From Ammoniphilus oxalaticus (GTDB taxonomy: Bacteria > Bacillota > Bacilli > Aneurinibacillales > RAOX-1), in contig NZ_MCHY01000013.1 of the NCBI RefSeq assembly GCF_003609605.1, positions 1 through 64,000 of the forward strand: DNA of 64,000 nucleotides, in the 5' to 3' direction. Made by a program: the position numbers and the translations under genes. The notes beneath the pieces were generated by a model, which ran no database searches, was not told the DNA's origin, and worked only from the letters and a program-made list of their open reading frames with translations. Of this stretch, positions 1-64,000 are shown one piece after another (positions within the stretch are counted from its first letter, which is position 1; every line of letters begins with the position of its first letter).

Positions 1-2493
1 GTCAGAATCTTCCGATCTTGTTCCGTTATCTCCCTTTGCTACGGCCATGTACTGGATCGCACCAGCAGGGCATTGATAATCTGTAAAGATAGTCATTGCT
101 TCTCCAACTTTCACCCAATCGGATTCACCGTAACGCTTGCGATAAATCTCATTAATAATGATATTAGGCTCTTCGCCAACAGGCGTGGGGTTTTCGATAA
201 GGATAGTGGTCGTGGCAAATACAGAATCCTGCGATAATAAAATCGATGGCGGTCGCGGCTTGATAAACGAAGTCCTGAAATCGACCATTTCCGACCTTCC
301 GACCATATCATCTTGACTCTTAACCTCTAGCTGAATCTTATAATCGCGCTCGTTCTCTAAGTCGATAAAGGTATGAGTATTAGCAGTTCCGATAATCTCC
401 CCACTATCTTGGAGCACTTCCGTCTCTGAATCGTTCCACAATAGAAATCGGAAAGACTTCTGACGGATGCCCTGTGCTTGGCTGTAACTACCTCGAAACG
501 CATACGTATCACCCGTAAGCCCTGCATTTGGTAACGGGTCCGTAACAACCGCGATAGGCATAGTCGCGCACTTAAACGCAGCCCAATCGGACCAAGGCGA
601 CTCCTCACCCCGCAAGTCATACGTTCGTACTCGCCACATATAGTTCTTACCGTTTTCGAACGTATTGGCGGGGAATGAGTGTTGGCTTGACGAGCTACTA
701 ATTTTGCTTGAGCGGACAGCCGAAGCACCTTCAACATTTTCGAGATATTCGATTATATATGCCGACTGTGTATCGCCCGGATTGGGGTCATTAAACTGCC
801 ATGAAAATATAGCCGGCTGTTCAGCGTCAAAGTCAGAACGACTTAACCTCGTCGGTGCTGTAGGCGGCGTATTGAATATGATCTTATCGAAGCGATAGGA
901 ATTACCCGATAAACATGTCCATCCGATAATTGTGTCCGAAACCATAGCGGAAGGATTGTCTCCGATATCAACGAAAGACTCTACGCCCCAAGACGAGCCT
1001 TCGTATATTTTATGGTAGGTACGCCCACCACGGCCCCAAAACAAATGGACAACGCCGTCATTATCGACGACGATTGACGGATGGCTATTGACGCCATTAT
1101 TTACCGCGATGTTGTTCGTAGACCAAGTGCTCCCGTCGTTCCTTGAGCGAAAATATTCAATATTGCTTCCGTTCTTAATTGCGAGGTAAATATTACTGCG
1201 GTCAGCGAACATAGTCGGTTGAGATACGGATCCAGCCGTTGGCAAATCCTCCGACGTCCATGTGCCGTCTAGCCGCAAAATAGTAATTCGATTTGCGCTT
1301 CCGTTTTCCACTGCTACAACTGGACGTCCGTATCGACCCGCAACAATACACGGATTTGTAAAACCTGCTCCCGAACCCGTGTACGAAATGATTTGTTCAG
1401 GCTCGGACCAGCTTACTCCGCCGTTTGTTGATCGAGAATAAGCAAGACTGTGCGTAGGGGTAGAACCCCTATCTCTTTCGGGCCAAACCGCGTATAGAGT
1501 TCCAGTATGGTCTGAACAAATAGATACACCAGCGCCTTCAAGTTCAGCTAGACCGCTCTTATCTGAAATGTAATAACTGCCAAGAGAGGTTTGTAGTCGG
1601 ATGCGAGTATAACCATCAAAACTTCGAGGTTCTGGATACATTAAATAATACGAATTACCGTGGGAAGTTAAAGCAAAACTACTGTTCGTCACTCGGTTAT
1701 TCATATATTCTTTATGAGGCCCCCAAGTTAAGCCGTTGTTCCTTGAACGATAAAGATTAATATAATAGTTACCCCACCCATCGTCTGTATACCTGATCGC
1801 AGCGATAAGATCGCCGTTATCAAGTTGAATAATCTTTCTAGCACCGGGGTTTTCATCCGTTCGAATCGTACTGCTGACGACAATAGTCGGGTCAATCATA
1901 ACGGGATATAGTGCGTTAGTAAGAAATTCCGCATCGAACCAAATAAATAGCTGCTGACCTTCGTCCGTATCAATTACTTCGTATCGCCCATATACCTCAT
2001 TGCCCGCCATGTCCTTTACGTAAGGGCGAGGGAAGCAAAACGGTCCCGACCTAATTTCTTCTTGACTGCCGGGCGGAAGGGGCACGCCATTAACGATGCC
2101 GCTCACGCCAAACTCGACGCCATCTCCTAAGTATTCCGCGGGCTCTCGTGGTGGTTCGTGCAATACCGTCCAATGTTTGACCTGCATATCCTCCGCAATG
2201 AACACATCGTCTGCGCCGGGGAATGTGCGGTGATACCTCGCCTCTCTCCCACGCGTCGATAGATTAGATGGCGAGGAGCCTACGATGTAATCGAGCAAGC
2301 CACTCTCATCACGATACGCCAGCTCCGTCGGCCGCCAACTGAACGTCGTACCATCGGGAGCCTTCATGGTCAGCGGCTCCGAAGCCAAATGCGGAGCATT
2401 CAACGAATAGGCCTCGTTCCTGGTTTCCGCGCCTTCTTCGTCTGTGAGCAAGTCAGGCGGGACGTTTGGCCTTGCTTCCGATATAATTGCCAC
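1..2493 (-). CDS. large phage tail protein with sialidase-like (BNR) repeats, 3' end outside window
   Basis: My own translation of the minus strand gives one uninterrupted frame of 831 codons from a GTG at 2493-2491 to base 1, so the C-terminus is outside the window. The GTG follows a good ribosome site (GGGAGGTGA) and shares one base with the stop of the gene before it. Around residues 200-450 are repeated Asp-box-like motifs (SRNNGLTWG, STNGGVSWSEP, SRNDGSTWS), the signature of sialidase/BNR beta-propellers. After about residue 500 come fibronectin type III-like segments (FSWQFNDPNPGD, YMWRVRTYDLRGEESPWSDW). Position after the tape measure and this domain mix suggest a tail-tip or fibre component that touches the host surface; that role is inferred. 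Enzymatic sialidase activity is not implied, since Asp-boxes are structural. Confidence 0.85.
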   Translation of the reverse strand, partial: MAIISEARPNVPPDLLTDEEGAETRNEAYSLNAPHLASEPLTMKAPDGTTFSWRPTELAYRDESGLLDYIVGSSPSNLSTRGREARYHRTFPGADDVFIAEDMQVKHWTVLHEPPREPAEYLGDGVEFGVSGIVNGVPLPPGSQEEIRSGPFCFPRPYVKDMAGNEVYGRYEVIDTDEGQQLFIWFDAEFLTNALYPVMIDPTIVVSSTIRTDENPGARKIIQLDNGDLIAAIRYTDDGWGNYYINLYRSRNNGLTWGPHKEYMNNRVTNSSFALTSHGNSYYLMYPEPRSFDGYTRIRLQTSLGSYYISDKSGLAELEGAGVSICSDHTGTLYAVWPERDRGSTPTHSLAYSRSTNGGVSWSEPEQIISYTGSGAGFTNPCIVAGRYGRPVVAVENGSANRITILRLDGTWTSEDLPTAGSVSQPTMFADRSNIYLAIKNGSNIEYFRSRNDGSTWSTNNIAVNNGVNSHPSIVVDNDGVVHLFWGRGGRTYHKIYEGSSWGVESFVDIGDNPSAMVSDTIIGWTCLSGNSYRFDKIIFNTPPTAPTRLSRSDFDAEQPAIFSWQFNDPNPGDTQSAYIIEYLENVEGASAVRSSKISSSSSQHSFPANTFENGKNYMWRVRTYDLRGEESPWSDWAAFKCATMPIAVVTDPLPNAGLTGDTYAFRGSYSQAQGIRQKSFRFLLWNDSETEVLQDSGEIIGTANTHTFIDLENERDYKIQLEVKSQDDMVGRSEMVDFRTSFIKPRPPSILLSQDSVFATTTILIENPTPVGEEPNIIINEIYRKRYGESDWVKVGEAMTIFTDYQCPAGAIQYMAVAKGDNGTRSEDSD

Positions 2494-2684
2494 TATCTCA
2501 CCTCCCTCGTTAAAAATTCGTTTACATCTATTTCGCTATCGACCAACTTACCATTAACGTAGAGCTTACCGTCGACGATCGCCCTGCTTCCGTTCTCATC
2601 AACGAAAAAGAGAGTGTCCGAATCGATCGGATCACCCTCTCCTTTAACTAAATTACCGTTCTTATCTCGCGTAATCCAACGCAA
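2493..2684 (-). CDS. small phage protein between tape measure and tail protein
   Basis: A 63-residue protein, starting at TTG behind GGAGGTGGTTTT and ending one base into the next gene's GTG. It is hydrophilic and carries a repeated Asp/Gly-rich turn pattern (VDENGSRAIVDGKLYVNGK) suggesting a short beta-hairpin protein. I do not recognise the family. A distal tail protein would normally sit here, but this is far too short to be one. Confidence 0.65.
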   Translation of the reverse strand: MRWITRDKNGNLVKGEGDPIDSDTLFFVDENGSRAIVDGKLYVNGKLVDSEIDVNEFLTREVR

Positions 2685-2695
2685 AAAACCACCTC

Positions 2696-5600
2696 CTAGG
2701 ATGATCTGATTGAACGTCTATAATCGTCCAAGCTGCGCTTAAACTCATCTGCATCATTGGCCTTTACTGTTAAGTTTTCAATGTGGATTGTATCGCCACT
2801 TTCAATCACTTGCGGTGATTGACTGCTTGAAGCATACTCCATCAATGATTTAATTTGCGCGGGTTGAAAGACCATTTCGCTTCGTTGAAGTACCGCCTGG
2901 ATCTCGTTAGGATTGAGTGTAAACGGTGAACGGAATCTCATGCCATCCAAAATCCCTCCAGTGTGGAATTTAGAGGGAGTGAACGAACCATCCGAGTGAT
3001 ACGTTCCGCTATTGCCTACGTTCTTTGAGCTTGACGGCACTATCGGCCCCGTACGTCCTGAACCCCCGCCTCCACCTCCTCCACCGCTATCTGGCGAGGG
3101 CATACTGTCATAAAGCGCTTGAAGTCGTTTCATCTGATCGCCAACGCCATCAACGTATTTCTCCAACTCCTTCAACGCCTTGGAATACCATCCGTCCTCA
3201 CCATTCATAAGCTCATCGAAGTTTAACGTGCCCTCTTCGGCAGCCTTAACGAGGTCATCCCAGCGCTGTCTGGCGATTTCTAATTCCTCTCGATTGGCTT
3301 CCTTAGTCGCTTCGATTTCATCCCGCATGATCTGGACCTTCTCATCTTTAGCGTTTCTCAGACGGTCGATCTCATTTCGAATTGCTTGTTTTATATCCTC
3401 TCGTTCGTACTGCTCTTTAAGATCGTCACGATTCTTTTCGAGTTCAGATACTTTCGCTCGGTCATACGTTAGAATCCGTTCGCCATGCTCATCGATAAAT
3501 TCAAAGCGTTGATCGGCTTTGACTGCTTCGATGTCCGCGTCAATTTCGCGAAGACGCTTAAGTCGGTCTTCCTTCTGGTATTCCTCATCCAGTAGACGAA
3601 GCTTCTCTTCTTGCGCCTTAATCTGACGGTCATATGATTCTTCGATTGATTTCAGATTACTTTCTAACGTCTTAATTGCTTGTTCATGCCGCTTTTGAAG
3701 ATGTTCGATGTGAGCTACTTGTTGTTCTCGAAGAATGTCGCTCACCTCACGAATTGCTTCACGGTTCAATTCCTTTTGAACACGATAAAGCTCGCGGGCT
3801 GCTCGTTTACGTTCTTCCGTGCCTTCAAGGTATCGATCATGAATCTTTTTCCACTCTTCATATTCTTCACGCAAGGATAATTGATCGAAATATTTACGTT
3901 CTTCGATCAACTTAATCTCGTCATCGAATTGTTTTTTAACCAAAGCTTCTCTTTCTTTCGCAATTTCCTGCTCAACACGGAATACTTCCCTAGCTGCCTT
4001 TTTCTTCTCTTCGTCTGATTCAGCTCTTAAATCTCTAACACGTATCCAAGCAGCTAACTCTTCTTCGAGGGAGAGCCGTTTATAATACTTCTCTTCCTCG
4101 ATCCATTTCATTGAGAATTGGACAGTTTCGTGCTCCTTTTTCTTTTGAGCTTCACGCAATTCATTCTCAACATTCGCCGTTTGAGTATACAGCTGTAGCC
4201 TTTCCATTTCATTCGACTCAAGGAAGCCATAGTGTTTCTTGTATATTTCGTTCAATCTATCGATGTGATCTCGCGTAACTTTTTCTTCATCCTCACCCTT
4301 AGCCTTGCGAAGCTGGATTCGAGCATTGGCTAGAGATAGTTCAGATTGATAGGCCTCTCTAGCAACATCTTCTGCTGACGGCCCTTTCGGAGCGCTGCTT
4401 GTACGACCCGATGATTTACCTCCGCCAGATCCTCGAGCACCCCCGCCGCCACCGCCACCTGCTCCGCCACCGCTCGTTGTGACACTTCCCAATGCTTTTT
4501 CAATAGCACCCGTATCTACAGTACCTCGAAGATTATTCAACTCTTCCATTTTCGCCTTGATCTGTACGTTGGCGAATCGCGCCTGCATTCCTTTTGTCTG
4601 CCGCTCATACGTCGATAATCCCGACGCTTGATATGCCGTGGCCAACTGCATAAGGTTTCTGATCTGTGCCTCGATTTCAGCCGCCATCGCTGCCGTTTCT
4701 TTGCGTAGATTACTTATACGTGTGTTAACTGAATCCGCCTGTTCGTCGGTCAGCTTTCTTTCTGCCGCAATTAACATATTAATCGAATCGATATTCTGAA
4801 TATGCAGACGACCCTCTTCATCCATCATCGCGAATAGGGACGGATAGGATTGCTCTAATCTTTCAACTATGGAATTTAGCTCGCTCTTTTGTGCGGCATT
4901 CAAGCTCTCTTGCTTCGATAACTCAACGTACCTATCTCGCAAATTCTCGACGTAATCAATGTGCTCCATCTTCGCCCTCATAGCGTTAAGTTCGGCTTGC
5001 TCAATCTCGATTAGTCCGGGGAGCGATTTGTCTATTTCTTCGCCCATTTGTCGCAGCTTTTCGGCTGCGTGATCAGGCGTATCAATGCCTAGATTACGTA
5101 GCTGTTCGTCCAAATCCTCTAACTCTTTGGACAATTCCGCAAGCTCGCTCGATACTAAAGAGGTTTGAGTGCTCAACGCCTTTTGGATGTAGGTCTGCGT
5201 ATCTTTTCCCGCAAGCTCCTCTTCGATCTCATTGCGACGTTCTAACAACGCATTGATCTCCGCATATTCTTCCTGTAATTTACGAACATCGTCGGCTGTT
5301 CGTTCGTGAGGGGCTTCGTTAAGACGCTGATTCAATTCGTCAACTGCGGTTACTGTATCATCCACCTCTGAATTGAGGTAAGTAAACGCTGCGGCCAATC
5401 CCCCGACCACTAAAGAGCCGACTAATAAAGGTGGGAAGCTCACTTGTATAGCGACGAGTGCCGCCCTTAACGCATATAATCCCGTTGTCAAGATCCCTGC
5501 GGCTGCCGTCATTGTCCCAAAAGCCAATATTGCGTTCTGTGCAGGACCACTCATGCCCTCAAAACCTAGCGCCGCCTTCGTTAATTCCTCTGCGGCCATT

Positions 5601-6682
5601 CGAATAGCTGGAGCAAACTTATCTCCGACTTTAATCTCGACAGCTTCCAGTGCAGATTCAAGTTCCTTTATTGCACCGTTCAGCGTATCGTTTTGCACGT
5701 CCGCTAATTCTTGTGCCACACCTGCGGAATCACGTAACTCATTCGTGTAAGACGCCAACGTATCGCTTCCTGCGGATATTAGCGTCAAGAATCCACTCGC
5801 TGCTTCTCGGCCGACTAAGGTAGACGCTACTTGCGCCTTTTGAGCCTCCGTCAATCCTCCAAGTCCGACTTCGAATTGCTTAATTAGCTCGCTTAGCGAG
5901 AACATTTCACCTTGCGAATCCGTGGCGCTTATACCAAGCTGCTCCATTAATTTTTCCGCTTCCGTAGCTGGATCGATAAGGCTTAATAGTATAGCACGTA
6001 ATTGAGTACCGGCCATTTCGCCCTGGATTCCGGCATCGGACATTTTTGCGATGGCCGCGGACGTTTCTTCGATTGAAAGCCCGACTTGCGTTGCGATAGG
6101 ACCAACGTATTTCATCGCAAATCCAAGCTGCTCAATGTTGGTATTAGCCGTCGTCACTGTTGCCGCCATTACGTCAACGACTCGTCCAGTTTCCTCCGTA
6201 GCAAGCTGGAATCCCGTTAAGATATTCGAAGCGATGTCTGCCGTCCTAGCTAGCTCCATTTGGCCCGCTGCTGCGAGGTTAAGAACACCGGGCAAAGCGG
6301 AAATGATTTGTTGCGCATTGAAGCCCGCCATCGCAAGATAAGACTGTGCCTCCGCTGCTTGGGATGCCGAAAAGACCGTTGACGCCCCCATCTCAGCGGC
6401 TGAATGACGCAATGCTTCGAACTCTTCCGCCGTAGCCCGCGTGATCGCCTTTACGCGGGCCATAGATTGTTCGAATTGAGCCGAGGTATGTACGGTTTTC
6501 GCTATAATTGCCGCCATAGCAACGCCCATAGCTGCATAGGCTGCTCCTAGTGCTTTTACGTTAGCCGAGGTTGCCAAGCTACTTTTGCCAAGCTCGTTCG
6601 TATCTCTTTTAGCCGCTTCAATTTCTTTCTTAAACTGCCCGCTCTCTAGGACTAGCCGCCCTTTAATGGAGCCTATATCCAC
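2696..6682 (-). CDS. tail tape measure protein (TP901 family)
   Basis: About 1,328 residues. The N-terminal 350 residues match the TP901-type tape measure core (TANTNIEQLGFAMKYVGPIA, SIEETSAAIAKMSDAGIQG, AGTQLRAILLSLIDP). A hydrophobic segment follows (about 390-440), then a very long Glu/Lys/Arg-rich coiled coil split by Gly-rich linkers near 750 and 1,240. It sets tail length and fills the tail tube. An ATG lies upstream at 6709, but the GTG at 6682 sits 5-6 bases after AAAGGTGGTG and gives the start VDIGSIKGRL expected for the family, so I chose it. A terminator separates it from the lipoprotein gene upstream, so it probably depends on read-through or reinitiated late transcription. Confidence 0.93.
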   Translation of the reverse strand: MDIGSIKGRLVLESGQFKKEIEAAKRDTNELGKSSLATSANVKALGAAYAAMGVAMAAIIAKTVHTSAQFEQSMARVKAITRATAEEFEALRHSAAEMGASTVFSASQAAEAQSYLAMAGFNAQQIISALPGVLNLAAAGQMELARTADIASNILTGFQLATEETGRVVDVMAATVTTANTNIEQLGFAMKYVGPIATQVGLSIEETSAAIAKMSDAGIQGEMAGTQLRAILLSLIDPATEAEKLMEQLGISATDSQGEMFSLSELIKQFEVGLGGLTEAQKAQVASTLVGREAASGFLTLISAGSDTLASYTNELRDSAGVAQELADVQNDTLNGAIKELESALEAVEIKVGDKFAPAIRMAAEELTKAALGFEGMSGPAQNAILAFGTMTAAAGILTTGLYALRAALVAIQVSFPPLLVGSLVVGGLAAAFTYLNSEVDDTVTAVDELNQRLNEAPHERTADDVRKLQEEYAEINALLERRNEIEEELAGKDTQTYIQKALSTQTSLVSSELAELSKELEDLDEQLRNLGIDTPDHAAEKLRQMGEEIDKSLPGLIEIEQAELNAMRAKMEHIDYVENLRDRYVELSKQESLNAAQKSELNSIVERLEQSYPSLFAMMDEEGRLHIQNIDSINMLIAAERKLTDEQADSVNTRISNLRKETAAMAAEIEAQIRNLMQLATAYQASGLSTYERQTKGMQARFANVQIKAKMEELNNLRGTVDTGAIEKALGSVTTSGGGAGGGGGGGARGSGGGKSSGRTSSAPKGPSAEDVAREAYQSELSLANARIQLRKAKGEDEEKVTRDHIDRLNEIYKKHYGFLESNEMERLQLYTQTANVENELREAQKKKEHETVQFSMKWIEEEKYYKRLSLEEELAAWIRVRDLRAESDEEKKKAAREVFRVEQEIAKEREALVKKQFDDEIKLIEERKYFDQLSLREEYEEWKKIHDRYLEGTEERKRAARELYRVQKELNREAIREVSDILREQQVAHIEHLQKRHEQAIKTLESNLKSIEESYDRQIKAQEEKLRLLDEEYQKEDRLKRLREIDADIEAVKADQRFEFIDEHGERILTYDRAKVSELEKNRDDLKEQYEREDIKQAIRNEIDRLRNAKDEKVQIMRDEIEATKEANREELEIARQRWDDLVKAAEEGTLNFDELMNGEDGWYSKALKELEKYVDGVGDQMKRLQALYDSMPSPDSGGGGGGGGSGRTGPIVPSSSKNVGNSGTYHSDGSFTPSKFHTGGILDGMRFRSPFTLNPNEIQAVLQRSEMVFQPAQIKSLMEYASSSQSPQVIESGDTIHIENLTVKANDADEFKRSLDDYRRSIRSS

Positions 6683-6701
6683 TATTCCACCACCTTTTTG
6701 G

Positions 6702-6732
6702 CAAAACAAAAAGCGCCCTTAAATAGGCGCTT
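6702..6732 (-). terminator. intrinsic terminator after lipoprotein gene
   Basis: Inverted repeat AAGCGCC/GGCGCTT with an 8-base loop, followed on the minus strand by TTTGTTTTG. It lies just past the stop of the lipoprotein gene and before the tape measure gene. Confidence 0.8.
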
Positions 6733-6745
6733 GAATATTTCTTTA

Positions 6746-7606
6746 TTAAAATGACCACCTTTGTTTTTCTACCTCTTGACTCCAATTTGGGTTTTCCCAA
6801 ACAGAATCATCGGTAAAATGGACCCGAACCAAAACCGTTTTTATTTTAGTTGTATTATCATGACCGTGTAGAGTCCAATAATAATTATCTCCCGTGGTAA
6901 TGCCCGGGTTAATAATATCTTGACTAACGCCACTAAATATATTTTCTTTGTACAGGTAGTGATTTACTGGTTGGTTATAGTTATCAAATGTAAGTATTTT
7001 AACATCAAATGCATCAACACTCTTATTTGTAATGTTTTTCAATCTAATACGTGCCTCTGGGTTACCGATGGAGTTGAATGTAACCCAGGACTTTAACAGT
7101 TCCAATGGAGGCTTATTCTTTAGACCCTTATATTCTTTGATTTTTTCGTCAACCTTAGTTTTATATGACTCCTCGGGATTCTTTTTTAAATATGAATTTA
7201 AAACCTCTATTGAATCGTCATAGGATTTCTGGTTGCTTGCGGCCTCGATCACACCATTATATTCGTCTTCTTTTTGTTTTGTTTGCTCTTCAATTAAACC
7301 AGCAATTTGATTCTTCATTTCTTCAGACGATTTTTGTATCGGAGTATCCGGATTACCTTCAATAACGGAGTCCAATATTTGAATCGCTTCTTGATAGTTT
7401 CCTTTGTCTTTTTCCGACACAGCTTGCTTAAATCTTATTTCCCCTGAGTTCTTTAAATCTGATAATTCTGTTTCAAGTCGGTTTACCTCTTCCTTCAACT
7501 CGATATTTTCCTTCTGAACAATCTCCAATTCTTTCTTATTACAAGAAGTCAGGATAGCAACGGACAGGAAAGCAGAAATAAAAAATAATAAGTTCCTTTG
7601 AATCAT
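6746..7606 (-). CDS. phage-encoded lipoprotein (moron), candidate superinfection-exclusion factor
   Basis: 286 residues. Residues 1-22 form a lipoprotein signal peptide with lipobox LTSC (Cys about 22). Residues 23-60 form a coiled coil, 65-150 look like TPR-type helices (FKQAVSEKDKGNYQEAIQIL), and the last 115 residues form a beta-rich domain that resembles DUF5780 (WVTFNSIGNPEARIRLKN). It is AT-rich compared with its neighbours and has its own promoter (7638-7666) and terminator (6702-6732), the hallmarks of a moron expressed in the lysogen. Known phage lipoproteins of this placement (for example Ltp of phage TP-J34) block DNA entry by binding an incoming tape measure protein; that function here is an inference from position next to the tape measure gene. 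Confidence 0.8.
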   Translation of the reverse strand: MIQRNLLFFISAFLSVAILTSCNKKELEIVQKENIELKEEVNRLETELSDLKNSGEIRFKQAVSEKDKGNYQEAIQILDSVIEGNPDTPIQKSSEEMKNQIAGLIEEQTKQKEDEYNGVIEAASNQKSYDDSIEVLNSYLKKNPEESYKTKVDEKIKEYKGLKNKPPLELLKSWVTFNSIGNPEARIRLKNITNKSVDAFDVKILTFDNYNQPVNHYLYKENIFSGVSQDIINPGITTGDNYYWTLHGHDNTTKIKTVLVRVHFTDDSVWENPNWSQEVEKQRWSF

Positions 7607-7637
7607 ACTTCACTCCTCCGCACAGTCATTTAGTCCC

Positions 7638-7666
7638 AGTTTAGTACAGAGAGGTAGATGTTACAA
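7638..7666 (-). promoter_or_regulatory. sigma-A-like promoter of lipoprotein gene
   Basis: Minus-strand TTGTAA, 17-base spacer, TAAACT, ending about 30 bases before the lipoprotein start and its GGAGGAG ribosome site. Together with the terminator this makes the gene an independent unit inside the late operon. Confidence 0.55.
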
Positions 7667-7675
7667 GGTTCTGCT

Positions 7676-7912
7676 TCACTTACCCATCATTGCTTTAAGT
7701 CGTTCCAACCCCTCCAGATCAGGGCCATCAGGTAATTCCTCAACAAGCCCAGCCGTCCTCCGCAGTTCCCTGAGGAGCTTCTCCCTGTGCTCTTGCTCCA
7801 TATTAGTTAGGTTTTGTATCGAAATTCCTTCTAGCGTCTTACTCGCGTCATGCTTTCTCTTTTCTTCGAGTAATATCGGCAGATCGACCATGTAGTACTC
7901 GTCTTCAAGCAC
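7676..7912 (-). CDS. tail assembly chaperone, second frame (gpGT-type fusion part)
   Basis: 78 residues if started at the GTG at 7912, but the frame is open upstream to beyond the stop of the first chaperone, lying in the -1 frame relative to it. The upstream extension reads sensibly (TVDDWLIKCAVELNVSQI then LEDEYYMVDLP). The product is therefore most likely made as a C-terminal extension of the 7966-8376 protein by programmed -1 frameshifting, as in lambda gpG/gpGT. It would act transiently with the tape measure during tail assembly. Confidence 0.8.
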   Translation of the reverse strand: MLEDEYYMVDLPILLEEKRKHDASKTLEGISIQNLTNMEQEHREKLLRELRRTAGLVEELPDGPDLEGLERLKAMMGK

Positions 7913-7965
7913 GATTTGACTGACATTCAGCTCAACCGCACATTTAATCAGCCAATCATCAACCG

Positions 7966-8376
7966 TTAAGCCTTCATCTCTTCTTTGGCTTTTTCCGATG
8001 TCGTCTTCGTGAACAAACGACGCCCGGCGGTCTGCAACTTTTTTAACGTTGCTTCAAAATTGTTTTTCTCTATTAATTTCTCGATGTATTCCACAATCTC
8101 ATCAAGTGCCGCTGAATCTTCGATATCTTCTTTGGTCAATCCGCTGGCAATACTAATGATGTCGACGACCTCATCGAAGCAGATATCGACAGCGGCCACA
8201 ATTACAACGCCTAAATCATTTTTGTTTTCCGTTGTTAATGCTGAAAAGATAATGCCAGGCAACTGATTTAATGCCCCAAAGATCTGACGCCATTGTTTAA
8301 CGGTCAGTCTTCTTACTTCAACTTTATTACCGCCCATCATGACTATATCGTTTGTATTTCTACGGAAAAATGACAT
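7966..8376 (-). CDS. tail assembly chaperone, first frame (gpG-type)
   Basis: 136 residues, mostly helical, between the tail tube and tape measure genes, the usual place of the tail assembly chaperone. It contains VEVRRLTVKQWRQI near the N-terminus, typical of phage chaperones that follow the tail tube gene. The C-terminus (TSEKAKEEMKA) overlaps the A-rich slip site that leads to the longer fusion product. Confidence 0.82.
   Translation of the reverse strand: MSFFRRNTNDIVMMGGNKVEVRRLTVKQWRQIFGALNQLPGIIFSALTTENKNDLGVVIVAAVDICFDEVVDIISIASGLTKEDIEDSAALDEIVEYIEKLIEKNNFEATLKKLQTAGRRLFTKTTSEKAKEEMKA
7990..7996 (-). other. candidate -1 ribosomal frameshift site
   Basis: The minus strand reads GGAAAAA followed by GCC, with frame-0 codons GAA AAA. 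It is the only homopolymeric slip site in the region where both frames are open (the upper frame stops at 7966). It is not the textbook GGGAAAG, so the exact slip position is inferred. Confidence 0.55.
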
Positions 8377-8395
8377 ATTAACCTCCGATAAAATG

Positions 8396-8425
8396 AAAAT
8401 GACGGTTCCAGAGAACCGTCATTTT
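8396..8425. terminator. strong bidirectional terminator after tail tube gene
   Basis: Perfect inverted repeat AAAATGACGGTTC/GAACCGTCATTTT with a 4-base loop. Terminators after the most abundant structural genes are common and limit transcription of downstream, less-needed genes. Confidence 0.85.
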
Positions 8426-8468
8426 AGTCCGTACTATTTTCTGCGTATGCCTCTACGGGTTCTTCTTT

Positions 8469-8960
8469 TCATACATTCGTGAAGTCTGCGATCTCTCCGT
8501 CTCCATCTGGGTATGCCGTGAATGTAACGGTATACACTTGTTCGCCCGTCGTCGTGAACGACCTGGACACGTTAGGCCTTGGAGCGGCCTTCAGGACTGT
8601 AATTGTATCGAATGCACCCTCCACATTCGGTTCAATCGTTAATTGGTCAGCTATACTAAGTAAATCGATTCCCACTGCATTCCGAATCGACAACTTTTTG
8701 TCAGCAGGCTCATAGATACTCCCAGGGATCACCTTTGTAATCTTTGCGAAATCGGACTCCGCAATTGCAACCTCAACCGCAAACTCCTGACCTGTTACTA
8801 TTTCCTTAATCGGCTGCTCACCATATTGGTCAACGGTAACAGGATGCGTCGACTGAGAAAAGGTCAGCGTTACTCCTTTTGTTAGATCAAATACCGCTGG
8901 GTCAGATTTTCCAAACGACACTTTCGCAGGACCAAGATATACCTTTGCTGTATCACCCAT
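8469..8960 (-). CDS. major tail tube protein
   Basis: 163 residues. Beta-rich protein with an N-terminal GPAKVSFGKSDPAVFDLTKG segment and a C-terminal GEQVYTVTFTAYPDGDGEI segment, typical of siphovirus tail tubes. It is followed by a strong terminator and lies between the tail terminator and chaperone genes. The TGA stop is followed in frame by 14 further sense codons before a TAA; that is short enough to be chance. Confidence 0.88.
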   Translation of the reverse strand: MGDTAKVYLGPAKVSFGKSDPAVFDLTKGVTLTFSQSTHPVTVDQYGEQPIKEIVTGQEFAVEVAIAESDFAKITKVIPGSIYEPADKKLSIRNAVGIDLLSIADQLTIEPNVEGAFDTITVLKAAPRPNVSRSFTTTGEQVYTVTFTAYPDGDGEIADFTNV

Positions 8961-8967
8961 GATTCAA

Positions 8968-9369
8968 TTACCCCCTCACTTTAAATGTAAAATTTGTTGA
9001 ATAGATCGGTCGATCCTGTTCATCCAATCCAATATGAATCGGATTACTTTGCATAGGACTCGAAGCGTACACGTAGCTACTACCTATCACAAAGTTGTTC
9101 CTTTTGTCGAAATGACTAATCAGCTGCTTAGCCAACTGCTCCGTCAAATCCATTTGGGCGGGATCCGCCTTGTAGCTCTTTCCTTTGACAATGATTTGGA
9201 ATGTCGGATTATCTATTGGTAAATCATCGTCAGGACTGAAACCGCCTGTACCAAAGACAAAGAGAGCTGGAAGCAGATCGTCCTTTATTTCACTCGGAAT
9301 AAAGTTTGGATCAGGAAATACGCTGAAACCAAGATCGATGAGATAATCGATTAGCTCCTGCGCCCTCAT
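8968..9369 (-). CDS. tail terminator / minor capsid protein
   Basis: 133 residues, in the slot between the gp10-like protein and the tail tube. It resembles the phage minor capsid family annotated in Gram-positive phages (PALFVFGTGGFSPDDDLP, PTFQIIVKG). It probably caps the tail tube or joins it to the head. Its ATG touches the stop of the gene before it. Confidence 0.72.
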   Translation of the reverse strand: MRAQELIDYLIDLGFSVFPDPNFIPSEIKDDLLPALFVFGTGGFSPDDDLPIDNPTFQIIVKGKSYKADPAQMDLTEQLAKQLISHFDKRNNFVIGSSYVYASSPMQSNPIHIGLDEQDRPIYSTNFTFKVRG

Positions 9370-9812
9370 TACTTAAGCACCTTGCTTAATTCCTTCTTGA
9401 TTAACTCCTCATTAATCTTCAAAGCGTTTTCCAGATACTTCTTGCCAGGTGTGAATCCTTTATGATTGGGCTTGCTCGCTGTAATCGGACCAGGTGACAT
9501 ATGAATAACTTTTCCTGACTTTGTTTTACGGAATCCTTCATGTTGAACAGCAGCATAGTCATCCGTTTCAGGACTGTTACCAAAATCAATGTAGATCCTT
9601 CTGATTTCTTTTTTCACTTCACCGACAACCAGCGAACCTTCTAGATCACCACTGTCCACTCCGACTAATGCCTTGGCATCTGTGATAACCTGATGAGCCA
9701 ACTTGGTGAGCGTGTCATCGAGCCTTTGATCAACCTTCTTTGAAACTTTATCTAAGTTTTGGACCATCATTTCAATTCCTTCTAACGAGAAACTTATGCC
9801 ATCCTTAGCCAT
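9369..9812 (-). CDS. HK97 gp10-like head-tail protein
   Basis: 147 residues. The order helix-rich N-terminus, VDSGDLEGSL, DYAAVQHEG, GFTPGKKYLENAL is the classic gp10/HK97-gp10 pattern. It acts in joining head to tail. It overlaps the head-closure gene by 8 bases and the next gene by one base. Confidence 0.88.
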   Translation of the reverse strand: MAKDGISFSLEGIEMMVQNLDKVSKKVDQRLDDTLTKLAHQVITDAKALVGVDSGDLEGSLVVGEVKKEIRRIYIDFGNSPETDDYAAVQHEGFRKTKSGKVIHMSPGPITASKPNHKGFTPGKKYLENALKINEELIKKELSKVLK

Positions 9813-10122
9813 AGATAATCACCTTCTTCACTTTATCGGTACCAAGATGCTTCCTAATCTCGTAATGAGAGATGCCGATGCGGATTTCTTGGCCTAATGC
9901 ATTGGTGTACATGAAGTAGTCATCGAATCCAATGGGGTTTACCCCCTCAATATGGACCTCATAGGCGACCTGTACTTCCTCGCCCTTGTTGTTCTTGATA
10001 ACCTTCTGTTCTTCTACCACCTTGGCAGACTTAATGACTTCAACAGGAGGCAGCGGCCTTCCCCAATCATCTTTTTGAGAGTGGAAATGAACCACTGCCG
10101 CAGGATATCCAAATAAGCTCAT
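9805..10122 (-). CDS. head closure (head-tail adaptor) protein
   Basis: 105 residues. Mostly beta (VVHFHSQKDDWGRPLPP, YEVHIEGVNPIGFDDYFMYT), in the expected position of the small head-closure ring protein between the connector and gp10-like genes. Four-base overlap with the upstream gene implies translational coupling. Family assignment rests partly on gene order. Confidence 0.7.
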   Translation of the reverse strand: MSLFGYPAAVVHFHSQKDDWGRPLPPVEVIKSAKVVEEQKVIKNNKGEEVQVAYEVHIEGVNPIGFDDYFMYTNALGQEIRIGISHYEIRKHLGTDKVKKVIIYG

Positions 10123-10511
10123 AACAACACACCACCATACTGACGCTGAGCAGCATCCTCCGCTTCCTGTTGGGCTATCTCATCAGCAGTCGGACCAAGT
10201 AACTCCCTAACAAACGGCGCAACAACAGGACGTTCCCCGTCTTTGTAGCTAATGGATTCACCATTATCAGTTACCGTCTTTACGTTGTGCTTTTGATATT
10301 TGAGTGCGGGATCAATCCCCTGGAGCTCCCAAATTGCTTGATAAGCAACAACCTCGATTGATAGTTCCGTTTCTGGATACCATCTCTGTAGGTTTCGAGT
10401 CGCTTGCTTCACTGCGATGTCAGGCCGATCTGCATCCGTCCATGCATCCTTTTCTAGTACGTTCTCGTTAACCCACTGATCAACGGAAGATACATCAATC
10501 GTTGTAGGCAT
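10119..10511 (-). CDS. head-tail connector protein
   Basis: 130 residues if started at the ATG at 10511, which is 6-7 bases after AGGTGAT; a GTG at 10520 is less well placed. Helical N-terminal part (VKQATRNLQRWYP, VAYQAIWELQG) fits the gp6-like connector family that docks under the portal. The C-terminus is Gln/Ala-rich. Confidence 0.75.
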   Translation of the reverse strand: MPTTIDVSSVDQWVNENVLEKDAWTDADRPDIAVKQATRNLQRWYPETELSIEVVAYQAIWELQGIDPALKYQKHNVKTVTDNGESISYKDGERPVVAPFVRELLGPTADEIAQQEAEDAAQRQYGGVLL

Positions 10512-10520
10512 GTTAATCAC

Positions 10521-10733
10521 CTACTTTCCTTTTTTCTTTTCTTCTTTCTCTTCGACAGGTTCTTCGACTTCCTTTTCTGGTTGAGGAGCCTCAACGATTA
10601 GCTCTTTAGCGACACCAAGGAAAATAAGGCGTTCGCCATCCTCTTTTTTGATCTTTTTGATCGCATCCCCTGATTGAAACCACTTGCCACCGTGTTTTAT
10701 GACTCCAGTAGCTTTTACATCCACTTTCATCAC
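10521..10733 (-). CDS. small phage structural-region protein
   Basis: Up to 70 residues, with a Glu/Lys-rich charged tail (EEPVEEKEEKKKGK). Small proteins of this kind (VKATGVIKHGGKWFQSGDAI) commonly follow the capsid gene in siphoviruses; their role is unknown. The ribosome site AAAGGG is too close to the first ATG, so translation may start at the GTG at codon 4. Confidence 0.65.
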   Translation of the reverse strand: MMKVDVKATGVIKHGGKWFQSGDAIKKIKKEDGERLIFLGVAKELIVEAPQPEKEVEEPVEEKEEKKKGK

Positions 10734-10741
10734 CCTTTCAT

Positions 10742-10768
10742 AAAAAAAGAGTACCCTTTTGGATACTC
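10742..10768 (-). terminator. terminator after capsid gene
   Basis: Minus strand: stem GAGTATCC/GGGTACTC (one G-U pair) with a TTTT-type loop, followed by seven T. It sits directly downstream of the major capsid gene. Confidence 0.8.
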
Positions 10769-10770
10769 CT

Positions 10771-11889
10771 TTAGATTACTGTTGCAGATACGACAGAATC
10801 AGCCCACGCAAAAGCTGGGAAGGACAATGCCATACCAGCTGTTCGCAAACGAATTGGATTCTTCGTCACGTCACGGAACACATAAATACCCATGTCACCG
10901 TGTTGAACAGGCTCGATCTCCGACATCATTTCTTCCGTCGTCTTAGCCCATAAATAGTTCCCAAGTGGACCTTCTGGCATCAAGATAAACTTATCTTGCG
11001 GCACCATGCGCACCGTCGTAAAGTTAAGTTTTCCATTCTTCAATGCACGATCTTCTGTGCGAGCTTGTGTGTCATAACGAGCAATTTGCGGCAAGTCAAG
11101 AGAATCAAACACAGCATTTAGCTGCGCAAGATTCAATTGCGGTGGTTGCGCGGTTCCGCTAGGATCCCCAAAGAATTGGCGGCGAATATTCAAATTCTGT
11201 AACAAGTAGGAGATAATGCGTCGAGAAGTGAGCGCGCGCGACAACACAATCCCTTTATCCGCCAATGCGTCCATCCATGTTTGGATATCTTCGATTGGGT
11301 TCGAGCTTTGAATATCGCTCCACTTATCTGTACCGGACAATACAGGTGTTTGTTCCGGTGTGTATCCCCAGTTCACATCAACGTGAACATCTCCTTCTTG
11401 ATACTGTATCTTCCCACTCCATAGGATAGTCATCGCAATCCACTCGCGGCGCGCTCGGATGGCGTCAACCGCATACTGAGCATCGTTTAATTGCTCATTG
11501 CGTAATTGATTACGCTCCTCGCTACGCAACCCATAGCTTTGAGATGCCTGGAGAGCTATACGAACCAATTTCTCATCCATATAGCGACCACGCTGAATCT
11601 TTGGAATCTCAATACGTGATCCCGTCAAACCTTCGCGGGAACCATATTCAACTTCTGTTCCCAACTCTGCGATTTGTGCCATTACAGGCAATCGCGGCGA
11701 CTCATTCTTGATCACATCAACAGTTAATTCAGATGTTTCCTTCGGAGGAAACAAAAGAGTGTGCAAGTAATCATTTGGTGTAGCAAGGTTTCGAGAATAA
11801 ATCAGTAGATCCTCTCCTGATAACGCTTCTTCAAACGTCATTTCAATAGGGTCATCTGCAAAAAATTGTAGGTTTAATTTAATTCCCAC
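10771..11889 (-). CDS. major capsid protein (gpE family)
   Basis: 372 residues. Belongs to the lambda gpE-like capsid family (AGLTGSRIEIPKIQ-type segment as EGLTGSRIEIPKIQRGRYMD, IAMTILWSGK, IYVFRDVTKNPIRLRTAGMA). The N-terminus carries LNLQFF, a tag also present in the scaffold protein. A lambda gpD-like decoration gene directly upstream supports the assignment. Followed by a terminator. Confidence 0.92.
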   Translation of the reverse strand: MGIKLNLQFFADDPIEMTFEEALSGEDLLIYSRNLATPNDYLHTLLFPPKETSELTVDVIKNESPRLPVMAQIAELGTEVEYGSREGLTGSRIEIPKIQRGRYMDEKLVRIALQASQSYGLRSEERNQLRNEQLNDAQYAVDAIRARREWIAMTILWSGKIQYQEGDVHVDVNWGYTPEQTPVLSGTDKWSDIQSSNPIEDIQTWMDALADKGIVLSRALTSRRIISYLLQNLNIRRQFFGDPSGTAQPPQLNLAQLNAVFDSLDLPQIARYDTQARTEDRALKNGKLNFTTVRMVPQDKFILMPEGPLGNYLWAKTTEEMMSEIEPVQHGDMGIYVFRDVTKNPIRLRTAGMALSFPAFAWADSVVSATVI

Positions 11890-11914
11890 TTCGTATCATT
11901 CCTCTCAAAGTTAA

Positions 11915-12289
11915 TTAAGCAAAGACAATATGAGGCATCTTCTGGCGCAAAGCATCGTCGACAGTAACTGGAATTCGCTCTTTGATGACTTTGGCCACTT
12001 CATAGCCACCGACAACATGATCGCCATATTTGACGTTAACCGTACGCTTCAAAATGACAGACGGGTTTTCGCTGCCGTCTTCACCATCGGGATTGTACGG
12101 CACGAACTTTCCATTCGCCAATTTGGACATTGGCATTCCCTTTTTAATGATCTTGTCACCGCTCCCATCTGCGGAAACCTTGGTCGAATCAATCGTAATC
12201 CCGTTTGTTACTTCGCGGATCACTTCGAACGATGCAAGAATTTCGTATTCACCGTGTACCTCAATGCGAGTTTGTGGTTGTAAACGCAT
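11915..12289 (-). CDS. capsid decoration protein (lambda gpD-like)
   Basis: 124 residues, small beta protein just before the gpE-type capsid gene, as in lambda and its relatives. It would trim and stabilise the expanded capsid. Motifs such as VTNGITIDSTKVSADGSGDK and KRTVNVKYGDHVVGGYEV fit the head decoration family. Confidence 0.78.
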   Translation of the reverse strand: MRLQPQTRIEVHGEYEILASFEVIREVTNGITIDSTKVSADGSGDKIIKKGMPMSKLANGKFVPYNPDGEDGSENPSVILKRTVNVKYGDHVVGGYEVAKVIKERIPVTVDDALRQKMPHIVFA

Positions 12290-12303
12290 AATAGATTACC
12301 TCC

Positions 12304-13062
12304 TTAGTTTTTGGCCCAAGGGTCATGAGCCGCTTGATTATCGGCGCCAAACCCTCTGTTTTGGGCAAGTTTAATAATTTCTTCTTTTGATGTCGGTTGT
12401 TGTTTCCGCGCATTAGGGACCGTTGCTCCGAATGATCCATTTCCCGTCTTGGTTTTAATCAAGTGTGGTTTATTTTTGGCCAATGTTTCCAACGCTTCCT
12501 TGACACCTAACAAATTGCCTTTGTCGTCCTCTTTGACTTCTTTAAGGTCAGCTAATGCAAGTGCATCCTCCCAATCAGCAAAACCTAGCTCATTAGCCTG
12601 AATCTTTACTTCAGCCGTAAGTAGCCGCTTAAACGTGCGCTCTTCTTGCTCTTTCATACGGTCCTTTAGCTTTTCCTCGACTAGTTGCTCGACGTCGACA
12701 GAATTATCGTCATCCTTCTTTTGTTGTTGTGGTTTCTTCTGTTGGGCATTTTGCTCTTTCAAAGCAACCTGCATATCTTCCACCGATTCAAAGCCTAGGG
12801 ACTTAGCCAAAATTAATTGACCCTCCTTTTCGGCAGCGGAGAGTTTGTCATTAAATTCAGATTCCGTTTTAAAGGTCGCAAAGTAAGTGTCTCCGCCCTG
12901 GCCACCATCACCTCCCCCATCGCCCCCTGGATTGTCGCCTGAACCCCCGCCATCTCCACCAAAGAACTGTAGATTCATTGGCATCTGACTTACGTAAGGA
13001 CGTTTCTTTCTACTTGTAAACAGAGATAAAAACTTAGACCAAATCTTTTTCATAAGCTTCAT
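12304..13062 (-). CDS. capsid scaffold protein
   Basis: About 252 residues. I chose the ATG at 13062 because AAGGGGG precedes it by about 7 bases. After a basic leader comes MPMNLQFFGGDGG, then a Gly-rich stretch, a long acidic/Gln-rich coiled coil (QQKKPQQQKKDDD, EEKLKDRMKEQEER) and a short conserved C-terminus, the layout of phage scaffolds. The LNLQFF-like tag is shared with the capsid protein and may mark both for the same assembly step. Confidence 0.85.
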   Translation of the reverse strand: MKLMKKIWSKFLSLFTSRKKRPYVSQMPMNLQFFGGDGGGSGDNPGGDGGGDGGQGGDTYFATFKTESEFNDKLSAAEKEGQLILAKSLGFESVEDMQVALKEQNAQQKKPQQQKKDDDNSVDVEQLVEEKLKDRMKEQEERTFKRLLTAEVKIQANELGFADWEDALALADLKEVKEDDKGNLLGVKEALETLAKNKPHLIKTKTGNGSFGATVPNARKQQPTSKEEIIKLAQNRGFGADNQAAHDPWAKN

Positions 13063-13085
13063 GGTTTTCCCCCTTGTTTTTCGCA

Positions 13086-13113
13086 TTAAAAAAGCACTCC
13101 AATATGAGCGCTT
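13086..13113 (-). terminator. terminator upstream of scaffold gene
   Basis: Minus strand: AAGCGCTC/GAGTGCTT stem (one G-U pair) followed by TTTTTAAT. It lies between the minor head protein and scaffold genes. The 118 bases upstream of it hold possible small reading frames (a 13-codon ATG frame behind AAGGAG, and a longer +1 frame without a start codon) but no gene I can support. Confidence 0.7.
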
Positions 13114-13231
13114 AGAAAATCCTTTTTGAATATCTATCGATAAATCGTTGCCAAGCCTTAAACTTTACGATTAGGACATCTTCCTGTGCTAATATCCATG
13201 GCAGTCTCCTTGATTAATAGTCACATACTGC

Positions 13232-14278
13232 TTAGTTACTGGCCTTACGCTCTTTGATTTCTAAACCAATGATTCTAAAATCCTCCATCCAATCTTTATA
13301 CAGCTGCGTATTCCTAGCCTTATGACTTGCGAACGTCCTTAGATCGGGAAGATCAGGCATCCTTGCCTTATATCGAATCCACTGTTTCCTCGTCACGTTT
13401 GTTCGTGACTTCGAACGTTGCAATTCATTGTACCGACGGATCTGTTCGGATGTTCTTGTATCTTTAAACGGATCATTAGAAAGTTCGATCATCTTCTTTA
13501 TCTCTTCCTCACCTTGATAGCTCTCAATCCAAGCGGAAGCCGAATGAACGCAATGGGCATGATAAGGCGGCTTAAGCTCCAATTTAGGGAAGCGGCTATC
13601 TTCTCCGCTGATGCTGTATACCCTGCCTTGATACATGGCGCACAAATCACACGTAATTCCCACTCGATTAACATAAACCAGATCAATTCCGTTCTGTTGC
13701 ATTTGGTTGATCGATCCATCTACGTGAGCTTTACGCTGGTTATAGTGAATCACTGCCGACATGTACTTATCAGCGGGTATTCGAGCACCATTCTTTGCGA
13801 TCATGCCCGTAATCTGTTGCTGAGATAGCTCTGCCACCGCGTCCTTGGTTGCTCGTCTACGGCTAACGCCTTCGATCAAGCTCCTTTGATTCGCTGTCCT
13901 TACAACATCTTCGATCCGCTTCTTGGCATCAGCAGACATATAATCCGAAGCTGCCAATATGCTATAGAAACATTCGTCCACAATCTCTTGAACCGCTTCT
14001 TGATGAATTAGCGATTGGATTGACTCGTTTACGCGGTCGATTCCCTCTTCCTTTAATTTATCAACGAGTTCTCTGCTGCCTTCTTTATAAGATTCGGATA
14101 TGATTTCCGCGGCCATTTCAGACGCTTCACTAGATAAAGCACTAATGATAGCTTGAACTTCTCGAAGTATGCGCTCTTTATTTCGTTTAGTTGGACCATC
14201 CTCAAGACGTCGAATCAGCTCTAAGATACGATAACCAGATTCCTCGTACACTTCAATTAGCTGTTCTCTTTTGTCCAT
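13232..14278 (-). CDS. phage minor head protein (minor capsid protein 2 / SPP1 gp7 type)
   Basis: 348 residues, helical first half, then the signature region ADKYMSAVIHYNQRKAHVDG, GITCDLCAMYQGRVYSI and PPYHAHCVHSASAW with conserved Cys and His residues. This matches phage minor head/capsid proteins that sit beside the portal and enter the prohead. Starts 2 bases before the portal stop. Confidence 0.88.
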   Translation of the reverse strand: MDKREQLIEVYEESGYRILELIRRLEDGPTKRNKERILREVQAIISALSSEASEMAAEIISESYKEGSRELVDKLKEEGIDRVNESIQSLIHQEAVQEIVDECFYSILAASDYMSADAKKRIEDVVRTANQRSLIEGVSRRRATKDAVAELSQQQITGMIAKNGARIPADKYMSAVIHYNQRKAHVDGSINQMQQNGIDLVYVNRVGITCDLCAMYQGRVYSISGEDSRFPKLELKPPYHAHCVHSASAWIESYQGEEEIKKMIELSNDPFKDTRTSEQIRRYNELQRSKSRTNVTRKQWIRYKARMPDLPDLRTFASHKARNTQLYKDWMEDFRIIGLEIKERKASN

Positions 14279-14280
14279 TC

Positions 14281-15780
14281 TTATTCACCTACCCTAGCCT
14301 TAGGAGGTTGAATGAGTGTCGGATCCATTGAATCGATCATATTTTCGTCTTCAATTTTCCTGATCTCCGCCTGAATAGCTTCCTCGGACCAATCGGGATG
14401 AATGCGGCGGACTGTTGTTTCAAGCGATTGAACGCCCTGACTATACTTGTTCGATTCCTCGGTGTCACGTTCACTGTCCGCTTTAGGCATCATATCTCCC
14501 CACTCAATAACAGGCGCCATCACTTCCATATCAGCGCCACTCATCGCATTTTCTAAAATGACGCACTTGCGAATCGCATCTTTCATGGCAGTATCAAATT
14601 TGGCCTGAATCGCTTCAGCTTTGATAACCGATGTGATCCAGAGATACAGAAGCGCTATCCCCGTATTGCCCCTTCCATCCTTGATTCCCGCAGCTTCAGG
14701 AGATGTTTTAGATACGGCCATCATATATTCGATCAGCCTTGATACGTGTTTGTACGACTCTTCTAATTTAGCATCCCAAGTAATATATTGGGGAACCGCT
14801 CCGTTGTTTTCGTCATAGCTGACGACTTCCAGGTCAGCATTGCGAACAAAGTGTTGTCCATAATGCATGTTATTTTTTTGTGCAACGGTGTCCCACAATT
14901 TTCGAGGGATTGCCAGCTTCGGCTTACCGTGTTTGTCGAAAATAACAGCATCCCTGGTAATCGTCCAATTGATCTCCTCTTGTATCCCATCAACATTCCG
15001 CAGGGCGGAGCGCCCGCGCGGGTTAGGCAACGTCTCATCATTCGGCACATAACCGCATAGCAATTCGGTAACGCCCTCCAGCTCAACATTCTCGGGAATG
15101 AATAGCTCATATCGCTGCGCATATGCCTTGATGTCCATTTCATTGTTTACTGTCTTCCCTTCCATTTCAAAGACAAGTTGCTGAACAGATAATCCTGTCT
15201 CCGTTAAGCGTTGGCGCTCAATTCGTAAGTACTTCTCTTTCTTACTCTCTTCATCGCCCCACTCCTCAATCCAGGCGATATCCGCCCCGTCATCATCGTC
15301 GTGCGGAAAGTATTGGCAACCAGCAATCCACTCGAACCATACTTTCCCGCGATCATTACGTCGGATGCGGTACGCAACACGTCCATCAACCTGGTGCTGT
15401 GTGACGGCCGCCCATATCTTTTCGGTTGGCTTAGATGCATCGACAACAGATTCAACAAATTCAAGTTCGGGCCCTTCCTCAATATCGGCTGATATATTAC
15501 CAAGGGAGCGGTTAATGAGATCGGACGGCAACTCCGCTATTAGGCTTGAAAAGTTGACTACGATGTACTCCTGATTTGAAGATTCAAGTTGCTCAATGCG
15601 GCGCCATCTGTTTATACCCATTCGCTTCAAGCTGTATCTCTTTACTTGGCCAATCGTTCGGGCTCTCGGAAATATTTCTTCATGATCACCATCATACAAC
15701 TTTCGATAGTAGAACATTTCTGCTACTTCCGCGTCATAAGGCGGCGGAGGGAACGGCTTCTTGATGTATGAGATCGTCAT
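14281..15780 (-). CDS. portal protein (SPP1 family)
   Basis: About 499 residues. Start set at the ATG at 15780 (MTISYIKKPFPPPP), which follows GAAGGTGA by 6 bases. It has portal features: ELPSDLINRSLG near the N-terminus, EEINWTITRDAVIFDKHGKP in the middle and a long helical C-terminal stretch (DTEESNKYSQGVQSL). It forms the dodecameric ring through which DNA is packaged, with TerL encoded just upstream. Confidence 0.92.
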   Translation of the reverse strand: MTISYIKKPFPPPPYDAEVAEMFYYRKLYDGDHEEIFPRARTIGQVKRYSLKRMGINRWRRIEQLESSNQEYIVVNFSSLIAELPSDLINRSLGNISADIEEGPELEFVESVVDASKPTEKIWAAVTQHQVDGRVAYRIRRNDRGKVWFEWIAGCQYFPHDDDDGADIAWIEEWGDEESKKEKYLRIERQRLTETGLSVQQLVFEMEGKTVNNEMDIKAYAQRYELFIPENVELEGVTELLCGYVPNDETLPNPRGRSALRNVDGIQEEINWTITRDAVIFDKHGKPKLAIPRKLWDTVAQKNNMHYGQHFVRNADLEVVSYDENNGAVPQYITWDAKLEESYKHVSRLIEYMMAVSKTSPEAAGIKDGRGNTGIALLYLWITSVIKAEAIQAKFDTAMKDAIRKCVILENAMSGADMEVMAPVIEWGDMMPKADSERDTEESNKYSQGVQSLETTVRRIHPDWSEEAIQAEIRKIEDENMIDSMDPTLIQPPKARVGE

Positions 15781-15796
15781 GTATTTCACCTTCTTT

Positions 15797-17215
15797 CTAC
15801 CAGTTAGCAAAGCGTTCGCTGGACCACATCATTTCCTCCTCCGTTGCAAATGCAAGTGCAACTGCATCTGCTCTGTCTGGGGAATCAAGGCCGCGTTTCT
15901 TCATATCTTCTTTACGCTCCAACATGATTCGTCCCTTACTTGTTATTCTGTATTTTCTCGAAGTTAGTTGTGATATTAGCTCGTCATCATCTGGAAACTG
16001 AACGGTCCCTTCTGATCCTTGAAGATAAAGGCTTAAATTTTCCGTTAGCCAATCACGAACCGATGCCCATATTTCCGTACCTCGATTCTCATAATGTTCA
16101 GTGTCCTCGGCTTTTCTGCCATTCCCAATTGGAACAACGCGGATAGAAAAAGGAAATCTTTCCGTTTGGATTATTTCTTCTAGTTGGTCCGTAACGCCAC
16201 CACCGACACCATCATCATCCACTTTAATAACAACATCATTAATAAATGGATACCGCTCATGATAATCACGTGCTGTTCGGATGATGTGCCCTGTGGTTTC
16301 TGTTGTTCCTTGTTTGGTGTAGTCTTGCAAATCAAACAATCTCCCACCGATTCTTGGTGCAATTACAGTAGCATCATCACCATAACGCGCAACGTCAACA
16401 CCAAGATGTAGAGTGTTTCCTAACGGTACTACTTTTGTTTCTGTTGCCGTCTCCGCCAATTCTAAAGCGATAAATGCATCTGGTTCTGCTTTCGGAAACT
16501 CGCCATAAACACGAACACGAACAACATCACTGCCCTCTCCATACTTTCGGATTAGGCGCTCAATGTTTTCTTTGCTCGCCCTCGACGAGTCGTAACTGGA
16601 AACCTTATGAGTTTTGTAGTCTGCTCGATCACGATGATGGGAATCATAAAAAACCCCACTTGTTCGAGTCGGGTTCCCACACATCAGCAATTTGTTTTCA
16701 TGTCCTGACAATGTACCAAGAATAGCCTCCATGATATCATCAGCGACACCAGAAGCTTCATCGACAACAAATAACATATAATCCTCATGAAACCCCTGCA
16801 TGTTCTCAGGTTTCGTTGCCGTTCTGGCCGTAGCGAACCAGCGTTCTTCATTCCCTACCATGTACACCTTTGTTTTAGTCCATTTAAGGAAGTTCTTAAC
16901 CATCGACGATTCAAGCCACTTGGCAATCTCTGCCCATAGAACGTCATTGAGTTGTTGTCGAGTCGGGGCTGTGCATATCACCTTCGGGTTTGGTCGGCAG
17001 CATAAGTACCAAATAACCGCCACAGCCTCCAGCCCCGTTTTCCCAACCCCTTGCCCTGATCGGACAGAAACGAATGGATCAGTTGCCAAGTCATTGAGGA
17101 CATTTCGCTGCCAAGTGTCCGGGTAGAATTGAAGGATGTCTGCCGCGAAGGCAACAGGATCATCCCAATACACGTCGATAAGATCAACGAGCACGCTATG
17201 TGGCTTGTTACTCAT
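15797..17215 (-). CDS. terL: terminase large subunit
   Basis: 472 residues. Walker A SGQGVGKT near residue 55, Walker B MLFVVDEAS near 150, coupling motif GNPTRTSGVFYDS near 200, and RNase H-like nuclease acidic residues (LGVDVARYGDDATV, KVDDDGVGGGV, SPDRADAVALA). It powers and cuts DNA during packaging. It overlaps the small subunit gene by 8 bases. Confidence 0.95.
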   Translation of the reverse strand: MSNKPHSVLVDLIDVYWDDPVAFAADILQFYPDTWQRNVLNDLATDPFVSVRSGQGVGKTGLEAVAVIWYLCCRPNPKVICTAPTRQQLNDVLWAEIAKWLESSMVKNFLKWTKTKVYMVGNEERWFATARTATKPENMQGFHEDYMLFVVDEASGVADDIMEAILGTLSGHENKLLMCGNPTRTSGVFYDSHHRDRADYKTHKVSSYDSSRASKENIERLIRKYGEGSDVVRVRVYGEFPKAEPDAFIALELAETATETKVVPLGNTLHLGVDVARYGDDATVIAPRIGGRLFDLQDYTKQGTTETTGHIIRTARDYHERYPFINDVVIKVDDDGVGGGVTDQLEEIIQTERFPFSIRVVPIGNGRKAEDTEHYENRGTEIWASVRDWLTENLSLYLQGSEGTVQFPDDDELISQLTSRKYRITSKGRIMLERKEDMKKRGLDSPDRADAVALAFATEEEMMWSSERFANW

Positions 17216-17990
17216 CGCGATTCACCTTGCGCCTTTCAGCAGCTTCTTTTATTGCAGCAACCCAATCATCCGCGCCGTCATTTTTGGTGTTGCTAGATAT
17301 GTTCTCGATTTCGGCTTTTGTCTTGTCAACTCGGGCCTGCATCAATTCGAGATTCAATCTACGCTCGTCAAACTCATCTACCAGTTCGATATATTGCCTC
17401 ACTAAATTTCGATATTCAGCCATCGCCCGAGTTTGAGCCCTAATGTATGACTCGAAGCGTTCATGTGCATAAATAACTTTGTATGTTGTACTGTCACCTT
17501 CCACTCCGCTACTATGTCCCGATTTTTCTTTAAGATGGTCCCACTCATCATCGACACCCATGATTCTTTGCATGCGAACTATTGCGGAAAACTTTATTTC
17601 TATCTGCATCCAAAGCTGATCAATGAAACTAGAGCCTTCCATCGCCTTAATGATTTCAACTTGCTCCTTATGCAAAAACTTGCTGTATAAACCGTGTTTT
17701 AGTTGAAAGCTGTTGTGATTCGGAAATCTGTGTGATGGATTCGGGTTTCCGCTGCGCCTTTTCTGTCCCTTATATGAAGTGTCGCCTTTATTAGATGCAA
17801 CACCTTTGTCTTTCTCCGTTGCAACGCTGTTCTTTTTTGTTGCACGTTGCGCTGCGTCGTTGCGTTGCCAGTTCTCACGGTTTTTCCTGCTGCGAATCGT
17901 GCTGTCTTTAACCCCATGTTTTTCAGCCAATGCCCTGAACGTGATCTTGGTTGTTTCCCACTCATTTCTAATTTCATCCCAATTAGGCAT
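17208..17990 (-). CDS. terS: terminase small subunit
   Basis: 260 residues. N-terminal helix-turn-helix (WETTKITFRALAEKHGVKDSTIRSR), then a basic linker and a conserved KHGLYSKFL segment as in PBSX/YqaS-type small terminases, then coiled coil. It recognises the packaging site. The preceding 80 bases hold only the terminator at 18041-18065. Confidence 0.9.
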   Translation of the reverse strand: MPNWDEIRNEWETTKITFRALAEKHGVKDSTIRSRKNRENWQRNDAAQRATKKNSVATEKDKGVASNKGDTSYKGQKRRSGNPNPSHRFPNHNSFQLKHGLYSKFLHKEQVEIIKAMEGSSFIDQLWMQIEIKFSAIVRMQRIMGVDDEWDHLKEKSGHSSGVEGDSTTYKVIYAHERFESYIRAQTRAMAEYRNLVRQYIELVDEFDERRLNLELMQARVDKTKAEIENISSNTKNDGADDWVAAIKEAAERRKVNRDE

Positions 17991-18040
17991 CTACATAACA
18001 CCGCCTCCTACCGCTATTTGCTTGTTTCGATTTTTGGCAA

Positions 18041-18065
18041 AAGAAAAAGCACCGCGATGGGTGCT
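18041..18065 (-). terminator. terminator after 130-residue orphan gene
   Basis: Minus strand AGCACC/GGTGCT with six-base loop, followed by TTTTCTTTTG. It separates the gene at 18075-18467 from the terminase genes. Confidence 0.8.
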
Positions 18066-18074
18066 GTTTCCTAA

Positions 18075-18467
18075 CTATTTCGATTTATAATCCTGAGCAT
18101 AGTCACTAATAAACGTTATCGCACGACTAGACCCTTCAATAAATTGGTCATACCTTGAACTTAACCAAGATGGGTTGTCATCCCTTTTTACAACATATTC
18201 CTTTAATTCAAATCTATAATTATTGAACGATTCGAAAAACAGTTGTATCTCAAAAGTTTCCAAACCCTGCTCAAAACATAAATTTTTAGCTGTTAAGTAG
18301 CTTTGATTCGCTATTTGTAAAAATCCAAGTGAAAGTTGAAAGCTTACGTCTCCTTCGTAAACACCATCAACCAATACGTTGTAAGATGCCTTTACAAAGC
18401 TACGAGTTTCTTCCATAAGCTCTTTTAATAACTGCATGTTGTAAATATTTTTACTTTCTAGCCCCAT
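18075..18467 (-). CDS. phage protein of unknown function, probable moron
   Basis: 130 residues, soluble, helical, AT-rich. No family recognised. It stands alone between an 820-base gap and a terminator, upstream of the packaging genes, so it may be an accessory gene with its own expression. A candidate promoter further upstream (19176-19204) could also serve it. Confidence 0.65.
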   Translation of the reverse strand: MGLESKNIYNMQLLKELMEETRSFVKASYNVLVDGVYEGDVSFQLSLGFLQIANQSYLTAKNLCFEQGLETFEIQLFFESFNNYRFELKEYVVKRDDNPSWLSSRYDQFIEGSSRAITFISDYAQDYKSK

Positions 18468-18623
18468 TTAATCACCACCTCTCATCGAACCAATTCGACA
18501 AAAGGAGGTATTTACCTGCTACTTTTTTCCCATGGATAAAGAACTTATCAAACAAAAAACACCTCGTCATAAGTTATTCTCATCCGTTTTATATGAATCT
18601 TATTCTATTAAATTACCAGTTCA

Positions 18624-18653
18624 TTGTTAAAAAAATTATAAAACATATATAAT
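18624..18653 (+). promoter_or_regulatory. sigma-A promoter of holin-like toxin gene
   Basis: TTGTTA, 18-base AT-only-rich spacer, perfect TATAAT at 18648-18653. Predicted start about 18660, giving a leader of about 37 bases before the toxin ATG. Confidence 0.7.
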
Positions 18654-18667
18654 GAATAGCATGACAT

Positions 18668-18695
18668 AGGCACCCGTATGGTGAAGGGGGTGCCT
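18668..18695 (+). promoter_or_regulatory. leader hairpin covering toxin ribosome site
   Basis: Perfect 8-bp repeat AGGCACCC (18668-18675) and GGGTGCCT (18688-18695). The right arm overlaps the ribosome site GAAGGGGGTG and ends one base before the ATG. Sequestration of the ribosome site is usual for type I toxin messages. Confidence 0.65.
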
Positions 18696-18696
18696 A

Positions 18697-18783
18697 ATGA
18701 CAACTTATGAAAAAGTTACCGTAATATTAATGGTAGTTTCCATCATTATTACAGTAATGTTTGGTGTCCTTAGCCTCAGTTAA
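18697..18783 (+). CDS. holin-like type I toxin peptide (Hol_Tox family)
   Basis: 28 residues: MTTYEKVTVILMVVSI followed by more hydrophobic residues and a short GVLSLS tail. The MxTYE start followed by one membrane helix is the mark of the putative holin-like toxin family (related to TxpA/BsrE toxins). It has its own promoter, a ribosome site buried in a hairpin, and lies on the strand opposite to all neighbouring late genes. The antitoxin should be an antisense RNA over the 3' part; a candidate minus-strand promoter is TTGATC-18-AATAAT near 18,950-18,920. The hairpin at 18969-19006 could end the toxin message. Confidence 0.75.
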   Translation: MTTYEKVTVILMVVSIIITVMFGVLSLS

Positions 18784-18968
18784 GGACTGACACTGTACGT
18801 TCTATATTATGATCCGGCGACTGGTATATATACATACAATTTCAATATTTATAATATCTAAGGCAAGAACTGACTATTCTTGTTGCCTACCTAAACCCAT
18901 ACAAGCTTAGAGTGTGTCATTATTGAGATGTTTGTATTGCCTGATCAATTGGACATAGTCACAGAACG

Positions 18969-19006
18969 AAAAAGAGGGAGATGCATTCCAGTGCACTCCC
19001 TCTTTT
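18969..19006. terminator. strong terminator hairpin downstream of toxin
   Basis: AAAAGAGGGAG...CTCCCTCTTTT with an inner TGCA/TGCA extension. Symmetrical enough to work on both strands; it would stop the toxin message from the left and any leftward transcript from the right. Apart from this and the toxin unit, the 18468-19291 gap holds no gene I can support; another hairpin (AGGCAAGAA...TTCTTG) lies at about 18,870. Confidence 0.7.
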
Positions 19007-19175
19007 CCTTTGACGACACATACCCCCTTCTGTACCTTATAGGTTGAATGAACCACCTGAATAAACCAATGATTGGTTTTTAAAAGTAAGGACGCGACTT
19101 ATTGTATGGTGACTAGTCATACGTGCGCTTCGAAGAGGGTGCCTTCAACTTATGAATTACTTGTTTGGTAATTTT

Positions 19176-19204
19176 ATTTTATCATAATATGAAACATATT
19201 TGAA
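19176..19204 (-). promoter_or_regulatory. candidate promoter for leftward transcription into late region
   Basis: Minus-strand TTCAAA, 17-base spacer, TAAAAT in the AT-rich stretch before the late genes. A palindrome TGACTAGTCA lies downstream at 19110-19119 and could bind a regulator. Weak match, assigned mainly by position. Confidence 0.35.
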
Positions 19205-19291
19205 TAATTAAGGCGAATTAATTAGAGTCTTTGCCGCACCCCCTCTATAATTTCCCCCTCACCCATACAGGCTTCGTAAGCCAAGCGTAAG

Positions 19292-19780
19292 TCATGATAT
19301 TCTTTCTTTGATCTTTTTCTCCGCTCTTTTAATGTATCCTTGGACAGTCCCTTTACTCACACCGATCTCATCAGCGATCTTCCCCATGCTCATTCGTTGA
19401 CCTACATGAAGGATGTAGCATTGCCTTTCGCGATGGGAAAATGATGCGAATATATCCGCGAGTATAATCTTTTCCTCTCTCGTCATATACAGTTCCTTTT
19501 CGTTTATGTCATCTATCTGATCGGTAATATCCGGTATCAAGTCCATGCTTTCAAAATACTGCCGCTGATAAATTCGGCTTTTATCTACACCGCGCCGCAG
19601 CCCTGGTTGTCTTCCTGTCTCTAGCCATTCCAGCGAGAAATTCATATTCTCAATCATCCCATTGATCAGCGTAAGATCATCCGCATTATTCGGATTGTCG
19701 CGATCAAGCTGATCCGCTTGTCTTTTTAATTCTTTCCGACCGTCTGAATACTCACGAATTAACCTGTCTGCCCAATCCAA
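19292..19780 (-). CDS. late-gene regulator with sigma-70 region 4-type HTH (Xpf/ArpU-like)
   Basis: About 162 residues. I start it at the TTG at 19780, which follows AAGGGAGG by 8 bases and gives MDWADRLIREYSDGRKELK, the usual opening of this family; the ATG further upstream lies inside the previous gene. The C-terminal 60 residues are a sigma region 4-like helix-turn-helix (SHRERQCYILHVGQRMSMGKIADEIGVSKGTVQGYIKRAEKKI). Such proteins switch on late genes in PBSX-like phages. It is the last gene before the late block, in keeping with that role. Confidence 0.8.
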   Translation of the reverse strand: MDWADRLIREYSDGRKELKRQADQLDRDNPNNADDLTLINGMIENMNFSLEWLETGRQPGLRRGVDKSRIYQRQYFESMDLIPDITDQIDDINEKELYMTREEKIILADIFASFSHRERQCYILHVGQRMSMGKIADEIGVSKGTVQGYIKRAEKKIKERIS

Positions 19781-19802
19781 ACTTACCGCCTCCCTTATAT
19801 AT

Positions 19803-19997
19803 TTACTTTTGGCGATATGCCCCACCTCTGCCCCTTGCGTACGTGGGTCTGTGCATCCCCATTAGGCTTTCTATATCACGAGTGGACAAACGCTCACTGC
19901 GGCGTTTCTGTGGCTTCCTGCGCTTCTTCTTTTTAGGAGCGGGCTTCATGTTCTCTTTTTTCCACTGTTGAAGCTGGTCCTTAAACGTTTGGCTCAC
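19803..19997 (-). CDS. small basic phage protein
   Basis: 64 residues, GTG start behind GGAGGGGATC. Very Lys/Arg-rich middle (KPAPKKKKRRKPQKRRS) and a conserved-looking C-terminus (LSTRDIESLMGMHRPTYARGRGGAYRQK, helix-turn-helix-like). Possibly nucleic-acid binding; no function known to me. Overlaps the long upstream version of the regulator frame but not its chosen start. Confidence 0.65.
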   Translation of the reverse strand: MSQTFKDQLQQWKKENMKPAPKKKKRRKPQKRRSERLSTRDIESLMGMHRPTYARGRGGAYRQK

Positions 19998-20071
19998 CTT
20001 GATCCCCTCCTCGTTGCCAAAACTATTGATTTTGGGTAAATAAGTTACAGAGAGCGCTTTCCCTCATGCAA

Positions 20072-20119
20072 CAAAAGAAAAAGGACACCAAACAACGCTT
20101 GTGCGTCATTCAGTGTCCT
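20072..20119 (-). terminator. terminator after membrane protein gene
   Basis: Minus strand GGACAC...GTGTCC with a large loop that itself can pair, followed by TTTTTCTTTTG. Ends the message of the 20137-20667 gene. Confidence 0.7.
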
Positions 20120-20136
20120 CCAGTTGGCTGGTAGAA

Positions 20137-20667
20137 CTATTTTAACTTATGATATTGTTTCACTGATAGAAATTGATTAATGACATCCATTTCATTCGTT
20201 AGTTTAGCATTATTTATTTTAATTATTGGTGAATACACCTTTTTCTTATTCCCCAAAACATCCCGATACTTCACTACAATGTATCCCGTCTCCTGTCCTC
20301 CACTTATATTCCTTACCTCAACCACTGGGCTTATCCCTCGTTCAACCGTCTCTTTTCTTCTTGTCCTCTCATAGTTTGTAATATAAATATCGCATGGTAT
20401 GGTTTGAACATTGCTAATCCATTTTGCGGACAAATCAGTTATTCTAATGGATCCTTTATTTAATAAACTAAAGCTCACTTTCTTTGATGCGTGGATATTG
20501 TTAAATATGCTCCTTAAAATAAATTCTGGTTGAATATTTAATTGTTTCATTTTTTTATTGTTTCTATAAACTAAAAAGGAAATCATTAATGAAAACAATG
20601 AAATGGCTAAAGTAAGGTTTTCCTTATTTATAAAATAAATTACGCACATTAACTCATTTTCGTTCAA
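20137..20667 (-). CDS. membrane-anchored phage protein of unknown function
   Basis: 176 residues, TTG start overlapping the stop of xtrA. One membrane helix near residues 18-35 (TLAISLFSLMISFLVY), then a basic stretch and a soluble beta-rich domain (SFSLLNKGSIRITDLSAKW, ETGYIVVKYRDVLGNKK). AT-rich and followed by its own terminator, so probably an accessory gene. No family recognised. Confidence 0.6.
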   Translation of the reverse strand: MNENELMCVIYFINKENLTLAISLFSLMISFLVYRNNKKMKQLNIQPEFILRSIFNNIHASKKVSFSLLNKGSIRITDLSAKWISNVQTIPCDIYITNYERTRRKETVERGISPVVEVRNISGGQETGYIVVKYRDVLGNKKKVYSPIIKINNAKLTNEMDVINQFLSVKQYHKLK

Positions 20668-20861
20668 AACTCTTCCCCTTCTTCCCTTCTCATGCGCTTC
20701 ACCTTCCCCTGATGTGTCAAAATCCTATATTCACCGAATGGAGGAAGCTCTCTCAATTTCGCCTTTCCATCACAGATCACAATCACGCAACTGGATGGTA
20801 TATCCATTATATCAAATTCTAACCTATTTCTATCATTTACCTCTATATCTAGCGACCTCAT
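20664..20861 (-). CDS. xtrA: XtrA-like phage protein
   Basis: 65 residues from the ATG at 20861, which follows GGAGAGGGG. It matches the PBSX XtrA pattern: RSLDIEV, SCVIVICDGKAKLRELPPFG, ILTHQGKVKRMR. Function unknown; in PBSX it lies between early genes and the late regulator, as here. Confidence 0.82.
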   Translation of the reverse strand: MRSLDIEVNDRNRLEFDIMDIPSSCVIVICDGKAKLRELPPFGEYRILTHQGKVKRMRREEGEEF

Positions 20862-20880
20862 AGTCGGACCCCTCTCCATA

Positions 20881-20937
20881 TGCTATAATCAAATTTGCAG
20901 AAAAGATTAGCTGGGAGAGATCCTGGCTATTTTTGTT
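20881..20937 (+). promoter_or_regulatory. short promoter-terminator unit, plus strand (unit 1)
   Basis: Extended -10 TGCTATAAT at 20881-20889, then a hairpin AGCTGGGA/TCCTGGCT at 20909-20928 and ATTTTTG. Two of the stem pairs are G-U only when read on the plus strand, so the terminator is directional. A transcript would be only about 40 bases and antisense to the space between two phage genes. Confidence 0.5.
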
Positions 20938-21223
20938 TATATTTCCGAAGCTTGTCCAAAACATTTAATTGATTGATGTTATGCAAGCTGTACGTTGCAG
21001 CATGAACTGTATTTAATAGCTTTATATCTTCAAGCGGTACTGGAACGCACTCGTCATTGTCATAATATGAACGGTCGCTGTTAATCCTTTCTTCGGTGTA
21101 GATCCCAGCTTGTTCGATATTCGTTGTATATCCGGAGTCATTTGGCCCCCACCAAACAAGAAAATTAGAGTAGGCCGTCTTATCAATCGCTAACAAAAAA
21201 TATTCTCGCTCCTGTCCATTCAT
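20927..21223 (-). CDS. phage protein of unknown function
   Basis: 98 residues, soluble. Contains FLVWWGPNDSGYTTNIEQAGIY and VPVPLEDIKLLNTVHAATYS, a pattern I associate with small early phage proteins of unknown role. The 3' end overlaps the plus-strand terminator of unit 1. Confidence 0.65.
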   Translation of the reverse strand: MNGQEREYFLLAIDKTAYSNFLVWWGPNDSGYTTNIEQAGIYTEERINSDRSYYDNDECVPVPLEDIKLLNTVHAATYSLHNINQLNVLDKLRKYKQK

Positions 21224-21282
21224 TCTTTTATCCCCTTTCAGTTTCGCTTCATCGTCGGAAGCACTCCTACACGTTTATCAGA

Positions 21283-21486
21283 TTAATCAATAACAATGGC
21301 CGTCTGTGCCTTGTCTTGGTTCTTCCTACTGGCTAATCTTCTTTTCCCGGTCGGCGTGGTCATCCAATAAATATAATGAGGTTGAACACCTAACTTTTCC
21401 GCACACTCATAAGCAGTGCCCATGGCAATTATTTGATCATTCTTATAAACCGCATATTCCCTATCGAATACAGTTTTTCTACGCAT
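21283..21486 (-). CDS. small phage protein, HTH-like
   Basis: 67 residues. The segment YAVYKNDQIIAMGTAYECAEKLGVQPHYIYWMTTP occurs widely in Firmicute prophages; its middle (TAYECAEKLGVQPHYIYW) has the form of a helix-turn-helix. Regulator or DNA-binding role is inferred. Confidence 0.7.
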   Translation of the reverse strand: MRRKTVFDREYAVYKNDQIIAMGTAYECAEKLGVQPHYIYWMTTPTGKRRLASRKNQDKAQTAIVID

Positions 21487-21601
21487 CTTTTCACTCCTTC
21501 GTCTTATGAACGAACTGTGTATTATCTTTCAAAAAACGTTTTTTGTTTATATTGCTGTCCATCCATATCTTGTTTATTAAACAACCTGCTTAATTTTCCA
21601 C

Positions 21602-21616
21602 TTTATGTTATAGTTT
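21602..21616 (+). promoter_or_regulatory. extended -10 promoter for 57-residue membrane protein
   Basis: TGTTATAGT (extended -10) about 20 bases before the ribosome site AAGGAGG. No clear -35. Confidence 0.45.
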
Positions 21617-21644
21617 TTAATAATTAAAAAAGGAGGTACATACA

Positions 21645-21818
21645 ATAGTTACTACTCTAATTTCTTTTATTCCGCTATTAATTTACCTAGCCTTTCTTGG
21701 GTTTATTATTTGGTTTGCAACTAGCTTAATTAATGCCCAGAAGGAACGAAACGCTTTACTCAAAGAGATATCAAATAAATTGAGCAATGTAGATTTTAGG
21801 AAAAGCGAAGAAGAATGA
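21645..21818 (+). CDS. small single-pass membrane protein, apparent ATA start
   Basis: 57 residues on the strand opposite its neighbours. A perfect AGGAGGT lies 7 bases before ATA GTT ACT, and there is no ATG, GTG or TTG nearby in frame, so the start seems to be ATA. One membrane helix (TLISFIPLLIYLAFLGFIIW) is followed by a charged helix (NAQKERNALLKEISNKL). Promoter, ribosome site, frame and terminator (21804-21836) form a complete unit. Such small proteins are usually lysogen-expressed; function unknown. Confidence 0.7.
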   Translation: MVTTLISFIPLLIYLAFLGFIIWFATSLINAQKERNALLKEISNKLSNVDFRKSEEE

Positions 21819-21836
21819 TGTATCTTCGCTGTTTTC
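21804..21836 (+). terminator. terminator overlapping end of small membrane protein gene
   Basis: Perfect AGCGAAGA/TCTTCGCT stem, then GTTTTCCC. The left arm lies within the last codons of the gene. Confidence 0.7.
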
Positions 21837-21915
21837 CCTTACGACTAAATTTTTACGAACTGTGAATCAGAAAATGTTTAATCTATCTTGAATCGCTTCG
21901 TGCAATTCAACAAAA

Positions 21916-22104
21916 TCAGTTAAAGGAGAATCTAAGATAACTTGAATTTCGCCCTTTAACTCCTCGACTTTTCAGCTGTCCAATAAGCCATTTAAAATCA
22001 TCAACAATAGCCTTTGCGTTCATTTCGCATCCAAATATTTGTGCTGTTAAATCCCCATCCATAGCTTCAACCATATTCTTTATAGTCTTCAATCTATCTG
22101 GCAT
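21916..22104 (-). CDS. small phage protein of unknown function
   Basis: 62 residues from the ATG at 22104 (MPDRLKTIKNMVEAMDG), 7 bases after GGGAGGT. Helical, soluble; no family recognised. Confidence 0.55.
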   Translation of the reverse strand: MPDRLKTIKNMVEAMDGDLTAQIFGCEMNAKAIVDDFKWLIGQLKSRGVKGRNSSYLRFSFN

Positions 22105-22203
22105 TTCTTTACCTCCCACTACGCTTTATGCATCTACTATTACACAGAATTTTCTAACTATACACAATTGCTAGTCTATTGCTACCTTTTTACAACCCCT
22201 TCT

Positions 22204-22515
22204 GCTACAATTATTGTGATAGTAGTATTAAACAACTTCCTAACTTTCTTGGGGCTGAAGCAGCTATTGTTGTTTTTCCTTTCACAGCAACCTGCTTCAA
22301 CCCGCCTTTTATTAAATTGCTATTTTCGTAGCAGCGCTTATGTAATCCATCTGTTAACAAGGCACTCACCTTTCACGAGTTTGAGTTGGATCGGGTCTAC
22401 CCTCTGTATCTGATGAAAAGTCCGCCTTGTTGAAGATTAGAATTGCATATCGCATGCAATTGTTAGCAAAGGAAAGCCTCCTCTCTCCAAGTTGAGGATT
22501 TTCCTTTGCTATTAT
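22204..22515 (+). ncRNA. candidate structured RNA with anti-Shine-Dalgarno loop
   Basis: No gene fits this stretch. It starts with an extended -10 (TGCTACAAT, 22203-22211) and holds four successive hairpins: 22252-22303 (GGG/CCC plus TGAAGCAG/CTGCTTCA), 22354-22433 (10-bp stem with AACAAGGC/GCCTTGTT), 22441-22461 (AATTGCAT/ATGCAATT), 22465-22510 (AGCAAAGGAAA/TTTCCTTTGCT plus CCTC/GAGG). The last hairpin carries CCTCCTCTCTCC on the plus strand, complementary to ribosome sites, and is followed by ATTATAATTTT. Strand and transcription are inferred. Confidence 0.45.
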
Positions 22516-22535
22516 AATTTTAAGGACCAACGCGT

Positions 22536-22715
22536 CTACACCGTCGCTACAAAAACCCCATACGACTTGTCCTTTAGATGCTCCTCATACTGACAGTGCG
22601 GGCACACGATGGCGTCCTGATCCATCTCGTCATCATCGATCACCGCGAAAACGCATGAACATTTCGTGCATTCGTATAAGTGCATGTACACTCTTCTGTC
22701 GGCGTCAATACTCAC
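22536..22715 (-). CDS. zinc-ribbon phage protein
   Basis: 59 residues, GTG start overlapping the stop of the upstream gene by 4 bases (GTGA), ribosome site AAGGGAGG. Two Cys pairs (CTKC-SC and CPHC) make a zinc ribbon. Too short for ordinary gene callers with a 60-residue limit but clearly coding by frame and coupling. Confidence 0.75.
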   Translation of the reverse strand: MSIDADRRVYMHLYECTKCSCVFAVIDDDEMDQDAIVCPHCQYEEHLKDKSYGVFVATV

Positions 22716-22888
22716 TCTGATTCCTCCCTTACACGTTCAAAATCCTTTTTATATATCTTTTTGTAATAATGTTGAGCCATTTCATAGTGATACCTCAAAA
22801 CTGTTTTGTGTTTACTGTCGATAGTGAATTGCTTTCTAAGATGGTATTCCATTGGAATGATGTACAGTAAATATCTCAACAGCGTCAT
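22712..22888 (-). CDS. small phage protein
   Basis: 58 residues from the ATG at 22888, 6 bases after AAGGAGG. The N-terminus is hydrophobic (TLLRYLLYIIPMEYHLRKQ), the rest basic and Tyr-rich (HYEMAQHYYKKIYKKDFERV). A longer frame upstream exists but runs across two other small genes in different frames and lacks a ribosome site. Confidence 0.65.
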   Translation of the reverse strand: MTLLRYLLYIIPMEYHLRKQFTIDSKHKTVLRYHYEMAQHYYKKIYKKDFERVREESE

Positions 22889-22899
22889 TCCATCCCTCC

Positions 22900-22998
22900 T
22901 TACAATCGTCCTGCTCCAACAATAAAGACGGCCATCATCATGGCCCCGAAGCTCCCCGCCAATATGGATGCGGGCAACAGCCACCATACGTTGATCAT
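22900..22998 (-). CDS. tiny phage membrane protein
   Basis: 32 residues: MINVWWLLPASILAGSFGAM followed by more hydrophobic residues and a GAGRL end. ATG overlaps the stop of the upstream gene (ATGA) and has GTGAGGGGGAA before it. Similar short one-helix proteins (DUF3789-like) occur in phage early regions. Confidence 0.65.
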   Translation of the reverse strand: MINVWWLLPASILAGSFGAMMMAVFIVGAGRL

Positions 22999-23120
22999 TC
23001 CGATTCCCCCTCACAATACTCATCGCAATATCTCGGATGCCCTGGTTCCTCACCATCGATAAAACACCCGCAGTACTCACACAATATTCCGCTCAAACGC
23101 ATTTCCGCTAAATCTCCCAT
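22995..23120 (-). CDS. small cysteine-rich phage protein
   Basis: 41 residues with ILCEYCGCFIDGEEPGHPRY and CDEYCEGESE, five Cys in a zinc-finger arrangement. Ribosome site GGAGGGAAAG; ATG follows directly the TAA of the gene before it and its stop overlaps the next ATG, so translation is coupled. Confidence 0.7.
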   Translation of the reverse strand: MGDLAEMRLSGILCEYCGCFIDGEEPGHPRYCDEYCEGESE

Positions 23121-23246
23121 TTACTTTCCCTCCAATCGCCTATATTGCAGCTCCCTAGCCGCCTGATACCGCATTTCCATCGGCGCATTGTCGTCCAGCG
23201 CAACTACCAGCAGCTGTGTCCTTGTCACCGTCTTCATCTTCCGCAT
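23121..23246 (-). CDS. small phage protein
   Basis: 41 residues from the ATG at 23246, behind AGGAGG (9 bases). Ends LQYRRLEGK directly before the next ATG. The frame also continues upstream to an ATG at about 23,279 with a weaker ribosome site. Overlaps the 23155-23325 frame; of the two, this one looks more protein-like in the overlap. Confidence 0.6.
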   Translation of the reverse strand: MRKMKTVTRTQLLVVALDDNAPMEMRYQAARELQYRRLEGK

Positions 23247-23325
23247 CCCTGTCATCCTCCTGAAATGCCAATTGATCATATTCCCGTCCGTACATATCGA
23301 CCATCTTCTCGACCCCGAACTTCAT
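23155..23325 (-). CDS. possible small phage protein overlapping the next gene
   Basis: 56 residues from the ATG at 23325, which shares a base with the stop of the upstream gene. The first half (MKFGVEKMVDMYGREYDQLA, then acidic) looks real; the Gly/Ala/Cys-rich end lies over the 23121-23246 gene and could be a by-product of that frame. Confidence 0.4.
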   Translation of the reverse strand: MKFGVEKMVDMYGREYDQLAFQEDDRDAEDEDGDKDTAAGSCAGRQCADGNAVSGG

Positions 23326-23795
23326 CAGCCGACCTGCAAGCCCCATTCCCTCCGCATTCGTATGAGGGTGCTCTCACTCATGCGATATCTAACCGCTATA
23401 GCCCTGTACGATAATCCTTGCTTTCTATATTCGAGAAGCTTGTCTTTTGTTAGTTCATGGCGCCTAGACGGGCGTTGACGGCGCAATTGGATCCCCCATG
23501 AAGCACGATTTTTATAAAATTCCTGCATGTCTAACCCGTATAATTTGGCAATTCTTTTGTTTGTGTAACCATTGTTTAGTAGCTCAATATATGTTTTCTT
23601 GTTTAGAGCGTCAGGTATTTTATTTTTAGTTAACCTAGTCCCAAGATTTCTGATTTCAGCCTCAAGACCACATTCAACCTGGCATATCCGATCTCTTGTC
23701 CTTTGGCTTTTACCACGAACTAACTCACAGTTTTTGCAATGATCCAAAAGATCGTTAATTCTAATTCTTAAACTACGCTTTTCCAACCTTTTCAT
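23325..23795 (-). CDS. phage protein with zinc-binding N-terminus and HTH C-terminus
   Basis: 156 residues. N-terminal CKNCELVRG...ICQVECGLEAEI supplies four Cys, as in small phage zinc-binding proteins. Two repeated helix-turn-helix-like segments follow (ELLNNGYTNKRIAKLYGLDMQEF and EYRKQGLSYRAIAVRYRMSESTL). Probably a DNA-binding regulator of the early region; role inferred. Confidence 0.7.
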   Translation of the reverse strand: MKRLEKRSLRIRINDLLDHCKNCELVRGKSQRTRDRICQVECGLEAEIRNLGTRLTKNKIPDALNKKTYIELLNNGYTNKRIAKLYGLDMQEFYKNRASWGIQLRRQRPSRRHELTKDKLLEYRKQGLSYRAIAVRYRMSESTLIRMRREWGLQVG

Positions 23796-23854
23796 GGATT
23801 AAATGCTCCTTCCACGTGGTATACTAGTACCGCCAATATTTTTTTCACTTGGAT

Positions 23855-24073
23855 CTATGGGGTGGCAGCCCCTAGGTCCTCCTCTATCCTTATTTTTGGG
23901 ATGATGTTTCCTCCCAATCGTCTACAGTCATAACCAGCCCTTGTCATACAACGGCGCCATAAGTGACAACGGCTGAGACACGCCATTTGATTGTCCTCTC
24001 TAACTACCCAATCAGGTCTTGCGTCAGTAATCACCACCCCTCCGATCACACTCTTTCTCACAACACACGTCAC
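23855..24073 (-). CDS. small cysteine-containing phage protein
   Basis: 72 residues from the GTG at 24073, 8 bases after AGGGGA. CLSRCHLWRRC and YDCRRLGGNIIPKIR contain four Cys that could bind metal. Four-base-scale spacing to the RusA gene implies one operon. Unknown function. Confidence 0.55.
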   Translation of the reverse strand: MTCVVRKSVIGGVVITDARPDWVVREDNQMACLSRCHLWRRCMTRAGYDCRRLGGNIIPKIRIEEDLGAATP

Positions 24074-24086
24074 GACAATCACTCCC

Positions 24087-24530
24087 CTAATTGATTTCTA
24101 GCAACTCTACCTCAATTTCGATCCGCGGCTGCTCGCTATAAAACTTGGAGACGCGCAGATCGACGACTTGGCTGTCATCCTTCCAAATGATCTTGTTTAG
24201 CGCGTCACTGATCGACTTCACGTAATTGTCGAGGTCTGGTTTGGTTGTTGGACGATATAGCCCATGTTCTGCCAGCCCCATTCGCCGCCTGCTGAATGAT
24301 TTGAGCATAGGCCGATATATTGCCAACCTCACTTTCAACGGTCCCTCTAACGGCTTTCTTGGGGCGTGTTGAGAAGCAACCAATCCAACATATTGTTTAA
24401 AATCCCTTGAATTCTGCGGGTCGTACATTCGGATGCGACCTCTGTGCGTTGTTGCTCTTGCTCGCTCTTGGGCTACCGCTTCCCCTAACACGGTAAATTT
24501 AATTTTGTTTTTCGTTTCGATCCCGCTCAC
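24087..24530 (-). CDS. RusA-family Holliday junction resolvase
   Basis: About 147 residues. The signature KPDLDNYVKSISDALNKIIW with DDSQVVDLRVSKFYSEQPRI contains the catalytic Asp residues of RusA endonucleases, which cut four-way junctions before packaging. Start is uncertain: GTG at 24530 is possible but has a poor ribosome site, and the gene overlaps the end of the gene before it. Confidence 0.9.
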   Translation of the reverse strand: MSGIETKNKIKFTVLGEAVAQERARATTHRGRIRMYDPQNSRDFKQYVGLVASQHAPRKPLEGPLKVRLAIYRPMLKSFSRRRMGLAEHGLYRPTTKPDLDNYVKSISDALNKIIWKDDSQVVDLRVSKFYSEQPRIEIEVELLEIN

Positions 24531-24696
24531 CCCCATCCACATCAATCTCTAACTTACGCTCTTTGCCGTTGATCCTGATTCCTGTGACCGCGCTGTCCTT
24601 GTCCACAGCCGCTTCAAGTTGCTTGGTTATGCTTTTCAGCGATGCAATCATTGTCCGCACCGTAGGCTTGTCCGAAAACTGAACCCATGCCCTCAT
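24499..24696 (-). CDS. small phage protein
   Basis: 65 residues from the ATG at 24696 (MRAWVQFSDKPTVRTM), after GGGGAAAGGGG. Two predicted strands at the end (GIRINGKERKLEIDVDGG). Unknown; overlaps RusA by 32 bases. Confidence 0.6.
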   Translation of the reverse strand: MRAWVQFSDKPTVRTMIASLKSITKQLEAAVDKDSAVTGIRINGKERKLEIDVDGGERDRNEKQN

Positions 24697-24700
24697 GTAC

Positions 24701-24925
24701 TTAGATCCCCTTTCCCCATACCCCGCCGGCCCTTTTCTTAATCCGTCGAAGGTCGTATTGGTCGATGGCAAGAAACAGAACCTCTTGCGGCGCCCTTTTA
24801 AACCGATTGGCAATCTCGGCGATGGATAGACCTTGTTTCCAAAGCTGGCGAAACTGCTTTACCATCTGCTTGTCCCACAGGAAATCGTAATGCTCACAGC
24901 TAACGTATGGAAACTGATCCCTCAC
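24701..24925 (-). CDS. small HTH phage protein
   Basis: 74 residues, GTG start overlapping the previous stop (GTGA). A helix-turn-helix is clear: FRQLWKQGLSIAEIANRFKR. Probably DNA-binding. Confidence 0.65.
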   Translation of the reverse strand: MRDQFPYVSCEHYDFLWDKQMVKQFRQLWKQGLSIAEIANRFKRAPQEVLFLAIDQYDLRRIKKRAGGVWGKGI

Positions 24926-25104
24926 GCCCCAGCAGCCCCTACGCCGAACCTTCGTTCAGCATCAGCAATCATTTGCCGCAACTCTTCCTCAGCCGCCGCC
25001 ACCTGCTCTTTGATTCGGGGCCCGCAATCAGGGCAGGGCATGAAGAAGACGGAGGAACTAAACGGAATCAGCATGGCGTTCGTGTTGTTGCACAGGCTAC
25101 ACAC
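24922..25104 (-). CDS. small zinc-ribbon-like phage protein
   Basis: 60 residues from a GTG at 25104 that overlaps the end of the DnaC-like gene; a longer ATG form begins at 25161. CSLCNNTNAM and CPDCGPRIKEQ give two Cys pairs, followed by an acidic helix. Confidence 0.6.
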   Translation of the reverse strand: MCSLCNNTNAMLIPFSSSVFFMPCPDCGPRIKEQVAAAEEELRQMIADAERRFGVGAAGA

Positions 25105-25969
25105 CGACGAAATGGTGACGCAATCGGTAGTTGAGTTCTCCAACCGTTTCCCCCTCCTCATAAAAAACTTTTACTAAGTTTTTGCCGCTCATTTCCATCA
25201 GCCGACTAGCCGTCGCTTCACCCAACATGGTGATAAGTTCAAGCTCATATTCAGACGTCCAAATGATCGGCAATCTATTAAAATATCGATGTTCAATCAA
25301 CCCGTACATTTCGTCGTGAACCCCTCTTGTGATGTCTGGTACACCGATTTGTGGATTAACTCTTCCCTTGCCGATGTCATCGATGAACAATACTTCGCAT
25401 TTTTGCAATGTTTCGCGAATCTTCTGGACCTGTAATCCACCGTTGTCGTACTGGCTAAACATTTCTTTGAACCCGTTTACGAAGTTGAAGTAGACAACCT
25501 GAACTCCTTGTTTCATGAGTTCATTCGCAACAGCGCAACCAAGATGCGTCTTGCCGATCCCGACTTCTCCAGCAAAGCCAATTGAATTGCCTTCTTCGAG
25601 TTTCCTCATGTTTTCAAAATCAAAGGCGTATTTTCTCGCAGTCTTCCAAAGTTCATCTAATCTTTCATCCCCAGCCCAGTTTCGATAGTTTTCAAAGGAC
25701 TTGGATAAAAACTCGTCTGATAGTTGACTCGATTTCATGAGCCGCTTAATCCGTCTAATTGCTTTACATTCGCAGTCACTCCAATATTCGGCTCCGTTTC
25801 GAATTCCATCAAAACGTATCCCCTTATCCTGACATGACTGACATTCAACCTTTTTTTCTTTCTCGTAAGGCTCGGATTTCATCTGCTGCGGTTCGCTGCC
25901 TTGGCGATCCCGAAGCAATTGCTCTATTCGGATTTTGATTTCCTCCGCTACGTCCGAAATCTTTTGCAT
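25097..25969 (-). CDS. DnaC-like helicase loader (IstB/DnaC ATPase)
   Basis: 290 residues from the ATG at 25969, which follows GGGGGGAACAG. Four Cys near the N-terminus (CQSCQDKG, CECK) form a zinc-binding part. AAA+ core: Walker A AGEVGIGKTHLGCA, Walker B VLFIDDIGKG, sensor WTSEYE and Arg finger region ASRLMEM. It loads the replicative helicase at the origin with the initiator encoded upstream. Its first 125 bases overlap the 3' end of that gene in another frame, and both readings look like protein. Confidence 0.9.
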   Translation of the reverse strand: MQKISDVAEEIKIRIEQLLRDRQGSEPQQMKSEPYEKEKKVECQSCQDKGIRFDGIRNGAEYWSDCECKAIRRIKRLMKSSQLSDEFLSKSFENYRNWAGDERLDELWKTARKYAFDFENMRKLEEGNSIGFAGEVGIGKTHLGCAVANELMKQGVQVVYFNFVNGFKEMFSQYDNGGLQVQKIRETLQKCEVLFIDDIGKGRVNPQIGVPDITRGVHDEMYGLIEHRYFNRLPIIWTSEYELELITMLGEATASRLMEMSGKNLVKVFYEEGETVGELNYRLRHHFVGV

Positions 25970-26960
25970 TTGATCTGTTCCCCCCTGTGGTTTTGAAAGC
26001 GGCAATGTGAGCCTTGATTTGATCAATGGTCTTTAAGCCATCCCGTTTCCAATTCTCTAAAATGCCATTAACATAATTCCATGTTCTAACATTGTTGAGG
26101 ATGGCAATCTTCATGGCTTCGACAATGACTTCTTCTGATTCATCAAAGAATTGCCCATCAAGCCAATACCCGATTTCTTCGCTTAGAAAAGAAGATATAG
26201 TCCCGAATCCATTTTTCTCCCAAAACACAAAAACGTTAGGTTTGTCCTTTACTACTACTACTAATTCTTTATTGTCTTTAACATTGTCTTTAATACTGTC
26301 TTTAGAGACCCCCTCAACCCTTGTTGCATAAGGGTTTTCTGACTGTCGAAGTTCCTGTTTTGGTAACTTTGGAGTTACTGTTTCGGTAACTTTCGAGTTA
26401 CTGTTTTGGTAACTGGTTACTGAATCGGTAACCTCAAAGTTCCTGTTTTGGTAACCTGAACTTACTGTTTCAGTAACTTCCCTGTTACTGTTTCGGTAAC
26501 TTTCTTCACCGTTAGTTCCTATTTCAGTAACTTTTGGGTTACTATTTTGGTAACTTTCAGTCGATAAACTTCCTGTTTTGGCAACCTTTTTTCGATCTCT
26601 CTCTAACAAATTAATGTGAATTAACTTTGAAAATTCATCTTCATTCCATGTTCTAATCGGCGCTATTTCCCACTTTTCACAATCCATTTCTAAGGCGAAG
26701 ATCATCCGATCCCGATCCCAACTTAGAACCCTTGCCCCCTCCAATCCTTCCAATTCCTTTCTAATGTGCGTGTTTCTTACCCCACAAATTTCAAAGTTCT
26801 TTAACCTCGGTATGTATGCCGAATCGCTTTGACAACCGATAGAAAGTCGGAGAACAAGGTGCAAGATGGACAATTGCCTCTTAGAAAAATCACGTCTGAT
26901 AATCTCGTCTAATATTTTATTTTCGATGCCAACAAAACTTTTCGATGGAGGTTTTGCCAT
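25845..26960 (-). CDS. phage replication initiator (O-protein/DnaD type) containing the origin
   Basis: 371 residues. Residues 1-100 form a winged-helix initiator domain (RRDFSKRQLSILHLVLRLSIGCQ, GVRNTHIRKELEGLEG). Residues 130-200 are a repetitive Ser/Asn/Thr/Glu-rich linker (SYQNSNPKVTE repeated) encoded by the iterons. Residues 240-310 form a DnaD-like C-terminal domain (VEAMKIAILNNVRTWNYVNGILENWKRDG). As in lambda O, the origin lies within the initiator gene. Start ATG follows GGGAGAGGTG. Confidence 0.9.
   Translation of the reverse strand: MAKPPSKSFVGIENKILDEIIRRDFSKRQLSILHLVLRLSIGCQSDSAYIPRLKNFEICGVRNTHIRKELEGLEGARVLSWDRDRMIFALEMDCEKWEIAPIRTWNEDEFSKLIHINLLERDRKKVAKTGSLSTESYQNSNPKVTEIGTNGEESYRNSNREVTETVSSGYQNRNFEVTDSVTSYQNSNSKVTETVTPKLPKQELRQSENPYATRVEGVSKDSIKDNVKDNKELVVVVKDKPNVFVFWEKNGFGTISSFLSEEIGYWLDGQFFDESEEVIVEAMKIAILNNVRTWNYVNGILENWKRDGLKTIDQIKAHIAAFKTTGGNRSNAKDFGRSGGNQNPNRAIASGSPRQRTAADEIRALRERKKG
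26230..26320. other. AT-rich stretch beside the iterons, possible unwinding element
   Basis: A long A/T-rich run (repeated TACTACTAC and TTGTCTTTAA units) lies directly next to the iteron array inside the same gene, as in lambda-type origins. Role inferred from position and composition. Confidence 0.45.
26351..26585. repeat. ten iterons, probable phage replication origin
   Basis: Ten copies of a 17-bp palindromic unit, consensus GTTACTGTTTCGGTAAC (arms GTTAC/GTAAC), start at 26351, 26374, 26397, 26416, 26439, 26461, 26484, 26515, 26538 and 26569. Most are 22-23 bases apart, about two helical turns; two gaps are 31. Because the spacing is not a multiple of three, the copies encode different peptides in turn. 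The initiator encoded by this same stretch is the likely binder. Confidence 0.88.
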
Positions 26961-26996
26961 GCTACACCTCTCCCGTTTATTTCTATATCTGGCTTC

Positions 26997-27018
26997 GCCG
27001 AGGGATCATTCCCTCGGC
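26997..27018. other. strong hairpin between recT and initiator genes
   Basis: Perfect GCCGAGGGA/TCCCTCGGC stem with a 4-base loop and no T-run on either side. Not a standard terminator; it may be an RNA processing or stability element. Confidence 0.5.
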
Positions 27019-27029
27019 ATAAGTCCCCA

Positions 27030-27848
27030 TTAATCGAAATTAATTTCTCCTTCTTCGCTCGTTTCCTCTGCATCGGAAGCTTCAAAAGGAATATCCAACA
27101 CATCGACTGGCATCGGATCCTCTGTAATGTCCTTCCTGACTACCTCGTCCTGCGTCGCCGCCTGCTGGATCTCAATGCTGATCGGCAGGTACTTCCACAT
27201 ATGACGCACAACCGTTTTCTTTGCCATTTCCTCATAGTCCGTTACCCACGGACCGCCCTTAGATGCCGCGCTCCTATTTCGACGCTTGTCAATTTCCTCT
27301 TTCGGCATAAATTCAAATTGGTACCCACCGTCTTTAAAGTGGGCGACTGCATAAGCTCCAATGAAATCCCCTTGATCACTCATGGCTGGTTTGTGTACGA
27401 GATTAGGCTTCAATCCGTACTCATACTCAAATTCATCATTTTTATATACCGCGTGGGCGTAAATGCTTTCTATGTTCCCTGATCTGCGCGCCAGGTCGAT
27501 CATTCCTTTGTAGCCGATAATGAAAGTCGCTTCCTTGCCGTAGGGAATGATATAGCAATGTCCGATAAGGCCAGGCTCCAGGCCCAGCTGAGCCGATTGC
27601 ATCACTGCCCCCATAAGAGATGGGATGGTGCATTCCAATAGCTTCGGTGTCGTCCTGATCGTTGTTAGCGCAATCCGCGCGAGTCGATCCGCGTCCATGT
27701 GAGCTGGCAGGGCCTTTTCGATTTCAGGCGCCATTCTTTTTAAGTAAGCGGCAATCGTGTTTGCAGGGTTGTTATTCGTTGCCGCATTATTTCCTTGTCG
27801 GTTAGCCAATTGGTTTTTCAATTCGTTGCTCGTTGCTTTTGTGCTCAT
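27030..27848 (-). CDS. recT: RecT single-strand annealing protein
   Basis: 272 residues with the RecT core (TTPKLLECTIPSLMGAVMQSAQLGLEPG, CYIIPYGKEATFIIGYKGMIDLARRSG, YAHAVYKNDEFEYEYG). It anneals DNA strands after resection by the exonuclease encoded just upstream. Acidic C-terminus (DAEETSEEGEINFD). Ribosome site GGAGGCTGCT precedes the ATG. Confidence 0.95.
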   Translation of the reverse strand: MSTKATSNELKNQLANRQGNNAATNNNPANTIAAYLKRMAPEIEKALPAHMDADRLARIALTTIRTTPKLLECTIPSLMGAVMQSAQLGLEPGLIGHCYIIPYGKEATFIIGYKGMIDLARRSGNIESIYAHAVYKNDEFEYEYGLKPNLVHKPAMSDQGDFIGAYAVAHFKDGGYQFEFMPKEEIDKRRNRSAASKGGPWVTDYEEMAKKTVVRHMWKYLPISIEIQQAATQDEVVRKDITEDPMPVDVLDIPFEASDAEETSEEGEINFD

Positions 27849-27857
27849 AGCAGCCTC

Positions 27858-28799
27858 CTATTTAATTAAAAGTCTTCTAGCGAGTGTTGTTTTTCTGTAT
27901 TTCTCAAATAAATCCTCATGGTCTTTTCGGAAAGATTTTGAATCAAATCGAGTCGTCTCGTAACTTCTCCAAGTAACCTCTCTATCTCCGATAACCCCAG
28001 ATTCAAAATCACCTAGCATCGATTTCAGTTTGTTTTCATACTCTTTCCTTGTTGTCTCTAAATCCTTCTCGTCTTGCTTTAGCTGTTCGATGGCAGTGAT
28101 CAAAGCGTTAGCTTCATCAGGAAGCTCCGTTTGACTGCCATCCTCGCTTTTAGGGTAAAGTTCACTTAAAAGTTTGGTGGATGCGTCACTTCCATCGAAC
28201 GCAGGAGGGGCTTTCTTCAATACATGCTCCTCCCAAAACTCTTTCCCGATATCGAAAAGGTACTGAATTAATTCGTCGTCACGCTCGACATATTTCATAA
28301 TGAATTTATTGCCGCCGATCAAGGTTGCGAAGTAACCCCATTGCAAACCTGTCACAAACAAATACCATTGAATCTGTGTTAAGTAGCTTGCTGGAACTTC
28401 ATCATCAGTCCATTGATCCTTCAAGTACTCTGAGGTTGTTTTAACTTCTAAAATGCCGTGCCCTTTCTCTCTATCAATAATGAGCCGGTCAATGTTTGCC
28501 AGCGCCCACTCATGCTCTAGATGCTGCAGAATTGCGTTTCTCCTTTCGACTCTGAATCCTGTTCTAAAAGAAAATTCTTTCGCAACAACATCTTCTAAAA
28601 TTCTCCCGAAGTACATAGCCTCGTTATCTTCTTGCTCTGGCAATTCCCCTAGCTTGTCCATATAAACAGAGACAGGAGAACTCCATTTATTAATGCCGCA
28701 TATCGCGCCAATGTCCGAACCCGTAATTCCTCTCCTGCGCCATTCAAGCCATTCCTTATCAGTAATATCAGTTGTATTCACCAACCTGATCGCTTGCAA
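27858..28799 (-). CDS. YqaJ-family phage recombination exonuclease
   Basis: 313 residues. YqaJ/lambda-exo-like nuclease: WLEWRRRGITGSDIGAICG, then the PD-(D/E)xK core ANIDRLIID and HGILEVKTTS, then YLTQIQWYLFVTG. Paired with RecT, it forms a Red-like recombination module. The last 90 residues are a coiled coil. Confidence 0.92.
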   Translation of the reverse strand: MQAIRLVNTTDITDKEWLEWRRRGITGSDIGAICGINKWSSPVSVYMDKLGELPEQEDNEAMYFGRILEDVVAKEFSFRTGFRVERRNAILQHLEHEWALANIDRLIIDREKGHGILEVKTTSEYLKDQWTDDEVPASYLTQIQWYLFVTGLQWGYFATLIGGNKFIMKYVERDDELIQYLFDIGKEFWEEHVLKKAPPAFDGSDASTKLLSELYPKSEDGSQTELPDEANALITAIEQLKQDEKDLETTRKEYENKLKSMLGDFESGVIGDREVTWRSYETTRFDSKSFRKDHEDLFEKYRKTTLARRLLIK

Positions 28800-28811
28800 G
28801 CCCTACCCCTC

Positions 28812-29021
28812 CTAAGCTGTTTTGTACTCCCTGATTTCCGTTGCAGTAACGTCCTTAATGTCCTCAAACTCCATTTGGTCAAAAGCGTGATCCCAATCGA
28901 TCTTTTCACAAATTAAATCCCGAAACTCTTGATCCGACAGCTTATCCAGGTTCTCCGAAGACATATCAACTTCAATTTCATAACCTAAATTGAGCCTTAC
29001 TTTTCCACGAATCTTGATCAT
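28812..29021 (-). CDS. small acidic phage protein
   Basis: 69 residues from the ATG at 29021 (MIKIRGKVRLNLGYEIEVDM), behind AGAGGTG. Acidic, mixed alpha/beta, unknown function; first gene of the recombination operon side. Confidence 0.6.
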   Translation of the reverse strand: MIKIRGKVRLNLGYEIEVDMSSENLDKLSDQEFRDLICEKIDWDHAFDQMEFEDIKDVTATEIREYKTA

Positions 29022-29048
29022 TTCTATTTCACCTCTCAAAAAGGTTTG

Positions 29049-29105
29049 TGGTATACTCGAATCAACTTAAAAAATCTAACGCCATCTTCCCGAATGGCAT
29101 TTTTT
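29049..29105 (+). promoter_or_regulatory. short promoter-terminator unit, plus strand (unit 2)
   Basis: Extended -10 TGGTATACT at 29049-29057, then hairpin GCCAT/ATGGC (29081-29098) and six T. The hairpin can also serve the minus-strand gene ending at 29104. Confidence 0.5.
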
Positions 29106-29262
29106 ATGCCCTTTTATCTCTAGTCCGCCTCCGCCCACTCTCTTGATACGCAGCAGTGGCGAAAACCAAGGAAAATAACAGCCCAAGCATTCCTGGAACC
29201 CAATAACCGTTGACCATCGCTGCGCCCGAAATAGCTGCTAACAAAATGCATCCGCCTATCAT
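29104..29262 (-). CDS. small phage membrane protein
   Basis: 52 residues. Two short hydrophobic segments (GGCILLAAISGAAMVNGYW and PGMLGLLFSLVFATAAY) and an Arg-rich end. Ribosome site GGTGAACG. Missed by a 60-residue limit. Confidence 0.6.
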   Translation of the reverse strand: MIGGCILLAAISGAAMVNGYWVPGMLGLLFSLVFATAAYQESGRRRTRDKRA

Positions 29263-29286
29263 TCGTTCACCTGCTTCCTATTATTT

Positions 29287-29412
29287 TTAATGGATTGGAT
29301 CCATCGTCACGACCGAGAACCCAGGAGGAAGCTCCCGATCATGACGACAGGACCAAGCCTGTCGTTGCTGGACGATCCAGCAGATGTTATAATAATTCCA
29401 GACGATCAACAT
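29287..29412 (-). CDS. small phage protein
   Basis: 41 residues. CWIVQQRQAWSCRHDRELPP followed by GFSVVTMDPIH reads as a real protein with two Cys, but the ATG has no good ribosome site, so expression or start is doubtful. Confidence 0.45.
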   Translation of the reverse strand: MLIVWNYYNICWIVQQRQAWSCRHDRELPPGFSVVTMDPIH

Positions 29413-29466
29413 TTAACTAATAAACAGTAAGCAGGCCCCAAACCTAGCTTGCTGTTTTTCTTTTTT
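29365..29466 (+). promoter_or_regulatory. short promoter-terminator unit, plus strand (unit 3)
   Basis: TTGCTG (29365-29370), 17-base spacer with extended TG, TATAAT (29388-29393), then a hairpin AACAG-AAGCAGG/CCT-GCTT-CTGTT (29423-29456) and TTTTTCTTTTTT. Predicted transcript about 60 bases, antisense to two small minus-strand genes. Confidence 0.55.
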
Positions 29467-29596
29467 CACGAGAAATCCTGACCTTTATGACTTCATCCAG
29501 ACACGCAAGCATCTTCGGGTTATCTAACGCCTGACCACACATTTGCCGCACTCTCCACGCGGGCATTAACTTACTAGCCGCAATTACCATTACCAC
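29444..29596 (-). CDS. small basic phage protein
   Basis: 50 residues from a GTG at 29596, 8 bases after AAAGGGG (an ATG two codons later is also possible). KLMPAWRVRQMCGQALDNPK then KVRISREKRKTAS. Its stop lies in the hairpin of unit 3. Confidence 0.55.
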   Translation of the reverse strand: MVMVIAASKLMPAWRVRQMCGQALDNPKMLACLDEVIKVRISREKRKTAS

Positions 29597-29612
29597 CAAA
29601 CAATCCCCTTTC

Positions 29613-29882
29613 CTATGTAGTAAGCGCCCACACGACCATCGTCGATACCGTTGATATGATTTGCATGACAGCCGCTACATCGACACCGCATATGATTGCG
29701 GCCGCTATCTCTGGGGCTCCCGTCACTTGAAACCAATCGACTAAATCCCTTACCTTTAAAGCCAAGTAATTGTTCTCAAGCCTTGATACATTACTCCTTG
29801 ATAGGTGTAACTTTTCTGCCATCTCCTCTTGGCTGAGCCCCGCTTTAAGTCTTGCTTCCTTAAGCAATGGACCGTACATCAT
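29613..29882 (-). CDS. XRE-family regulator with hydrophobic C-terminus
   Basis: 89 residues. Helix-turn-helix at 8-40 (ARLKAGLSQEEMAEKLHLSRSNVSRLEN) and a hydrophobic C-terminal tail (AAAIICGVDVAAVMQIIS) that may be a membrane segment. It probably acts on the perfect palindrome at 29955-29980 just upstream. Confidence 0.78.
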   Translation of the reverse strand: MMYGPLLKEARLKAGLSQEEMAEKLHLSRSNVSRLENNYLALKVRDLVDWFQVTGAPEIAAAIICGVDVAAVMQIISTVSTMVVWALTT

Positions 29883-29954
29883 CGTTACGATTCACCCCCT
29901 TTCAACGTGCAGGATTTGCACACTTGCAAAAACTGGACAGTCAACTCTATCTCT

Positions 29955-29980
29955 ATCTACTAAAATTAGTTTTAGTAGAT
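29955..29980. promoter_or_regulatory. perfect 26-bp palindrome, probable operator
   Basis: Arms ATCTACTAAAA and TTTTAGTAGAT, 11 bp each, with a 4-base centre. It lies in the 145-base space before the XRE gene and has no T-run, so an operator for that regulator fits better than a terminator. Half of another repeat (TGGACA/TGTCCA) flanks it. Confidence 0.55.
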
Positions 29981-30027
29981 TCAAAGTGATTGCAAAAAAG
30001 AGCTTGTCCACTTGGACGCCAGGGCGG

Positions 30028-30252
30028 TTACGCCCCATGAGAGTCCTCCTTTTCGGACTCCTGCTCTTCCAAGGCCCAAAGCGACTCCGCTAAAATCCTG
30101 TTCATCTGCTTCACTTCTGGAAGGTCGGCATTTTCTTCGAACCACTCGCTACGCTCTTTCGGACTCATGAATGGAAGGATAGAACGGATTTTAATTGTGG
30201 TATTGCCGATCTGCGTTGTGAATACTGGACGATCATTGTTATTTTGTTGCAT
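30028..30252 (-). CDS. small phage protein
   Basis: 74 residues from the ATG at 30252, after GGGGGATGAGG. FTTQIGNTTIKIRSILPFMS then KERSEWFEENADLPEVKQMN. A pattern I have seen in early regions of Paenibacillus/Bacillus prophages; function unknown. Confidence 0.65.
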   Translation of the reverse strand: MQQNNNDRPVFTTQIGNTTIKIRSILPFMSPKERSEWFEENADLPEVKQMNRILAESLWALEEQESEKEDSHGA

Positions 30253-30366
30253 GTCCTCATCCCCCTTTTTTCTATGTCTATGCGGGGAACGGAGTGGGAC
30301 AACCCTGTTAGTTTGATTCATGTTCAACCTCCTTTGACCAAAGAATCTTTGAAAGGATGACCTGTT

Positions 30367-30546
30367 ATGCCCGAACTACTTATTCATCAATTAATGGATG
30401 AAATACATATTTTGAAAACTGAACTTGCGAGTATTAAACAGACTCAAGTTTCAAGTAACGAGCTGATCACTTTACTTGCCGAAGACGTGAACGACATTAA
30501 GGCTGATTTACACTCACTTAGATTGCAGTCAGTCACAGATCGCTAG
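30367..30546 (+). CDS. small coiled-coil protein on plus strand
   Basis: 59 residues (MPELLIHQLMDEIHILKTEL then more heptads), ribosome site GAAAGGATG, followed by a terminator. Opposite in strand to its neighbours, so it is probably expressed in the lysogen or on its own. No function known to me. Confidence 0.6.
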   Translation: MPELLIHQLMDEIHILKTELASIKQTQVSSNELITLLAEDVNDIKADLHSLRLQSVTDR

Positions 30547-30574
30547 AGGTCAGCCGCTTAATTAGCTGACCTTT
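30547..30574. terminator. terminator between converging genes
   Basis: Perfect AGGTCAGC/GCTGACCT stem with a 10-base loop between the plus-strand coiled-coil gene and the minus-strand rha gene, T-rich on the plus side (TTTCTC). Confidence 0.55.
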
Positions 30575-31257
30575 CTCGGAATCCAGTTTGCAACGTATCG
30601 GATAGCAATTTGTAATTCTTTGCGCTTTACATCTTTGTATGATGCAACTGCAAACCGATCTTTGATCTCGCGATAGATTTCACGAAACAGTTGTGAGCGT
30701 TCATTTGGTTCGTCGCTCAGTTCATAGACTTTAGTTGCAACAGCCTTTTGTAATCTACGTTGTTCACCATGATCGAGAGTGATCTGTTCTTCGACCTTCT
30801 CGTCGATCTGGGTCACGAGCTTTCTAATCTCGTGTTGTTCTTTGACAATTTCATCATGTCCTTCGACTAAATCGGCGGTAGTTCGGAGGACTGTAACCAG
30901 TGCTTGGTCCTTTGATAGAGGAACAACATTGCTCTGAATGTGTTCGCGCATCCTTTTAAATTCTTGGATGAACATAACTTTCATCTTCATGGCTTCTGGC
31001 GTTACGTAAGCCATAGCAACTAATGTAAAAGCATCTTCCGAAAGATTGATTTTTCTATAAGTCCGACCACGGTCATTCTTATAATCTGACTCCTCAAAGT
31101 TGTGGAGTGAGAATTCGCTTTCGCCAGACTGATTCAACTTTTCAATTTGGGTTTCAATATCGCGAATAACAATGTCATGACGTTTGTTGAATACCTCAGC
31201 GACCGTAAGACTGTCTGTTACTGGTTTATTGTTTGCGATAAATACTAGTTGGCTCAT
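30562..31257 (-). CDS. Rha family phage regulatory protein with ORF6C domain
   Basis: 231 residues from the ATG at 31257, behind AAAGGAGG. N-terminal Rha domain (SLTVAEVFNKRHDIVIRDIE, FTLVAMAYVTPEAMKMKVMFIQEFKRM) and a C-terminal ORF6C-type domain (RRLQKAVATKVYELSDEPN, REIYREIKDRFAVASYKDV). Rha proteins interfere with lytic growth in hosts lacking IHF in lambdoid phages; here it is an early regulator of unknown target. Confidence 0.88.
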   Translation of the reverse strand: MSQLVFIANNKPVTDSLTVAEVFNKRHDIVIRDIETQIEKLNQSGESEFSLHNFEESDYKNDRGRTYRKINLSEDAFTLVAMAYVTPEAMKMKVMFIQEFKRMREHIQSNVVPLSKDQALVTVLRTTADLVEGHDEIVKEQHEIRKLVTQIDEKVEEQITLDHGEQRRLQKAVATKVYELSDEPNERSQLFREIYREIKDRFAVASYKDVKRKELQIAIRYVANWIPRKVS

Positions 31258-31332
31258 AGGCGCCTCCTTTGGTCTGTCTGATTTTTCCCCTCTCTCATGT
31301 GGTACTATTTTCATAGAGAGGGGGTGAAAGGA

Positions 31333-31533
31333 ATGTTAAAAAGAATAGACCCAGAAAAATTTGCTTTATCCGTTGTTAGTTCATCTTCTGCAATAAGCGA
31401 CTCCCCAGAAGCTATTGCAAAAGAAAAAATTGAAATTTACGTAGCTTCATATAAAGAAGCTGAGGATTATAACAGAACTGTTGTTAAAGCAAATCGACAA
31501 GAAGATCACAAAAAGTTTTATGGTGAAAAGTAG
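31333..31533 (+). CDS. small protein on plus strand
   Basis: 66 residues from the ATG at 31333, after GGGGGTGAAAGG. An extended -10 (TGGTACTAT near 31300) precedes it. Helical, hydrophilic (KEKIEIYVASYKEAEDYN). It converges with the Cro-side genes, so it is probably expressed separately from the lytic operon. Confidence 0.62.
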   Translation: MLKRIDPEKFALSVVSSSSAISDSPEAIAKEKIEIYVASYKEAEDYNRTVVKANRQEDHKKFYGEK

Positions 31534-31535
31534 GT

Positions 31536-31679
31536 TTATTTTTCTTTGATGTGTACGAGGATGGTCTTTGCTATAAGGTAAAGATCATCTTCGTCCCAAC
31601 CTAGCTCATGAGCGAGTTAAAGCACTCTTTCAACCATCGGAAACACCTCTAACGGATGAGCAAGAAACTGCTTCGCCAC
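31536..31679 (-). pseudogene. small immunity-region gene broken by an in-frame stop
   Basis: Starts at GTG 31679, directly after the stop of the Cro-like gene and behind AAAGGAGGTGAG. Codons 1-20 read MAKQFLAHPLEVFPMVERVL, then TAA (31619-31617), then in the same frame LAHELGWDEDDLYLIAKTIL and onward to a second TAA at 31538-31536. The uninterrupted sense on both sides points to a recent nonsense mutation, or less likely recoding. Confidence 0.55.
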
Positions 31680-31931
31680 CTAGCTCACCTCCTTTCGGGG
31701 GTTGGATTCTATTTTTGATGATGAATGACGCGTTTCGTGACATTCATCATCAAAAAAAAACGTCCAATCAATCTTTAGAGCTTTTGCAATTCTTTTTGCT
31801 ACAGGAACACTAGGCATTCTTTTATCTTGTTCAATCATTGCATAAGTGGTTCTTGCAATAGATGACCTGTTGGCCACTTCTTCTTGTGTAAGTCCGAGTT
31901 GGTTACGCTTATTTACCAACCATAACCTCAT
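31680..31931 (-). CDS. Cro-like XRE regulator (lytic side)
   Basis: 83 residues from the ATG at 31931, after GAGGTGGTGAT. HTH: KRNQLGLTQEEVANRSSIARTTYAMIEQ. First gene of the leftward lytic operon, divergent from the CI-like repressor and separated by the operator region. Confidence 0.85.
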   Translation of the reverse strand: MRLWLVNKRNQLGLTQEEVANRSSIARTTYAMIEQDKRMPSVPVAKRIAKALKIDWTFFFDDECHETRHSSSKIESNPRKEVS

Positions 31932-31948
31932 ACTTATCACCACCTCTT

Positions 31949-32053
31949 TGTCACGTTTAGTGTACTTATGTCTTTATAATATTACACATTTCGCGTATAG
32001 TCAATACTCTTTTACACTTTTTGTGTAATTGATTGATGTCACTCATTGTGTAG
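31949..32053. promoter_or_regulatory. lysogeny switch operators
   Basis: Four copies of a 17-bp palindrome, consensus TTACAC-N5-GTGTAA: 31949-31965 (TGTCAC/GTGTAC), 31982-31998 (TTACAC/GCGTAT), 32012-32028 (perfect: TTACACTTTTTGTGTAA) and 32037-32053 (TGTCAC/GTGTAG). They overlap the spacers of both divergent promoters, so the CI- and Cro-like proteins are the likely binders. Confidence 0.75.
31976..32004 (-). promoter_or_regulatory. leftward (lytic) promoter
   Basis: TTGACT, 17-base spacer, TATTAT on the minus strand. The spacer is filled by the operator at 31982-31998. Confidence 0.7.
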
Positions 32054-32060
32054 TTATAAT
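32033..32060 (+). promoter_or_regulatory. rightward (repressor) promoter
   Basis: TTGATG, 16-base spacer, TATAAT. Operator 32037-32053 lies between the two boxes. Predicted start is only a few bases before the ribosome site GGAGGTGATC. Confidence 0.7.
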
Positions 32061-32083
32061 TGAATTATATGGAGGTGATCAAA

Positions 32084-32782
32084 TTGTTTGGTGATCGTTT
32101 AAAAAACCTAAGAAAAGAAAAGAAATTACGCCAAGAAGATGTAGCTAACAAAATTGGAACCGCCAGAACTACATACGCAATGTATGAGCAAGGCAAGCGC
32201 GAACCTGATAATGAAACCCTCCTGAGACTTTCTGATTTCTTTGGTGTAAGTGTCGACTTCCTGCTAACCGGGGAAATGAAAGGACAATTAATGATTGACT
32301 TTAATAAAGAGGATGTAACTTCTTTTATTGAAGATCCGGCACACGTAAAGTTTTCTAATCGTTTCAGAAAACTCGCCGAGGATCACAACATGGATCCATC
32401 TAAATTAGCAATAGAATTTGGAGTATCTGATGAAAACATTCGTGATCTTATGAATTATAGATCGCTTCCTAGCAATGGATACTTAGAGGAAATTTCGAAG
32501 TTCTTTAACGTATCAACTGACTACCTTCTAGGACGGACTGATGATCCTCGGGGAGTACACTCAACAAACAAAGTCACCGTTGCTGGTCAAGAAATCAACC
32601 TATCTTTAGATGAATTGAAACTATTTGAAGAGTTGAGGAAGCACCCCGTCCTCTTCCACGACTTGGCTACGAATCCAGAAGCAAAAGTAAAAGAACTTAT
32701 CAAGCTCTATAAGATGAAGAAGATATTATTGGATGAAGACGATGAGGAATTTGGGGAAGGGTTTGGGGAGTTGGAAGATTAG
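32084..32782 (+). CDS. CI-like repressor with two HTH domains
   Basis: 232 residues. I use the TTG at 32084 because GGAGGTGAT sits just before it; the upstream ATG overlaps that site. N-terminal HTH (RKEKKLRQEDVANKIGTARTTYAMYEQGKREPD), second HTH-like segment about residue 100 (SKLAIEFGVSDENIRDLMNY), and an acidic C-terminus. No LexA-type Ser/Lys protease motif was seen, so inactivation probably needs another protein such as the ImmA-like gene downstream. Confidence 0.85.
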   Translation: MFGDRLKNLRKEKKLRQEDVANKIGTARTTYAMYEQGKREPDNETLLRLSDFFGVSVDFLLTGEMKGQLMIDFNKEDVTSFIEDPAHVKFSNRFRKLAEDHNMDPSKLAIEFGVSDENIRDLMNYRSLPSNGYLEEISKFFNVSTDYLLGRTDDPRGVHSTNKVTVAGQEINLSLDELKLFEELRKHPVLFHDLATNPEAKVKELIKLYKMKKILLDEDDEEFGEGFGELED

Positions 32783-32802
32783 ATAAAAGTTGAGGTGAGG
32801 AA

Positions 32803-33690
32803 GTGAGAAAAAGTTACGGAAATGAAGAACTCGAAGAAGGTTTTCGAATCTTCTTTAAACCGTATTTAGAGGGGTATAGAGAGCGTGTAAATACTCTTTA
32901 TCCAGATGAACACGCCGACAGCGACATTTTCACTTATATGAAACCAGTACATCTTCACGTGCTGCTGCATGATAGCGACACACACCTTCTATTTGCAAGG
33001 GATGAAGAGGATGGATTAACGTTCATTGATTGTATGGCTATTGATGAAGATGAATTCGATCATATTTCAAGCAGCTCGGATAAATTGATGAATAAATTTG
33101 TTTATTCCGTATCCGGATTGAACGATTATTTAACCGTTTTTCATTTTAGTAGGTTGGGGGAATATGCAGGCATTTCCTTTTCAGAGTCTAACAGAGGCAC
33201 TTTAGTAGGTTCCGCAAGGAAATGGGGAGTCGAAAAGGCTGATGATCACTATTCCGCATATAAATTTAGTAAAGCACTAGAAAGAGCCATCTCCCCTTCG
33301 ATCGAACTTGCAACCATTAATACAGATGAAGTACTTGAACGTGTGCAAGACCCTTCATTTCAATATGAATTTGGCGAATCCGCTAAAGCTTATAATGCAG
33401 GATTATATTTAGCTGCCGCTTCAACCGCTGGTATTGCTTTGGAAAATATACTAAGACTGATAATTACTAAAGTGTTCGGGCGGGATAAGCTTCCAAGTAA
33501 GTCATATATTATAGATTCTCTTCTTGTTTTAGATAGGAAAAAGGTGTTGCCCGGAAGATTGCGGAATGAAGTTTGGGCACAAAACGGCATTCGGAATAGC
33601 AATGCGCACACTAATGAAGATCCGGTGAAAAAAGAAACAGTTGAAACGTTATATAGACTCATCAACGAGTTGTCATTCTTTATTACTTAA
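32803..33690 (+). CDS. HEPN-type protein in the lysogeny region, candidate defence gene
   Basis: 295 residues, GTG start after GAGGTGAGG. The N-terminal 170 residues match nothing I recognise. The C-terminal 110 residues are helical and resemble HEPN/DUF4145-like domains (AYNAGLYLAAASTAGIALEN, then IRNSNAHTNED with the R-x4-H pattern of HEPN ribonucleases, Arg about 264, His about 269). It is downstream of the repressor, so it should be made in the lysogen. An RNase-type abortive-infection role is inferred. Confidence 0.65.
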   Translation: MRKSYGNEELEEGFRIFFKPYLEGYRERVNTLYPDEHADSDIFTYMKPVHLHVLLHDSDTHLLFARDEEDGLTFIDCMAIDEDEFDHISSSSDKLMNKFVYSVSGLNDYLTVFHFSRLGEYAGISFSESNRGTLVGSARKWGVEKADDHYSAYKFSKALERAISPSIELATINTDEVLERVQDPSFQYEFGESAKAYNAGLYLAAASTAGIALENILRLIITKVFGRDKLPSKSYIIDSLLVLDRKKVLPGRLRNEVWAQNGIRNSNAHTNEDPVKKETVETLYRLINELSFFIT

Positions 33691-33840
33691 TTTTTCTTTG
33701 GCCTTTTTAAATTGACCTAATAATATACCGGCTTCTTCAATGCCCCATTCATGAAAATCTGATTCCAATGCAGAAATAATTGTTTCGATTTCATCAAATG
33801 TTAATGCGACGAGCGACACTTGCGTTTCAATAACTTTCAT
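33673..33840 (-). CDS. small antisense-oriented gene within lysogeny region
   Basis: 55 residues on the minus strand, ribosome site GGTGGAG. Starts MKVIETQVSLVALTFDEIET and ends in a basic helix. It overlaps the end of the HEPN gene by 18 bases and faces away from the ImmA gene. Good codon use and a clear ribosome site support it; role unknown. Confidence 0.6.
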   Translation of the reverse strand: MKVIETQVSLVALTFDEIETIISALESDFHEWGIEEAGILLGQFKKAKEKLSNKE

Positions 33841-33891
33841 ATTATCTCCACCCTTCTTAACTTGATTGTACTATACAAAGGCAGTGGTTTC

Positions 33892-34476
33892 ATGCGACTT
33901 AAACAACAAATACATACCGACTACTGGGAAGAACGCGCCAACAAAGTACTCTCCCACTTCAACTATAACTTCCCAGATGAAATCGATATGTACGACATCT
34001 GTTGGCGTTACGGCATTCGGATCATGCCTCTTGATTACCCATTTCTAGATCAATATGTTCAACTGGAATCAATTGAGAACTTAGATGCCTTTTCCATTCC
34101 AAAAGAAAAAGGACGACGAGGGATAATATTTATTAGAGAAGATCTAAATTCGATTGAAAAGAAACTATTGCTTGCAGAAGAATTTTGTCACATCTATTCG
34201 CACCACACATCACAATTAAACTTAGACAAGCATGGTGTTGCAAAAATAGAAAACCAAGCAAAGAGGATGTCCGCTTACTTATTAATGCCTAGTAAATTTA
34301 TCGAAACTATTTATGATGCCGCGGTCGATGAAGCTGTTCTAATCACGGATATTGCGGATTACTTCCTCGTAACAGAGGAATTCGCTCACTATCGAATGGA
34401 ACTGATATTTAACCGCAGAGTAGATGGCTTCTCTTTCTTAAAAGGGAATATTGGGACCATTCAGTGGTTTGAGTAA
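33892..34476 (+). CDS. ImmA/IrrE-like protein with altered zinc motif
   Basis: 194 residues from the ATG at 33892 (MRLKQQIHTDYWEERANKVL). The fold region fits ImmA/IrrE proteases that cleave phage repressors (RGIIFIREDLNSIEKKLLLAEEFCHIYSHH). The zinc motif usually reads HExxH; here the first His is Glu (EEFCH). Either the zinc is bound differently, using the following His residues, or peptidase activity is lost. Ribosome site is weak (AAAGG). Confidence 0.8.
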   Translation: MRLKQQIHTDYWEERANKVLSHFNYNFPDEIDMYDICWRYGIRIMPLDYPFLDQYVQLESIENLDAFSIPKEKGRRGIIFIREDLNSIEKKLLLAEEFCHIYSHHTSQLNLDKHGVAKIENQAKRMSAYLLMPSKFIETIYDAAVDEAVLITDIADYFLVTEEFAHYRMELIFNRRVDGFSFLKGNIGTIQWFE

Positions 34477-34528
34477 GCAATTTTTGTTCAGAGAAGTTTC
34501 ACGTGAAGGAACAAACAGGTTGAAGCCC

Positions 34529-34557
34529 TTGATCAGGCTATACGATCTCTTCATAAT
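34529..34557 (+). promoter_or_regulatory. promoter of DUF6978-DUF1828 gene pair
   Basis: TTGATC, 17-base spacer, CATAAT, about 40 bases before the first gene, so the pair is transcribed on its own rather than only from the repressor promoter. Confidence 0.6.
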
Positions 34558-34596
34558 TGAAGTATATATGAATATAAATTAGGGGAGAAGTCTATC

Positions 34597-35064
34597 ATGT
34601 TAACAGATAAAGAAGCAAAACAACTCTTCGAAGCAATAAAGGATTTAGTAGAAAACAAACCAATTGACTTTCCCCAATTAGGTGATTCGATACAACTGGA
34701 TGTTGTAAGCACTTTTGATAACGACAGGTTTATTATAGACATACAACGAAAAGGGCAAATTAACATAAAAAAATGTACTTACCAAACAAGGTATCAAAGG
34801 GTTGTTCCTTTATTTAGAATTGACATCGAAGGTCCGCCACATCAAAATCCAGATCTTGAGATAATCCCTTGTCCACATATCCATGTATACCGTGAGGGGT
34901 TTGGGGATAAATGGGCCTATCCTTTGGACGAATATATCGATACAGAAGCAAGTGATTTGGGTAGGGTGCTCTTTGATTTTTTGAAGTATAATAATATTAG
35001 AAACATACCTCAAATTCGGTATCAGGGAAGTGATTTGTTTAATGGATCTTCAGGGGAAACTTAA
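34597..35064 (+). CDS. DUF6978 family protein
   Basis: 155 residues, ATG after GGGGAGAAG. Conserved-looking segments RFIIDIQRKGQINIKKCTYQ and PHIHVYREGFGDKWAYPL match the DUF6978 family as I know it. It overlaps the DUF1828/DUF1829 gene by 23 bases. Pairs of this kind are found in phages and mobile elements; a defence or toxin-antitoxin-like role is possible but not established. Confidence 0.75.
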   Translation: MLTDKEAKQLFEAIKDLVENKPIDFPQLGDSIQLDVVSTFDNDRFIIDIQRKGQINIKKCTYQTRYQRVVPLFRIDIEGPPHQNPDLEIIPCPHIHVYREGFGDKWAYPLDEYIDTEASDLGRVLFDFLKYNNIRNIPQIRYQGSDLFNGSSGET

Positions 35065-35809
35065 AAGTTCATATTTGGACTGGTTAAATGAAAGAATTTC
35101 ATTGCGAAGTATAAACGGAGCCATTGAAATTACCTCTCCTATGTTGGATCGGCATAATGACTTCCTTCAGATTTATGTCGTGCCCGATGGAGATGCATTC
35201 AGGCTCACTGATGATGGATATATAATTAATGATCTTCTTATGTCCGGTTGTGAAGTTGACTCAACTCCGAGAAGAAAAGAGATTTTTCAGTTATTGTTGA
35301 ATGGTTATGGAGTCCAAAGATCTGACAGGGACGAGCTTTTTATAAAAGCTGACATTGGTGACTTCCCGCAAAAGAAACACTTGCTCCTCCAGGCGATGCT
35401 ATCAGTAAATGATATGTTTATGGTAGCAAGACCACATGTACAAAGCATTTTCTTAGAAGATGTGGAAAACTTTTTATTAGATAATGATATTCGTTTTTTC
35501 GAAAACATCAACTTTAGTGGAAGAAGTGGCTATAGTCACACGTTCGACTTTGGAATACCAAAATCAAAAGCTAGTTCAGAAAGGCTCATAAAAACAATTA
35601 ACCATCCCACAAGGGATGCTTCACAAGCCCTGTTGTGGGCGTGGAGTGATACGAAAGAGGCTAGAAAAGGCGATCCAACCCTTTATGCTTTTTTAAACAA
35701 TTCAGATTCAACTATAAAAAACGACGTCATTGATGCTTTATCAAGATATGATGTTAAAACCGTGCTTTGGACTGAAAGAGATAAATACATCAGTGAATTG
35801 ACCGCTTAA
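35042..35809 (+). CDS. DUF1828/DUF1829 protein
   Basis: 255 residues from the ATG at 35042. N-terminal DUF1828 (NGAIEITSPMLDRHNDFLQI, GDAFRLTDDGYIINDL) and C-terminal DUF1829 (NFSGRSGYSHTFDFGIPKSK, ASQALLWAWSDTKEARKG). The C-terminal region has a nuclease-like alternation of strands and charged residues, but no catalytic motif is certain. Coupled to the gene before it. Confidence 0.8.
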   Translation: MDLQGKLKSSYLDWLNERISLRSINGAIEITSPMLDRHNDFLQIYVVPDGDAFRLTDDGYIINDLLMSGCEVDSTPRRKEIFQLLLNGYGVQRSDRDELFIKADIGDFPQKKHLLLQAMLSVNDMFMVARPHVQSIFLEDVENFLLDNDIRFFENINFSGRSGYSHTFDFGIPKSKASSERLIKTINHPTRDASQALLWAWSDTKEARKGDPTLYAFLNNSDSTIKNDVIDALSRYDVKTVLWTERDKYISELTA

Positions 35810-35875
35810 AACGGATAATTGATACTGGTGTATTTTTATTTTTCCCTAACGGTATGATCATAAGGAGGTTATCGC

Positions 35876-37444
35876 ATGCAACGCCCCACTAACTTAGACG
35901 TTTTTATCTATTTGAGGAAGAGTCGTAAGGATATAGAAGAAGAACGTAAGGCAATTGAAAATAATACTCACTTTGACACGCTGGATAAACACAGAAATGA
36001 GTTGCTGGAACTCGTTAAGCGCGAGAAGCATCATGTTGTGGACATTTTTTCCGAGGTCGTATCCGGTGAATATCTGTCCGAGAGAGATGTTGCACAAGAG
36101 ATGTTGAGGCAAGTTGAGGAAGGATCTGTTGACGGGGTCGTTGTCATGGATCTGGATCGACTAGGCCGCGGTGACATGATCGATGCAGGGACCATTTTTC
36201 GCTCCTTTAAGTATTCCGAGACGCTGATCATCACGCCCCACGAAGTCATCAATTGTAACTCTGAGGGCGCAGAGCTGTTGTTTGGGATCAAGTCCATTAT
36301 AGCCCGTGAAGAATTAAAGCAGATCAACAAGAGGCTACAGGGCGGTCGTAGAAGGTCGGCAAGGGATGGCAGATCGATCACCCGCAGGCCGCCATATGGA
36401 TACGACAGGGATGAGGATTTAAAGCTGATCCCCAACCCAGATCAGGCATCGGTTATTAAAAAGATTTTTGAGTTGATATCTAATGGACAAGGACGACAAG
36501 CTGTAGTAAAGCAGTTGGACTCGCTAGGCTATAAGCCGCCAGAGGGCGATCTTTGGGAGCAATCCACTATTAGTTATATTATCAAAAATGAAGTGTACCT
36601 GGGGCACATCGTATGGGGCAAGCGACGAAATATAAAAAGGAATGGCAAGTATATTTCGAGGGCCGTTCCACCAGATCAATGGACACGCCATGACAACGCC
36701 CATGAGCCCATTATATCGCAGGAACTGTTTGACCAAGCGAATCTTGCTCTAAGTAGTCGCTGGAGACCCCCAACACGAGATGGGACTACGCTTACCAATC
36801 CTTTAGCTGGTATTGTGAAGTGTGGCGTATGTGATCGTGCCATGTACTATCTACCAAAAAAGGATCGTCCGAACCCCCAATTTCGATGCATCAACTCTCG
36901 ATGCCAAGGCATACAGAAAGGCGCCATGTTTTATTTGGTAGAAGAAAGATTGATAGAGTCACTTAGACATGTCGTAAACGAATTTGCGACCAACCAAAAA
37001 ATGATTGCATCCGCTTCACCGGACAACAAAAGCAACCCAGAAGAAATTATCGGGCGGAAGAAAAAGCAAATAGAGAAACTGGAGAGTGAAATAGAAGAGT
37101 TAAATCAGATGCGACAGACTGCCTATGAAATGTTGGAACGAAAAATATACACCGAGGAAATCTTTCTTGAGCGCCAGAAGGCAAATTCAGAAAAGATGAA
37201 AGATGTTGAAAAATCCATTGCGGAGCTTCAGGATGAAATTGAACTGGAAGAACATCGGATGAAACACCAAAAGACGATCATCCCAAAAATCCGAGCTGTT
37301 TTAGAAACATATAATAAACTCGATGATCCAGAGAAAAAAAATAACCTTCTCAAGTCGGTCGTTGAGAAGGCGCACTTCATCAGAAAAAAGGAATGGACCA
37401 AAAGGGACCATTTTGAATTAGAAGTTTTTCCAAGGCTGCCCTGA
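35876..37444 (+). CDS. large serine recombinase (prophage integrase)
   Basis: 522 residues, ATG after AAGGAGG. N-terminal resolvase domain with catalytic Ser in YLRKSRKD and VVVMDLDRLGRGD; recombinase domain (RRPPYGYDRDEDLKLIPNPDQ); zinc-ribbon domain (CGVCDRAMYY...CINSRCQG); long coiled coil about 385-475. It both integrates and, with a partner factor, excises the prophage. It ends 30 bases before the truncated yhbH, so this is the attachment-site side. Confidence 0.95.
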   Translation: MQRPTNLDVFIYLRKSRKDIEEERKAIENNTHFDTLDKHRNELLELVKREKHHVVDIFSEVVSGEYLSERDVAQEMLRQVEEGSVDGVVVMDLDRLGRGDMIDAGTIFRSFKYSETLIITPHEVINCNSEGAELLFGIKSIIAREELKQINKRLQGGRRRSARDGRSITRRPPYGYDRDEDLKLIPNPDQASVIKKIFELISNGQGRQAVVKQLDSLGYKPPEGDLWEQSTISYIIKNEVYLGHIVWGKRRNIKRNGKYISRAVPPDQWTRHDNAHEPIISQELFDQANLALSSRWRPPTRDGTTLTNPLAGIVKCGVCDRAMYYLPKKDRPNPQFRCINSRCQGIQKGAMFYLVEERLIESLRHVVNEFATNQKMIASASPDNKSNPEEIIGRKKKQIEKLESEIEELNQMRQTAYEMLERKIYTEEIFLERQKANSEKMKDVEKSIAELQDEIELEEHRMKHQKTIIPKIRAVLETYNKLDDPEKKNNLLKSVVEKAHFIRKKEWTKRDHFELEVFPRLP

Positions 37445-37460
37445 TCGGCGGCCTTCTTTT
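37432..37460 (+). terminator. terminator at end of integrase gene
   Basis: AAGGCTGCC/GGCGGCCTT stem (one G-U pair) with 6-base loop, then CTTTTGG. The left arm overlaps the last codons. Confidence 0.7.
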
Positions 37461-37500
37461 GGTTATATGGTGGTTAACTATACTGATTTACCTCCCCGTA
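37455..37500. other. probable prophage-chromosome junction (attachment site)
   Basis: To the left is the integrase terminator, to the right the yhbH frame, which is conserved up to GYGEVNQYS and then stops. The recombination core should lie here; its exact bases cannot be defined without the other end. Confidence 0.65.
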
Positions 37501-38496
37501 CCCGAACATGTTCGAACGCTCCATTAATTCTTTTACTAATCGGGTGCAGCGTTCATTATCCGATGTCAGGTTATCGCCATCTGAAAAATGGAACGGGTAA
37601 ATATTGTATTGCGAAGGCGGATATCTCGTATCGATAATTTCCAACGCCTTCCGATAGGCGGATGAGCAGATCGTCCCTCCACTCTCGCCCCTTGAGAAGA
37701 AGTGCTCTTCTGTAACCTCTTTCGCTTCGGTATGATGGGCAATAAATACGATTTCAACCTTCTCATACTTGGTGCGTAAAAATCGGGTCATCCAAAAGAA
37801 AAAACTACGCGCGATATACTTCTCAAACACACCCATACTCCCACTGGTATCCATCATGGCAATGACTAAGGCGCTTGATTCAGGCTTGGTAATTTCATCC
37901 CATGTTTTAAAGCGAAGATCATCATTCGTAATATTCTCTAGCTTGGCCTTTCCTTCCATCGCGTTTCGTTTAATCGCTTCAAGGATCGTCCGTTTTTTGT
38001 CGATGTTCCCCATCAGACCCTTTTTGCGAATATCATTGAATTCGATATCGGTGACAACGATCTCTTGCTGTTCTTTTTGTTCTAGGTTAGGTAGCTCCAT
38101 TTCTGAAAAGAGCATCTCTTCCAACTCTTCTACAGAAATTTCCGCCTCATAATAGTCCTCGCCAGGTTGATCTCCCGCTTCTTTTCCTTTGCCGGGCGCT
38201 GGAGCGGGGGAACCATCGCGGGCGATCACATCGCCCACTTTGGATTCTCCGTCCCCCTGACCAACCTGCTTACTCTTATTATAGTTATAACGGAATCGAT
38301 ATTCGTCCAACGAACGGATAGGAATTTTCACTAGATCCCGACCATCTGATAAAATAATGCTTTCTTCGCTAACAAGGTCCGGCAAGTTTTGCTTGATTGC
38401 CTCTTTCACCTTTTCCTGGTGCCTGAGTTGATCCTGATAGCCTTTGCGATGAAGTGACCAGTCTTCTTTAGAAACGATGAACAATGGCTCTTTCAT
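37474..38496 (-). CDS. yhbH: YhbH (UPF0229) sporulation protein, C-terminus removed by prophage
   Basis: 340 residues, about 45-50 shorter than YhbH as I know it. VWA-like domain with MIDAS motif MMDTSGSMG about residue 213; N-terminal [26 protein letters not shown] is typical. The frame follows the family to [12 protein letters not shown] and then meets TAA exactly where the prophage begins. In B. subtilis, yhbH and prkA are sporulation genes (to my knowledge in the mother-cell sigma-E regulon). The missing 3' part is expected on the far side of the prophage. The truncated protein may be inactive unless the prophage excises. Confidence 0.88.
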
Positions 38497-38562
38497 CTTA
38501 TTCCTCCTCGCCTATCGGCTACATCCATTACACTTCGGCATAACGATAATACGATGATTGAT

Positions 38563-40461
38563 CTAGCGATTTAATAAGCTGCCAACATAGCGCAGAAGTT
38601 CATTCGCGCAATAAGGACAGTAGTTATAGTCATCGATCAGACGTTTTGTCACTTCATTTACTTTCCTCAGTTGACTTTCATCAGGTGTTTTTGATGAGGT
38701 CGTAATTTTTACGACATCTTTTAGATCCGCGAATAATTTCTTTTCAATCGCTTCTTTTAATCGTTCATGATTATTATATTCAAAGCGTCTCCCTTTGCGC
38801 GCAAAGTGCGAAATGCGAATCAGAATTTCTTCACGGAACGCTTTTTTTGCATTTTCAGAAATCCCAATTTGCTCCTCAATCGATCTCATTAACTTCTCAT
38901 CCGGATCGAGCTCTTCTCCCGTCACTGGGTCACGCATTCTCGTTCGATTGCAATAGGATTCAACGTTATCCAAGTAGTTATCCATTAACGTTTTTGCTGA
39001 CTCCTCGTAAGAATACACGAATGCTTTTTGCACTTCTTTTTTTGCTACTTCATCGTATTCCTTGCGGGCAACGGAAATAAAGTTCAAATAACGCTCTCTT
39101 TCTTCTTTTGTAATCGAAGCGTGTTGATCTAACCCTTCCTTAAGAGCCCTTAAAATGTCTAAAGCGTTAATGCATTCCGTATCGCGTCGGATTAACGCGC
39201 TAGAAATACGGTTAATAACATATCTGGGGTCAATTCCGGACATCCCTTCATCCAGATGCTCATTTCTTAACTCTTTAATATCGGCCTCTTTAAATCCTTC
39301 TACATTTTCTCCATCATACAACTTCATTTTCTTGAGTAGATCCATCCCTTGCTTCTTTGAATCTTTTAATCTCGTTAAGATGGAGAAGATCGCAGACGTC
39401 CTCAAGCCATGCGGCGCCACGTGCACATGGCCAAGATCACTTTGACTAATTAACTTCGCGTAAATCTTCTCTTCATCCGAAACTTTGAGATTATAAGGGA
39501 TTCTCATCACAATAATTCGCGATTGCAAGGCTTCGTTCTTTTTATTACTAATAAAATTGCGATATTCCGTTTCATTCGTATGAGCAACAATCAATTCATC
39601 CGCGGAAATAAGCGCAAACCGTCCGGCTTTAAAATTCCCTTCCTGTGTCAATGAAAGCAAGTTCCAAAGGAACTTCTCATCACACTTCAACATCTCCTGA
39701 AATTCCATTAGTCCGCGGTTGGCCTTATTTAACTCCCCATCGAAACGATATGCTCTCGGATCAGATTCAGATCCAAATTCAGCGATCGTGGAAAAGTCAA
39801 TGCTACCGGTCAGGTCGGCGATATCTTGCGATTTCGGATCAGATGGGCTAAACGTCCCAATCCCCACACGATCCTTCTCAGATAAAATGATACGCTCCAC
39901 GACGACATCCTCAATTCGACCGCCATACTCTGTCTCAACCATCATCCGTGTATACGGATTCAATTCACCTTCAATTTTGACGCCAAATCTTTCTTCAAAC
40001 TCAGGGCGCAAATCGTGCGGAACGAGCAACAACGGTTCTTGGTGCATCGGGCAACCTTTTATTGCAAACACAGCGCCTTGATCCGTCTTCGAATATTGCT
40101 CAAGACCCTTCTTTAACATACTCACAATTGTTGATTTCCCGCCACTGACAGGCCCCATCAACATCAAGACACGTTTTCTTACATCTAGCCTCATCGCCGC
40201 AGAGTGGAAATATTCTTCCACTAATTTTTCAACCGCTCGATCTAACCCAAAAATCTCTCGGGTGAAAAATTTGTACTCCTTCGTGCCGTCCTCATTTTGC
40301 TCGATGCCGGCGTCCTTAATCATGTTATATACTCTAGAATGGGCGGTTTGAGCAATCTGCGGAGTCTCTTTCACTAACTCAAGATATTGCGCAAACGTAC
40401 CCTCCCAGGCCAACTTCTTTTCATTCAAGCGATGCTCATTCAAGCGTCTAATAATATCCAT
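38563..40461 (-). CDS. prkA: PrkA, AAA+/kinase-like sporulation protein
   Basis: 632 residues from the ATG at 40461 (MDIIRRLNEHRLNEKK), after GGAGAGGAGG. Walker A MGPVSGGKST about residue 105; C-terminal PrkA domain (FGSESDPRAYRFDGELNKANRGLMEFQEMLK, NYCPYCANELLRYVGSLLNR). It forms the usual partner gene of yhbH (as yeaG-yeaH in E. coli), 66 bases upstream on the same strand. PrkA affects sporulation in B. subtilis; substrate unclear. Confidence 0.95.
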   Translation of the reverse strand: MDIIRRLNEHRLNEKKLAWEGTFAQYLELVKETPQIAQTAHSRVYNMIKDAGIEQNEDGTKEYKFFTREIFGLDRAVEKLVEEYFHSAAMRLDVRKRVLMLMGPVSGGKSTIVSMLKKGLEQYSKTDQGAVFAIKGCPMHQEPLLLVPHDLRPEFEERFGVKIEGELNPYTRMMVETEYGGRIEDVVVERIILSEKDRVGIGTFSPSDPKSQDIADLTGSIDFSTIAEFGSESDPRAYRFDGELNKANRGLMEFQEMLKCDEKFLWNLLSLTQEGNFKAGRFALISADELIVAHTNETEYRNFISNKKNEALQSRIIVMRIPYNLKVSDEEKIYAKLISQSDLGHVHVAPHGLRTSAIFSILTRLKDSKKQGMDLLKKMKLYDGENVEGFKEADIKELRNEHLDEGMSGIDPRYVINRISSALIRRDTECINALDILRALKEGLDQHASITKEERERYLNFISVARKEYDEVAKKEVQKAFVYSYEESAKTLMDNYLDNVESYCNRTRMRDPVTGEELDPDEKLMRSIEEQIGISENAKKAFREEILIRISHFARKGRRFEYNNHERLKEAIEKKLFADLKDVVKITTSSKTPDESQLRKVNEVTKRLIDDYNYCPYCANELLRYVGSLLNR

Positions 40462-40509
40462 GAGGGCCTCCTCTCCTTTTATCAGAAAAACCGACATTGG
40501 GGGATAAGT

Positions 40510-40590
40510 TTAGTAAGGTTTAAAGCCAAATTTACCTAATATATATTCGGCCATTTCCAGTGACATGCCACTAAACATAAAGTTAAACAT
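40510..40590 (-). CDS. possible 26-residue peptide upstream of prkA
   Basis: MFNFMFSGMSLEMAEYILGK then FGFKPY, a sensible peptide in the same direction as prkA, but with only a weak ribosome site. It could be a tiny sporulation peptide or chance. Confidence 0.3.
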   Translation of the reverse strand: MFNFMFSGMSLEMAEYILGKFGFKPY

Positions 40591-40759
40591 GAATGATTCC
40601 AGTACTTGACAGCCCTAGCAAAGCCCTATTTGCAATATTCTTATTCCTTTTTTGTTGTCCATTCGCTATAATGAGAGTTGAAATTTCAGGAAGTTTACGT
40701 ACTATTTTTAAGATTTTTGGAAATAAACATAGTAGCATTAAAAAGGAGGTGTAATGATA

Positions 40760-40852
40760 ATGGGTACATTCATTCCATTGTTTGTGCTTGCTAGCTTCTT
40801 GTTCTTCATCCTGACATCTGGCCATGATGAAGACAAGACATGGGGTTTATAA
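40760..40852 (+). CDS. tiny membrane peptide
   Basis: 30 residues (32 from the earlier ATG at 40754), behind AAAAGGAGGTG. One hydrophobic helix (FIPLFVLASFLFFILTS) and a charged tail (GHDEDKTWGL). A TATAAT lies about 80 bases upstream, and a terminator follows. Confidence 0.6.
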   Translation: MGTFIPLFVLASFLFFILTSGHDEDKTWGL

Positions 40853-40862
40853 TCCAATGTAT

Positions 40863-40905
40863 AAAAAAAACACCTTCCTTATGACAAAGAAGGTGTTTTT
40901 TATTT
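40863..40905. terminator. bidirectional terminator
   Basis: AAAAAACACCTTC/GAAGGTGTTTTTT with an 11-base loop and T-runs on both strands. Serves the tiny membrane peptide gene and metQ. Confidence 0.85.
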
Positions 40906-40908
40906 TTT

Positions 40909-41757
40909 CTAGAAAAGAGGCACAACAGATCCTTCATACTTCTCTTCGATAAACTTTTTAATTTCTGGCGAATTTAGCGCTGCTGCTAGCTTCTTGACTG
41001 CATCTCGATCCTCACCCTCGCGAACGGCTAAAATATTAGCATAGGTTTCGGCGGCAAGAGAGTCTGCCGATTCTGTAGCCAATGCGTCAGCAATTGTAAA
41101 GCCCGCGTCAATCGCATAGTTTCCATTAATGACAGCATAATCGACTTCATCAATCATCCGCGGAATTGTCGCTGCTTCCAATTCTCGAAAAACAATATTT
41201 TTTGGATTTCCTACAACATCACTTGTCGTAGCATTTAATCCCGCATCCTCATTTATCGTAATTAATCCTTGAGCTTGTAGAAGCTGTAACGCTCTTGCTT
41301 CGTTCGTTGGATCATTCGGAATCGAAATGTGCGCCCCGTTTTCTAGATCCTCTAGCGACTTTGTTTTGCCAGGGTAGATGCCTAACGGTTCAAAGTGGGT
41401 GATCGCTTCAGCGACAAGCTTTGTTCCATGTTCCTCATTGAATTTATCCATGTAAGGTTTGTGTTGGAAAAAGTTCGCGTCCAAGTCTTTGCTGTCAAGG
41501 GCCTGATTTGGAATCACATAGTCTGTAAACTCTGTAACATCAAGCGTAATTCCTTGCTCAGCCAAAAGCGGCTTCACTTCTTCTAGTATTTCCGCATGAG
41601 GTGTTGGAGAAGCGCCAACGATTAGCGTCACATTTGTGTCCGCTTCACCCGTCGCTCCTTCTTTGTTATTATCGGTAGCTTGTTGTCCACCGCCACATCC
41701 AGCCAGTAACACCAAGCCGCTAAGCAGGATTAGGAACGGCGTAAAAAACTTCTTCAT
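40909..41757 (-). CDS. metQ: MetQ/NlpA family substrate-binding lipoprotein
   Basis: 282 residues. Lipoprotein signal peptide with lipobox LLAGC (Cys about 21). NlpA fold motifs: TLIVGASPTPHAEIL, NFFQHKPYMDKFN, HFEPLGIYPGKTKSLEDL, SIPNDPTNEARAL. It binds methionine or a related ligand for an ABC importer. No MetN or MetI genes lie next to it, so it is an orphan binding protein. Confidence 0.9.
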   Translation of the reverse strand: MKKFFTPFLILLSGLVLLAGCGGGQQATDNNKEGATGEADTNVTLIVGASPTPHAEILEEVKPLLAEQGITLDVTEFTDYVIPNQALDSKDLDANFFQHKPYMDKFNEEHGTKLVAEAITHFEPLGIYPGKTKSLEDLENGAHISIPNDPTNEARALQLLQAQGLITINEDAGLNATTSDVVGNPKNIVFRELEAATIPRMIDEVDYAVINGNYAIDAGFTIADALATESADSLAAETYANILAVREGEDRDAVKKLAAALNSPEIKKFIEEKYEGSVVPLF

Positions 41758-41808
41758 CTTTAAATTCCCCCATTTTATAAAAATTGTTTTCTAACGATGA
41801 TAGCTTGT

Positions 41809-42273
41809 CTATATAAGCCCGTTAAATTGCTGCTGACGCAACGCTTCATAGAGCACAACAGCCGCTGTGTTGGACAGATTAAGCGACCTCGTCCCATTCA
41901 TCATCGGAATCCGAATCACCTGTTCGCGATGCGCCGCTAAGATAGACGCTGGAATCCCCGACGTTTCCTTGCCAAATAGGAGATAATCCCCGTCCTGATA
42001 CACAGGGTCTGTGTGATTCATGCTTCCCCCCGTCTCCACTAGGTACATCGCTCCTCCTCCCTTTTTACTTAAAAAGTCCTCATACGATTGATAGTGTGAA
42101 ATCGTGACTTCCCGCCAATAGTCTAACCCCGCCCGCTTTAAATACTTGTCCTCCGTTGAAAATCCAAGAGGGTGAATCAAGTGCAGATGTGTCCCTGTGG
42201 CCGCGCAAGTCCTCACGATATTCCCCGTATTCGCGGGGATTTCAGGTTGATACAACACAATATGAAAAGGCAT
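41809..42273 (-). CDS. trmL: tRNA (cytidine(34)-2'-O)-methyltransferase TrmL
   Basis: 154 residues. SPOUT knot methyltransferase: PEIPANTGNIVRTCAATGTHLHLIHPLGF, YLLFGKETSGIP, VIRIPM and NLSNTAAVVLYEALRQ. It methylates the wobble base of tRNA-Leu species. Confidence 0.95.
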   Translation of the reverse strand: MPFHIVLYQPEIPANTGNIVRTCAATGTHLHLIHPLGFSTEDKYLKRAGLDYWREVTISHYQSYEDFLSKKGGGAMYLVETGGSMNHTDPVYQDGDYLLFGKETSGIPASILAAHREQVIRIPMMNGTRSLNLSNTAAVVLYEALRQQQFNGLI

Positions 42274-42367
42274 TCCCTTTCACCTCTATCCGCCGAGTCA
42301 TTATATGATGATTATACTTTTTTCTGCAAGCAAAAGAAAGAAGTTGAAGATGACAAATCCCCAACTT

Positions 42368-43336
42368 CTATTCTTTGATATGGATGAACGTATATTTTGT
42401 GTTTTCGGTCCACGCGTGAGAATCGCGATATTCCCAATAACGACGGCGGCTATTGATCGTATGCGCATTGACAAGCGGCATCCCATTCGGATCCTTGGCA
42501 ACAACGATCGTATTGTGTTGATAGCGACCGTCCCCGTCCCAGTCATAACAAATCACATCACCAATCATCAATTCTTCGGCTGATTGCTTCACCTCAGCGC
42601 GCGATCCATGTTTCGTTTTTGAATTAGTCAAATATAACATTAAACTGTGAGCGACAGACCAACTGTAGCTCCAATTTGAACTACCCTGAAACCACCAACC
42701 TTGGCCTCGTTGCCCACTGACATCTAACGAAAGACCCCCCGCATGCAAACATTGAGACACAAAGTTTGTGCAATCGACGTCAAATTTTGGATAAGCCGGA
42801 TTGTAACGATCCCACCATAGTTCCGCATAACGTTTGGCCTTGGCCCGATTGTATCTTCCTTGAGTCCGCGGTTCTTCTTCGTTTAACAGTTGCTCCTCCG
42901 TATTTGGTAGGGCTAACGTTTCGATCGCTGGTTCTTTATCTTTTTCAACAGTTTCTTTTCCTAACACATGATCTGAAACAATTCGCCATGATCCTTGCCA
43001 CTTTTTTAAAGTGAGTTTTCGTAACTGTTGCTCTTCACGCTCCATGAACTGCTGATTAATCTGGTACAGCTTCCAAAAACTCCAACTTAATACTAGGATT
43101 ACCTTATCTTCGGATTGATGAATCATTTGAAAATCTCGAATCGTTGTTTTGCTTTTTAGTGGTCTGGCATTTCGATTTTGGAGAATAGCCCGCCCGCGTA
43201 TAAGCCGCGCCTGCTCTGCGCTGTCCTCTCCGTTCGGTTCAAGATAAGATGTCAATTCTTCCGTACTGCCTTCTATATGCAGCTGGTTTAATTTTTCAAA
43301 GTATCTCTTCAACGTATTGAGCCAAGCATTTTCCAT
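42368..43336 (-). CDS. amidase-domain protein (Amidase_6)
   Basis: 322 residues. The N-terminal 120 residues form a Trp/Arg-rich domain of unknown role; the C-terminal half is an Amidase_6 domain (YNRAKAKRYAELWWDRYNPA, DVDCTNFVSQCLHAGG, GDVICYDWDGDGRYQHNTIV) with catalytic Cys and His. No signal peptide, so cytoplasmic or released on lysis. Similar proteins are common in spore formers and may act on cell wall peptides; substrate not shown. Confidence 0.85.
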   Translation of the reverse strand: MENAWLNTLKRYFEKLNQLHIEGSTEELTSYLEPNGEDSAEQARLIRGRAILQNRNARPLKSKTTIRDFQMIHQSEDKVILVLSWSFWKLYQINQQFMEREEQQLRKLTLKKWQGSWRIVSDHVLGKETVEKDKEPAIETLALPNTEEQLLNEEEPRTQGRYNRAKAKRYAELWWDRYNPAYPKFDVDCTNFVSQCLHAGGLSLDVSGQRGQGWWFQGSSNWSYSWSVAHSLMLYLTNSKTKHGSRAEVKQSAEELMIGDVICYDWDGDGRYQHNTIVVAKDPNGMPLVNAHTINSRRRYWEYRDSHAWTENTKYTFIHIKE

Positions 43337-43406
43337 TTTACATACTCCTTCACACTTATGCTTTTAGAAACTCATCGATTAAGCATATGTATGAAAGCGC
43401 CAGACT

Positions 43407-43934
43407 TTAACCAACGATCTGCTTTTCAAAGTCTAACAAGTATGTTTTTATTTCTAGTCCACCGCCATAACCAACTAGCGACCCGTTCGCCCCGATCACG
43501 CGGTGACATGGAATGAAGATGGAAAGCGGATTTCTATTGTTTGCTCCGCCGACCGCGCGAACGGCTTTCGGCGAGCCCACCGCCACTGCCACATCTTTAT
43601 AGGCGTGGACCTGACCATATGGGATATTTTGCAGTTGGCGCCACACCTTTTTTTGAAAATCCGTGCCGTATAGGTCCATTGGAACGGTAAATTCTGTCCG
43701 CTTTCCGTCAAAATATTGATCCAGTTGTTCGACCGCCTGCCGCGTCCATTCCGTTTGTTGCCCGATCAAACGATACGAATCGAGTAGTTTCTTCGCCCAT
43801 TTTCCAAGTTCCTCGAAAACAGTCGGTCCAGAACCGAAACAAACATGACAGATCCCACGTTCTGTGGCTGCCACCGTAATTGGACCGATCGGACTCGACA
43901 TCACCTCATAAAAGACATCTTGTTGCTTGCCCAT
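43407..43934 (-). CDS. ogt: methylated-DNA-protein-cysteine methyltransferase
   Basis: 175 residues. Active site motif IPCHRVIGANGSLVGYGGG with the accepting Cys, preceded by IPYGQVHAYKDVA and AVGGANNRNP. Repairs O6-methylguanine. Starts 2 bases after the queG stop and forms an operon with queG and rnhA. Confidence 0.95.
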   Translation of the reverse strand: MGKQQDVFYEVMSSPIGPITVAATERGICHVCFGSGPTVFEELGKWAKKLLDSYRLIGQQTEWTRQAVEQLDQYFDGKRTEFTVPMDLYGTDFQKKVWRQLQNIPYGQVHAYKDVAVAVGSPKAVRAVGGANNRNPLSIFIPCHRVIGANGSLVGYGGGLEIKTYLLDFEKQIVG

Positions 43935-43936
43935 CG

Positions 43937-45088
43937 TTACATCCCCTTCTTACCCTCATCAAGCATGCCCAACGCGTGGTTGATCTCTTCTTTTACTTCG
44001 TCATCTTTCTCCACGGAAAGCGCTGCGTCTAATGCTTGTCTAGCTTGCTCTCCCCCGATCTTCCCCAATGCCCACGCGGCTGTGCCGCGCAAGGGCGGTC
44101 TCACATCCTGATTTAACACCTCGATTAGATCCGGCACGGCGCTGACATCCTTAAAATGAGCCAAGCCTAAAATCGCATTGCGTTGCAGCGGTTTTTTACC
44201 GCGCCAAGCTGCCGCCGTGGGACCGAACGTTTCCCGGAATCGCTTGTTCCCAATCGTGAGCAGCGGTTTTAAGAGCGGCTTTGCCAGTTCAGGATCAGGC
44301 TGAAATTCAGGATGATGCGTGAAGTTAATCTTCCGATTTTTGGGGCATACTTGCTGACACGTATCACAGCCATAGACCCGGTTGCCGACACTTTCCCGAA
44401 ATGCTTCGGGCACATAATTTTTTAGTTGGGTAACAAAGGCCAAACACTTTTGGGAATTAAGTTGGCCAGGCTGCTCAAACGCGTCCGTCGGACAATGGTC
44501 CATACATAATGTACAGTCCCCGCACCCATCTTCAAGCGGTGTATCAGGCGGGAATGGAATCGATGTGATCATCTCCCCCAAGTAGACCCAAGAGCCGAAT
44601 TCGGGGGTAATCAAACTCGTGTTTTTCCCGACCCAGCCGAGCCCTGCCCGTTCCGCCACCGCGCGATCAGACAGCGCCCCCGTATCGACCATCGACTCAC
44701 ACTTTGCGTCGGGAACGAATTCCAATATATATTCTTCCAGTTGCTTTAATTTTCTTCTTAAAACATGATGATAGTCCTCGCCCCAAGCTGCTCTGGCAAC
44801 CATCCCGCGATATTGACCAGGCTCTGATCTCGGAGCCTCCTCGATTTTCGTTGGATAGGCAAGGGCAATCGCAATAATCGATTGAGCTTCCGGTAAAATC
44901 ATTTCAGGATGTGTTCTCATTGCTAAGTCCGCTTCCTCAAAACCGGATTCATAGCCCAGTTTTCGATGTTCAACAAGGCGTTGTTTCAATTCTAAAAAGG
45001 GGTCTGCGGAAGCAAACCCGATCTTATCGATCCCGATCGAAGCGGCGTAGTTGATTACTTTGTCCTTGAGTTGTTGAGGGGTCTGCAT
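43937..45088 (-). CDS. queG: epoxyqueuosine reductase QueG
   Basis: 383 residues; start set at the ATG at 45088, behind AGGGGTGA. Cobalamin-binding N-terminal part, SDRAVAERAGLGWVGKNTSLI, two 4Fe-4S motifs (CGDCTLCMDHCP, CDTCQQVCP) and a HEAT-repeat C-terminus (VPDLIEVLNQDVRPPLRGTA). Last step of queuosine synthesis in tRNA. A cobalamin adenosyltransferase lies nearby in the window. Confidence 0.95.
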   Translation of the reverse strand: MQTPQQLKDKVINYAASIGIDKIGFASADPFLELKQRLVEHRKLGYESGFEEADLAMRTHPEMILPEAQSIIAIALAYPTKIEEAPRSEPGQYRGMVARAAWGEDYHHVLRRKLKQLEEYILEFVPDAKCESMVDTGALSDRAVAERAGLGWVGKNTSLITPEFGSWVYLGEMITSIPFPPDTPLEDGCGDCTLCMDHCPTDAFEQPGQLNSQKCLAFVTQLKNYVPEAFRESVGNRVYGCDTCQQVCPKNRKINFTHHPEFQPDPELAKPLLKPLLTIGNKRFRETFGPTAAAWRGKKPLQRNAILGLAHFKDVSAVPDLIEVLNQDVRPPLRGTAAWALGKIGGEQARQALDAALSVEKDDEVKEEINHALGMLDEGKKGM

Positions 45089-45099
45089 CCGATTCACCC

Positions 45100-45531
45100 C
45101 TACTTTGGTGTTGCGGCTACAGCGAGCTCATCGCAACGGTTGTTATATTCATTGTCAGCATGACCCTTAACTTTTATAAATTCAACCTGATGTTTTTCGG
45201 TTAAGGCAATTAAATCTTTCCAAAGATCCTGATTCTCAACGGGTTGCTTTTTGCTATTTTTCCAGCCGTTTTTCATCCAGTTTTTATACCAGCCTTGTTT
45301 AAAACAATTCACGACGTAGGCGCTATCGCTATGAACCTTCGCTACGCACGGTTCCTTCAACGCTTTTAACGCTTGGATCACGGCCATAATTTCCATGCGG
45401 TTATTCGTCGTATCCTTCTCTCCGCCCGACATTTCTTTTTTTTGATCGCCAAACATCAACAACGCGGCCCAGCCGCCTGGACCTGGGTTGCCAGAACAAG
45501 CCCCGTCTGTGTAAATAATAACTTCTTTCAT
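45100..45531 (-). CDS. rnhA: ribonuclease HI
   Basis: 143 residues. IYTDGACSGNPGPGGWAALL, the DEDD acidic residues (Asp10, Glu48 in NNRMEIMAVIQAL, Asp70 in HSDSAYV, Asp in GHADNEYNNRCDELA). Degrades RNA in RNA-DNA hybrids. Confidence 0.97.
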   Translation of the reverse strand: MKEVIIYTDGACSGNPGPGGWAALLMFGDQKKEMSGGEKDTTNNRMEIMAVIQALKALKEPCVAKVHSDSAYVVNCFKQGWYKNWMKNGWKNSKKQPVENQDLWKDLIALTEKHQVEFIKVKGHADNEYNNRCDELAVAATPK

Positions 45532-45651
45532 TTAACTTCCTCCACTATCCATCTATTTCACCACAACGTCCCCCTAAAATGGGAGTGACGTACACGGATG
45601 CTAACTTTGGTTGAACTGTTTTTCATTATACCAAATCTCATATGCAGCCCC

Positions 45652-45680
45652 AAAAAACGAAAGCAGCCAAGCAGGCTGCC
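45652..45680 (-). terminator. terminator after YgxA-like gene
   Basis: Minus strand GCAGCC/GGCTGC stem with 5-base loop, then TTTCGTTTTTT. Confidence 0.8.
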
Positions 45681-45699
45681 TATAAAATAGTGATTTTAT

Positions 45700-46254
45700 T
45701 TAAAATTGACTATACGCTTTCAACTTGATGCCGTTCCGATCAATAATTTGTGTTCGCACAAGCGCCTTTTTCTCCATTCTTTCCAAAATGGAAATCATCT
45801 CAAACGAACGGTCATTAATGTGCGGGTGCGTTAAAATTTCTTCAATCGTCCATGCTTCTTTTCGACTCGCTAACAGATCCAATAAAAACGCTACGCCTTT
45901 TTCCAATTTTGACAGAACTAAAAAATCTAACGCCAGCAAAAACAATTCAATTCTTTTATCCAACGGCTCCTTAGAAGTAGACAATTCTTCATAAAGTTTG
46001 TAAACAGACGAATCAATGACCTTCACCTGCTTCCACAACAACATATCAGGTTGTTGACCTACTTCCAACACAGTCAAACGGGCCATGTGCTGCAGCGACT
46101 GGTGGACACGATGTAAGGAATCAAGGAAGTAACCTTTTTTCAATAATTGTTTCGCTTCCGAGTAAAGATGGACTATTTTCGTAAATTCAACAAATATGCG
46201 CTCGCTATGAACAGCTTCACGCTCAAGTTCAATCACTACATAACGGTGACTCAT
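45700..46254 (-). CDS. ygxA: YgxA-like protein (C-terminal part of family)
   Basis: 184 residues. Resembles the C-terminal half of B. subtilis YgxA (FTKIVHLYSEAKQLLKKGYFLDSLHRVHQSLQHMARLTV, LLWKQVKVIDSSVYKLYEEL); the family is usually near 290 residues with an N-terminal nucleotidyltransferase-like domain that is missing here. The start has a strong ribosome site (AGGAGGAGAGG), so this is probably a real short form. Neighbour ygzB is conserved with B. subtilis. Confidence 0.75.
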   Translation of the reverse strand: MSHRYVVIELEREAVHSERIFVEFTKIVHLYSEAKQLLKKGYFLDSLHRVHQSLQHMARLTVLEVGQQPDMLLWKQVKVIDSSVYKLYEELSTSKEPLDKRIELFLLALDFLVLSKLEKGVAFLLDLLASRKEAWTIEEILTHPHINDRSFEMISILERMEKKALVRTQIIDRNGIKLKAYSQF

Positions 46255-46390
46255 CTAACCTCTCCTCCTACATTCAAATGGAGTCACCGTATCATTTCTT
46301 CGTAACGATGTTCAATTCCTGCTTGAAAAATAAAATGACAAAAATTGAACCGATTTAAAAGACGGACAATCTGTTCTTTTTATCACGTAA

Positions 46391-46400
46391 GTGCTATACT
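46391..46400 (+). promoter_or_regulatory. extended -10 promoter of ygzB
   Basis: GTGCTATACT about 45 bases before the start codon; -35 not clear. Confidence 0.45.
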
Positions 46401-46445
46401 TACAGGTAAATCTAGGCCCTTGATCGAGTTTGGGAGGTCGAAAAC

Positions 46446-46796
46446 ATGTTATTTACCGGTAAATTAAACAGAATGAGAAATTACGCAATGTTAACCTGTT
46501 TCTTTGGAATTGGCGTTATGTATATCGGTTATGCGGGATTCGCGGGATTCCTCGGTTCATTTTTCCAATCGATGGTTTTTATGGCTGTCTTTTTCATCCT
46601 TGGATTGCTTTGTATACTAGGAAGCTGCGTTTTTTACATGTACATCGGGATGCTTTCTTCTAAAGCCCTTCAAGTAGAATGTCCGAAGTGTAATCGAATC
46701 ACAAAGTTGGTCGGTAAGACAGACGATTGTATGTATTGCAGACAGACATTGTCGATTGACCCTCAATATGCCCCGAAGCAAGAAGCGGAAGCATAA
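46446..46796 (+). CDS. ygzB: YgzB family membrane protein (UPF0295)
   Basis: 116 residues, GTG-region ribosome site GGGAGG. Two membrane helices (YAMLTCFFGIGVMYIGYAGF, AVFFILGLLCILGSCVFYM) and a zinc-ribbon-like end (CPKCNRITKLVGKTDDCMYC). Function unknown; location beside perR is conserved in Bacillales. Confidence 0.9.
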   Translation: MLFTGKLNRMRNYAMLTCFFGIGVMYIGYAGFAGFLGSFFQSMVFMAVFFILGLLCILGSCVFYMYIGMLSSKALQVECPKCNRITKLVGKTDDCMYCRQTLSIDPQYAPKQEAEA

Positions 46797-46838
46797 GCGC
46801 GCGACTCGGCGGAGTTGCCCCGCGCTCAGTACACGCTA

Positions 46839-46886
46839 AACAGGCGTAGGAAGGAACAATACGTTTCTCCTACGCCTGTTATTTTT
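46839..46886. terminator. terminator between ygzB and perR
   Basis: AACAGGCGTAGGA/TCCTACGCCTGTT with a 16-base loop and ATTTTT on the plus side. Confidence 0.85.
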
Positions 46887-46934
46887 AGAAGACAACCCTC
46901 ACGGCAAGCACCGCTCCACTCAACTAGACCAATC

Positions 46935-47369
46935 TTAATGCTCGGCTTTCTCGCAAAGATCGCATGTTCCGTAAAATTCTAAGCGATGCGAGGAAATTAA
47001 AAAGCCGGTTGATTGTTGCGCTTCCTGTTCCAAACGAGCGATCGGCGGACGATCGAAATCAACGATCCTCCCGCAAATGGTGCATATACAATGATAATGA
47101 TCACTCATATTCCCATCAAAACGACTGGAAACATCCCCGTACGTCAGTTCTCGCACTAATCCTACTTCTTTAAACAATTTCAGATTATTGTACACAGTCG
47201 CTACACTCATATTTGGATATTCTGGCTCGATTTCCTTAAAAATTTCATCGGCCGTAGGATGAGTGATTGTCTCCATTAAATAGCTTAAAATAGCTCGCCG
47301 CTGTGGCGTCATACGGATTCCGTTATGCTTTAATTTTTCAACAGCGTGATGCAATCGCTCAGCTGACAT
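46935..47369 (-). CDS. perR: peroxide stress rep­ressor PerR
   Basis: 144 residues from the ATG at 47369. Fur family: winged helix (MTPQRRAILSYLMETITHPTADEIFKEI, MSVATVYNNLKLFKEVGLVRELTYGD), regulatory metal site SRFDGNMSDHYHCICTICG with His/Asp, and a second Cys pair (CDLC) for structural zinc. Fits PerR in having Asp before the DHYHC region and conserved neighbours. Its own promoter (47409-47438) may be autoregulated. Confidence 0.9.
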   Translation of the reverse strand: MSAERLHHAVEKLKHNGIRMTPQRRAILSYLMETITHPTADEIFKEIEPEYPNMSVATVYNNLKLFKEVGLVRELTYGDVSSRFDGNMSDHYHCICTICGRIVDFDRPPIARLEQEAQQSTGFLISSHRLEFYGTCDLCEKAEH

Positions 47370-47408
47370 CACATTACACCTCTCCATGCATGAACATTCA
47401 TTCCTTTT

Positions 47409-47438
47409 AGTTTATAAAGTATCCTAGCTTTCTGTCAA
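47409..47438 (-). promoter_or_regulatory. promoter of perR
   Basis: Perfect TTGACA, 18-base spacer, TAAACT (or TATAAA with 16). A loose Per-box-like TTATAAACTAAAA covers the -10, in line with autoregulation. Confidence 0.5.
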
Positions 47439-47460
47439 CTTATTATACGTTATTACAGTG

Positions 47461-48021
47461 TTAATCACTCGACGCTTCATGCAGTGTCGGTTCTGGTTTG
47501 CCAAGTTGGCAATTGACATAACGAGCCGCAATAAACAATAAATCAGATAGCCGATTTAAGTATTGGATGACAATGGGATTTACTTCTTCCATTCGCCCGA
47601 TCGAAATCGCCCGACGTTCGGCCCTTCTAACTACTGTTCTAGCAACATGTAACATCGCTCCCGCTTTACTTCCACCTGGCAGGATAAACTTCGAGAGCGG
47701 CTCAAGACTTAATTCCCATTGATCAATTTTTTGTTCCAAAAACAAAACATCTTCAGCGGTTATCGGCCATGTTACTTTTTTACCGCTTGGTGTCGAAAGC
47801 TCGGCTCCAACATGGAACAACTTTGTTTGAATCACATGGAACGCTTTTTGAAAATGGCCCCAGCGCCCCTCCGTTGGAATTTCAGCCATGGCTACTCCAA
47901 TGAATGAATTGGCCTCATCACATGCGCCGTATGCTTCTACACGTTCATTATCTTTGGGGACACGTTGACCATAAACGAGACTCGTTTCTCCTTTATCGCC
48001 TGATTTCGTATAAATTTTCAT
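47461..48021 (-). CDS. cob(I)alamin adenosyltransferase (PduO/MMAB type)
   Basis: 186 residues. N-terminal KSGDKGETSLVYGQRVPKDN and EAYGACDEANSFIG bind ATP; ARTVVRRAERRA and YLNRLSDLLFIAARYVN are the C-terminal signature. Makes adenosylcobalamin. Strong ribosome site AAAGGAGGAATA. Confidence 0.93.
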   Translation of the reverse strand: MKIYTKSGDKGETSLVYGQRVPKDNERVEAYGACDEANSFIGVAMAEIPTEGRWGHFQKAFHVIQTKLFHVGAELSTPSGKKVTWPITAEDVLFLEQKIDQWELSLEPLSKFILPGGSKAGAMLHVARTVVRRAERRAISIGRMEEVNPIVIQYLNRLSDLLFIAARYVNCQLGKPEPTLHEASSD

Positions 48022-48092
48022 CGACTATTCCTCCTTTGCTTCTACATTCTCAGCTAGATCTATCTGGCTTTTTTTTGGGCCCCATCGGTCGG

Positions 48093-48389
48093 TCATTGCG
48101 ATTTGGGCGGCTCGTCGCTTCTTGGATCATTTTTATTCCGTTGCTGTTGGCTTTGTCGATATTGTTCCAAAAGCTTTTGGAGAGCCTCATCAGAAACTTC
48201 AATAAAATAATCCAATTCTCTCATCGTCACTATGCAGTTGTTTCTTCCGTCAACCGTAGTGAAACGGAACAAAATTCTCCCCCCATGAACAACGTCCGCC
48301 ACTTCCCAGACAAACTTCGTGCCTGTCTTGAAGTGTTTGCCGCGACCATATGTGGGTTCAAACGGCCGATAATTCTCAACAACCCACAT
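48093..48389 (-). CDS. conserved-looking protein of unknown function
   Basis: 98 residues. Beta-rich N-terminus (KFVWEVADVVHGGRILFRFTTVDGRNN) and Gln/Asn-rich tail. Ribosome site AAAGGGAGG. No family recognised. Confidence 0.6.
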   Translation of the reverse strand: MWVVENYRPFEPTYGRGKHFKTGTKFVWEVADVVHGGRILFRFTTVDGRNNCIVTMRELDYFIEVSDEALQKLLEQYRQSQQQRNKNDPRSDEPPKSQ

Positions 48390-48452
48390 AAAATAACCTC
48401 CCTTTTTTAGATATTATGCAAGGAGAAAGGGAAGTTTTCTTAAAAAATAAGT

Positions 48453-49238
48453 TTAGGAGCCCGCTCCTTTGTAATGTCGGACCCCTACATTCCAAACAAA
48501 CAAACCAATTGCGAAAAAAATTGCCCCCATTAACGGGGTCAACCAAACATAGTTATACAATTCCTGACGCTTCAGAAAAAAAGCGGATGGATAGACGCCG
48601 ACGAATGCAAATGGCAATACCCACGTTAACAATAAACGGATCGCTTTATTATATATGTCAACGGGATAACGGCCGTAGTTTTGAATGTTGAAAATCATCG
48701 GCGAAATCCCCGTTTTCGAGTCGGAAAAAAATCCAATTGCGGCAATGCCCGTATACACACCGCCATAAATCAACACCCCAGAACCGATCAATAAAACAAA
48801 CATGAGCGGGTCATACCAGGCGACCTGCAATTTTAATTGGATGGCGGCATAGCTCATAATAATTAAGCCAGTTACCGCCCCCGCCAACGATTCGGGTTCC
48901 ATACTTTCCAACATCACTTGGAACAAATTATGGGCAGGACGCGTCAACACACGATCCATCTCCCCTTTAATAATATAGCGTTCTTGAAAATCCCATAAGT
49001 TAAAAAAGGTAGAGTAAAAAGCGTACGGGATAAGAAAAAAGCCATAGATAAAGATGATCTCATCGCGAGACCACCCTTTGATCAATGTCGTATGTTGAAA
49101 CACGACCAAAATAAAGACCAAATTGACAATCTGAAAAATAAAGTTCGACACAATTTCATTTAAAAAATCCATCCGATAGGTCAACTTTGTTTTTAAATAT
49201 TGCTTCAAATAATCCCAAAAAAGCCCAAGATAAAACAT
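48453..49238 (-). CDS. ABC-2 type permease (DUF990 family), second subunit
   Basis: 261 residues from the ATG at 49238, after AAGGAGG. Six membrane segments, TLIKGWSRDEIIFIYGFFL and FQERYIIKGEMDRVLTRPAHNLFQ are characteristic of this ABC exporter permease family. Acts with the second permease and ATPase encoded upstream; substrate unknown. Confidence 0.87.
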   Translation of the reverse strand: MFYLGLFWDYLKQYLKTKLTYRMDFLNEIVSNFIFQIVNLVFILVVFQHTTLIKGWSRDEIIFIYGFFLIPYAFYSTFFNLWDFQERYIIKGEMDRVLTRPAHNLFQVMLESMEPESLAGAVTGLIIMSYAAIQLKLQVAWYDPLMFVLLIGSGVLIYGGVYTGIAAIGFFSDSKTGISPMIFNIQNYGRYPVDIYNKAIRLLLTWVLPFAFVGVYPSAFFLKRQELYNYVWLTPLMGAIFFAIGLFVWNVGVRHYKGAGS

Positions 49239-49239
49239 G

Positions 49240-50034
49240 CTATCCTCCTTGCACAATCAAGGTTTTCTTCGCCTTCATCCAGAGCAGCTGAATCGGCGCC
49301 CACAAAACGAGTGTCCAAATAAGTTGAACACATAAGGATGTTGTAATTTGCTGTCCCGTCGTTCCACCTGTGAAAATCATGCCCGGTAAATAACTGATCG
49401 CTTGGAATGGAAGATACTCTAACACTTGTCTCGCCCATTCAGGATAAAAACTAATCGGTAAAATCAACCCCGAAAACAAATCAACAACGACCCTTTTTGC
49501 CCGCATAATCCCCTGATTGTTTAAAAGGAAAAAGGCCACAAGTCCGGTCAAAAGGTTAATTTGCGTATTGATCACAAAACTGAAAACTAAACTAACCATA
49601 TACCAGATCCATGTTACCGTATCTTGCGGAAAAACGATCGGAAATAAAAAGGAAACGATGACCATCCCTGGCACAGAGAAAAATAGCAGGCGGAAGATCC
49701 CTTCGCCAAACGCTTGCATCACTTTTACGACTAAATAGTTGTAGGGTCGAACCATTTCAATGGCCACTTTTCCGTCACGAATCTCTAGCGCCATTTCACG
49801 ATCGATATTATTAAAGTAAAACGCCCGAGCCATCCATGAAATCGCGACATACGTTGTCATCTGCCCTGCCGACAAGCCGCCCATGGTCACTTGCCCGCCA
49901 TAGATCGCATCCCATAAAAAATAGTAAGCCCCGATATTAATGGAATAGATGATGATCCCCGAATAGTAATTTACCCTGTACGCTAACATCATCAGGAAGC
50001 GGATGCGAATCACTTCCAAATACATACTAAACAT
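49240..50034 (-). CDS. ABC-2 type permease (DUF990 family), first subunit
   Basis: 264 residues from the ATG at 50034, after AAAGGGATG. Six membrane segments; the MALEIRDGKVAIEMVRPYNYLV segment is the counterpart of that in the other permease. Overlaps the ATPase gene by 8 bases. Confidence 0.87.
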   Translation of the reverse strand: MFSMYLEVIRIRFLMMLAYRVNYYSGIIIYSINIGAYYFLWDAIYGGQVTMGGLSAGQMTTYVAISWMARAFYFNNIDREMALEIRDGKVAIEMVRPYNYLVVKVMQAFGEGIFRLLFFSVPGMVIVSFLFPIVFPQDTVTWIWYMVSLVFSFVINTQINLLTGLVAFFLLNNQGIMRAKRVVVDLFSGLILPISFYPEWARQVLEYLPFQAISYLPGMIFTGGTTGQQITTSLCVQLIWTLVLWAPIQLLWMKAKKTLIVQGG

Positions 50035-51034
50035 GGGACATCCCTTTCTGATAAATCTTCTGCACAATCTCCTCCGTGCTCGTCTCCTCGATTCGGATAT
50101 CGGTTACGTTAACATATGGTGTGATCCGAATGAGCAGGTCCGAGACTGAAATCTGATCACTATGGAACATCGCCTTATATTTAATCGGGTTTTCTTGTTT
50201 CCATTCCAGGCTTATTCCTTCAGTATATTTCTGTAAATCACCCAACGCGATCGGTTGATCAAACTCAATCACCGCGCTTTTTCCGCCGCCCCAATTTTCC
50301 CTCAGTTTTTTTAACTCGCCGTCGTAAATAATTTTCCCTTCATCTAACATGACAACGCGCGGACAAAGCGCCTCGATGTCACCGAGATCATGTGTAGTCA
50401 GCAATACCGTCGTCCCGTATCGCCGATTTAATTCTTGCAAAAATTCGCGGATCTTCATTTTAACCAATACGTCTAACCCAATCGTCGGCTCATCTAAAAA
50501 CAACAAAGGTGGATTATGGATGAGCGCCGCGGCTAGCTCACACCGCATTCTTTGCCCCAAACTTAGCTTGCGGACAGGACGCGTCAGCAACTTCTCTATT
50601 TCCAAAATCTCCACAACTTCGCCCATAAATTGTTTATATTGCGCATCTGGAACACGATATACTTTTTTTAGTAGTCGGAATGATTCCTGAACGGCGATAT
50701 CCCACCATAATTGGCTGCGTTGCCCGAACACGACCCCAATCGTCCGCACAAACTTTTCGCGTTCATTATGCGGATCCATTCCATTAACCCGTAAATAACC
50801 TGAAGTCGGCTGTAAGATTCCTGTCAACATTTTAATGGTGGTCGATTTCCCAGCCCCATTTTCACCAATATAACCGACCATTTCTCCTTGTCCAACTTCA
50901 AATGAAATCTCATTGACCGCCCTCATCGTTTGATATTCTCTTGCTAATAGGTCGCGGAAAGCCCCAACCAGACCTTCTCGACTCCGATAAGATTTGAACT
51001 CCTTGGTCAAGTTTTTCACTTCAATTCTTTGCAT
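50027..51034 (-). CDS. ABC exporter ATPase
   Basis: 335 residues. Walker A GENGAGKSTT, signature LSLGQRMRCE, Walker B LLFLDEPTIG, H-loop TTHDL; C-terminal accessory domain of about 90 residues. Forms one operon with the two permeases. Substrate unknown. Confidence 0.93.
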   Translation of the reverse strand: MQRIEVKNLTKEFKSYRSREGLVGAFRDLLAREYQTMRAVNEISFEVGQGEMVGYIGENGAGKSTTIKMLTGILQPTSGYLRVNGMDPHNEREKFVRTIGVVFGQRSQLWWDIAVQESFRLLKKVYRVPDAQYKQFMGEVVEILEIEKLLTRPVRKLSLGQRMRCELAAALIHNPPLLFLDEPTIGLDVLVKMKIREFLQELNRRYGTTVLLTTHDLGDIEALCPRVVMLDEGKIIYDGELKKLRENWGGGKSAVIEFDQPIALGDLQKYTEGISLEWKQENPIKYKAMFHSDQISVSDLLIRITPYVNVTDIRIEETSTEEIVQKIYQKGMSHV

Positions 51035-51124
51035 TACCTGGCCCTTCTTTCTTTTTATGTAAAAAAGTTAACCATCTGAATCATTTATGTTACATTGAGT
51101 ATAACACGTTTTAGGAGGTTGCTT

Positions 51125-52414
51125 ATGAATAGGCAAAGATCTGAACAACTGTACGAACAAGCGCTAGAGTGTATCGTTGGCGGCGTGAACAGCCCTTCAC
51201 GTTCATTCAAAGCCGTCGGCGGCGGAGCGCCTGTTTTTATGGAACGAGCCGCAGGCGCGTACTTTTGGGATGTCGATGGGAAACAATACATTGACTATTT
51301 AGCCGCCTATGGCCCGATAATTACGGGACACGCCCATCCACATATTACGAAGGCGATTACACGCGCAGCAGAAAATGGAACGTTATACGGTACGCCGACT
51401 ACATTGGAAATCCAATTTGCTACCATGCTAAAAGAAGCCATCCCTTCGATGGATAAGGTCCGCTTCGTCAATTCAGGAACAGAAGCGGTCATGACAACGA
51501 TCCGCGTTGCCCGAGCCTACACAGGAAGAACGAAAATCATCAAATTTTCAGGATGTTATCACGGGCATTCCGACCTTGTGTTAGTTGCCGCGGGATCTGG
51601 TCCAGCCACACTTGGCATTCCCGACAGCGCGGGGATCCCAACATCAATTGCAGAAGAAGTAATCACTGTTCCTTTTAATAATATCGATACATATAAAGCC
51701 GCTTTAGACGAATGGGGCGATCAAATTGCCGCGGTTCTAGTCGAGCCGATCGTAGGTAATTTTGGAATGGTCTCTCCAAATCCGAGTTTCCTAGAAGAAG
51801 TGAATCGCCTCACACATGAAGTCGGCGCGCTTGTCATTTATGATGAAATCATTACCGCCTTCCGCTTTATGTACGGCGGCGCCCAAAACTTGCTTGGGGT
51901 AGAACCAGATTTAACCGCTCTCGGAAAGATCATCGGCGGCGGGCTACCCATTGGCGCTTACGGCGGTCGTAAAGAAATTATGGAAAAAGTCGCGCCGCTT
52001 GGACCTGCTTATCAGGCGGGCACAATGGCCGGGAATCCTGCTTCGATCTCGGCGGGAATCGCTTGTCTCGAAGTGTTGCGAGAGCCTGGGATTTATGAAC
52101 AGCTCGATCGCTTAGGAGCCACGCTTGAAGGTGGGCTCAATGAAGCCGCTCAAAAACACGGCATCGACTTGCAAGTGAACCGAATCAAAGGCGCTCTTAG
52201 CACCCATTTTACAAAGGAGCCCGTGACCAATTACGAACAGGCTGAAAAAGCGGATGGCGAAGTTTACGCCCAATTTTTCCGCCAGATGTTGGATCAAGGC
52301 ATCAATCTTGCTCCTTCCAAATATGAGGCCTGGTTTCTAACGATTGCGCACACGGAAGAAGATATAATTAAAACGATTGAAGCGGTGAACCAAAGTTTTA
52401 TCAAGATGAAATAG
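51125..52414 (+). CDS. hemL: glutamate-1-semialdehyde 2,1-aminomutase
   Basis: 429 residues from the ATG at 51125, behind AGGAGG. PLP-binding Lys in [51 protein letters not shown]. Makes 5-aminolevulinate for haem. In B. subtilis the homologue in this neighbourhood is gsaB, a second copy; that may be so here. Confidence 0.95.
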
Positions 52415-52434
52415 ATCCAAATTGGAAAAACAAC

Positions 52435-52475
52435 AAACAGACGCAGGAAAGAGATTTATTTTCTTGCGTCTGTTT
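52435..52475 (+). terminator. terminator after hemL
   Basis: AAACAGACGCA.GAAA/TTTTCTTGCGTCTGTTT stem-loop just past the stop. Confidence 0.85.
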
Positions 52476-52523
52476 GCAATTGATCAGTACGCTGCCCATC
52501 GGTGAAAAGCTGACCAAAAGGAA

Positions 52524-52742
52524 CTATTTCGTCAATGAGGAAGGATTATCAATAAATCGATAAAATGAGTCTTCATCCGAGGGATCCAGTTCTCTCACGG
52601 GAGTGATCGTCCTCGTTTCAACATCTGTTCCACGAATTTCAGCGATTAACGCATCGCCTTGGAATACTTGCATTTTTTCTAAATCGCCTGGTTCTATTGG
52701 AAGTGCTCGGACGGAAAATGATCTTGAAGGAGAAGGTTCCAT
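52524..52742 (-). CDS. small protein of unknown function
   Basis: 72 residues, ribosome site AAAGGATGG. Segment VFQGDALIAEIRGTDVETRTITPV; no family recognised. Divergent from the next gene. Confidence 0.6.
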   Translation of the reverse strand: MEPSPSRSFSVRALPIEPGDLEKMQVFQGDALIAEIRGTDVETRTITPVRELDPSDEDSFYRFIDNPSSLTK

Positions 52743-52838
52743 AATGCCATCCTTTCAATTTAATTTATTTCATTCTCTATATTTCCTATTGCTCATATCT
52801 TTTACCCTTTCGCGCAAGATAAAGATGGAGGTGGTATT

Positions 52839-53024
52839 GTGGCAAAAAGAAAAATTCCTTCCCGATTAGATCAGTTAGGAAAACCAACAGAAATGAGTCC
52901 GCTCTCTGATGTGACAAAACGTTCTGAGTTTGCGCCGCCTATACTCGAGGTGACAACACCCCTTGAGGTAGAAGAACCATCGTTAGAAATCAGAAGCCCT
53001 TCTTCGGTGACCTCGATTTACTAA
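52839..53024 (+). CDS. small protein of unknown function
   Basis: 61 residues, GTG start after GGAGGTGGTATT. Pro/Glu/Ser-rich (VEEPSLEIRSPSSVTS) and probably unstructured. No family recognised. Confidence 0.55.
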   Translation: MAKRKIPSRLDQLGKPTEMSPLSDVTKRSEFAPPILEVTTPLEVEEPSLEIRSPSSVTSIY

Positions 53025-53057
53025 TATGCAAGATGGTGATACCCAACCTCTACGCTA

Positions 53058-53089
53058 AAAAAGGTGAGCCGTATTCGGCTCACCTTTCC
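53058..53089. terminator. bidirectional terminator
   Basis: AAGGTGAGCCG/CGGCTCACCTT with a 4-base loop between the plus-strand small gene and the ABC transporter gene. Confidence 0.85.
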
Positions 53090-53093
53090 TTGT

Positions 53094-54848
53094 CTATCCC
53101 TCTAAATGTTGCACGGTATACAATCGATGATACAACCCTTTTGCTTTCATTAATTGTTGATGGGTTCCTTCTTCTTCAATTCTTCCCGCCGCTATAACAA
53201 CAATGTGGTCCGCGTGTGTAATCGTCGATAAGCGATGGGCGACGATGAAAGTCGTGCGATCCTTCGCTAAACGGTCCAGTGATTGCTGAATCAATTGCTC
53301 TGATTCTAAATCAAGCGCCGACGTCGCTTCGTCCAAAATTAAGATCCGAGGGTTTTTCAAGAACACCCGAGCGATCGAAACCCGCTGTTTTTGCCCGCCT
53401 GATAATTTAACGCCTCGTTCGCCAATCTCCGTGTCATATCCATTAGGCAATCCGATAATAAACTCATGGGCGTTAGCCGCTTTAGCCGCTTCGATCACTT
53501 CGCTCATTTCAGCATGGGGGTTACCCATTAATATATTTTCTTTGATCGAGCCGCTGAACAAAATATTGTCCTGCAACACCATCCCGATCTGTCGGCGAAG
53601 ACTTTTGACCGTAACGTCTTGTATGTCATGACCGTCAATACTCACAGTCCCTGCCGTTGCGTCATAAAATCGGGGCAATAAACTAACTAGCGATGATTTC
53701 CCACCGCCACTCGGACCAACGAGGGCAATCGTCTGCCCCGCTTGGGCCTCCAAGCAAATCTGATGTAATATCTCATCTCCCGCCTCTTGATAACGAAAAG
53801 AAACACGATCAAAGCTGACATCGCCCTTTACTGTTTTTAACTCAACAGCCTGTTGCTTATCTTGGATATCGTACGTTTCATCAAAAAGTTCAAACATCCG
53901 ATCCATCGAAGCAATCGATTGTGTTAAACTCGTGGAAGAATTGACAAGACGTCGCAAGGGACTATACAACCTCTCTAAGTAGGCGTAAAAAGCAACGAGT
54001 TCTCCGATCAACAACTGACCGTGAACAACTTGGTAACCGGCATACCCAATCACCAGCAATGGAGCTAGATCGGTTACCGTATTCGTGATCGCAAAAGTTT
54101 TCGCATTCCAAACCGTATGGTCAACCGCTTTTTTCAAGAATTGATGGTTTCGTTTATCGAACTGAGCTTGTTCATGCGCTTCTAAGCCAAACCCTTTGAC
54201 GACAGCCATTCCTTGCACCCGTTCATGCAGATGACCTTGTAATTCAGCCAGCGCTTGTGAACGCGTCCTCGTTAAATGTCTCAATCGTTTATAAAACACT
54301 TTAATTGAAATACCATACAACGGAAAAACAGAAATAGCGACTAAGGTCAATTTTGCATCCATACTGAGCATGATTCCAATCGCAATCAACAAAGTCGCTA
54401 AATCCAACCAGATATTCATCAATCCCGTCACGACGAAAGTCTTCGTTTGTTCAACATCGTTGATCATTCGGGAGATCACTTCTCCGATTTTTGTGTTCTG
54501 ATAATATCTTAATGAAAGTTTCTGCAAATGAGCAAATAGCCGATCACGAATATCATAGAGTATTTGATTGGAGGCAAGTTGAGCGAAATATTGTCGGTAA
54601 TATTCGATCGGATAACGAAGCGCAATAAATACGATAAACGCTCCTCCCATCAACCAATACAACTTTTCCAGCTTTAATTCAATCGGAAGATCCGTCAGCA
54701 GCAAGTCATCGATCACGTACTTAATAATTAACGGCATCATTAACGGGATTCCAAACTTCAACAACCCAATCATGATGGTCAATACAAGAGACTTCCAGTA
54801 AGGTCGCACAAATATAAAGTATCTCTTGATACTATTCACATTCGGCAC
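53094..54848 (-). CDS. ygaD: MsbA/YgaD-type ABC exporter (half-transporter)
   Basis: 584 residues. N-terminal six-helix membrane domain and C-terminal ATPase: Walker A VGPSGGGKSSLVS, signature LSGGQKQRVSIARV, Walker B ILILDEATSALD, H-loop VAHRLSTI. Acts as a homodimer; lipid or drug export inferred. Location next to ygaC matches B. subtilis. Confidence 0.93.
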   Translation of the reverse strand: MPNVNSIKRYFIFVRPYWKSLVLTIMIGLLKFGIPLMMPLIIKYVIDDLLLTDLPIELKLEKLYWLMGGAFIVFIALRYPIEYYRQYFAQLASNQILYDIRDRLFAHLQKLSLRYYQNTKIGEVISRMINDVEQTKTFVVTGLMNIWLDLATLLIAIGIMLSMDAKLTLVAISVFPLYGISIKVFYKRLRHLTRTRSQALAELQGHLHERVQGMAVVKGFGLEAHEQAQFDKRNHQFLKKAVDHTVWNAKTFAITNTVTDLAPLLVIGYAGYQVVHGQLLIGELVAFYAYLERLYSPLRRLVNSSTSLTQSIASMDRMFELFDETYDIQDKQQAVELKTVKGDVSFDRVSFRYQEAGDEILHQICLEAQAGQTIALVGPSGGGKSSLVSLLPRFYDATAGTVSIDGHDIQDVTVKSLRRQIGMVLQDNILFSGSIKENILMGNPHAEMSEVIEAAKAANAHEFIIGLPNGYDTEIGERGVKLSGGQKQRVSIARVFLKNPRILILDEATSALDLESEQLIQQSLDRLAKDRTTFIVAHRLSTITHADHIVVIAAGRIEEEGTHQQLMKAKGLYHRLYTVQHLEG

Positions 54849-54931
54849 ATCCCTTCAACAACCTCACTTAACTGAGATAAAACGAACCCCCTCTATACAA
54901 TAGCAGTTCGTAAACCGTTGCAAAGAGAGGG

Positions 54932-55459
54932 TTATCTATTTTTCATAACTAAAAATCGCTCGTACCACCGTTCAACAAATCCAGGTTGGAAAGCCCCGCG
55001 TTTCTCCTGAATCCACGTAATCACCTCTTCAACCGCGCGATTGACTTGGGCTGTTACTTCCGCGGGATAATTCATCTGTTGACTATGTAGCGTAAATTCT
55101 TCCTGATCTAAAACGACATACGACAAATCAGGATAGATCTTCACATCTAAATCATAGTCAATATAGGATAATACGTCGTTTCGCAAACTAAACGGAGACC
55201 CGATATTGCAATAATAATGGGTGCCATCATCGCGAATCATCGCAATGGTATTAAACCACTGGCCTCTGCCAAATGTGCAAATAGCCGGTTCTCTCGTGCG
55301 CCATTCCCTGCCATCCGATTCTGTGACTTTGACATTATCGTTTGCGCCGATTAAAACTGAATCACTCAAATGAAGAACCATTGTCTGATCCCATGCTCGA
55401 TGCAACATCTTGTTATGCTTATAACTCTCTACTCGCACGCATGCGCCTTGGGTAGCCAC
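54932..55459 (-). CDS. ygaC: YgaC-like DUF402 nucleoside tri-/diphosphatase
   Basis: 175 residues, GTG start after AAGGAGG. DUF402 features: RVESYKHNKMLHRAW, EPAICTFGRGQWFNTIAMIR, YYCNIGSPFSLRNDVLSYIDYDLDVKIYPD. Family members hydrolyse nucleoside tri- and diphosphates. Confidence 0.9.
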   Translation of the reverse strand: MATQGACVRVESYKHNKMLHRAWDQTMVLHLSDSVLIGANDNVKVTESDGREWRTREPAICTFGRGQWFNTIAMIRDDGTHYYCNIGSPFSLRNDVLSYIDYDLDVKIYPDLSYVVLDQEEFTLHSQQMNYPAEVTAQVNRAVEEVITWIQEKRGAFQPGFVERWYERFLVMKNR

Positions 55460-55480
55460 TGTTTTCCTCCTTCCACATGA

Positions 55481-55903
55481 TTAATCATGATTCGAAAGTT
55501 TTTTGGAAAGTGTAATATACTCTTGCGCTTCATATCCCAAACTGTGATAGAAAGGAATCACTTGCTGATTATCCTGATTGATCATAATAATAATTTCTGT
55601 CGCGCCTCTTTGTTTGAAACGCTCTTCCAAAGCTTGTACCAATTGTTTGCCAACACCATGTCCTTGGTATGTAGGATCCACGGCCAAACGATAAAAGTAG
55701 GCCTTGGAGCCATCTAATGAACCGACAATCACTCCGACGACTTTTTCTTCTACTTCGGCAACTAACACCAGTTCACTATCCCACGCAACTTGCTTAGCTA
55801 GATCGTCAAGAGACACTGTCTCCTTATTTGCCTCTAAGCCTGTCTCTCTCCATATAAAGGTGATCGCAGCGTAATCGCCTAATCGAAAAGATCTGATTCT
55901 CAC
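55481..55903 (-). CDS. GNAT acetyltransferase
   Basis: 140 residues, GTG start after GGGAGG. Acetyl-CoA motif RLAVDPTYQGHGVGKQLVQAL, plus KVVGVIVGSLDGSKAYF and IPFYHSLGYEAQEYI. Substrate unknown. Confidence 0.9.
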   Translation of the reverse strand: MRIRSFRLGDYAAITFIWRETGLEANKETVSLDDLAKQVAWDSELVLVAEVEEKVVGVIVGSLDGSKAYFYRLAVDPTYQGHGVGKQLVQALEERFKQRGATEIIIMINQDNQQVIPFYHSLGYEAQEYITLSKKLSNHD

Positions 55904-56167
55904 GGCTTCGACCTCCCTATCTTGATTGATCTTTTCTCAATTTTACACTATTTAGTCACCAATTGTCTGCCTTCTAAACGAGTATTCCCTTTTATGCAAA
56001 AGTTTCCGATTTGTAAACGTGGCATCCCTCATTATACATGAAAGCGTCTTGAAGAAGGGTAAGAGGTTTTGTCGAATGAACATCCGTTAGTGTCGCCCGA
56101 ATAAATCGAAATCACCGCTCATTTACAATTTTGATATACTAAAAAACAACTTTATGATACTTTTTAG

Positions 56168-56196
56168 TTGATTTAGTATTCAATATTGGCTATAAT
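56168..56196 (+). promoter_or_regulatory. sodA promoter
   Basis: TTGATT, 17-base spacer, TATAAT, 45 bases before the ATG. The rest of the 340-base gap (55904-56241) is AT-rich without another clear feature. Confidence 0.7.
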
Positions 56197-56241
56197 TAGA
56201 AATGGAAGCAATATACATATTAATGAAGGAGGAATTTAATT

Positions 56242-56853
56242 ATGGCTAAGTATGAATTACCAGCTCTACCTTACGCGGCAAACGCGCTTGAGCCGCACGT
56301 TGATGAAGAAACAATGAATATTCACCATGGTCGTCATCACCAAGCTTATGTAAATAACCTAAACGCTGCTTTAGAAGGACATGACAACTTGTCCAGCAAG
56401 AGTATTGAAGATCTAATTGCTGATTTAGACGCAGTACCTGAGAACATCCGCGGGGCAGTTCGCAACAATGGTGGCGGACATGCTAACCACGCGCTTTTCT
56501 GGGAAATCATGAGTCCAAACGGCGGCGGAACTCCTACTGGAGATTTAGCTAACGATATTAACAGTACTTTTGGGAGCTTTGACAAGTTCAAAGAAGAATT
56601 CGCAAAAGCTGCTGCAACACGTTTTGGTTCTGGTTGGGCATGGTTGATCGTTGATAACGGCAAGCTAGCTGTTACAAGCACTCCAAACCAAGATAGCCCA
56701 ATCATGGAAGGCAAAACGCCAATCCTAGGTTTAGACGTTTGGGAGCACGCTTACTACTTAAAGTATCAAAACAAGCGCCCTGACTACGTTTCCGCATTCT
56801 GGAACGTTGTTAACTGGGATGAAGTGAGCAAGCGTTACGCTGCTGCGAAATAA
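56242..56853 (+). CDS. sodA: manganese superoxide dismutase
   Basis: 203 residues, ribosome site AAGGAGGAATT. Metal ligands: His in [12 protein letters not shown], His in NHALFWEIM, Asp and His in [19 protein letters not shown]. Removes superoxide. Ordinary length. Confidence 0.97.
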
Positions 56854-56863
56854 TAGATAAGAG

Positions 56864-56892
56864 AGGCTGTCCGCATGGACAGCCCTTTTTAT
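56864..56892 (+). terminator. terminator after sodA
   Basis: GGCTGTCC/GGACAGCC with a 4-base loop, then CTTTTTATTT. Confidence 0.85.
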
Positions 56893-56968
56893 TTCAATAA
56901 GGAATTAAATTAACGGTGACAGATCGTTGAACAACGTTTGAACCGTCTAACTCTAAGTATTATCCAAT

Positions 56969-58018
56969 TTAAGTAAAAAAATCAGTCAATCTAAAAAAAA
57001 TCCTTTGATAGGAAGCAGGGAACGTATAGTCATCCAATTGACCCCAATCCACCCAATGGCCTGCCTGTTCCTCCATCTGCTCCACCTCTACATAAAAAAT
57101 AACCATATTCCAAATCAAGTGTGAAAAGATATGTTGTTGCTCTAAAATGGGCATGAGTGAAAGAACCCTAAGACCTTGTTGCTTTAGATGGTGTTGTAAA
57201 TCGTGTTGATTCCCCTCCGCATTTGGCAATTCCCAAAGGCTAGCCAATAACCCTTGATCAGGACGTTGGCGAATTAAGATTTGTTCATTATATTTTATGA
57301 ATGCAACCGACAGATCAACGGGTCGAGGTGGTTTCGCTTTCCCCTTTACAGGTAATTCCTCTTGAATTTCCAACCGCTTCGCTTCGCAATGAGAAGAAAC
57401 AGGGCATTGTTGGCAACTCGGCGATCTTGGCGAGCAAATCAAAGCCCCGAGTTCCATTAACGCTTGATTAAAATAAGACGGATTATGCGCGGCAATCATC
57501 TCTCTAATGATCTCTTCAAACTGACGCCGCGTCCTTACCTTTTGGATATCTTCTTTTATATTCAATAAACGCGAGAGCACTCTCATCACGTTGCCATCGA
57601 CAGCTGGTTCAGGCTGGTCATATGCGATACTCAAAATTGCCCCTGCCGTATACGGACCAATTCCCTTTATCTTAATAATTTCAGTAGGATCATTCGGCAC
57701 ATGGCCACCATATGTGGCCTGAACTTCTTTCACCCCGGTATGCAAATTTCGAGCCCTTGAATAGTAGCCGAGGCCTTCCCACATTTTCAAGACATCCTCT
57801 TCTTCGGCAGCCGCTAGCGCGTCTAGCGTCGGAAACCTTTCCACAAATCGCTCAAAATACGGAATCACAGTATCCACCCGCGTTTGCTGCAACATGATTT
57901 CCGAAACCCACACTTTATACGGATCCTTATCCTTGCGCCAGGGCAAATCACGCAAGTTCCTTTCGAACCAATGCAATAATTGATCTTGAAACGTTTTGAC
58001 ATCGAAATTACGTATCAT
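56969..58018 (-). CDS. mutY: adenine DNA glycosylase MutY
   Basis: 349 residues from the ATG at 58018. Catalytic EIMLQQTRVDTVIPYFERF, helix-hairpin-helix IKGIGPYTAGAILSIAYDQPEPAVDGNVMRVLSR, 4Fe-4S cluster CSPRSPSCQQCPVSSHC, and a NUDIX-like C-terminal domain. Removes A opposite 8-oxoG. Overlaps the previous gene by 11 bases. Confidence 0.96.
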   Translation of the reverse strand: MIRNFDVKTFQDQLLHWFERNLRDLPWRKDKDPYKVWVSEIMLQQTRVDTVIPYFERFVERFPTLDALAAAEEEDVLKMWEGLGYYSRARNLHTGVKEVQATYGGHVPNDPTEIIKIKGIGPYTAGAILSIAYDQPEPAVDGNVMRVLSRLLNIKEDIQKVRTRRQFEEIIREMIAAHNPSYFNQALMELGALICSPRSPSCQQCPVSSHCEAKRLEIQEELPVKGKAKPPRPVDLSVAFIKYNEQILIRQRPDQGLLASLWELPNAEGNQHDLQHHLKQQGLRVLSLMPILEQQHIFSHLIWNMVIFYVEVEQMEEQAGHWVDWGQLDDYTFPASYQRIFFRLTDFFT

Positions 58019-58304
58019 TGGATGTCTCCGCAAAAGCCCACATGTTGATTTTTTGCGCGCCGCCACTTATACATTCCGCAAAAAACGTTTTTTCCTCGCA
58101 ACGCAACTTTTTAAAACGGTTGTACTCTTCAATACTCTCTACATCGAACATCTCCACAAACAATAAAGGCTGGTGAATACCTTCAAAATGTTGATAGTTA
58201 CGCGCCTTTTGTTGCGCCATCCACTCTTTAACTTCTGGCATAATCGCTTCGTACGCCGCTCTATATTCTGGTTTAATTTTATATTCCATAAATACTTTAA
58301 TCAT
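58008..58304 (-). CDS. small protein of unknown function
   Basis: 98 residues. MIKVFMEYKIKPEYRAAYEA and PLLFVEMFDVESIEEYNRF suggest a dimeric alpha/beta barrel-like fold (NIPSNAP/ABM-like). Coupled to mutY. Confidence 0.65.
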   Translation of the reverse strand: MIKVFMEYKIKPEYRAAYEAIMPEVKEWMAQQKARNYQHFEGIHQPLLFVEMFDVESIEEYNRFKKLRCEEKTFFAECISGGAQKINMWAFAETSNDT

Positions 58305-58323
58305 TTCATCACCCCATTTAACA

Positions 58324-58358
58324 TAAAAAGTGACCCCTCGTCGAAGTGAAGCGTCACT
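58324..58358 (-). terminator. terminator after PAP2 gene
   Basis: Minus strand AGTGAC/GTCACT stem, then TTTTTATG. Confidence 0.7.
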
Positions 58359-58374
58359 GTTACTTGCTATTCAT

Positions 58375-58845
58375 TTATAAGACGGTTCCCCGCCTCGCTT
58401 CGTCCCACTTTTTAAGTCTAGCTAACCCGTAGCTGATCGCGAGTCCAAACAACGCCCCGAAAAATACATCGCTAACAAAATGAACCCGCAGATAGACCCT
58501 CGAAATCCCAATTATCAAAGCGATTACCAAAGCCACGCCGCCCATTCGCGGAAAAAACAAGGCAAGCGCCGCCGCCGCGCTGAAGGAAATCAACGTATGT
58601 CCAGATGGAAACGAATACGATGTTGGCATCTCGATCAAAAGATCAATCGGGTCCACCAACGGTCGTGGTCTAGCGAACAAAATTTTCAAGACATACTGGA
58701 CCAAGGCAGCGGTTAAAATCGCGACAGCCGTATAAATTCCCGCCTTGCGACTCGATTTAAACAACAGTAAGAGTCCAACGAGCAAAAACCATACAGCTCC
58801 CCCATTGCCGATCTCGCTAAAAAAAATCATCAACGTATCTAACAT
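58375..58845 (-). CDS. PAP2 family membrane phosphatase
   Basis: 156 residues. Motifs KILFARPRP, PSGHTL and SRVYLRVHFVSD are the three PAP2 signatures. Multiple membrane helices. Probably undecaprenyl- or lipid phosphate phosphatase. Confidence 0.92.
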   Translation of the reverse strand: MLDTLMIFFSEIGNGGAVWFLLVGLLLLFKSSRKAGIYTAVAILTAALVQYVLKILFARPRPLVDPIDLLIEMPTSYSFPSGHTLISFSAAAALALFFPRMGGVALVIALIIGISRVYLRVHFVSDVFFGALFGLAISYGLARLKKWDEARRGTVL

Positions 58846-58927
58846 TTCAAATTTCCCCCGAGCGATATACTGTTACCTAGCTCCACATCTACCTTCAATC
58901 ATACCATCTTATTCCCAATCAAGCATA

Positions 58928-58955
58928 TTGATATATTTTCTAAAATGGATACACT
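58928..58955 (+). promoter_or_regulatory. promoter of DUF84 gene
   Basis: TTGATA, 16-base spacer, TACACT, about 30 bases before the ATG. Confidence 0.6.
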
Positions 58956-58986
58956 AGCTTAAACAGTAAGGTATAGGAGGCGACTC

Positions 58987-59499
58987 ATGATGATACGTGT
59001 CGCGGTAGGATCAAAAAACCCAGCAAAATTGCGAGCAGTAGAAGCGGCGTTTAGAAGAATGGGAATTGCGGCGGAGGTCGTGGGAGTCACCGTTCCTTCA
59101 GGCGTTTCCTCTCAACCGTTCTCTGACAATGAAACATTAACGGGCGCGATAAATAGAGCAAAAGCTGCGATAAGCAACGGATATGATTTTGCGATTGGAC
59201 TAGAAGGAGGCGTTGTTGAAACACCGCCATATGGCCTTTTTTTATGCAATTGGGGGGCTATTATCGATCAAATAGGGGAAATTGGGGTGAGCGGCGGACA
59301 TCGGCTGCAATTACCTGAAGAAATCGCGAAAGAACTGCGCAAGGGACATGAATTAGGTACCGTGATTGACCGCTGGGCAAATGGCGCAAATATTCATAAA
59401 AATGAGGGAACAATCGGCATCCTGACCCGCAACCAGATTAGACGAGAGCAAGTATTTGAGGATGTTGTCATTTGCGCCTATGCTAAGTTCATAAAATAG
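58987..59499 (+). CDS. DUF84 inosine/xanthosine triphosphatase
   Basis: 170 residues, ribosome site TAGGAGG. VAVGSKNPAKLRAVEAAFRR, GLEGGV and RWANGANIHKNEGTIGILT fit the YjjX/DUF84 house-cleaning NTPase family. Confidence 0.9.
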   Translation: MMIRVAVGSKNPAKLRAVEAAFRRMGIAAEVVGVTVPSGVSSQPFSDNETLTGAINRAKAAISNGYDFAIGLEGGVVETPPYGLFLCNWGAIIDQIGEIGVSGGHRLQLPEEIAKELRKGHELGTVIDRWANGANIHKNEGTIGILTRNQIRREQVFEDVVICAYAKFIK

Positions 59500-59554
59500 G
59501 ATAGTCGGCGAAGATGTAATCGTTCATTACTTACTTCGCCCGCCTATCGTTTTA
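59500..59554. terminator. terminator after DUF84 gene
   Basis: GATAG.CGGCGAAG...CTTCGCC...CTATC hairpin with GTTTT on the plus side. It also lies just downstream of the ger operon on the other strand. Confidence 0.75.
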
Positions 59555-59559
59555 GTTGG

Positions 59560-59730
59560 TTACTTTTCCCGCTCATCTTGCTCCTCGCTTGTCTTCCAAG
59601 GAGGATCCCCGATTTTATGAAGCCATTGGTTGATGAAATAAATGCCCAATGGAATAACAGAAGAACCAATCGCCGCAAAAATAATCCCAATTGGCGGAAT
59701 GTAACCCCATGCTTTAGCGAATTCCCCCAT
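59560..59730 (-). CDS. small membrane protein at end of ger operon
   Basis: 56 residues (MGEFAKAWGYIPPIGIIFAA, then IGSSVIPLGIYFINQWLHKI and a hydrophilic tail). One membrane helix. It is the last gene of the germinant receptor operon; small extra subunits are known in some ger operons, but I cannot match this one to them with certainty. Confidence 0.6.
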   Translation of the reverse strand: MGEFAKAWGYIPPIGIIFAAIGSSVIPLGIYFINQWLHKIGDPPWKTSEEQDEREK

Positions 59731-59766
59731 CTATCCTATCCACTTCCTTCCTAGTATCGCATTAAA

Positions 59767-60873
59767 TTATTTGTCCGCCCTAACTCCTCTAGCTTTGGCA
59801 ATTAGAAACAATATAGATGGAACAATCATAGCGATAAAACACCCATACAAACTGAAGATTGCGCTAAGTTTTGCTAAGTCAACATGTGTCGCCGGCACCC
59901 TGGCCAACAAAATAATAAGCGGTGACAAAATAGATAGGTAGACAATCTTTTTTCCTTTCTTAAAAACAGAGCGAAACGTAAGCAGCGCAATATCATAAGA
60001 CATTGTTGCCGTATTGAAGAGGGTCATAACCCATATTGTAAAAAAGATCGATTCAAATCGCTCAAAAAACCCACCCGGAATGTCGACATGCCTTGCCAGT
60101 TCAATCGTCGGATAAACAAACGTTCTTATTACCTCATTGCCAAACACGACGATACTAAAAAAATAGATAAACAAGTATAAAAAAGTAACGAGAAACACCC
60201 CGAACACACTTGCTTTCGCAGCCTGTTTCGGTTTTTTCATATACATAACATAAATCAAAACAATCTCAAAGCCGAGGAACGAGAACAGAGCGCTTTTTGC
60301 CCCCGTTAAAATTCCTTGCCAGTCCGACATTAAAAAGGGTCTTAGCCTTTCAGCATCAATAAAACGAAAGTTCATGACCCCGATCACCATCACTACTGTT
60401 AAGATGATTGGAAAAAACATCATGTTTAGACGTAAAATAGCGATTCTTTTCCCAAAAACAGCATAAATGACGACAAGTAGAAAAAACAACATAATCACTT
60501 CGATGGGCGTTGTGGCGAATAAATACATTTTGGAAATATTGCCAACAGACCTCACTATAAAAGCGACATTGATCAGAGCATATATTCCCACAAGGAAGGT
60601 TATGACATTGGCAAACGGTTTGGGAACAACCTGAGATACATACTGAATAAATGTTTGTCTTGGGAATCGACTTGCTAATTTAGCGGCGATAGCCGCAAAT
60701 ATGCAAATGACGATCCCCGCTATAAAAATAGAAAGCAAGCCATCTCCCGCGGATGTTGCCTCCGCTAATGTCCTAGGTAAGGTAATAATCCCGATCCCTA
60801 AGGTGGTTGAAGCGACGGCGATCGCAATGACCTTCGGACTAACCTCATGATTTCCGCTTTGGAAAGACTTCAT
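59767..60873 (-). CDS. GerAB-type germinant receptor permease subunit, second copy
   Basis: 368 residues, about ten membrane helices. Endospore permease pattern: SPKVIAIAVASTTLGIGIITLPRTLA, FPRQTFIQYVSQVVPKPFA, IFFTIWVMTLFNTATMSYD. Very similar to the copy at 62094-63200, so one is a duplicate. Binds or senses germinants in the spore inner membrane. Confidence 0.92.
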   Translation of the reverse strand: MKSFQSGNHEVSPKVIAIAVASTTLGIGIITLPRTLAEATSAGDGLLSIFIAGIVICIFAAIAAKLASRFPRQTFIQYVSQVVPKPFANVITFLVGIYALINVAFIVRSVGNISKMYLFATTPIEVIMLFFLLVVIYAVFGKRIAILRLNMMFFPIILTVVMVIGVMNFRFIDAERLRPFLMSDWQGILTGAKSALFSFLGFEIVLIYVMYMKKPKQAAKASVFGVFLVTFLYLFIYFFSIVVFGNEVIRTFVYPTIELARHVDIPGGFFERFESIFFTIWVMTLFNTATMSYDIALLTFRSVFKKGKKIVYLSILSPLIILLARVPATHVDLAKLSAIFSLYGCFIAMIVPSILFLIAKARGVRADK

Positions 60874-60889
60874 TGTTCGTTATCCGTCC

Positions 60890-62101
60890 TCAATAACGGG
60901 ACTCCGATTCCGTGACTACACCCGGATTGCGAATAATCGGATTGACCCTTACTTCAACTATACTTTTAGCAAAATGATTCTCCCCAGTATCCCAGTCTTT
61001 TCGAACCTTAGCCCAAACCTTAGGGTAATAGCGCTTAAGATGATTTCCTAATCCGACCACATCGACCTCAAACTCTTTCTGTAATTTATGCAAAGTAGCA
61101 TTGCAGAGGCGGATGATTTCATTTTTTATACTTTCCTCTGCTTGATTTACCGCGGCCTTTTGCATGTAATTCATTGTTTCTAGCGATTCGCCTATTTCTC
61201 CCTCCACATCTAACTCAATCGTAAACTTAATGTGATCCAGGTCACGACTGTCCACCTTTATCTTCCGATCAACTCGCGTGACATCGTAAACAATGAGATT
61301 GTCCCGAACCTGCCCCGTAATGACGTCTTCCTTCACTTCATTGCGCAAATAATTTAGTCCTTGCGTCTCTTCCTCATCTAACCAGCCAAGCATCCAATTT
61401 CCTCTTGCGTGAAAGACGGCTGCCCCGGCATCCTTTACATCACCCTTGCGAACGACGATGCGTGGAATCGTATAGCTCGTTTCAAGTAATAGCTTTTCTT
61501 CTAATTGATCAATAGCATATGGCTCTAACATGCGCGCCGTTTTTAAGTGGTTTTTCGAAATAGATTCAATATAATTGACATTCAGCTTTTCTGTCCTAGG
61601 GTTAATTTCAAACGCCTTTAATGGTGAACCTTCTACGATGAATATTTTCGTGTTGCGCCTTGACTCGTGAAAACGAATAAAAAAATCAACCGCATTTGCG
61701 AAATCACCCCTCCGCTTCGCTAACTCTTCGGATACAAGGATAACCTTTAGATGTTCTAAATATGGGGAACGCCCCGTTCTTGTCGCAAATTCCCTTGTAA
61801 TCTTTAGCAAGGATTCTCCCGTTGATGTAAAGTTGAAAAATGATTGCGACTGATTGCCTTCCTCGCCTTGCCCACCCAATGTCCCTGGCATAACAAATTG
61901 ATAGGTCAATGCATACCGTTGCTTTCCCTTCGGTCTGTCGGGCGTTTCCGAGTCTTCTTCCTCTTGATCCGTTTCATCAGGCAATTCAATCCCCGCCCCG
62001 ACAACGAAACCGCGCTGCTCAATTTCCACGCGATCCCAACATCCTGTGGCTGCCAATAGCACAGTCAGCATCCAAAGCGCTTTCCACCAAACTTTACCCA
62101 T
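60890..62101 (-). CDS. GerAC-type germinant receptor lipoprotein
   Basis: 403 residues. Lipobox AATGC (Cys about 21); WDRVEIEQRGFVVGAGIE is the classic GerAC opening; FHESRRNTKIFIVEGSPLKA and VSEELAKRRG follow. Overlaps the gerAB-type gene by 8 bases. Outer-leaflet subunit of the receptor. Confidence 0.95.
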   Translation of the reverse strand: MGKVWWKALWMLTVLLAATGCWDRVEIEQRGFVVGAGIELPDETDQEEEDSETPDRPKGKQRYALTYQFVMPGTLGGQGEEGNQSQSFFNFTSTGESLLKITREFATRTGRSPYLEHLKVILVSEELAKRRGDFANAVDFFIRFHESRRNTKIFIVEGSPLKAFEINPRTEKLNVNYIESISKNHLKTARMLEPYAIDQLEEKLLLETSYTIPRIVVRKGDVKDAGAAVFHARGNWMLGWLDEEETQGLNYLRNEVKEDVITGQVRDNLIVYDVTRVDRKIKVDSRDLDHIKFTIELDVEGEIGESLETMNYMQKAAVNQAEESIKNEIIRLCNATLHKLQKEFEVDVVGLGNHLKRYYPKVWAKVRKDWDTGENHFAKSIVEVRVNPIIRNPGVVTESESRY

Positions 62102-63200
62102 CGCCTTTCACCCCTCTCAATACGGCAATTAGCAATAATAAAGCAGGCAAGGCCGCCCCAAGCGTTAACCCCGTATAACTGATATATCGTCCATACCGAA
62201 TCACATCGACATGTGTAGGTGGATACATTGCCATCAAGTAAATAATAGGGGACATAAAAGACAAATAAACAAGCTTTCCTCCTTGTTTGAACATAGAACG
62301 AACAGAGATTAACGCAATGTCGTAAGCCATCGCGCTCGTATTAAAGATCGTCATAATCCAAACCGTAAAAAAGATAGATTCAAATCGTTCGAAAAACTCA
62401 CCAGGCACTTCCACTTGTCGAGCCAACTCAACCGCGGGATAAACAATCGTTTGCGTCACCTCGTTGGCAAATACACCTATACATGTTATGTAAATCAGGA
62501 TGTATAGCATAACCACGAGCCCGACGCCAATCCTGCTTGCTTTATACGCTTGCTGGGGTCGAGTCATGTACATGATGTAAAAAAGCACGATTTCAAATCC
62601 TAACATTTTATAAGCCGTCTCTTTTACTCCTGAGTATAATCCTTTCCAATCTGTTGTAAAAATAGGAAATAAATTTTTAAAATCAAAGGCCCCCAAATTC
62701 ATCACCACAACGACAGCGGCCACGATCATGACGATCGGAAAAAACATTAAATTTAAGCGGAAAATCGCCGCTCTTGTCCCCGCAACAGCATAAGCAATGA
62801 CCAATAAGAAGCTGAGCGTGAGCACCTCAGTCGGTGTCCTACTAAACAAATACAGTTTGGCGATATTGCCCATTAATCTGATTTCAAATGCGACAATGCT
62901 CATTGCGTATACACCAAACACGAATACGAGCGCATAAGCAATCGGCTTCGACACAATCGACGACGTATACTGAAAAAAGCTCTGATGAGGAAACCGAATG
63001 GCAAGCTTCACAGCGATATGCGTGAATAAGCAGACAAAGATTCCCGCAATTAAAATGGATAGCCAGCCATCAGCTCCGAACGTTTTGCCCGCTAATACAC
63101 GCGGCAAAGTAATGATTCCGCCTCCAAGAATCATCGATGCGACAGCAACAGCCATTTCTTTGGAGCCAATCATCTTATCTCCATAGTCAAAAGACTTCAT
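62094..63200 (-). CDS. GerAB-type germinant receptor permease subunit, first copy
   Basis: 368 residues, ten membrane helices; [46 protein letters not shown] and [18 protein letters not shown]. Four-base-scale overlap with GerAA-type gene and 8-base overlap with GerAC-type gene. Confidence 0.93.
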
Positions 63201-64000
63201 GATCTCCTCCCTCGATTCATTCGGTCCTCATCCTTTGTTTTTAGAAATGCGGGTCGCGTTCTCATCATGGTCAACGGAGCGCGCACCAAGACATCTTTCC
63301 AATCCCTTGAGAACATCGGAGCGAATGGGGTCGTATAGGGCACCCCAAAACTTTTTAAATTTGCAAGATGAATATTGATCCCTATATAAACGAGAATGAT
63401 TCCGTAAAGACCAAATATTGCAGCGCCAATCATCACAACAAAACGTAACATTCGCAACGAAATCGAGACGCTATAATGCGGTAGAGCAAAGGAGGCAATG
63501 GCCGTCACCGCTACGACGATGACCATGACAGGGCTTACTATGCCTGCAGATACTGCCGCATCACCGATTACTAAACCGCCAACAATCCCAATCGTCTGTC
63601 CAATGGGTTTTGGTAATCTCACCCCTGCTTCCCGTAATAATTCGATGGTCGCTTCCATAATTAAAGCCTCTACCACTGCTGGGAAAGGCACTCCCTCTCG
63701 GGTGGAAGCAATCGAGAATGCTAATTTAGAAGGAATCATTCCTGGATGATAAGAAACAAGAGCAATATATAGAGCCGGCAAAAAAAGAGTAATAAAAGCG
63801 GCAAAGAATCTCAAAAGACGCAACAACGTCCCAATTTGCCAGCGCTCATAATAATCTTCTGGCGATTGTAATAAAGAAATCAGTGTCGTTGGAGCCAATA
63901 AAGCAAACGGAGTTCCATCAAGCAAGATTGCTACCCTTCCTTGCAAAACATTGGCCGCAACTTTGTCAGGTCGCTCAGTCGATTGTAGTTGCGGAAACGG
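63197..64000 (-). CDS. GerAA-type germinant receptor subunit, 5' end outside window
   Basis: 268 codons visible. The frame is open to base 64000 ([20 protein letters not shown]); the TTG at 63946 is internal, not the start. C-terminal membrane domain: [78 protein letters not shown]. First gene of the operon gerA-B-C-B plus small protein. Confidence 0.93.

Follow-up and report, generated by a model that had tools for sequence, protein, structure and literature searches.

A prophage parting the two halves of yhbH in Ammoniphilus oxalaticus: a candidate sporulation-timed excision switch

Introduction

The prophage at this locus of Ammoniphilus oxalaticus ends inside yhbH, and the question that it raises is whether the lysogen has lost the gene or can rebuild it. 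In the sections of the literature drawn on here, yhbH is a sporulation gene (PMC3533761, PMC517825), and split sporulation genes have been reported for sigK, spsM, spoVFB and spoVR (PMC4191935), for gerE (PMC5595907), for kamA (PMC6957869) and for yabG (PMC10747680); SPbeta, skin and phi3T share the same rejoining mode of action (PMC4191935, PMC6957869). The window analysed is a stretch of 64,000 nucleotides (C13:1-64000) from a contig of 171,764 bp (C13) in a 3.32-Mb, 13-contig assembly that is 99.93% complete.

Results

The YhbH open reading frame of the window (DUF444; PF04285, 342 bits) retains its DTSGSMG stretch and ends ...GYGEVNQYS* after codon 340, 29 bases separating its stop codon from that of a convergent large serine recombinase (LSR) gene. 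The sequence-only reading had placed the end of yhbH at this point, close to the end of the recombinase gene, and had called prkA intact, and the profile matches of both genes (Table 1) and the 29-base gap confirm this. The host order at the insertion locus is prkA-yhbH-spoVR. In 14 of 19 loci from relatives (L002-L020) yhbH continues with NRHSTLMS..., and the five that diverge (L005, L006, L008, L010 and L016) carry insertions at the same yhbH codon, the junction of L010 running into N, with its far yhbH half not found. All nine window proteins scanned matched phage families in PHROGs (the eight individual lytic-side genes of Table 1 and a transcriptional regulator), and the element looks like a tailed temperate phage, near-complete in the genes scanned. 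Its LSR has Resolvase and Recombinase domains above their cut-offs and a zinc ribbon slightly below (22.7 vs 25.3 bits).

Table 1. Features of the window at and around the yhbH insertion.
Feature	Position	Strand	Evidence or remark
Lytic-side phage genes	1..31314	(-)	includes tail-type protein cut by contig end
Tape measure	2696-6709	(-)	lytic side
Major head	10771-11889	(-)	lytic side
Minor head	13232-14278	(-)	lytic side
Portal	14281-15810	(-)	lytic side
Terminase	15797-17215	(-)	lytic side
DnaC-like	25097-26026	(-)	lytic side
RecT	27030-27848	(-)	lytic side
RecE-like	27858-28799	(-)	lytic side
Candidate recombination directionality factor (RDF), short form, 74 aa	30028..30252	(-)	LSR co-occurrence
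GTTGTCC-N14-CATAnA box upstream of candidate RDF	30277..30303	(-)	only pattern match in window
Lysogeny region: helix-turn-helix regulators, IrrE-type peptidase, DUF6978, DUF1828/1829	31680..35809
LSR, 522 aa, convergent to yhbH	35876..37444	(+)	phrog_95 integrase, 1.7e-109
attL-type junction	37454..37515	(-)	inferred crossover dinucleotide CA 37484-37485, Gln codon of V-N-Q-Y
yhbH 5' part, 340 aa	37474..38496	(-)	stop codon supplied by prophage arm
prkA, intact host gene upstream of yhbH	38563..40497	(-)	PF08298 and PF06798

The missing 3' end of yhbH, 46 codons long, is present as a single copy in the genome on another contig (G000:C8:1220-1378), where it reads ...YQYNRHSTLMSAYKHINDPKFKHCVIREKGEVYKALTTFFKKEEGIKL* and is followed by spoVR, identified by PF04293 (518 bits). 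The YhbH of a full-length relative matched this fragment at 1e-20, the DUF444 profile added one weak hit in the genome (C8:1226-1360, E 0.068), and no second full-length yhbH was found in the genome search. The left end of C13 overlaps C12 by 352 bp with one mismatch; the tail-type protein continues on C12 (12,707 bp), which also has an amidase/glucosaminidase gene and, at its other end, the beginning of a collagen-like gene. C8 begins with a collagen-like C-terminus (TIGR03721, exosporium glycoprotein BclB-related, 216 bits), and among 26 contig ends examined collagen repeats were seen at the C12 start only. Because C12 and C13 overlap, and because the C12 start and C8 share the ends of a collagen gene, we infer the order yhbH 5' - C13 - C12 - C8 - yhbH 3', with a gap within the collagen-like gene; a single prophage of about 51 kb plus an unsized gap (C13:1-37484, C12, and C8:1 to about 1235) would then part the yhbH halves. 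It had been predicted that the lost 45-50 codons would lie beyond the left of the window, at the far end of the prophage, and the reading would have failed had there been no 3' fragment or a full-length yhbH elsewhere; given this contig order, the prediction was borne out.

The prophage is inserted within the conserved V-N-Q-Y-N-R-H-S stretch of yhbH, at the CA of the Gln codon. A clear direct repeat over 37455-37500 had also been anticipated and did not materialize: there is only a short ATCA core, followed by interrupted identity, and the attL and attR of the window differ at two bases within the shared core. Because this core is short in the window, attP symmetry was used to place the site, the crossover centre being taken from the attP of relatives rather than from the window's own. 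All eight attP sites tested, that of phage Jimmer1 included, were symmetrical about the same CA (P from arm shuffles, ranging from 0 of 5000 to 0.018); seven of them gave 18-24 of 29-30 pairs (P <= 0.0034), and the window's was the weakest (15/30 pairs, P 0.018). In an open symmetry search the window's attP scored best at other centres, and the other four tested agreed on CA. When the halves are joined on paper at this dinucleotide they are in frame in 7/7 split genes (G000, G005, G012, G013, G014, G118 and G139), and the rejoined site encodes the same 16 residues in all seven, G012 having T for the second G. The element has the domains, symmetrical attP and 2-bp core that define large serine integrase systems, with the zinc ribbon below its cut-off and the core deduced from symmetry, as well as several hallmarks of an intervening element, namely a position inside a sporulation gene whose halves are kept, a recombinase at one end and in-frame rejoining on paper. 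We regard the insertion, the presence of both halves and their precise rejoining on paper as almost certain.

Within the order, yhbH was found in all 15 genomes searched; nine are intact and six are invaded at this codon, five being truncated (G000, which is the genome of the window, G005, G006, G012 and G013) and G014 having a substitute end. In G006 the far yhbH half was not found and the junction lies in N. LSRs scoring >1000 bits occur in the same six genomes of the 15 and are 62-96% identical to one another; weaker paralogues (360-400 bits) occur in five of the 15. Element sizes are 10.3 kb (G013), 10.6 kb (G005), 24.8 kb (G012), about 51 kb (G000) and about 66 kb (G014). The elements of G013 and G005 keep the LSR, the small protein described below, the att sites and both yhbH halves, the 3' half being open, and no terminase, portal or head gene was found among the 16 ORFs scanned in the two (some small ORFs left out). 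The same scan matched a replication-initiation family and an antitoxin family, the C-terminal part of a subtilisin-like protein of G013 matched 'major tail protein' and 'endolysin' families, and one G005 protein, whose much stronger top match is of unknown function, also matched tape-measure proteins weakly (5.8e-4). The C-terminal end of yhbH is strongly conserved in split and intact genes alike. Dating of the insertions by pN/pS of the 3' half was abandoned, synonymous sites being almost saturated in every 3'-half pair except G005/G008 (pS 0.45, pN 0.000 in 42 codons), for which the approach is weakly usable.

In a sample of the class, yhbH was matched in 117 of 161 genomes and is split in at least 10 of the 117, or in at least six of 104 once the 13 genomes of the window's order are removed. 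Separate C-terminal fragments occur in at least eight (G000, G005, G012, G099, G118, G125, G139 and G158), and yhbH stops at the same residue in G006 and G183. An LSR faces the cut in G118, G125, G099, G183 and G139 (67, 37, 41, 38 and 60% identical to that of the window, respectively); G158 carries a restoring element. A scan of genome contigs for the LSR gave 26 loci, three of which (L045, L063 and L070) are G014, G013 and G006 again. In 19 of the 26, a yhbH frame ends no more than 6.5 kb from the LSR; L048, L052 and L066 terminate shortly beyond the LSR, with a YhbH C-terminal match there, L057 and L067 have no yhbH within 10 kb, and just 1.5 kb and 56 bases are available past the LSR in L062 and L064. 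Nine of the 19 are truncating (Melghiribacillus, Anoxybacillus caldiproteolyticus, Bacillus chungangensis, B. pinisoli, Fredinandcohnia, Anaerobacillus, two Aneurinibacillus and Sutcliffiella) and 10 are frame-restoring (for example Geobacillus jurassicus, Anoxybacillus voinovskiensis, Paenibacillus sp. FJAT-29882 and Aneurinibacillus sp. Ricciae_BoGa-3), with a substitute 3' end adjoining the LSR that we read as element-borne. On a quick tree of 37 classable LSRs, with several long branches and 10 open forks, the state changes between truncating and restoring at least eight times; the substitute 3' ends look as if loss of YhbH were costly. The LSR module has relatives in named Bacillales and in Brevibacillus phage Jimmer1.

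A whole-genome search of 22 genomes (that of L066 left out, and three Aneurinibacillus covered by the search of the order instead) located a displaced yhbH 3' half, matched separately, in 18, and only one intact-length yhbH match in each of G050, G051, G055 and G058. In the truncating Sutcliffiella horikoshii (G057) the YhbH 5' half lacks approximately residues 208-248, the DTSGSMG stretch included, and this split yhbH looks decayed and the gene lost. In the single-contig assembly G139, called Brevibacillus-like here for the closeness of its prophage to phage Jimmer, yhbH is in three pieces, cut by two elements. The first cut, inside MDTSGSMG and before its last residue, holds an element of 15.5 kb, whose LSR is a different, only distantly related one (25% identical) with CcrC, below its cut-off, as its best NCBIfam match; the second, at the usual yhbH codon, holds a Jimmer-like prophage.

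All six elements of the order encode a small protein of about 65-75 aa in its short form, with a core like GNTTIKIRSALPFM..E...WF..N..LPEV. It is present in six of the 15 genomes, the same six with an invaded yhbH, and in none of the nine intact ones; in the window a ribosome-binding site also precedes a longer form, whose start is at 30321. With tblastn (E up to 0.05, five of the homologues above 0.001), homologues were found in 47 of 56 further LSR loci, among which near-identical viral contigs and short flanking stretches are common, and not in L048, L052, L064, L065, L072, L091, L093, L096 or L101, nor in stretches of 4.5-21 kb per genome from G099, G125 and G183, nor in the 21.5-kb locus of Sutcliffiella horikoshii. 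Searches of Pfam and PHROG gave no match. Since this is the sole recognised gene, besides the LSR and the att sites, common to the window phage, G013 and G005, we propose that it may be the RDF.

About 30 nt upstream of the short-form start, a CATAnRnAT box is present in 24/24 chosen representatives (CATA in all 24, position 6 being A in 22 and G in two), and its GTYGTCC part in only some of them. The representatives were our own choice from a fuller list, in which L062, L095 and L097 have no box and in which the chosen start of L071, L074, L100 and L103 missed the region. The box of L057 reads CATAAAGTA, and a pattern scan of viral contigs matched 45 stretches. The box resembles a sigma-E/sigma-K -10 element but has A, not T, at consensus position 8, and we do not count GTYGTCC-N14-CATAnRnAT as evidence of a sporulation promoter: the conserved T is absent, the consensus fails, and the box occurs in truncating and restoring elements alike. 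Nor do we claim it as a hairpin that hides the ribosome-binding site, as a consensus fold of the 24 sequences showed no structure. A scan for the generally known sigma-E/sigma-K consensus over the 420 bp that lead up to the small protein's GNT core gave no promoter in any of the six elements. In the available account of SPbeta, the sporulation transcript of sprB starts 20 nt upstream of the start codon, the promoter having a -10 that is perfect and a -35 that is not, and mitomycin leads to transcription of sprB from the phage operon upstream (PMC4191935).

The genome of the window also has sigK in two pieces (C8:218048-218464 and C8:213814-214074, both (-)), between which an LSR sits in a skin-like element of about 4 kb; spoIVA is intact. 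As sigK is split, the strain must already splice this gene, provided that it sporulates. The small ORF of the skin-like element did not match the candidate RDF profile significantly (E 1.2).

Discussion

Several known systems resemble this locus. SPbeta in spsM of Bacillus subtilis (SprA/SprB) is likewise a tailed prophage in a sporulation gene with precise in-frame rejoining, an LSR at one end and the 3' half of the gene at the other, but both gene and att differ, its LSR is only 28% identical over 94%, and SprB has no significant similarity to the small protein of the window; the timing of SPbeta excision has been measured, according to the part of the source used here (PMC4191935), whereas the window prophage is known from sequence alone. 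Skin in sigK (SpoIVCA/Skr) is likewise an LSR-bounded element splitting a mother-cell gene, in a different gene, and the element of the window, unlike skin, looks like a near-complete phage. Vrin is an intervening element in spoVR of Geobacillus thermoglucosidasius, and spoVR adjoins yhbH in the genome of the window; vfbin in spoVFB, gin in gerE, phi3T in kamA and yin in yabG are also elements in sporulation genes, and none of these five lies in yhbH in the portions of the literature consulted. The Brevibacillus phages Jimmer1, Jimmer2, Osiris and Powder are free phages, unlike the window prophage, and all four have an LSR 61% identical over 100%. Jimmer1 has a matching attP. A small-protein homologue is encoded by Jimmer1, where a helix-turn-helix-like part precedes it, and by Jimmer2; a search at E 0.1 gave no such match in Osiris or Powder. 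The terms yhbH, attP and attB are absent from PMC4909266. YhbH is named among prophage proteins of Paenibacillus larvae, without comment on an attachment site in the relevant part of that paper (PMC9341999), and in the open-licence literature, recombinase catalogues in supplements aside, no description of yhbH as a split gene or integration site was recognised (including the accessible portions of PMC9341999, PMC517825, PMC10780176 and PMC12084037).

One explanation for the data, to which we assign a probability of about 0.57, is that the window prophage is a switch that rebuilds yhbH by excision timed to sporulation. A temperate tailed phage has integrated through its own LSR at the CA of the yhbH Gln codon, and a growing lysogen would keep the gene divided. 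Once sporulation is under way, the small protein would act in the mother cell as a directionality factor, switching the LSR to excision instead of integration; yhbH would be restored in frame by the time that its product is required alongside PrkA and SpoVR, and the forespore genome would retain the prophage. The role of the small protein, the sporulation timing of excision and the order of the contigs are the parts of this scheme that we infer. What favours sporulation-timed excision is the existence of shrunken elements and of restoring relatives, together with the precedent of skin and the split sigK of this same genome, rather than a promoter or expression. A switch of the skin and SPbeta type had been suggested by the sequence-only reading; the precise insertion, the 3' half at the far end in the proposed contig order, the in-frame empty site and the LSR at the junction agree with that suggestion, and the consensus sigma-E/sigma-K promoter missing before the candidate RDF (0/6) does not.

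Another possibility is plain insertional inactivation, in which yhbH is simply the attachment site of the phage family, lysogens are without functional YhbH, and the phage leaves only on DNA damage. The free phage Jimmer1 has the LSR, a small-protein homologue and an intact attP, from which it would follow that the module serves ordinary lysogeny, and this fits with a window prophage that looks complete in the genes scanned, a small gene with no recognised sporulation promoter and the internal deletion in the split yhbH of Sutcliffiella. However, the excision module and both open halves persist in elements in which no head or packaging gene was recognised, and substitute 3' ends recur across the LSR tree, and we consider inactivation unlikely, if still a serious contender. 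The insertion could instead be cheap if the truncated 340-residue YhbH still functions, as only the last 46 codons are lost and most of the protein, including the DTSGSMG stretch, is spared. This is improbable: strong conservation of the C-terminal end extends to split as well as intact genes, and some related elements carry a replacement for exactly that end. An assembly error or a pseudogene remnant might be suspected where the window begins at a contig end and the far half lies on another contig, but the same structure is found on one contig in G005 and G139, both single-contig assemblies, in G012, G013 and G014 and in several named genomes, and both halves in the window's genome are open and join in frame; such an origin is scarcely credible.

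Beyond sporulation-timed excision at this one locus, we tentatively raise a broader interpretation, with rather less confidence than an even chance would imply: yhbH could be the most widely exploited split sporulation gene known, entered at one codon by one phage-spread LSR family in the Bacillales, with the damage solved interchangeably by sporulation-timed excision or by a replacement 3' end (at least eight switches). Degenerate members might persist as pure splicing elements, and one lineage would have to splice two different elements from yhbH.

If excision is as proposed, yhbH would join sigK, spsM, spoVFB, spoVR, gerE and kamA (yabG has been reported too) as a sporulation gene spliced at the DNA level, and it would share the cluster prkA-yhbH-spoVR with the already known split gene spoVR. 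The locus and its relatives also furnish serine integrases together with their att sites and candidate directionality factors. Truncating and restoring members of one LSR family would provide a natural experiment on why phages choose sporulation genes, and matched elements that differ in one trait would allow a comparison of whether excision in the mother cell is selected or incidental.

Interrupted sporulation genes and a substitute gene end

In the Brevibacillus-like genome G139, yhbH is broken into three pieces. The first insert, which cuts the gene within MDTSGSM/G (at the slash), is a 15.5-kb element that carries a D-serine ammonia-lyase gene, a permease-like gene and its own large serine recombinase (LSR) gene; no phage genes were recognised in it when it was read by eye. 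In the Ammoniphilus oxalaticus genome that holds the window, sigK is likewise interrupted, by a skin-like element of ~4 kb with its own LSR gene, a small divergent ORF and what reads by eye as a cation/proton antiporter-like gene.

In G014, a genome of the same order, the prophage arm encodes a divergent substitute YhbH C-terminus (NSSGSIRKSTLMSVFEKI...), and its attachment arm also serves as coding sequence; the native yhbH end lies ~66 kb off. The Sutcliffiella horikoshii element is a truncating one, the remaining 5' half of yhbH is internally deleted (about residues 208-248), and the small protein proposed as directionality factor (candidate RDF) was not found in the 21.5 kb of this locus that were covered. 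yhbH seems to have been lost in this lineage.

Features of yhbH elements and related loci
Feature	Locus or contig	Position
yhbH in three pieces, G139	L150	1268-17865
sigK with skin-like element, A. oxalaticus	L165 (G000:C8)	213814-218464 (contig)
Substitute YhbH C-terminus, G014	L040	2209-2365
Truncating element with deleted yhbH 5' half, S. horikoshii	L065 (G057:C7)	44539-45429 (contig)
BclB-type gene, A. oxalaticus prophage	L035	start, -
	L031	1-534
Truncated sigE, G005	L039	6721-7083
gp66, Jimmer1	L103	2236-2661

Related recombinases and cargo

In Brevibacillus phage Jimmer1, the candidate RDF makes up one portion of gp66, a larger protein that also has a helix-turn-helix-like portion and is annotated as a transcriptional repressor. 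At two loci with LSRs of the same family (L057 and L067), yhbH was absent from the 10 kb beyond the recombinase and each genome has one intact-length yhbH elsewhere, an arrangement suggesting that these enzymes use other attachment sites.

The 10.6-kb G005 element contains a truncated sigE (covering 22-140 of the 234 profile positions), divergent from the candidate RDF. Adjoining its right end, the A. oxalaticus prophage carries a gene for a collagen-like, BclB-type exosporium glycoprotein, which is possibly spore-surface cargo.
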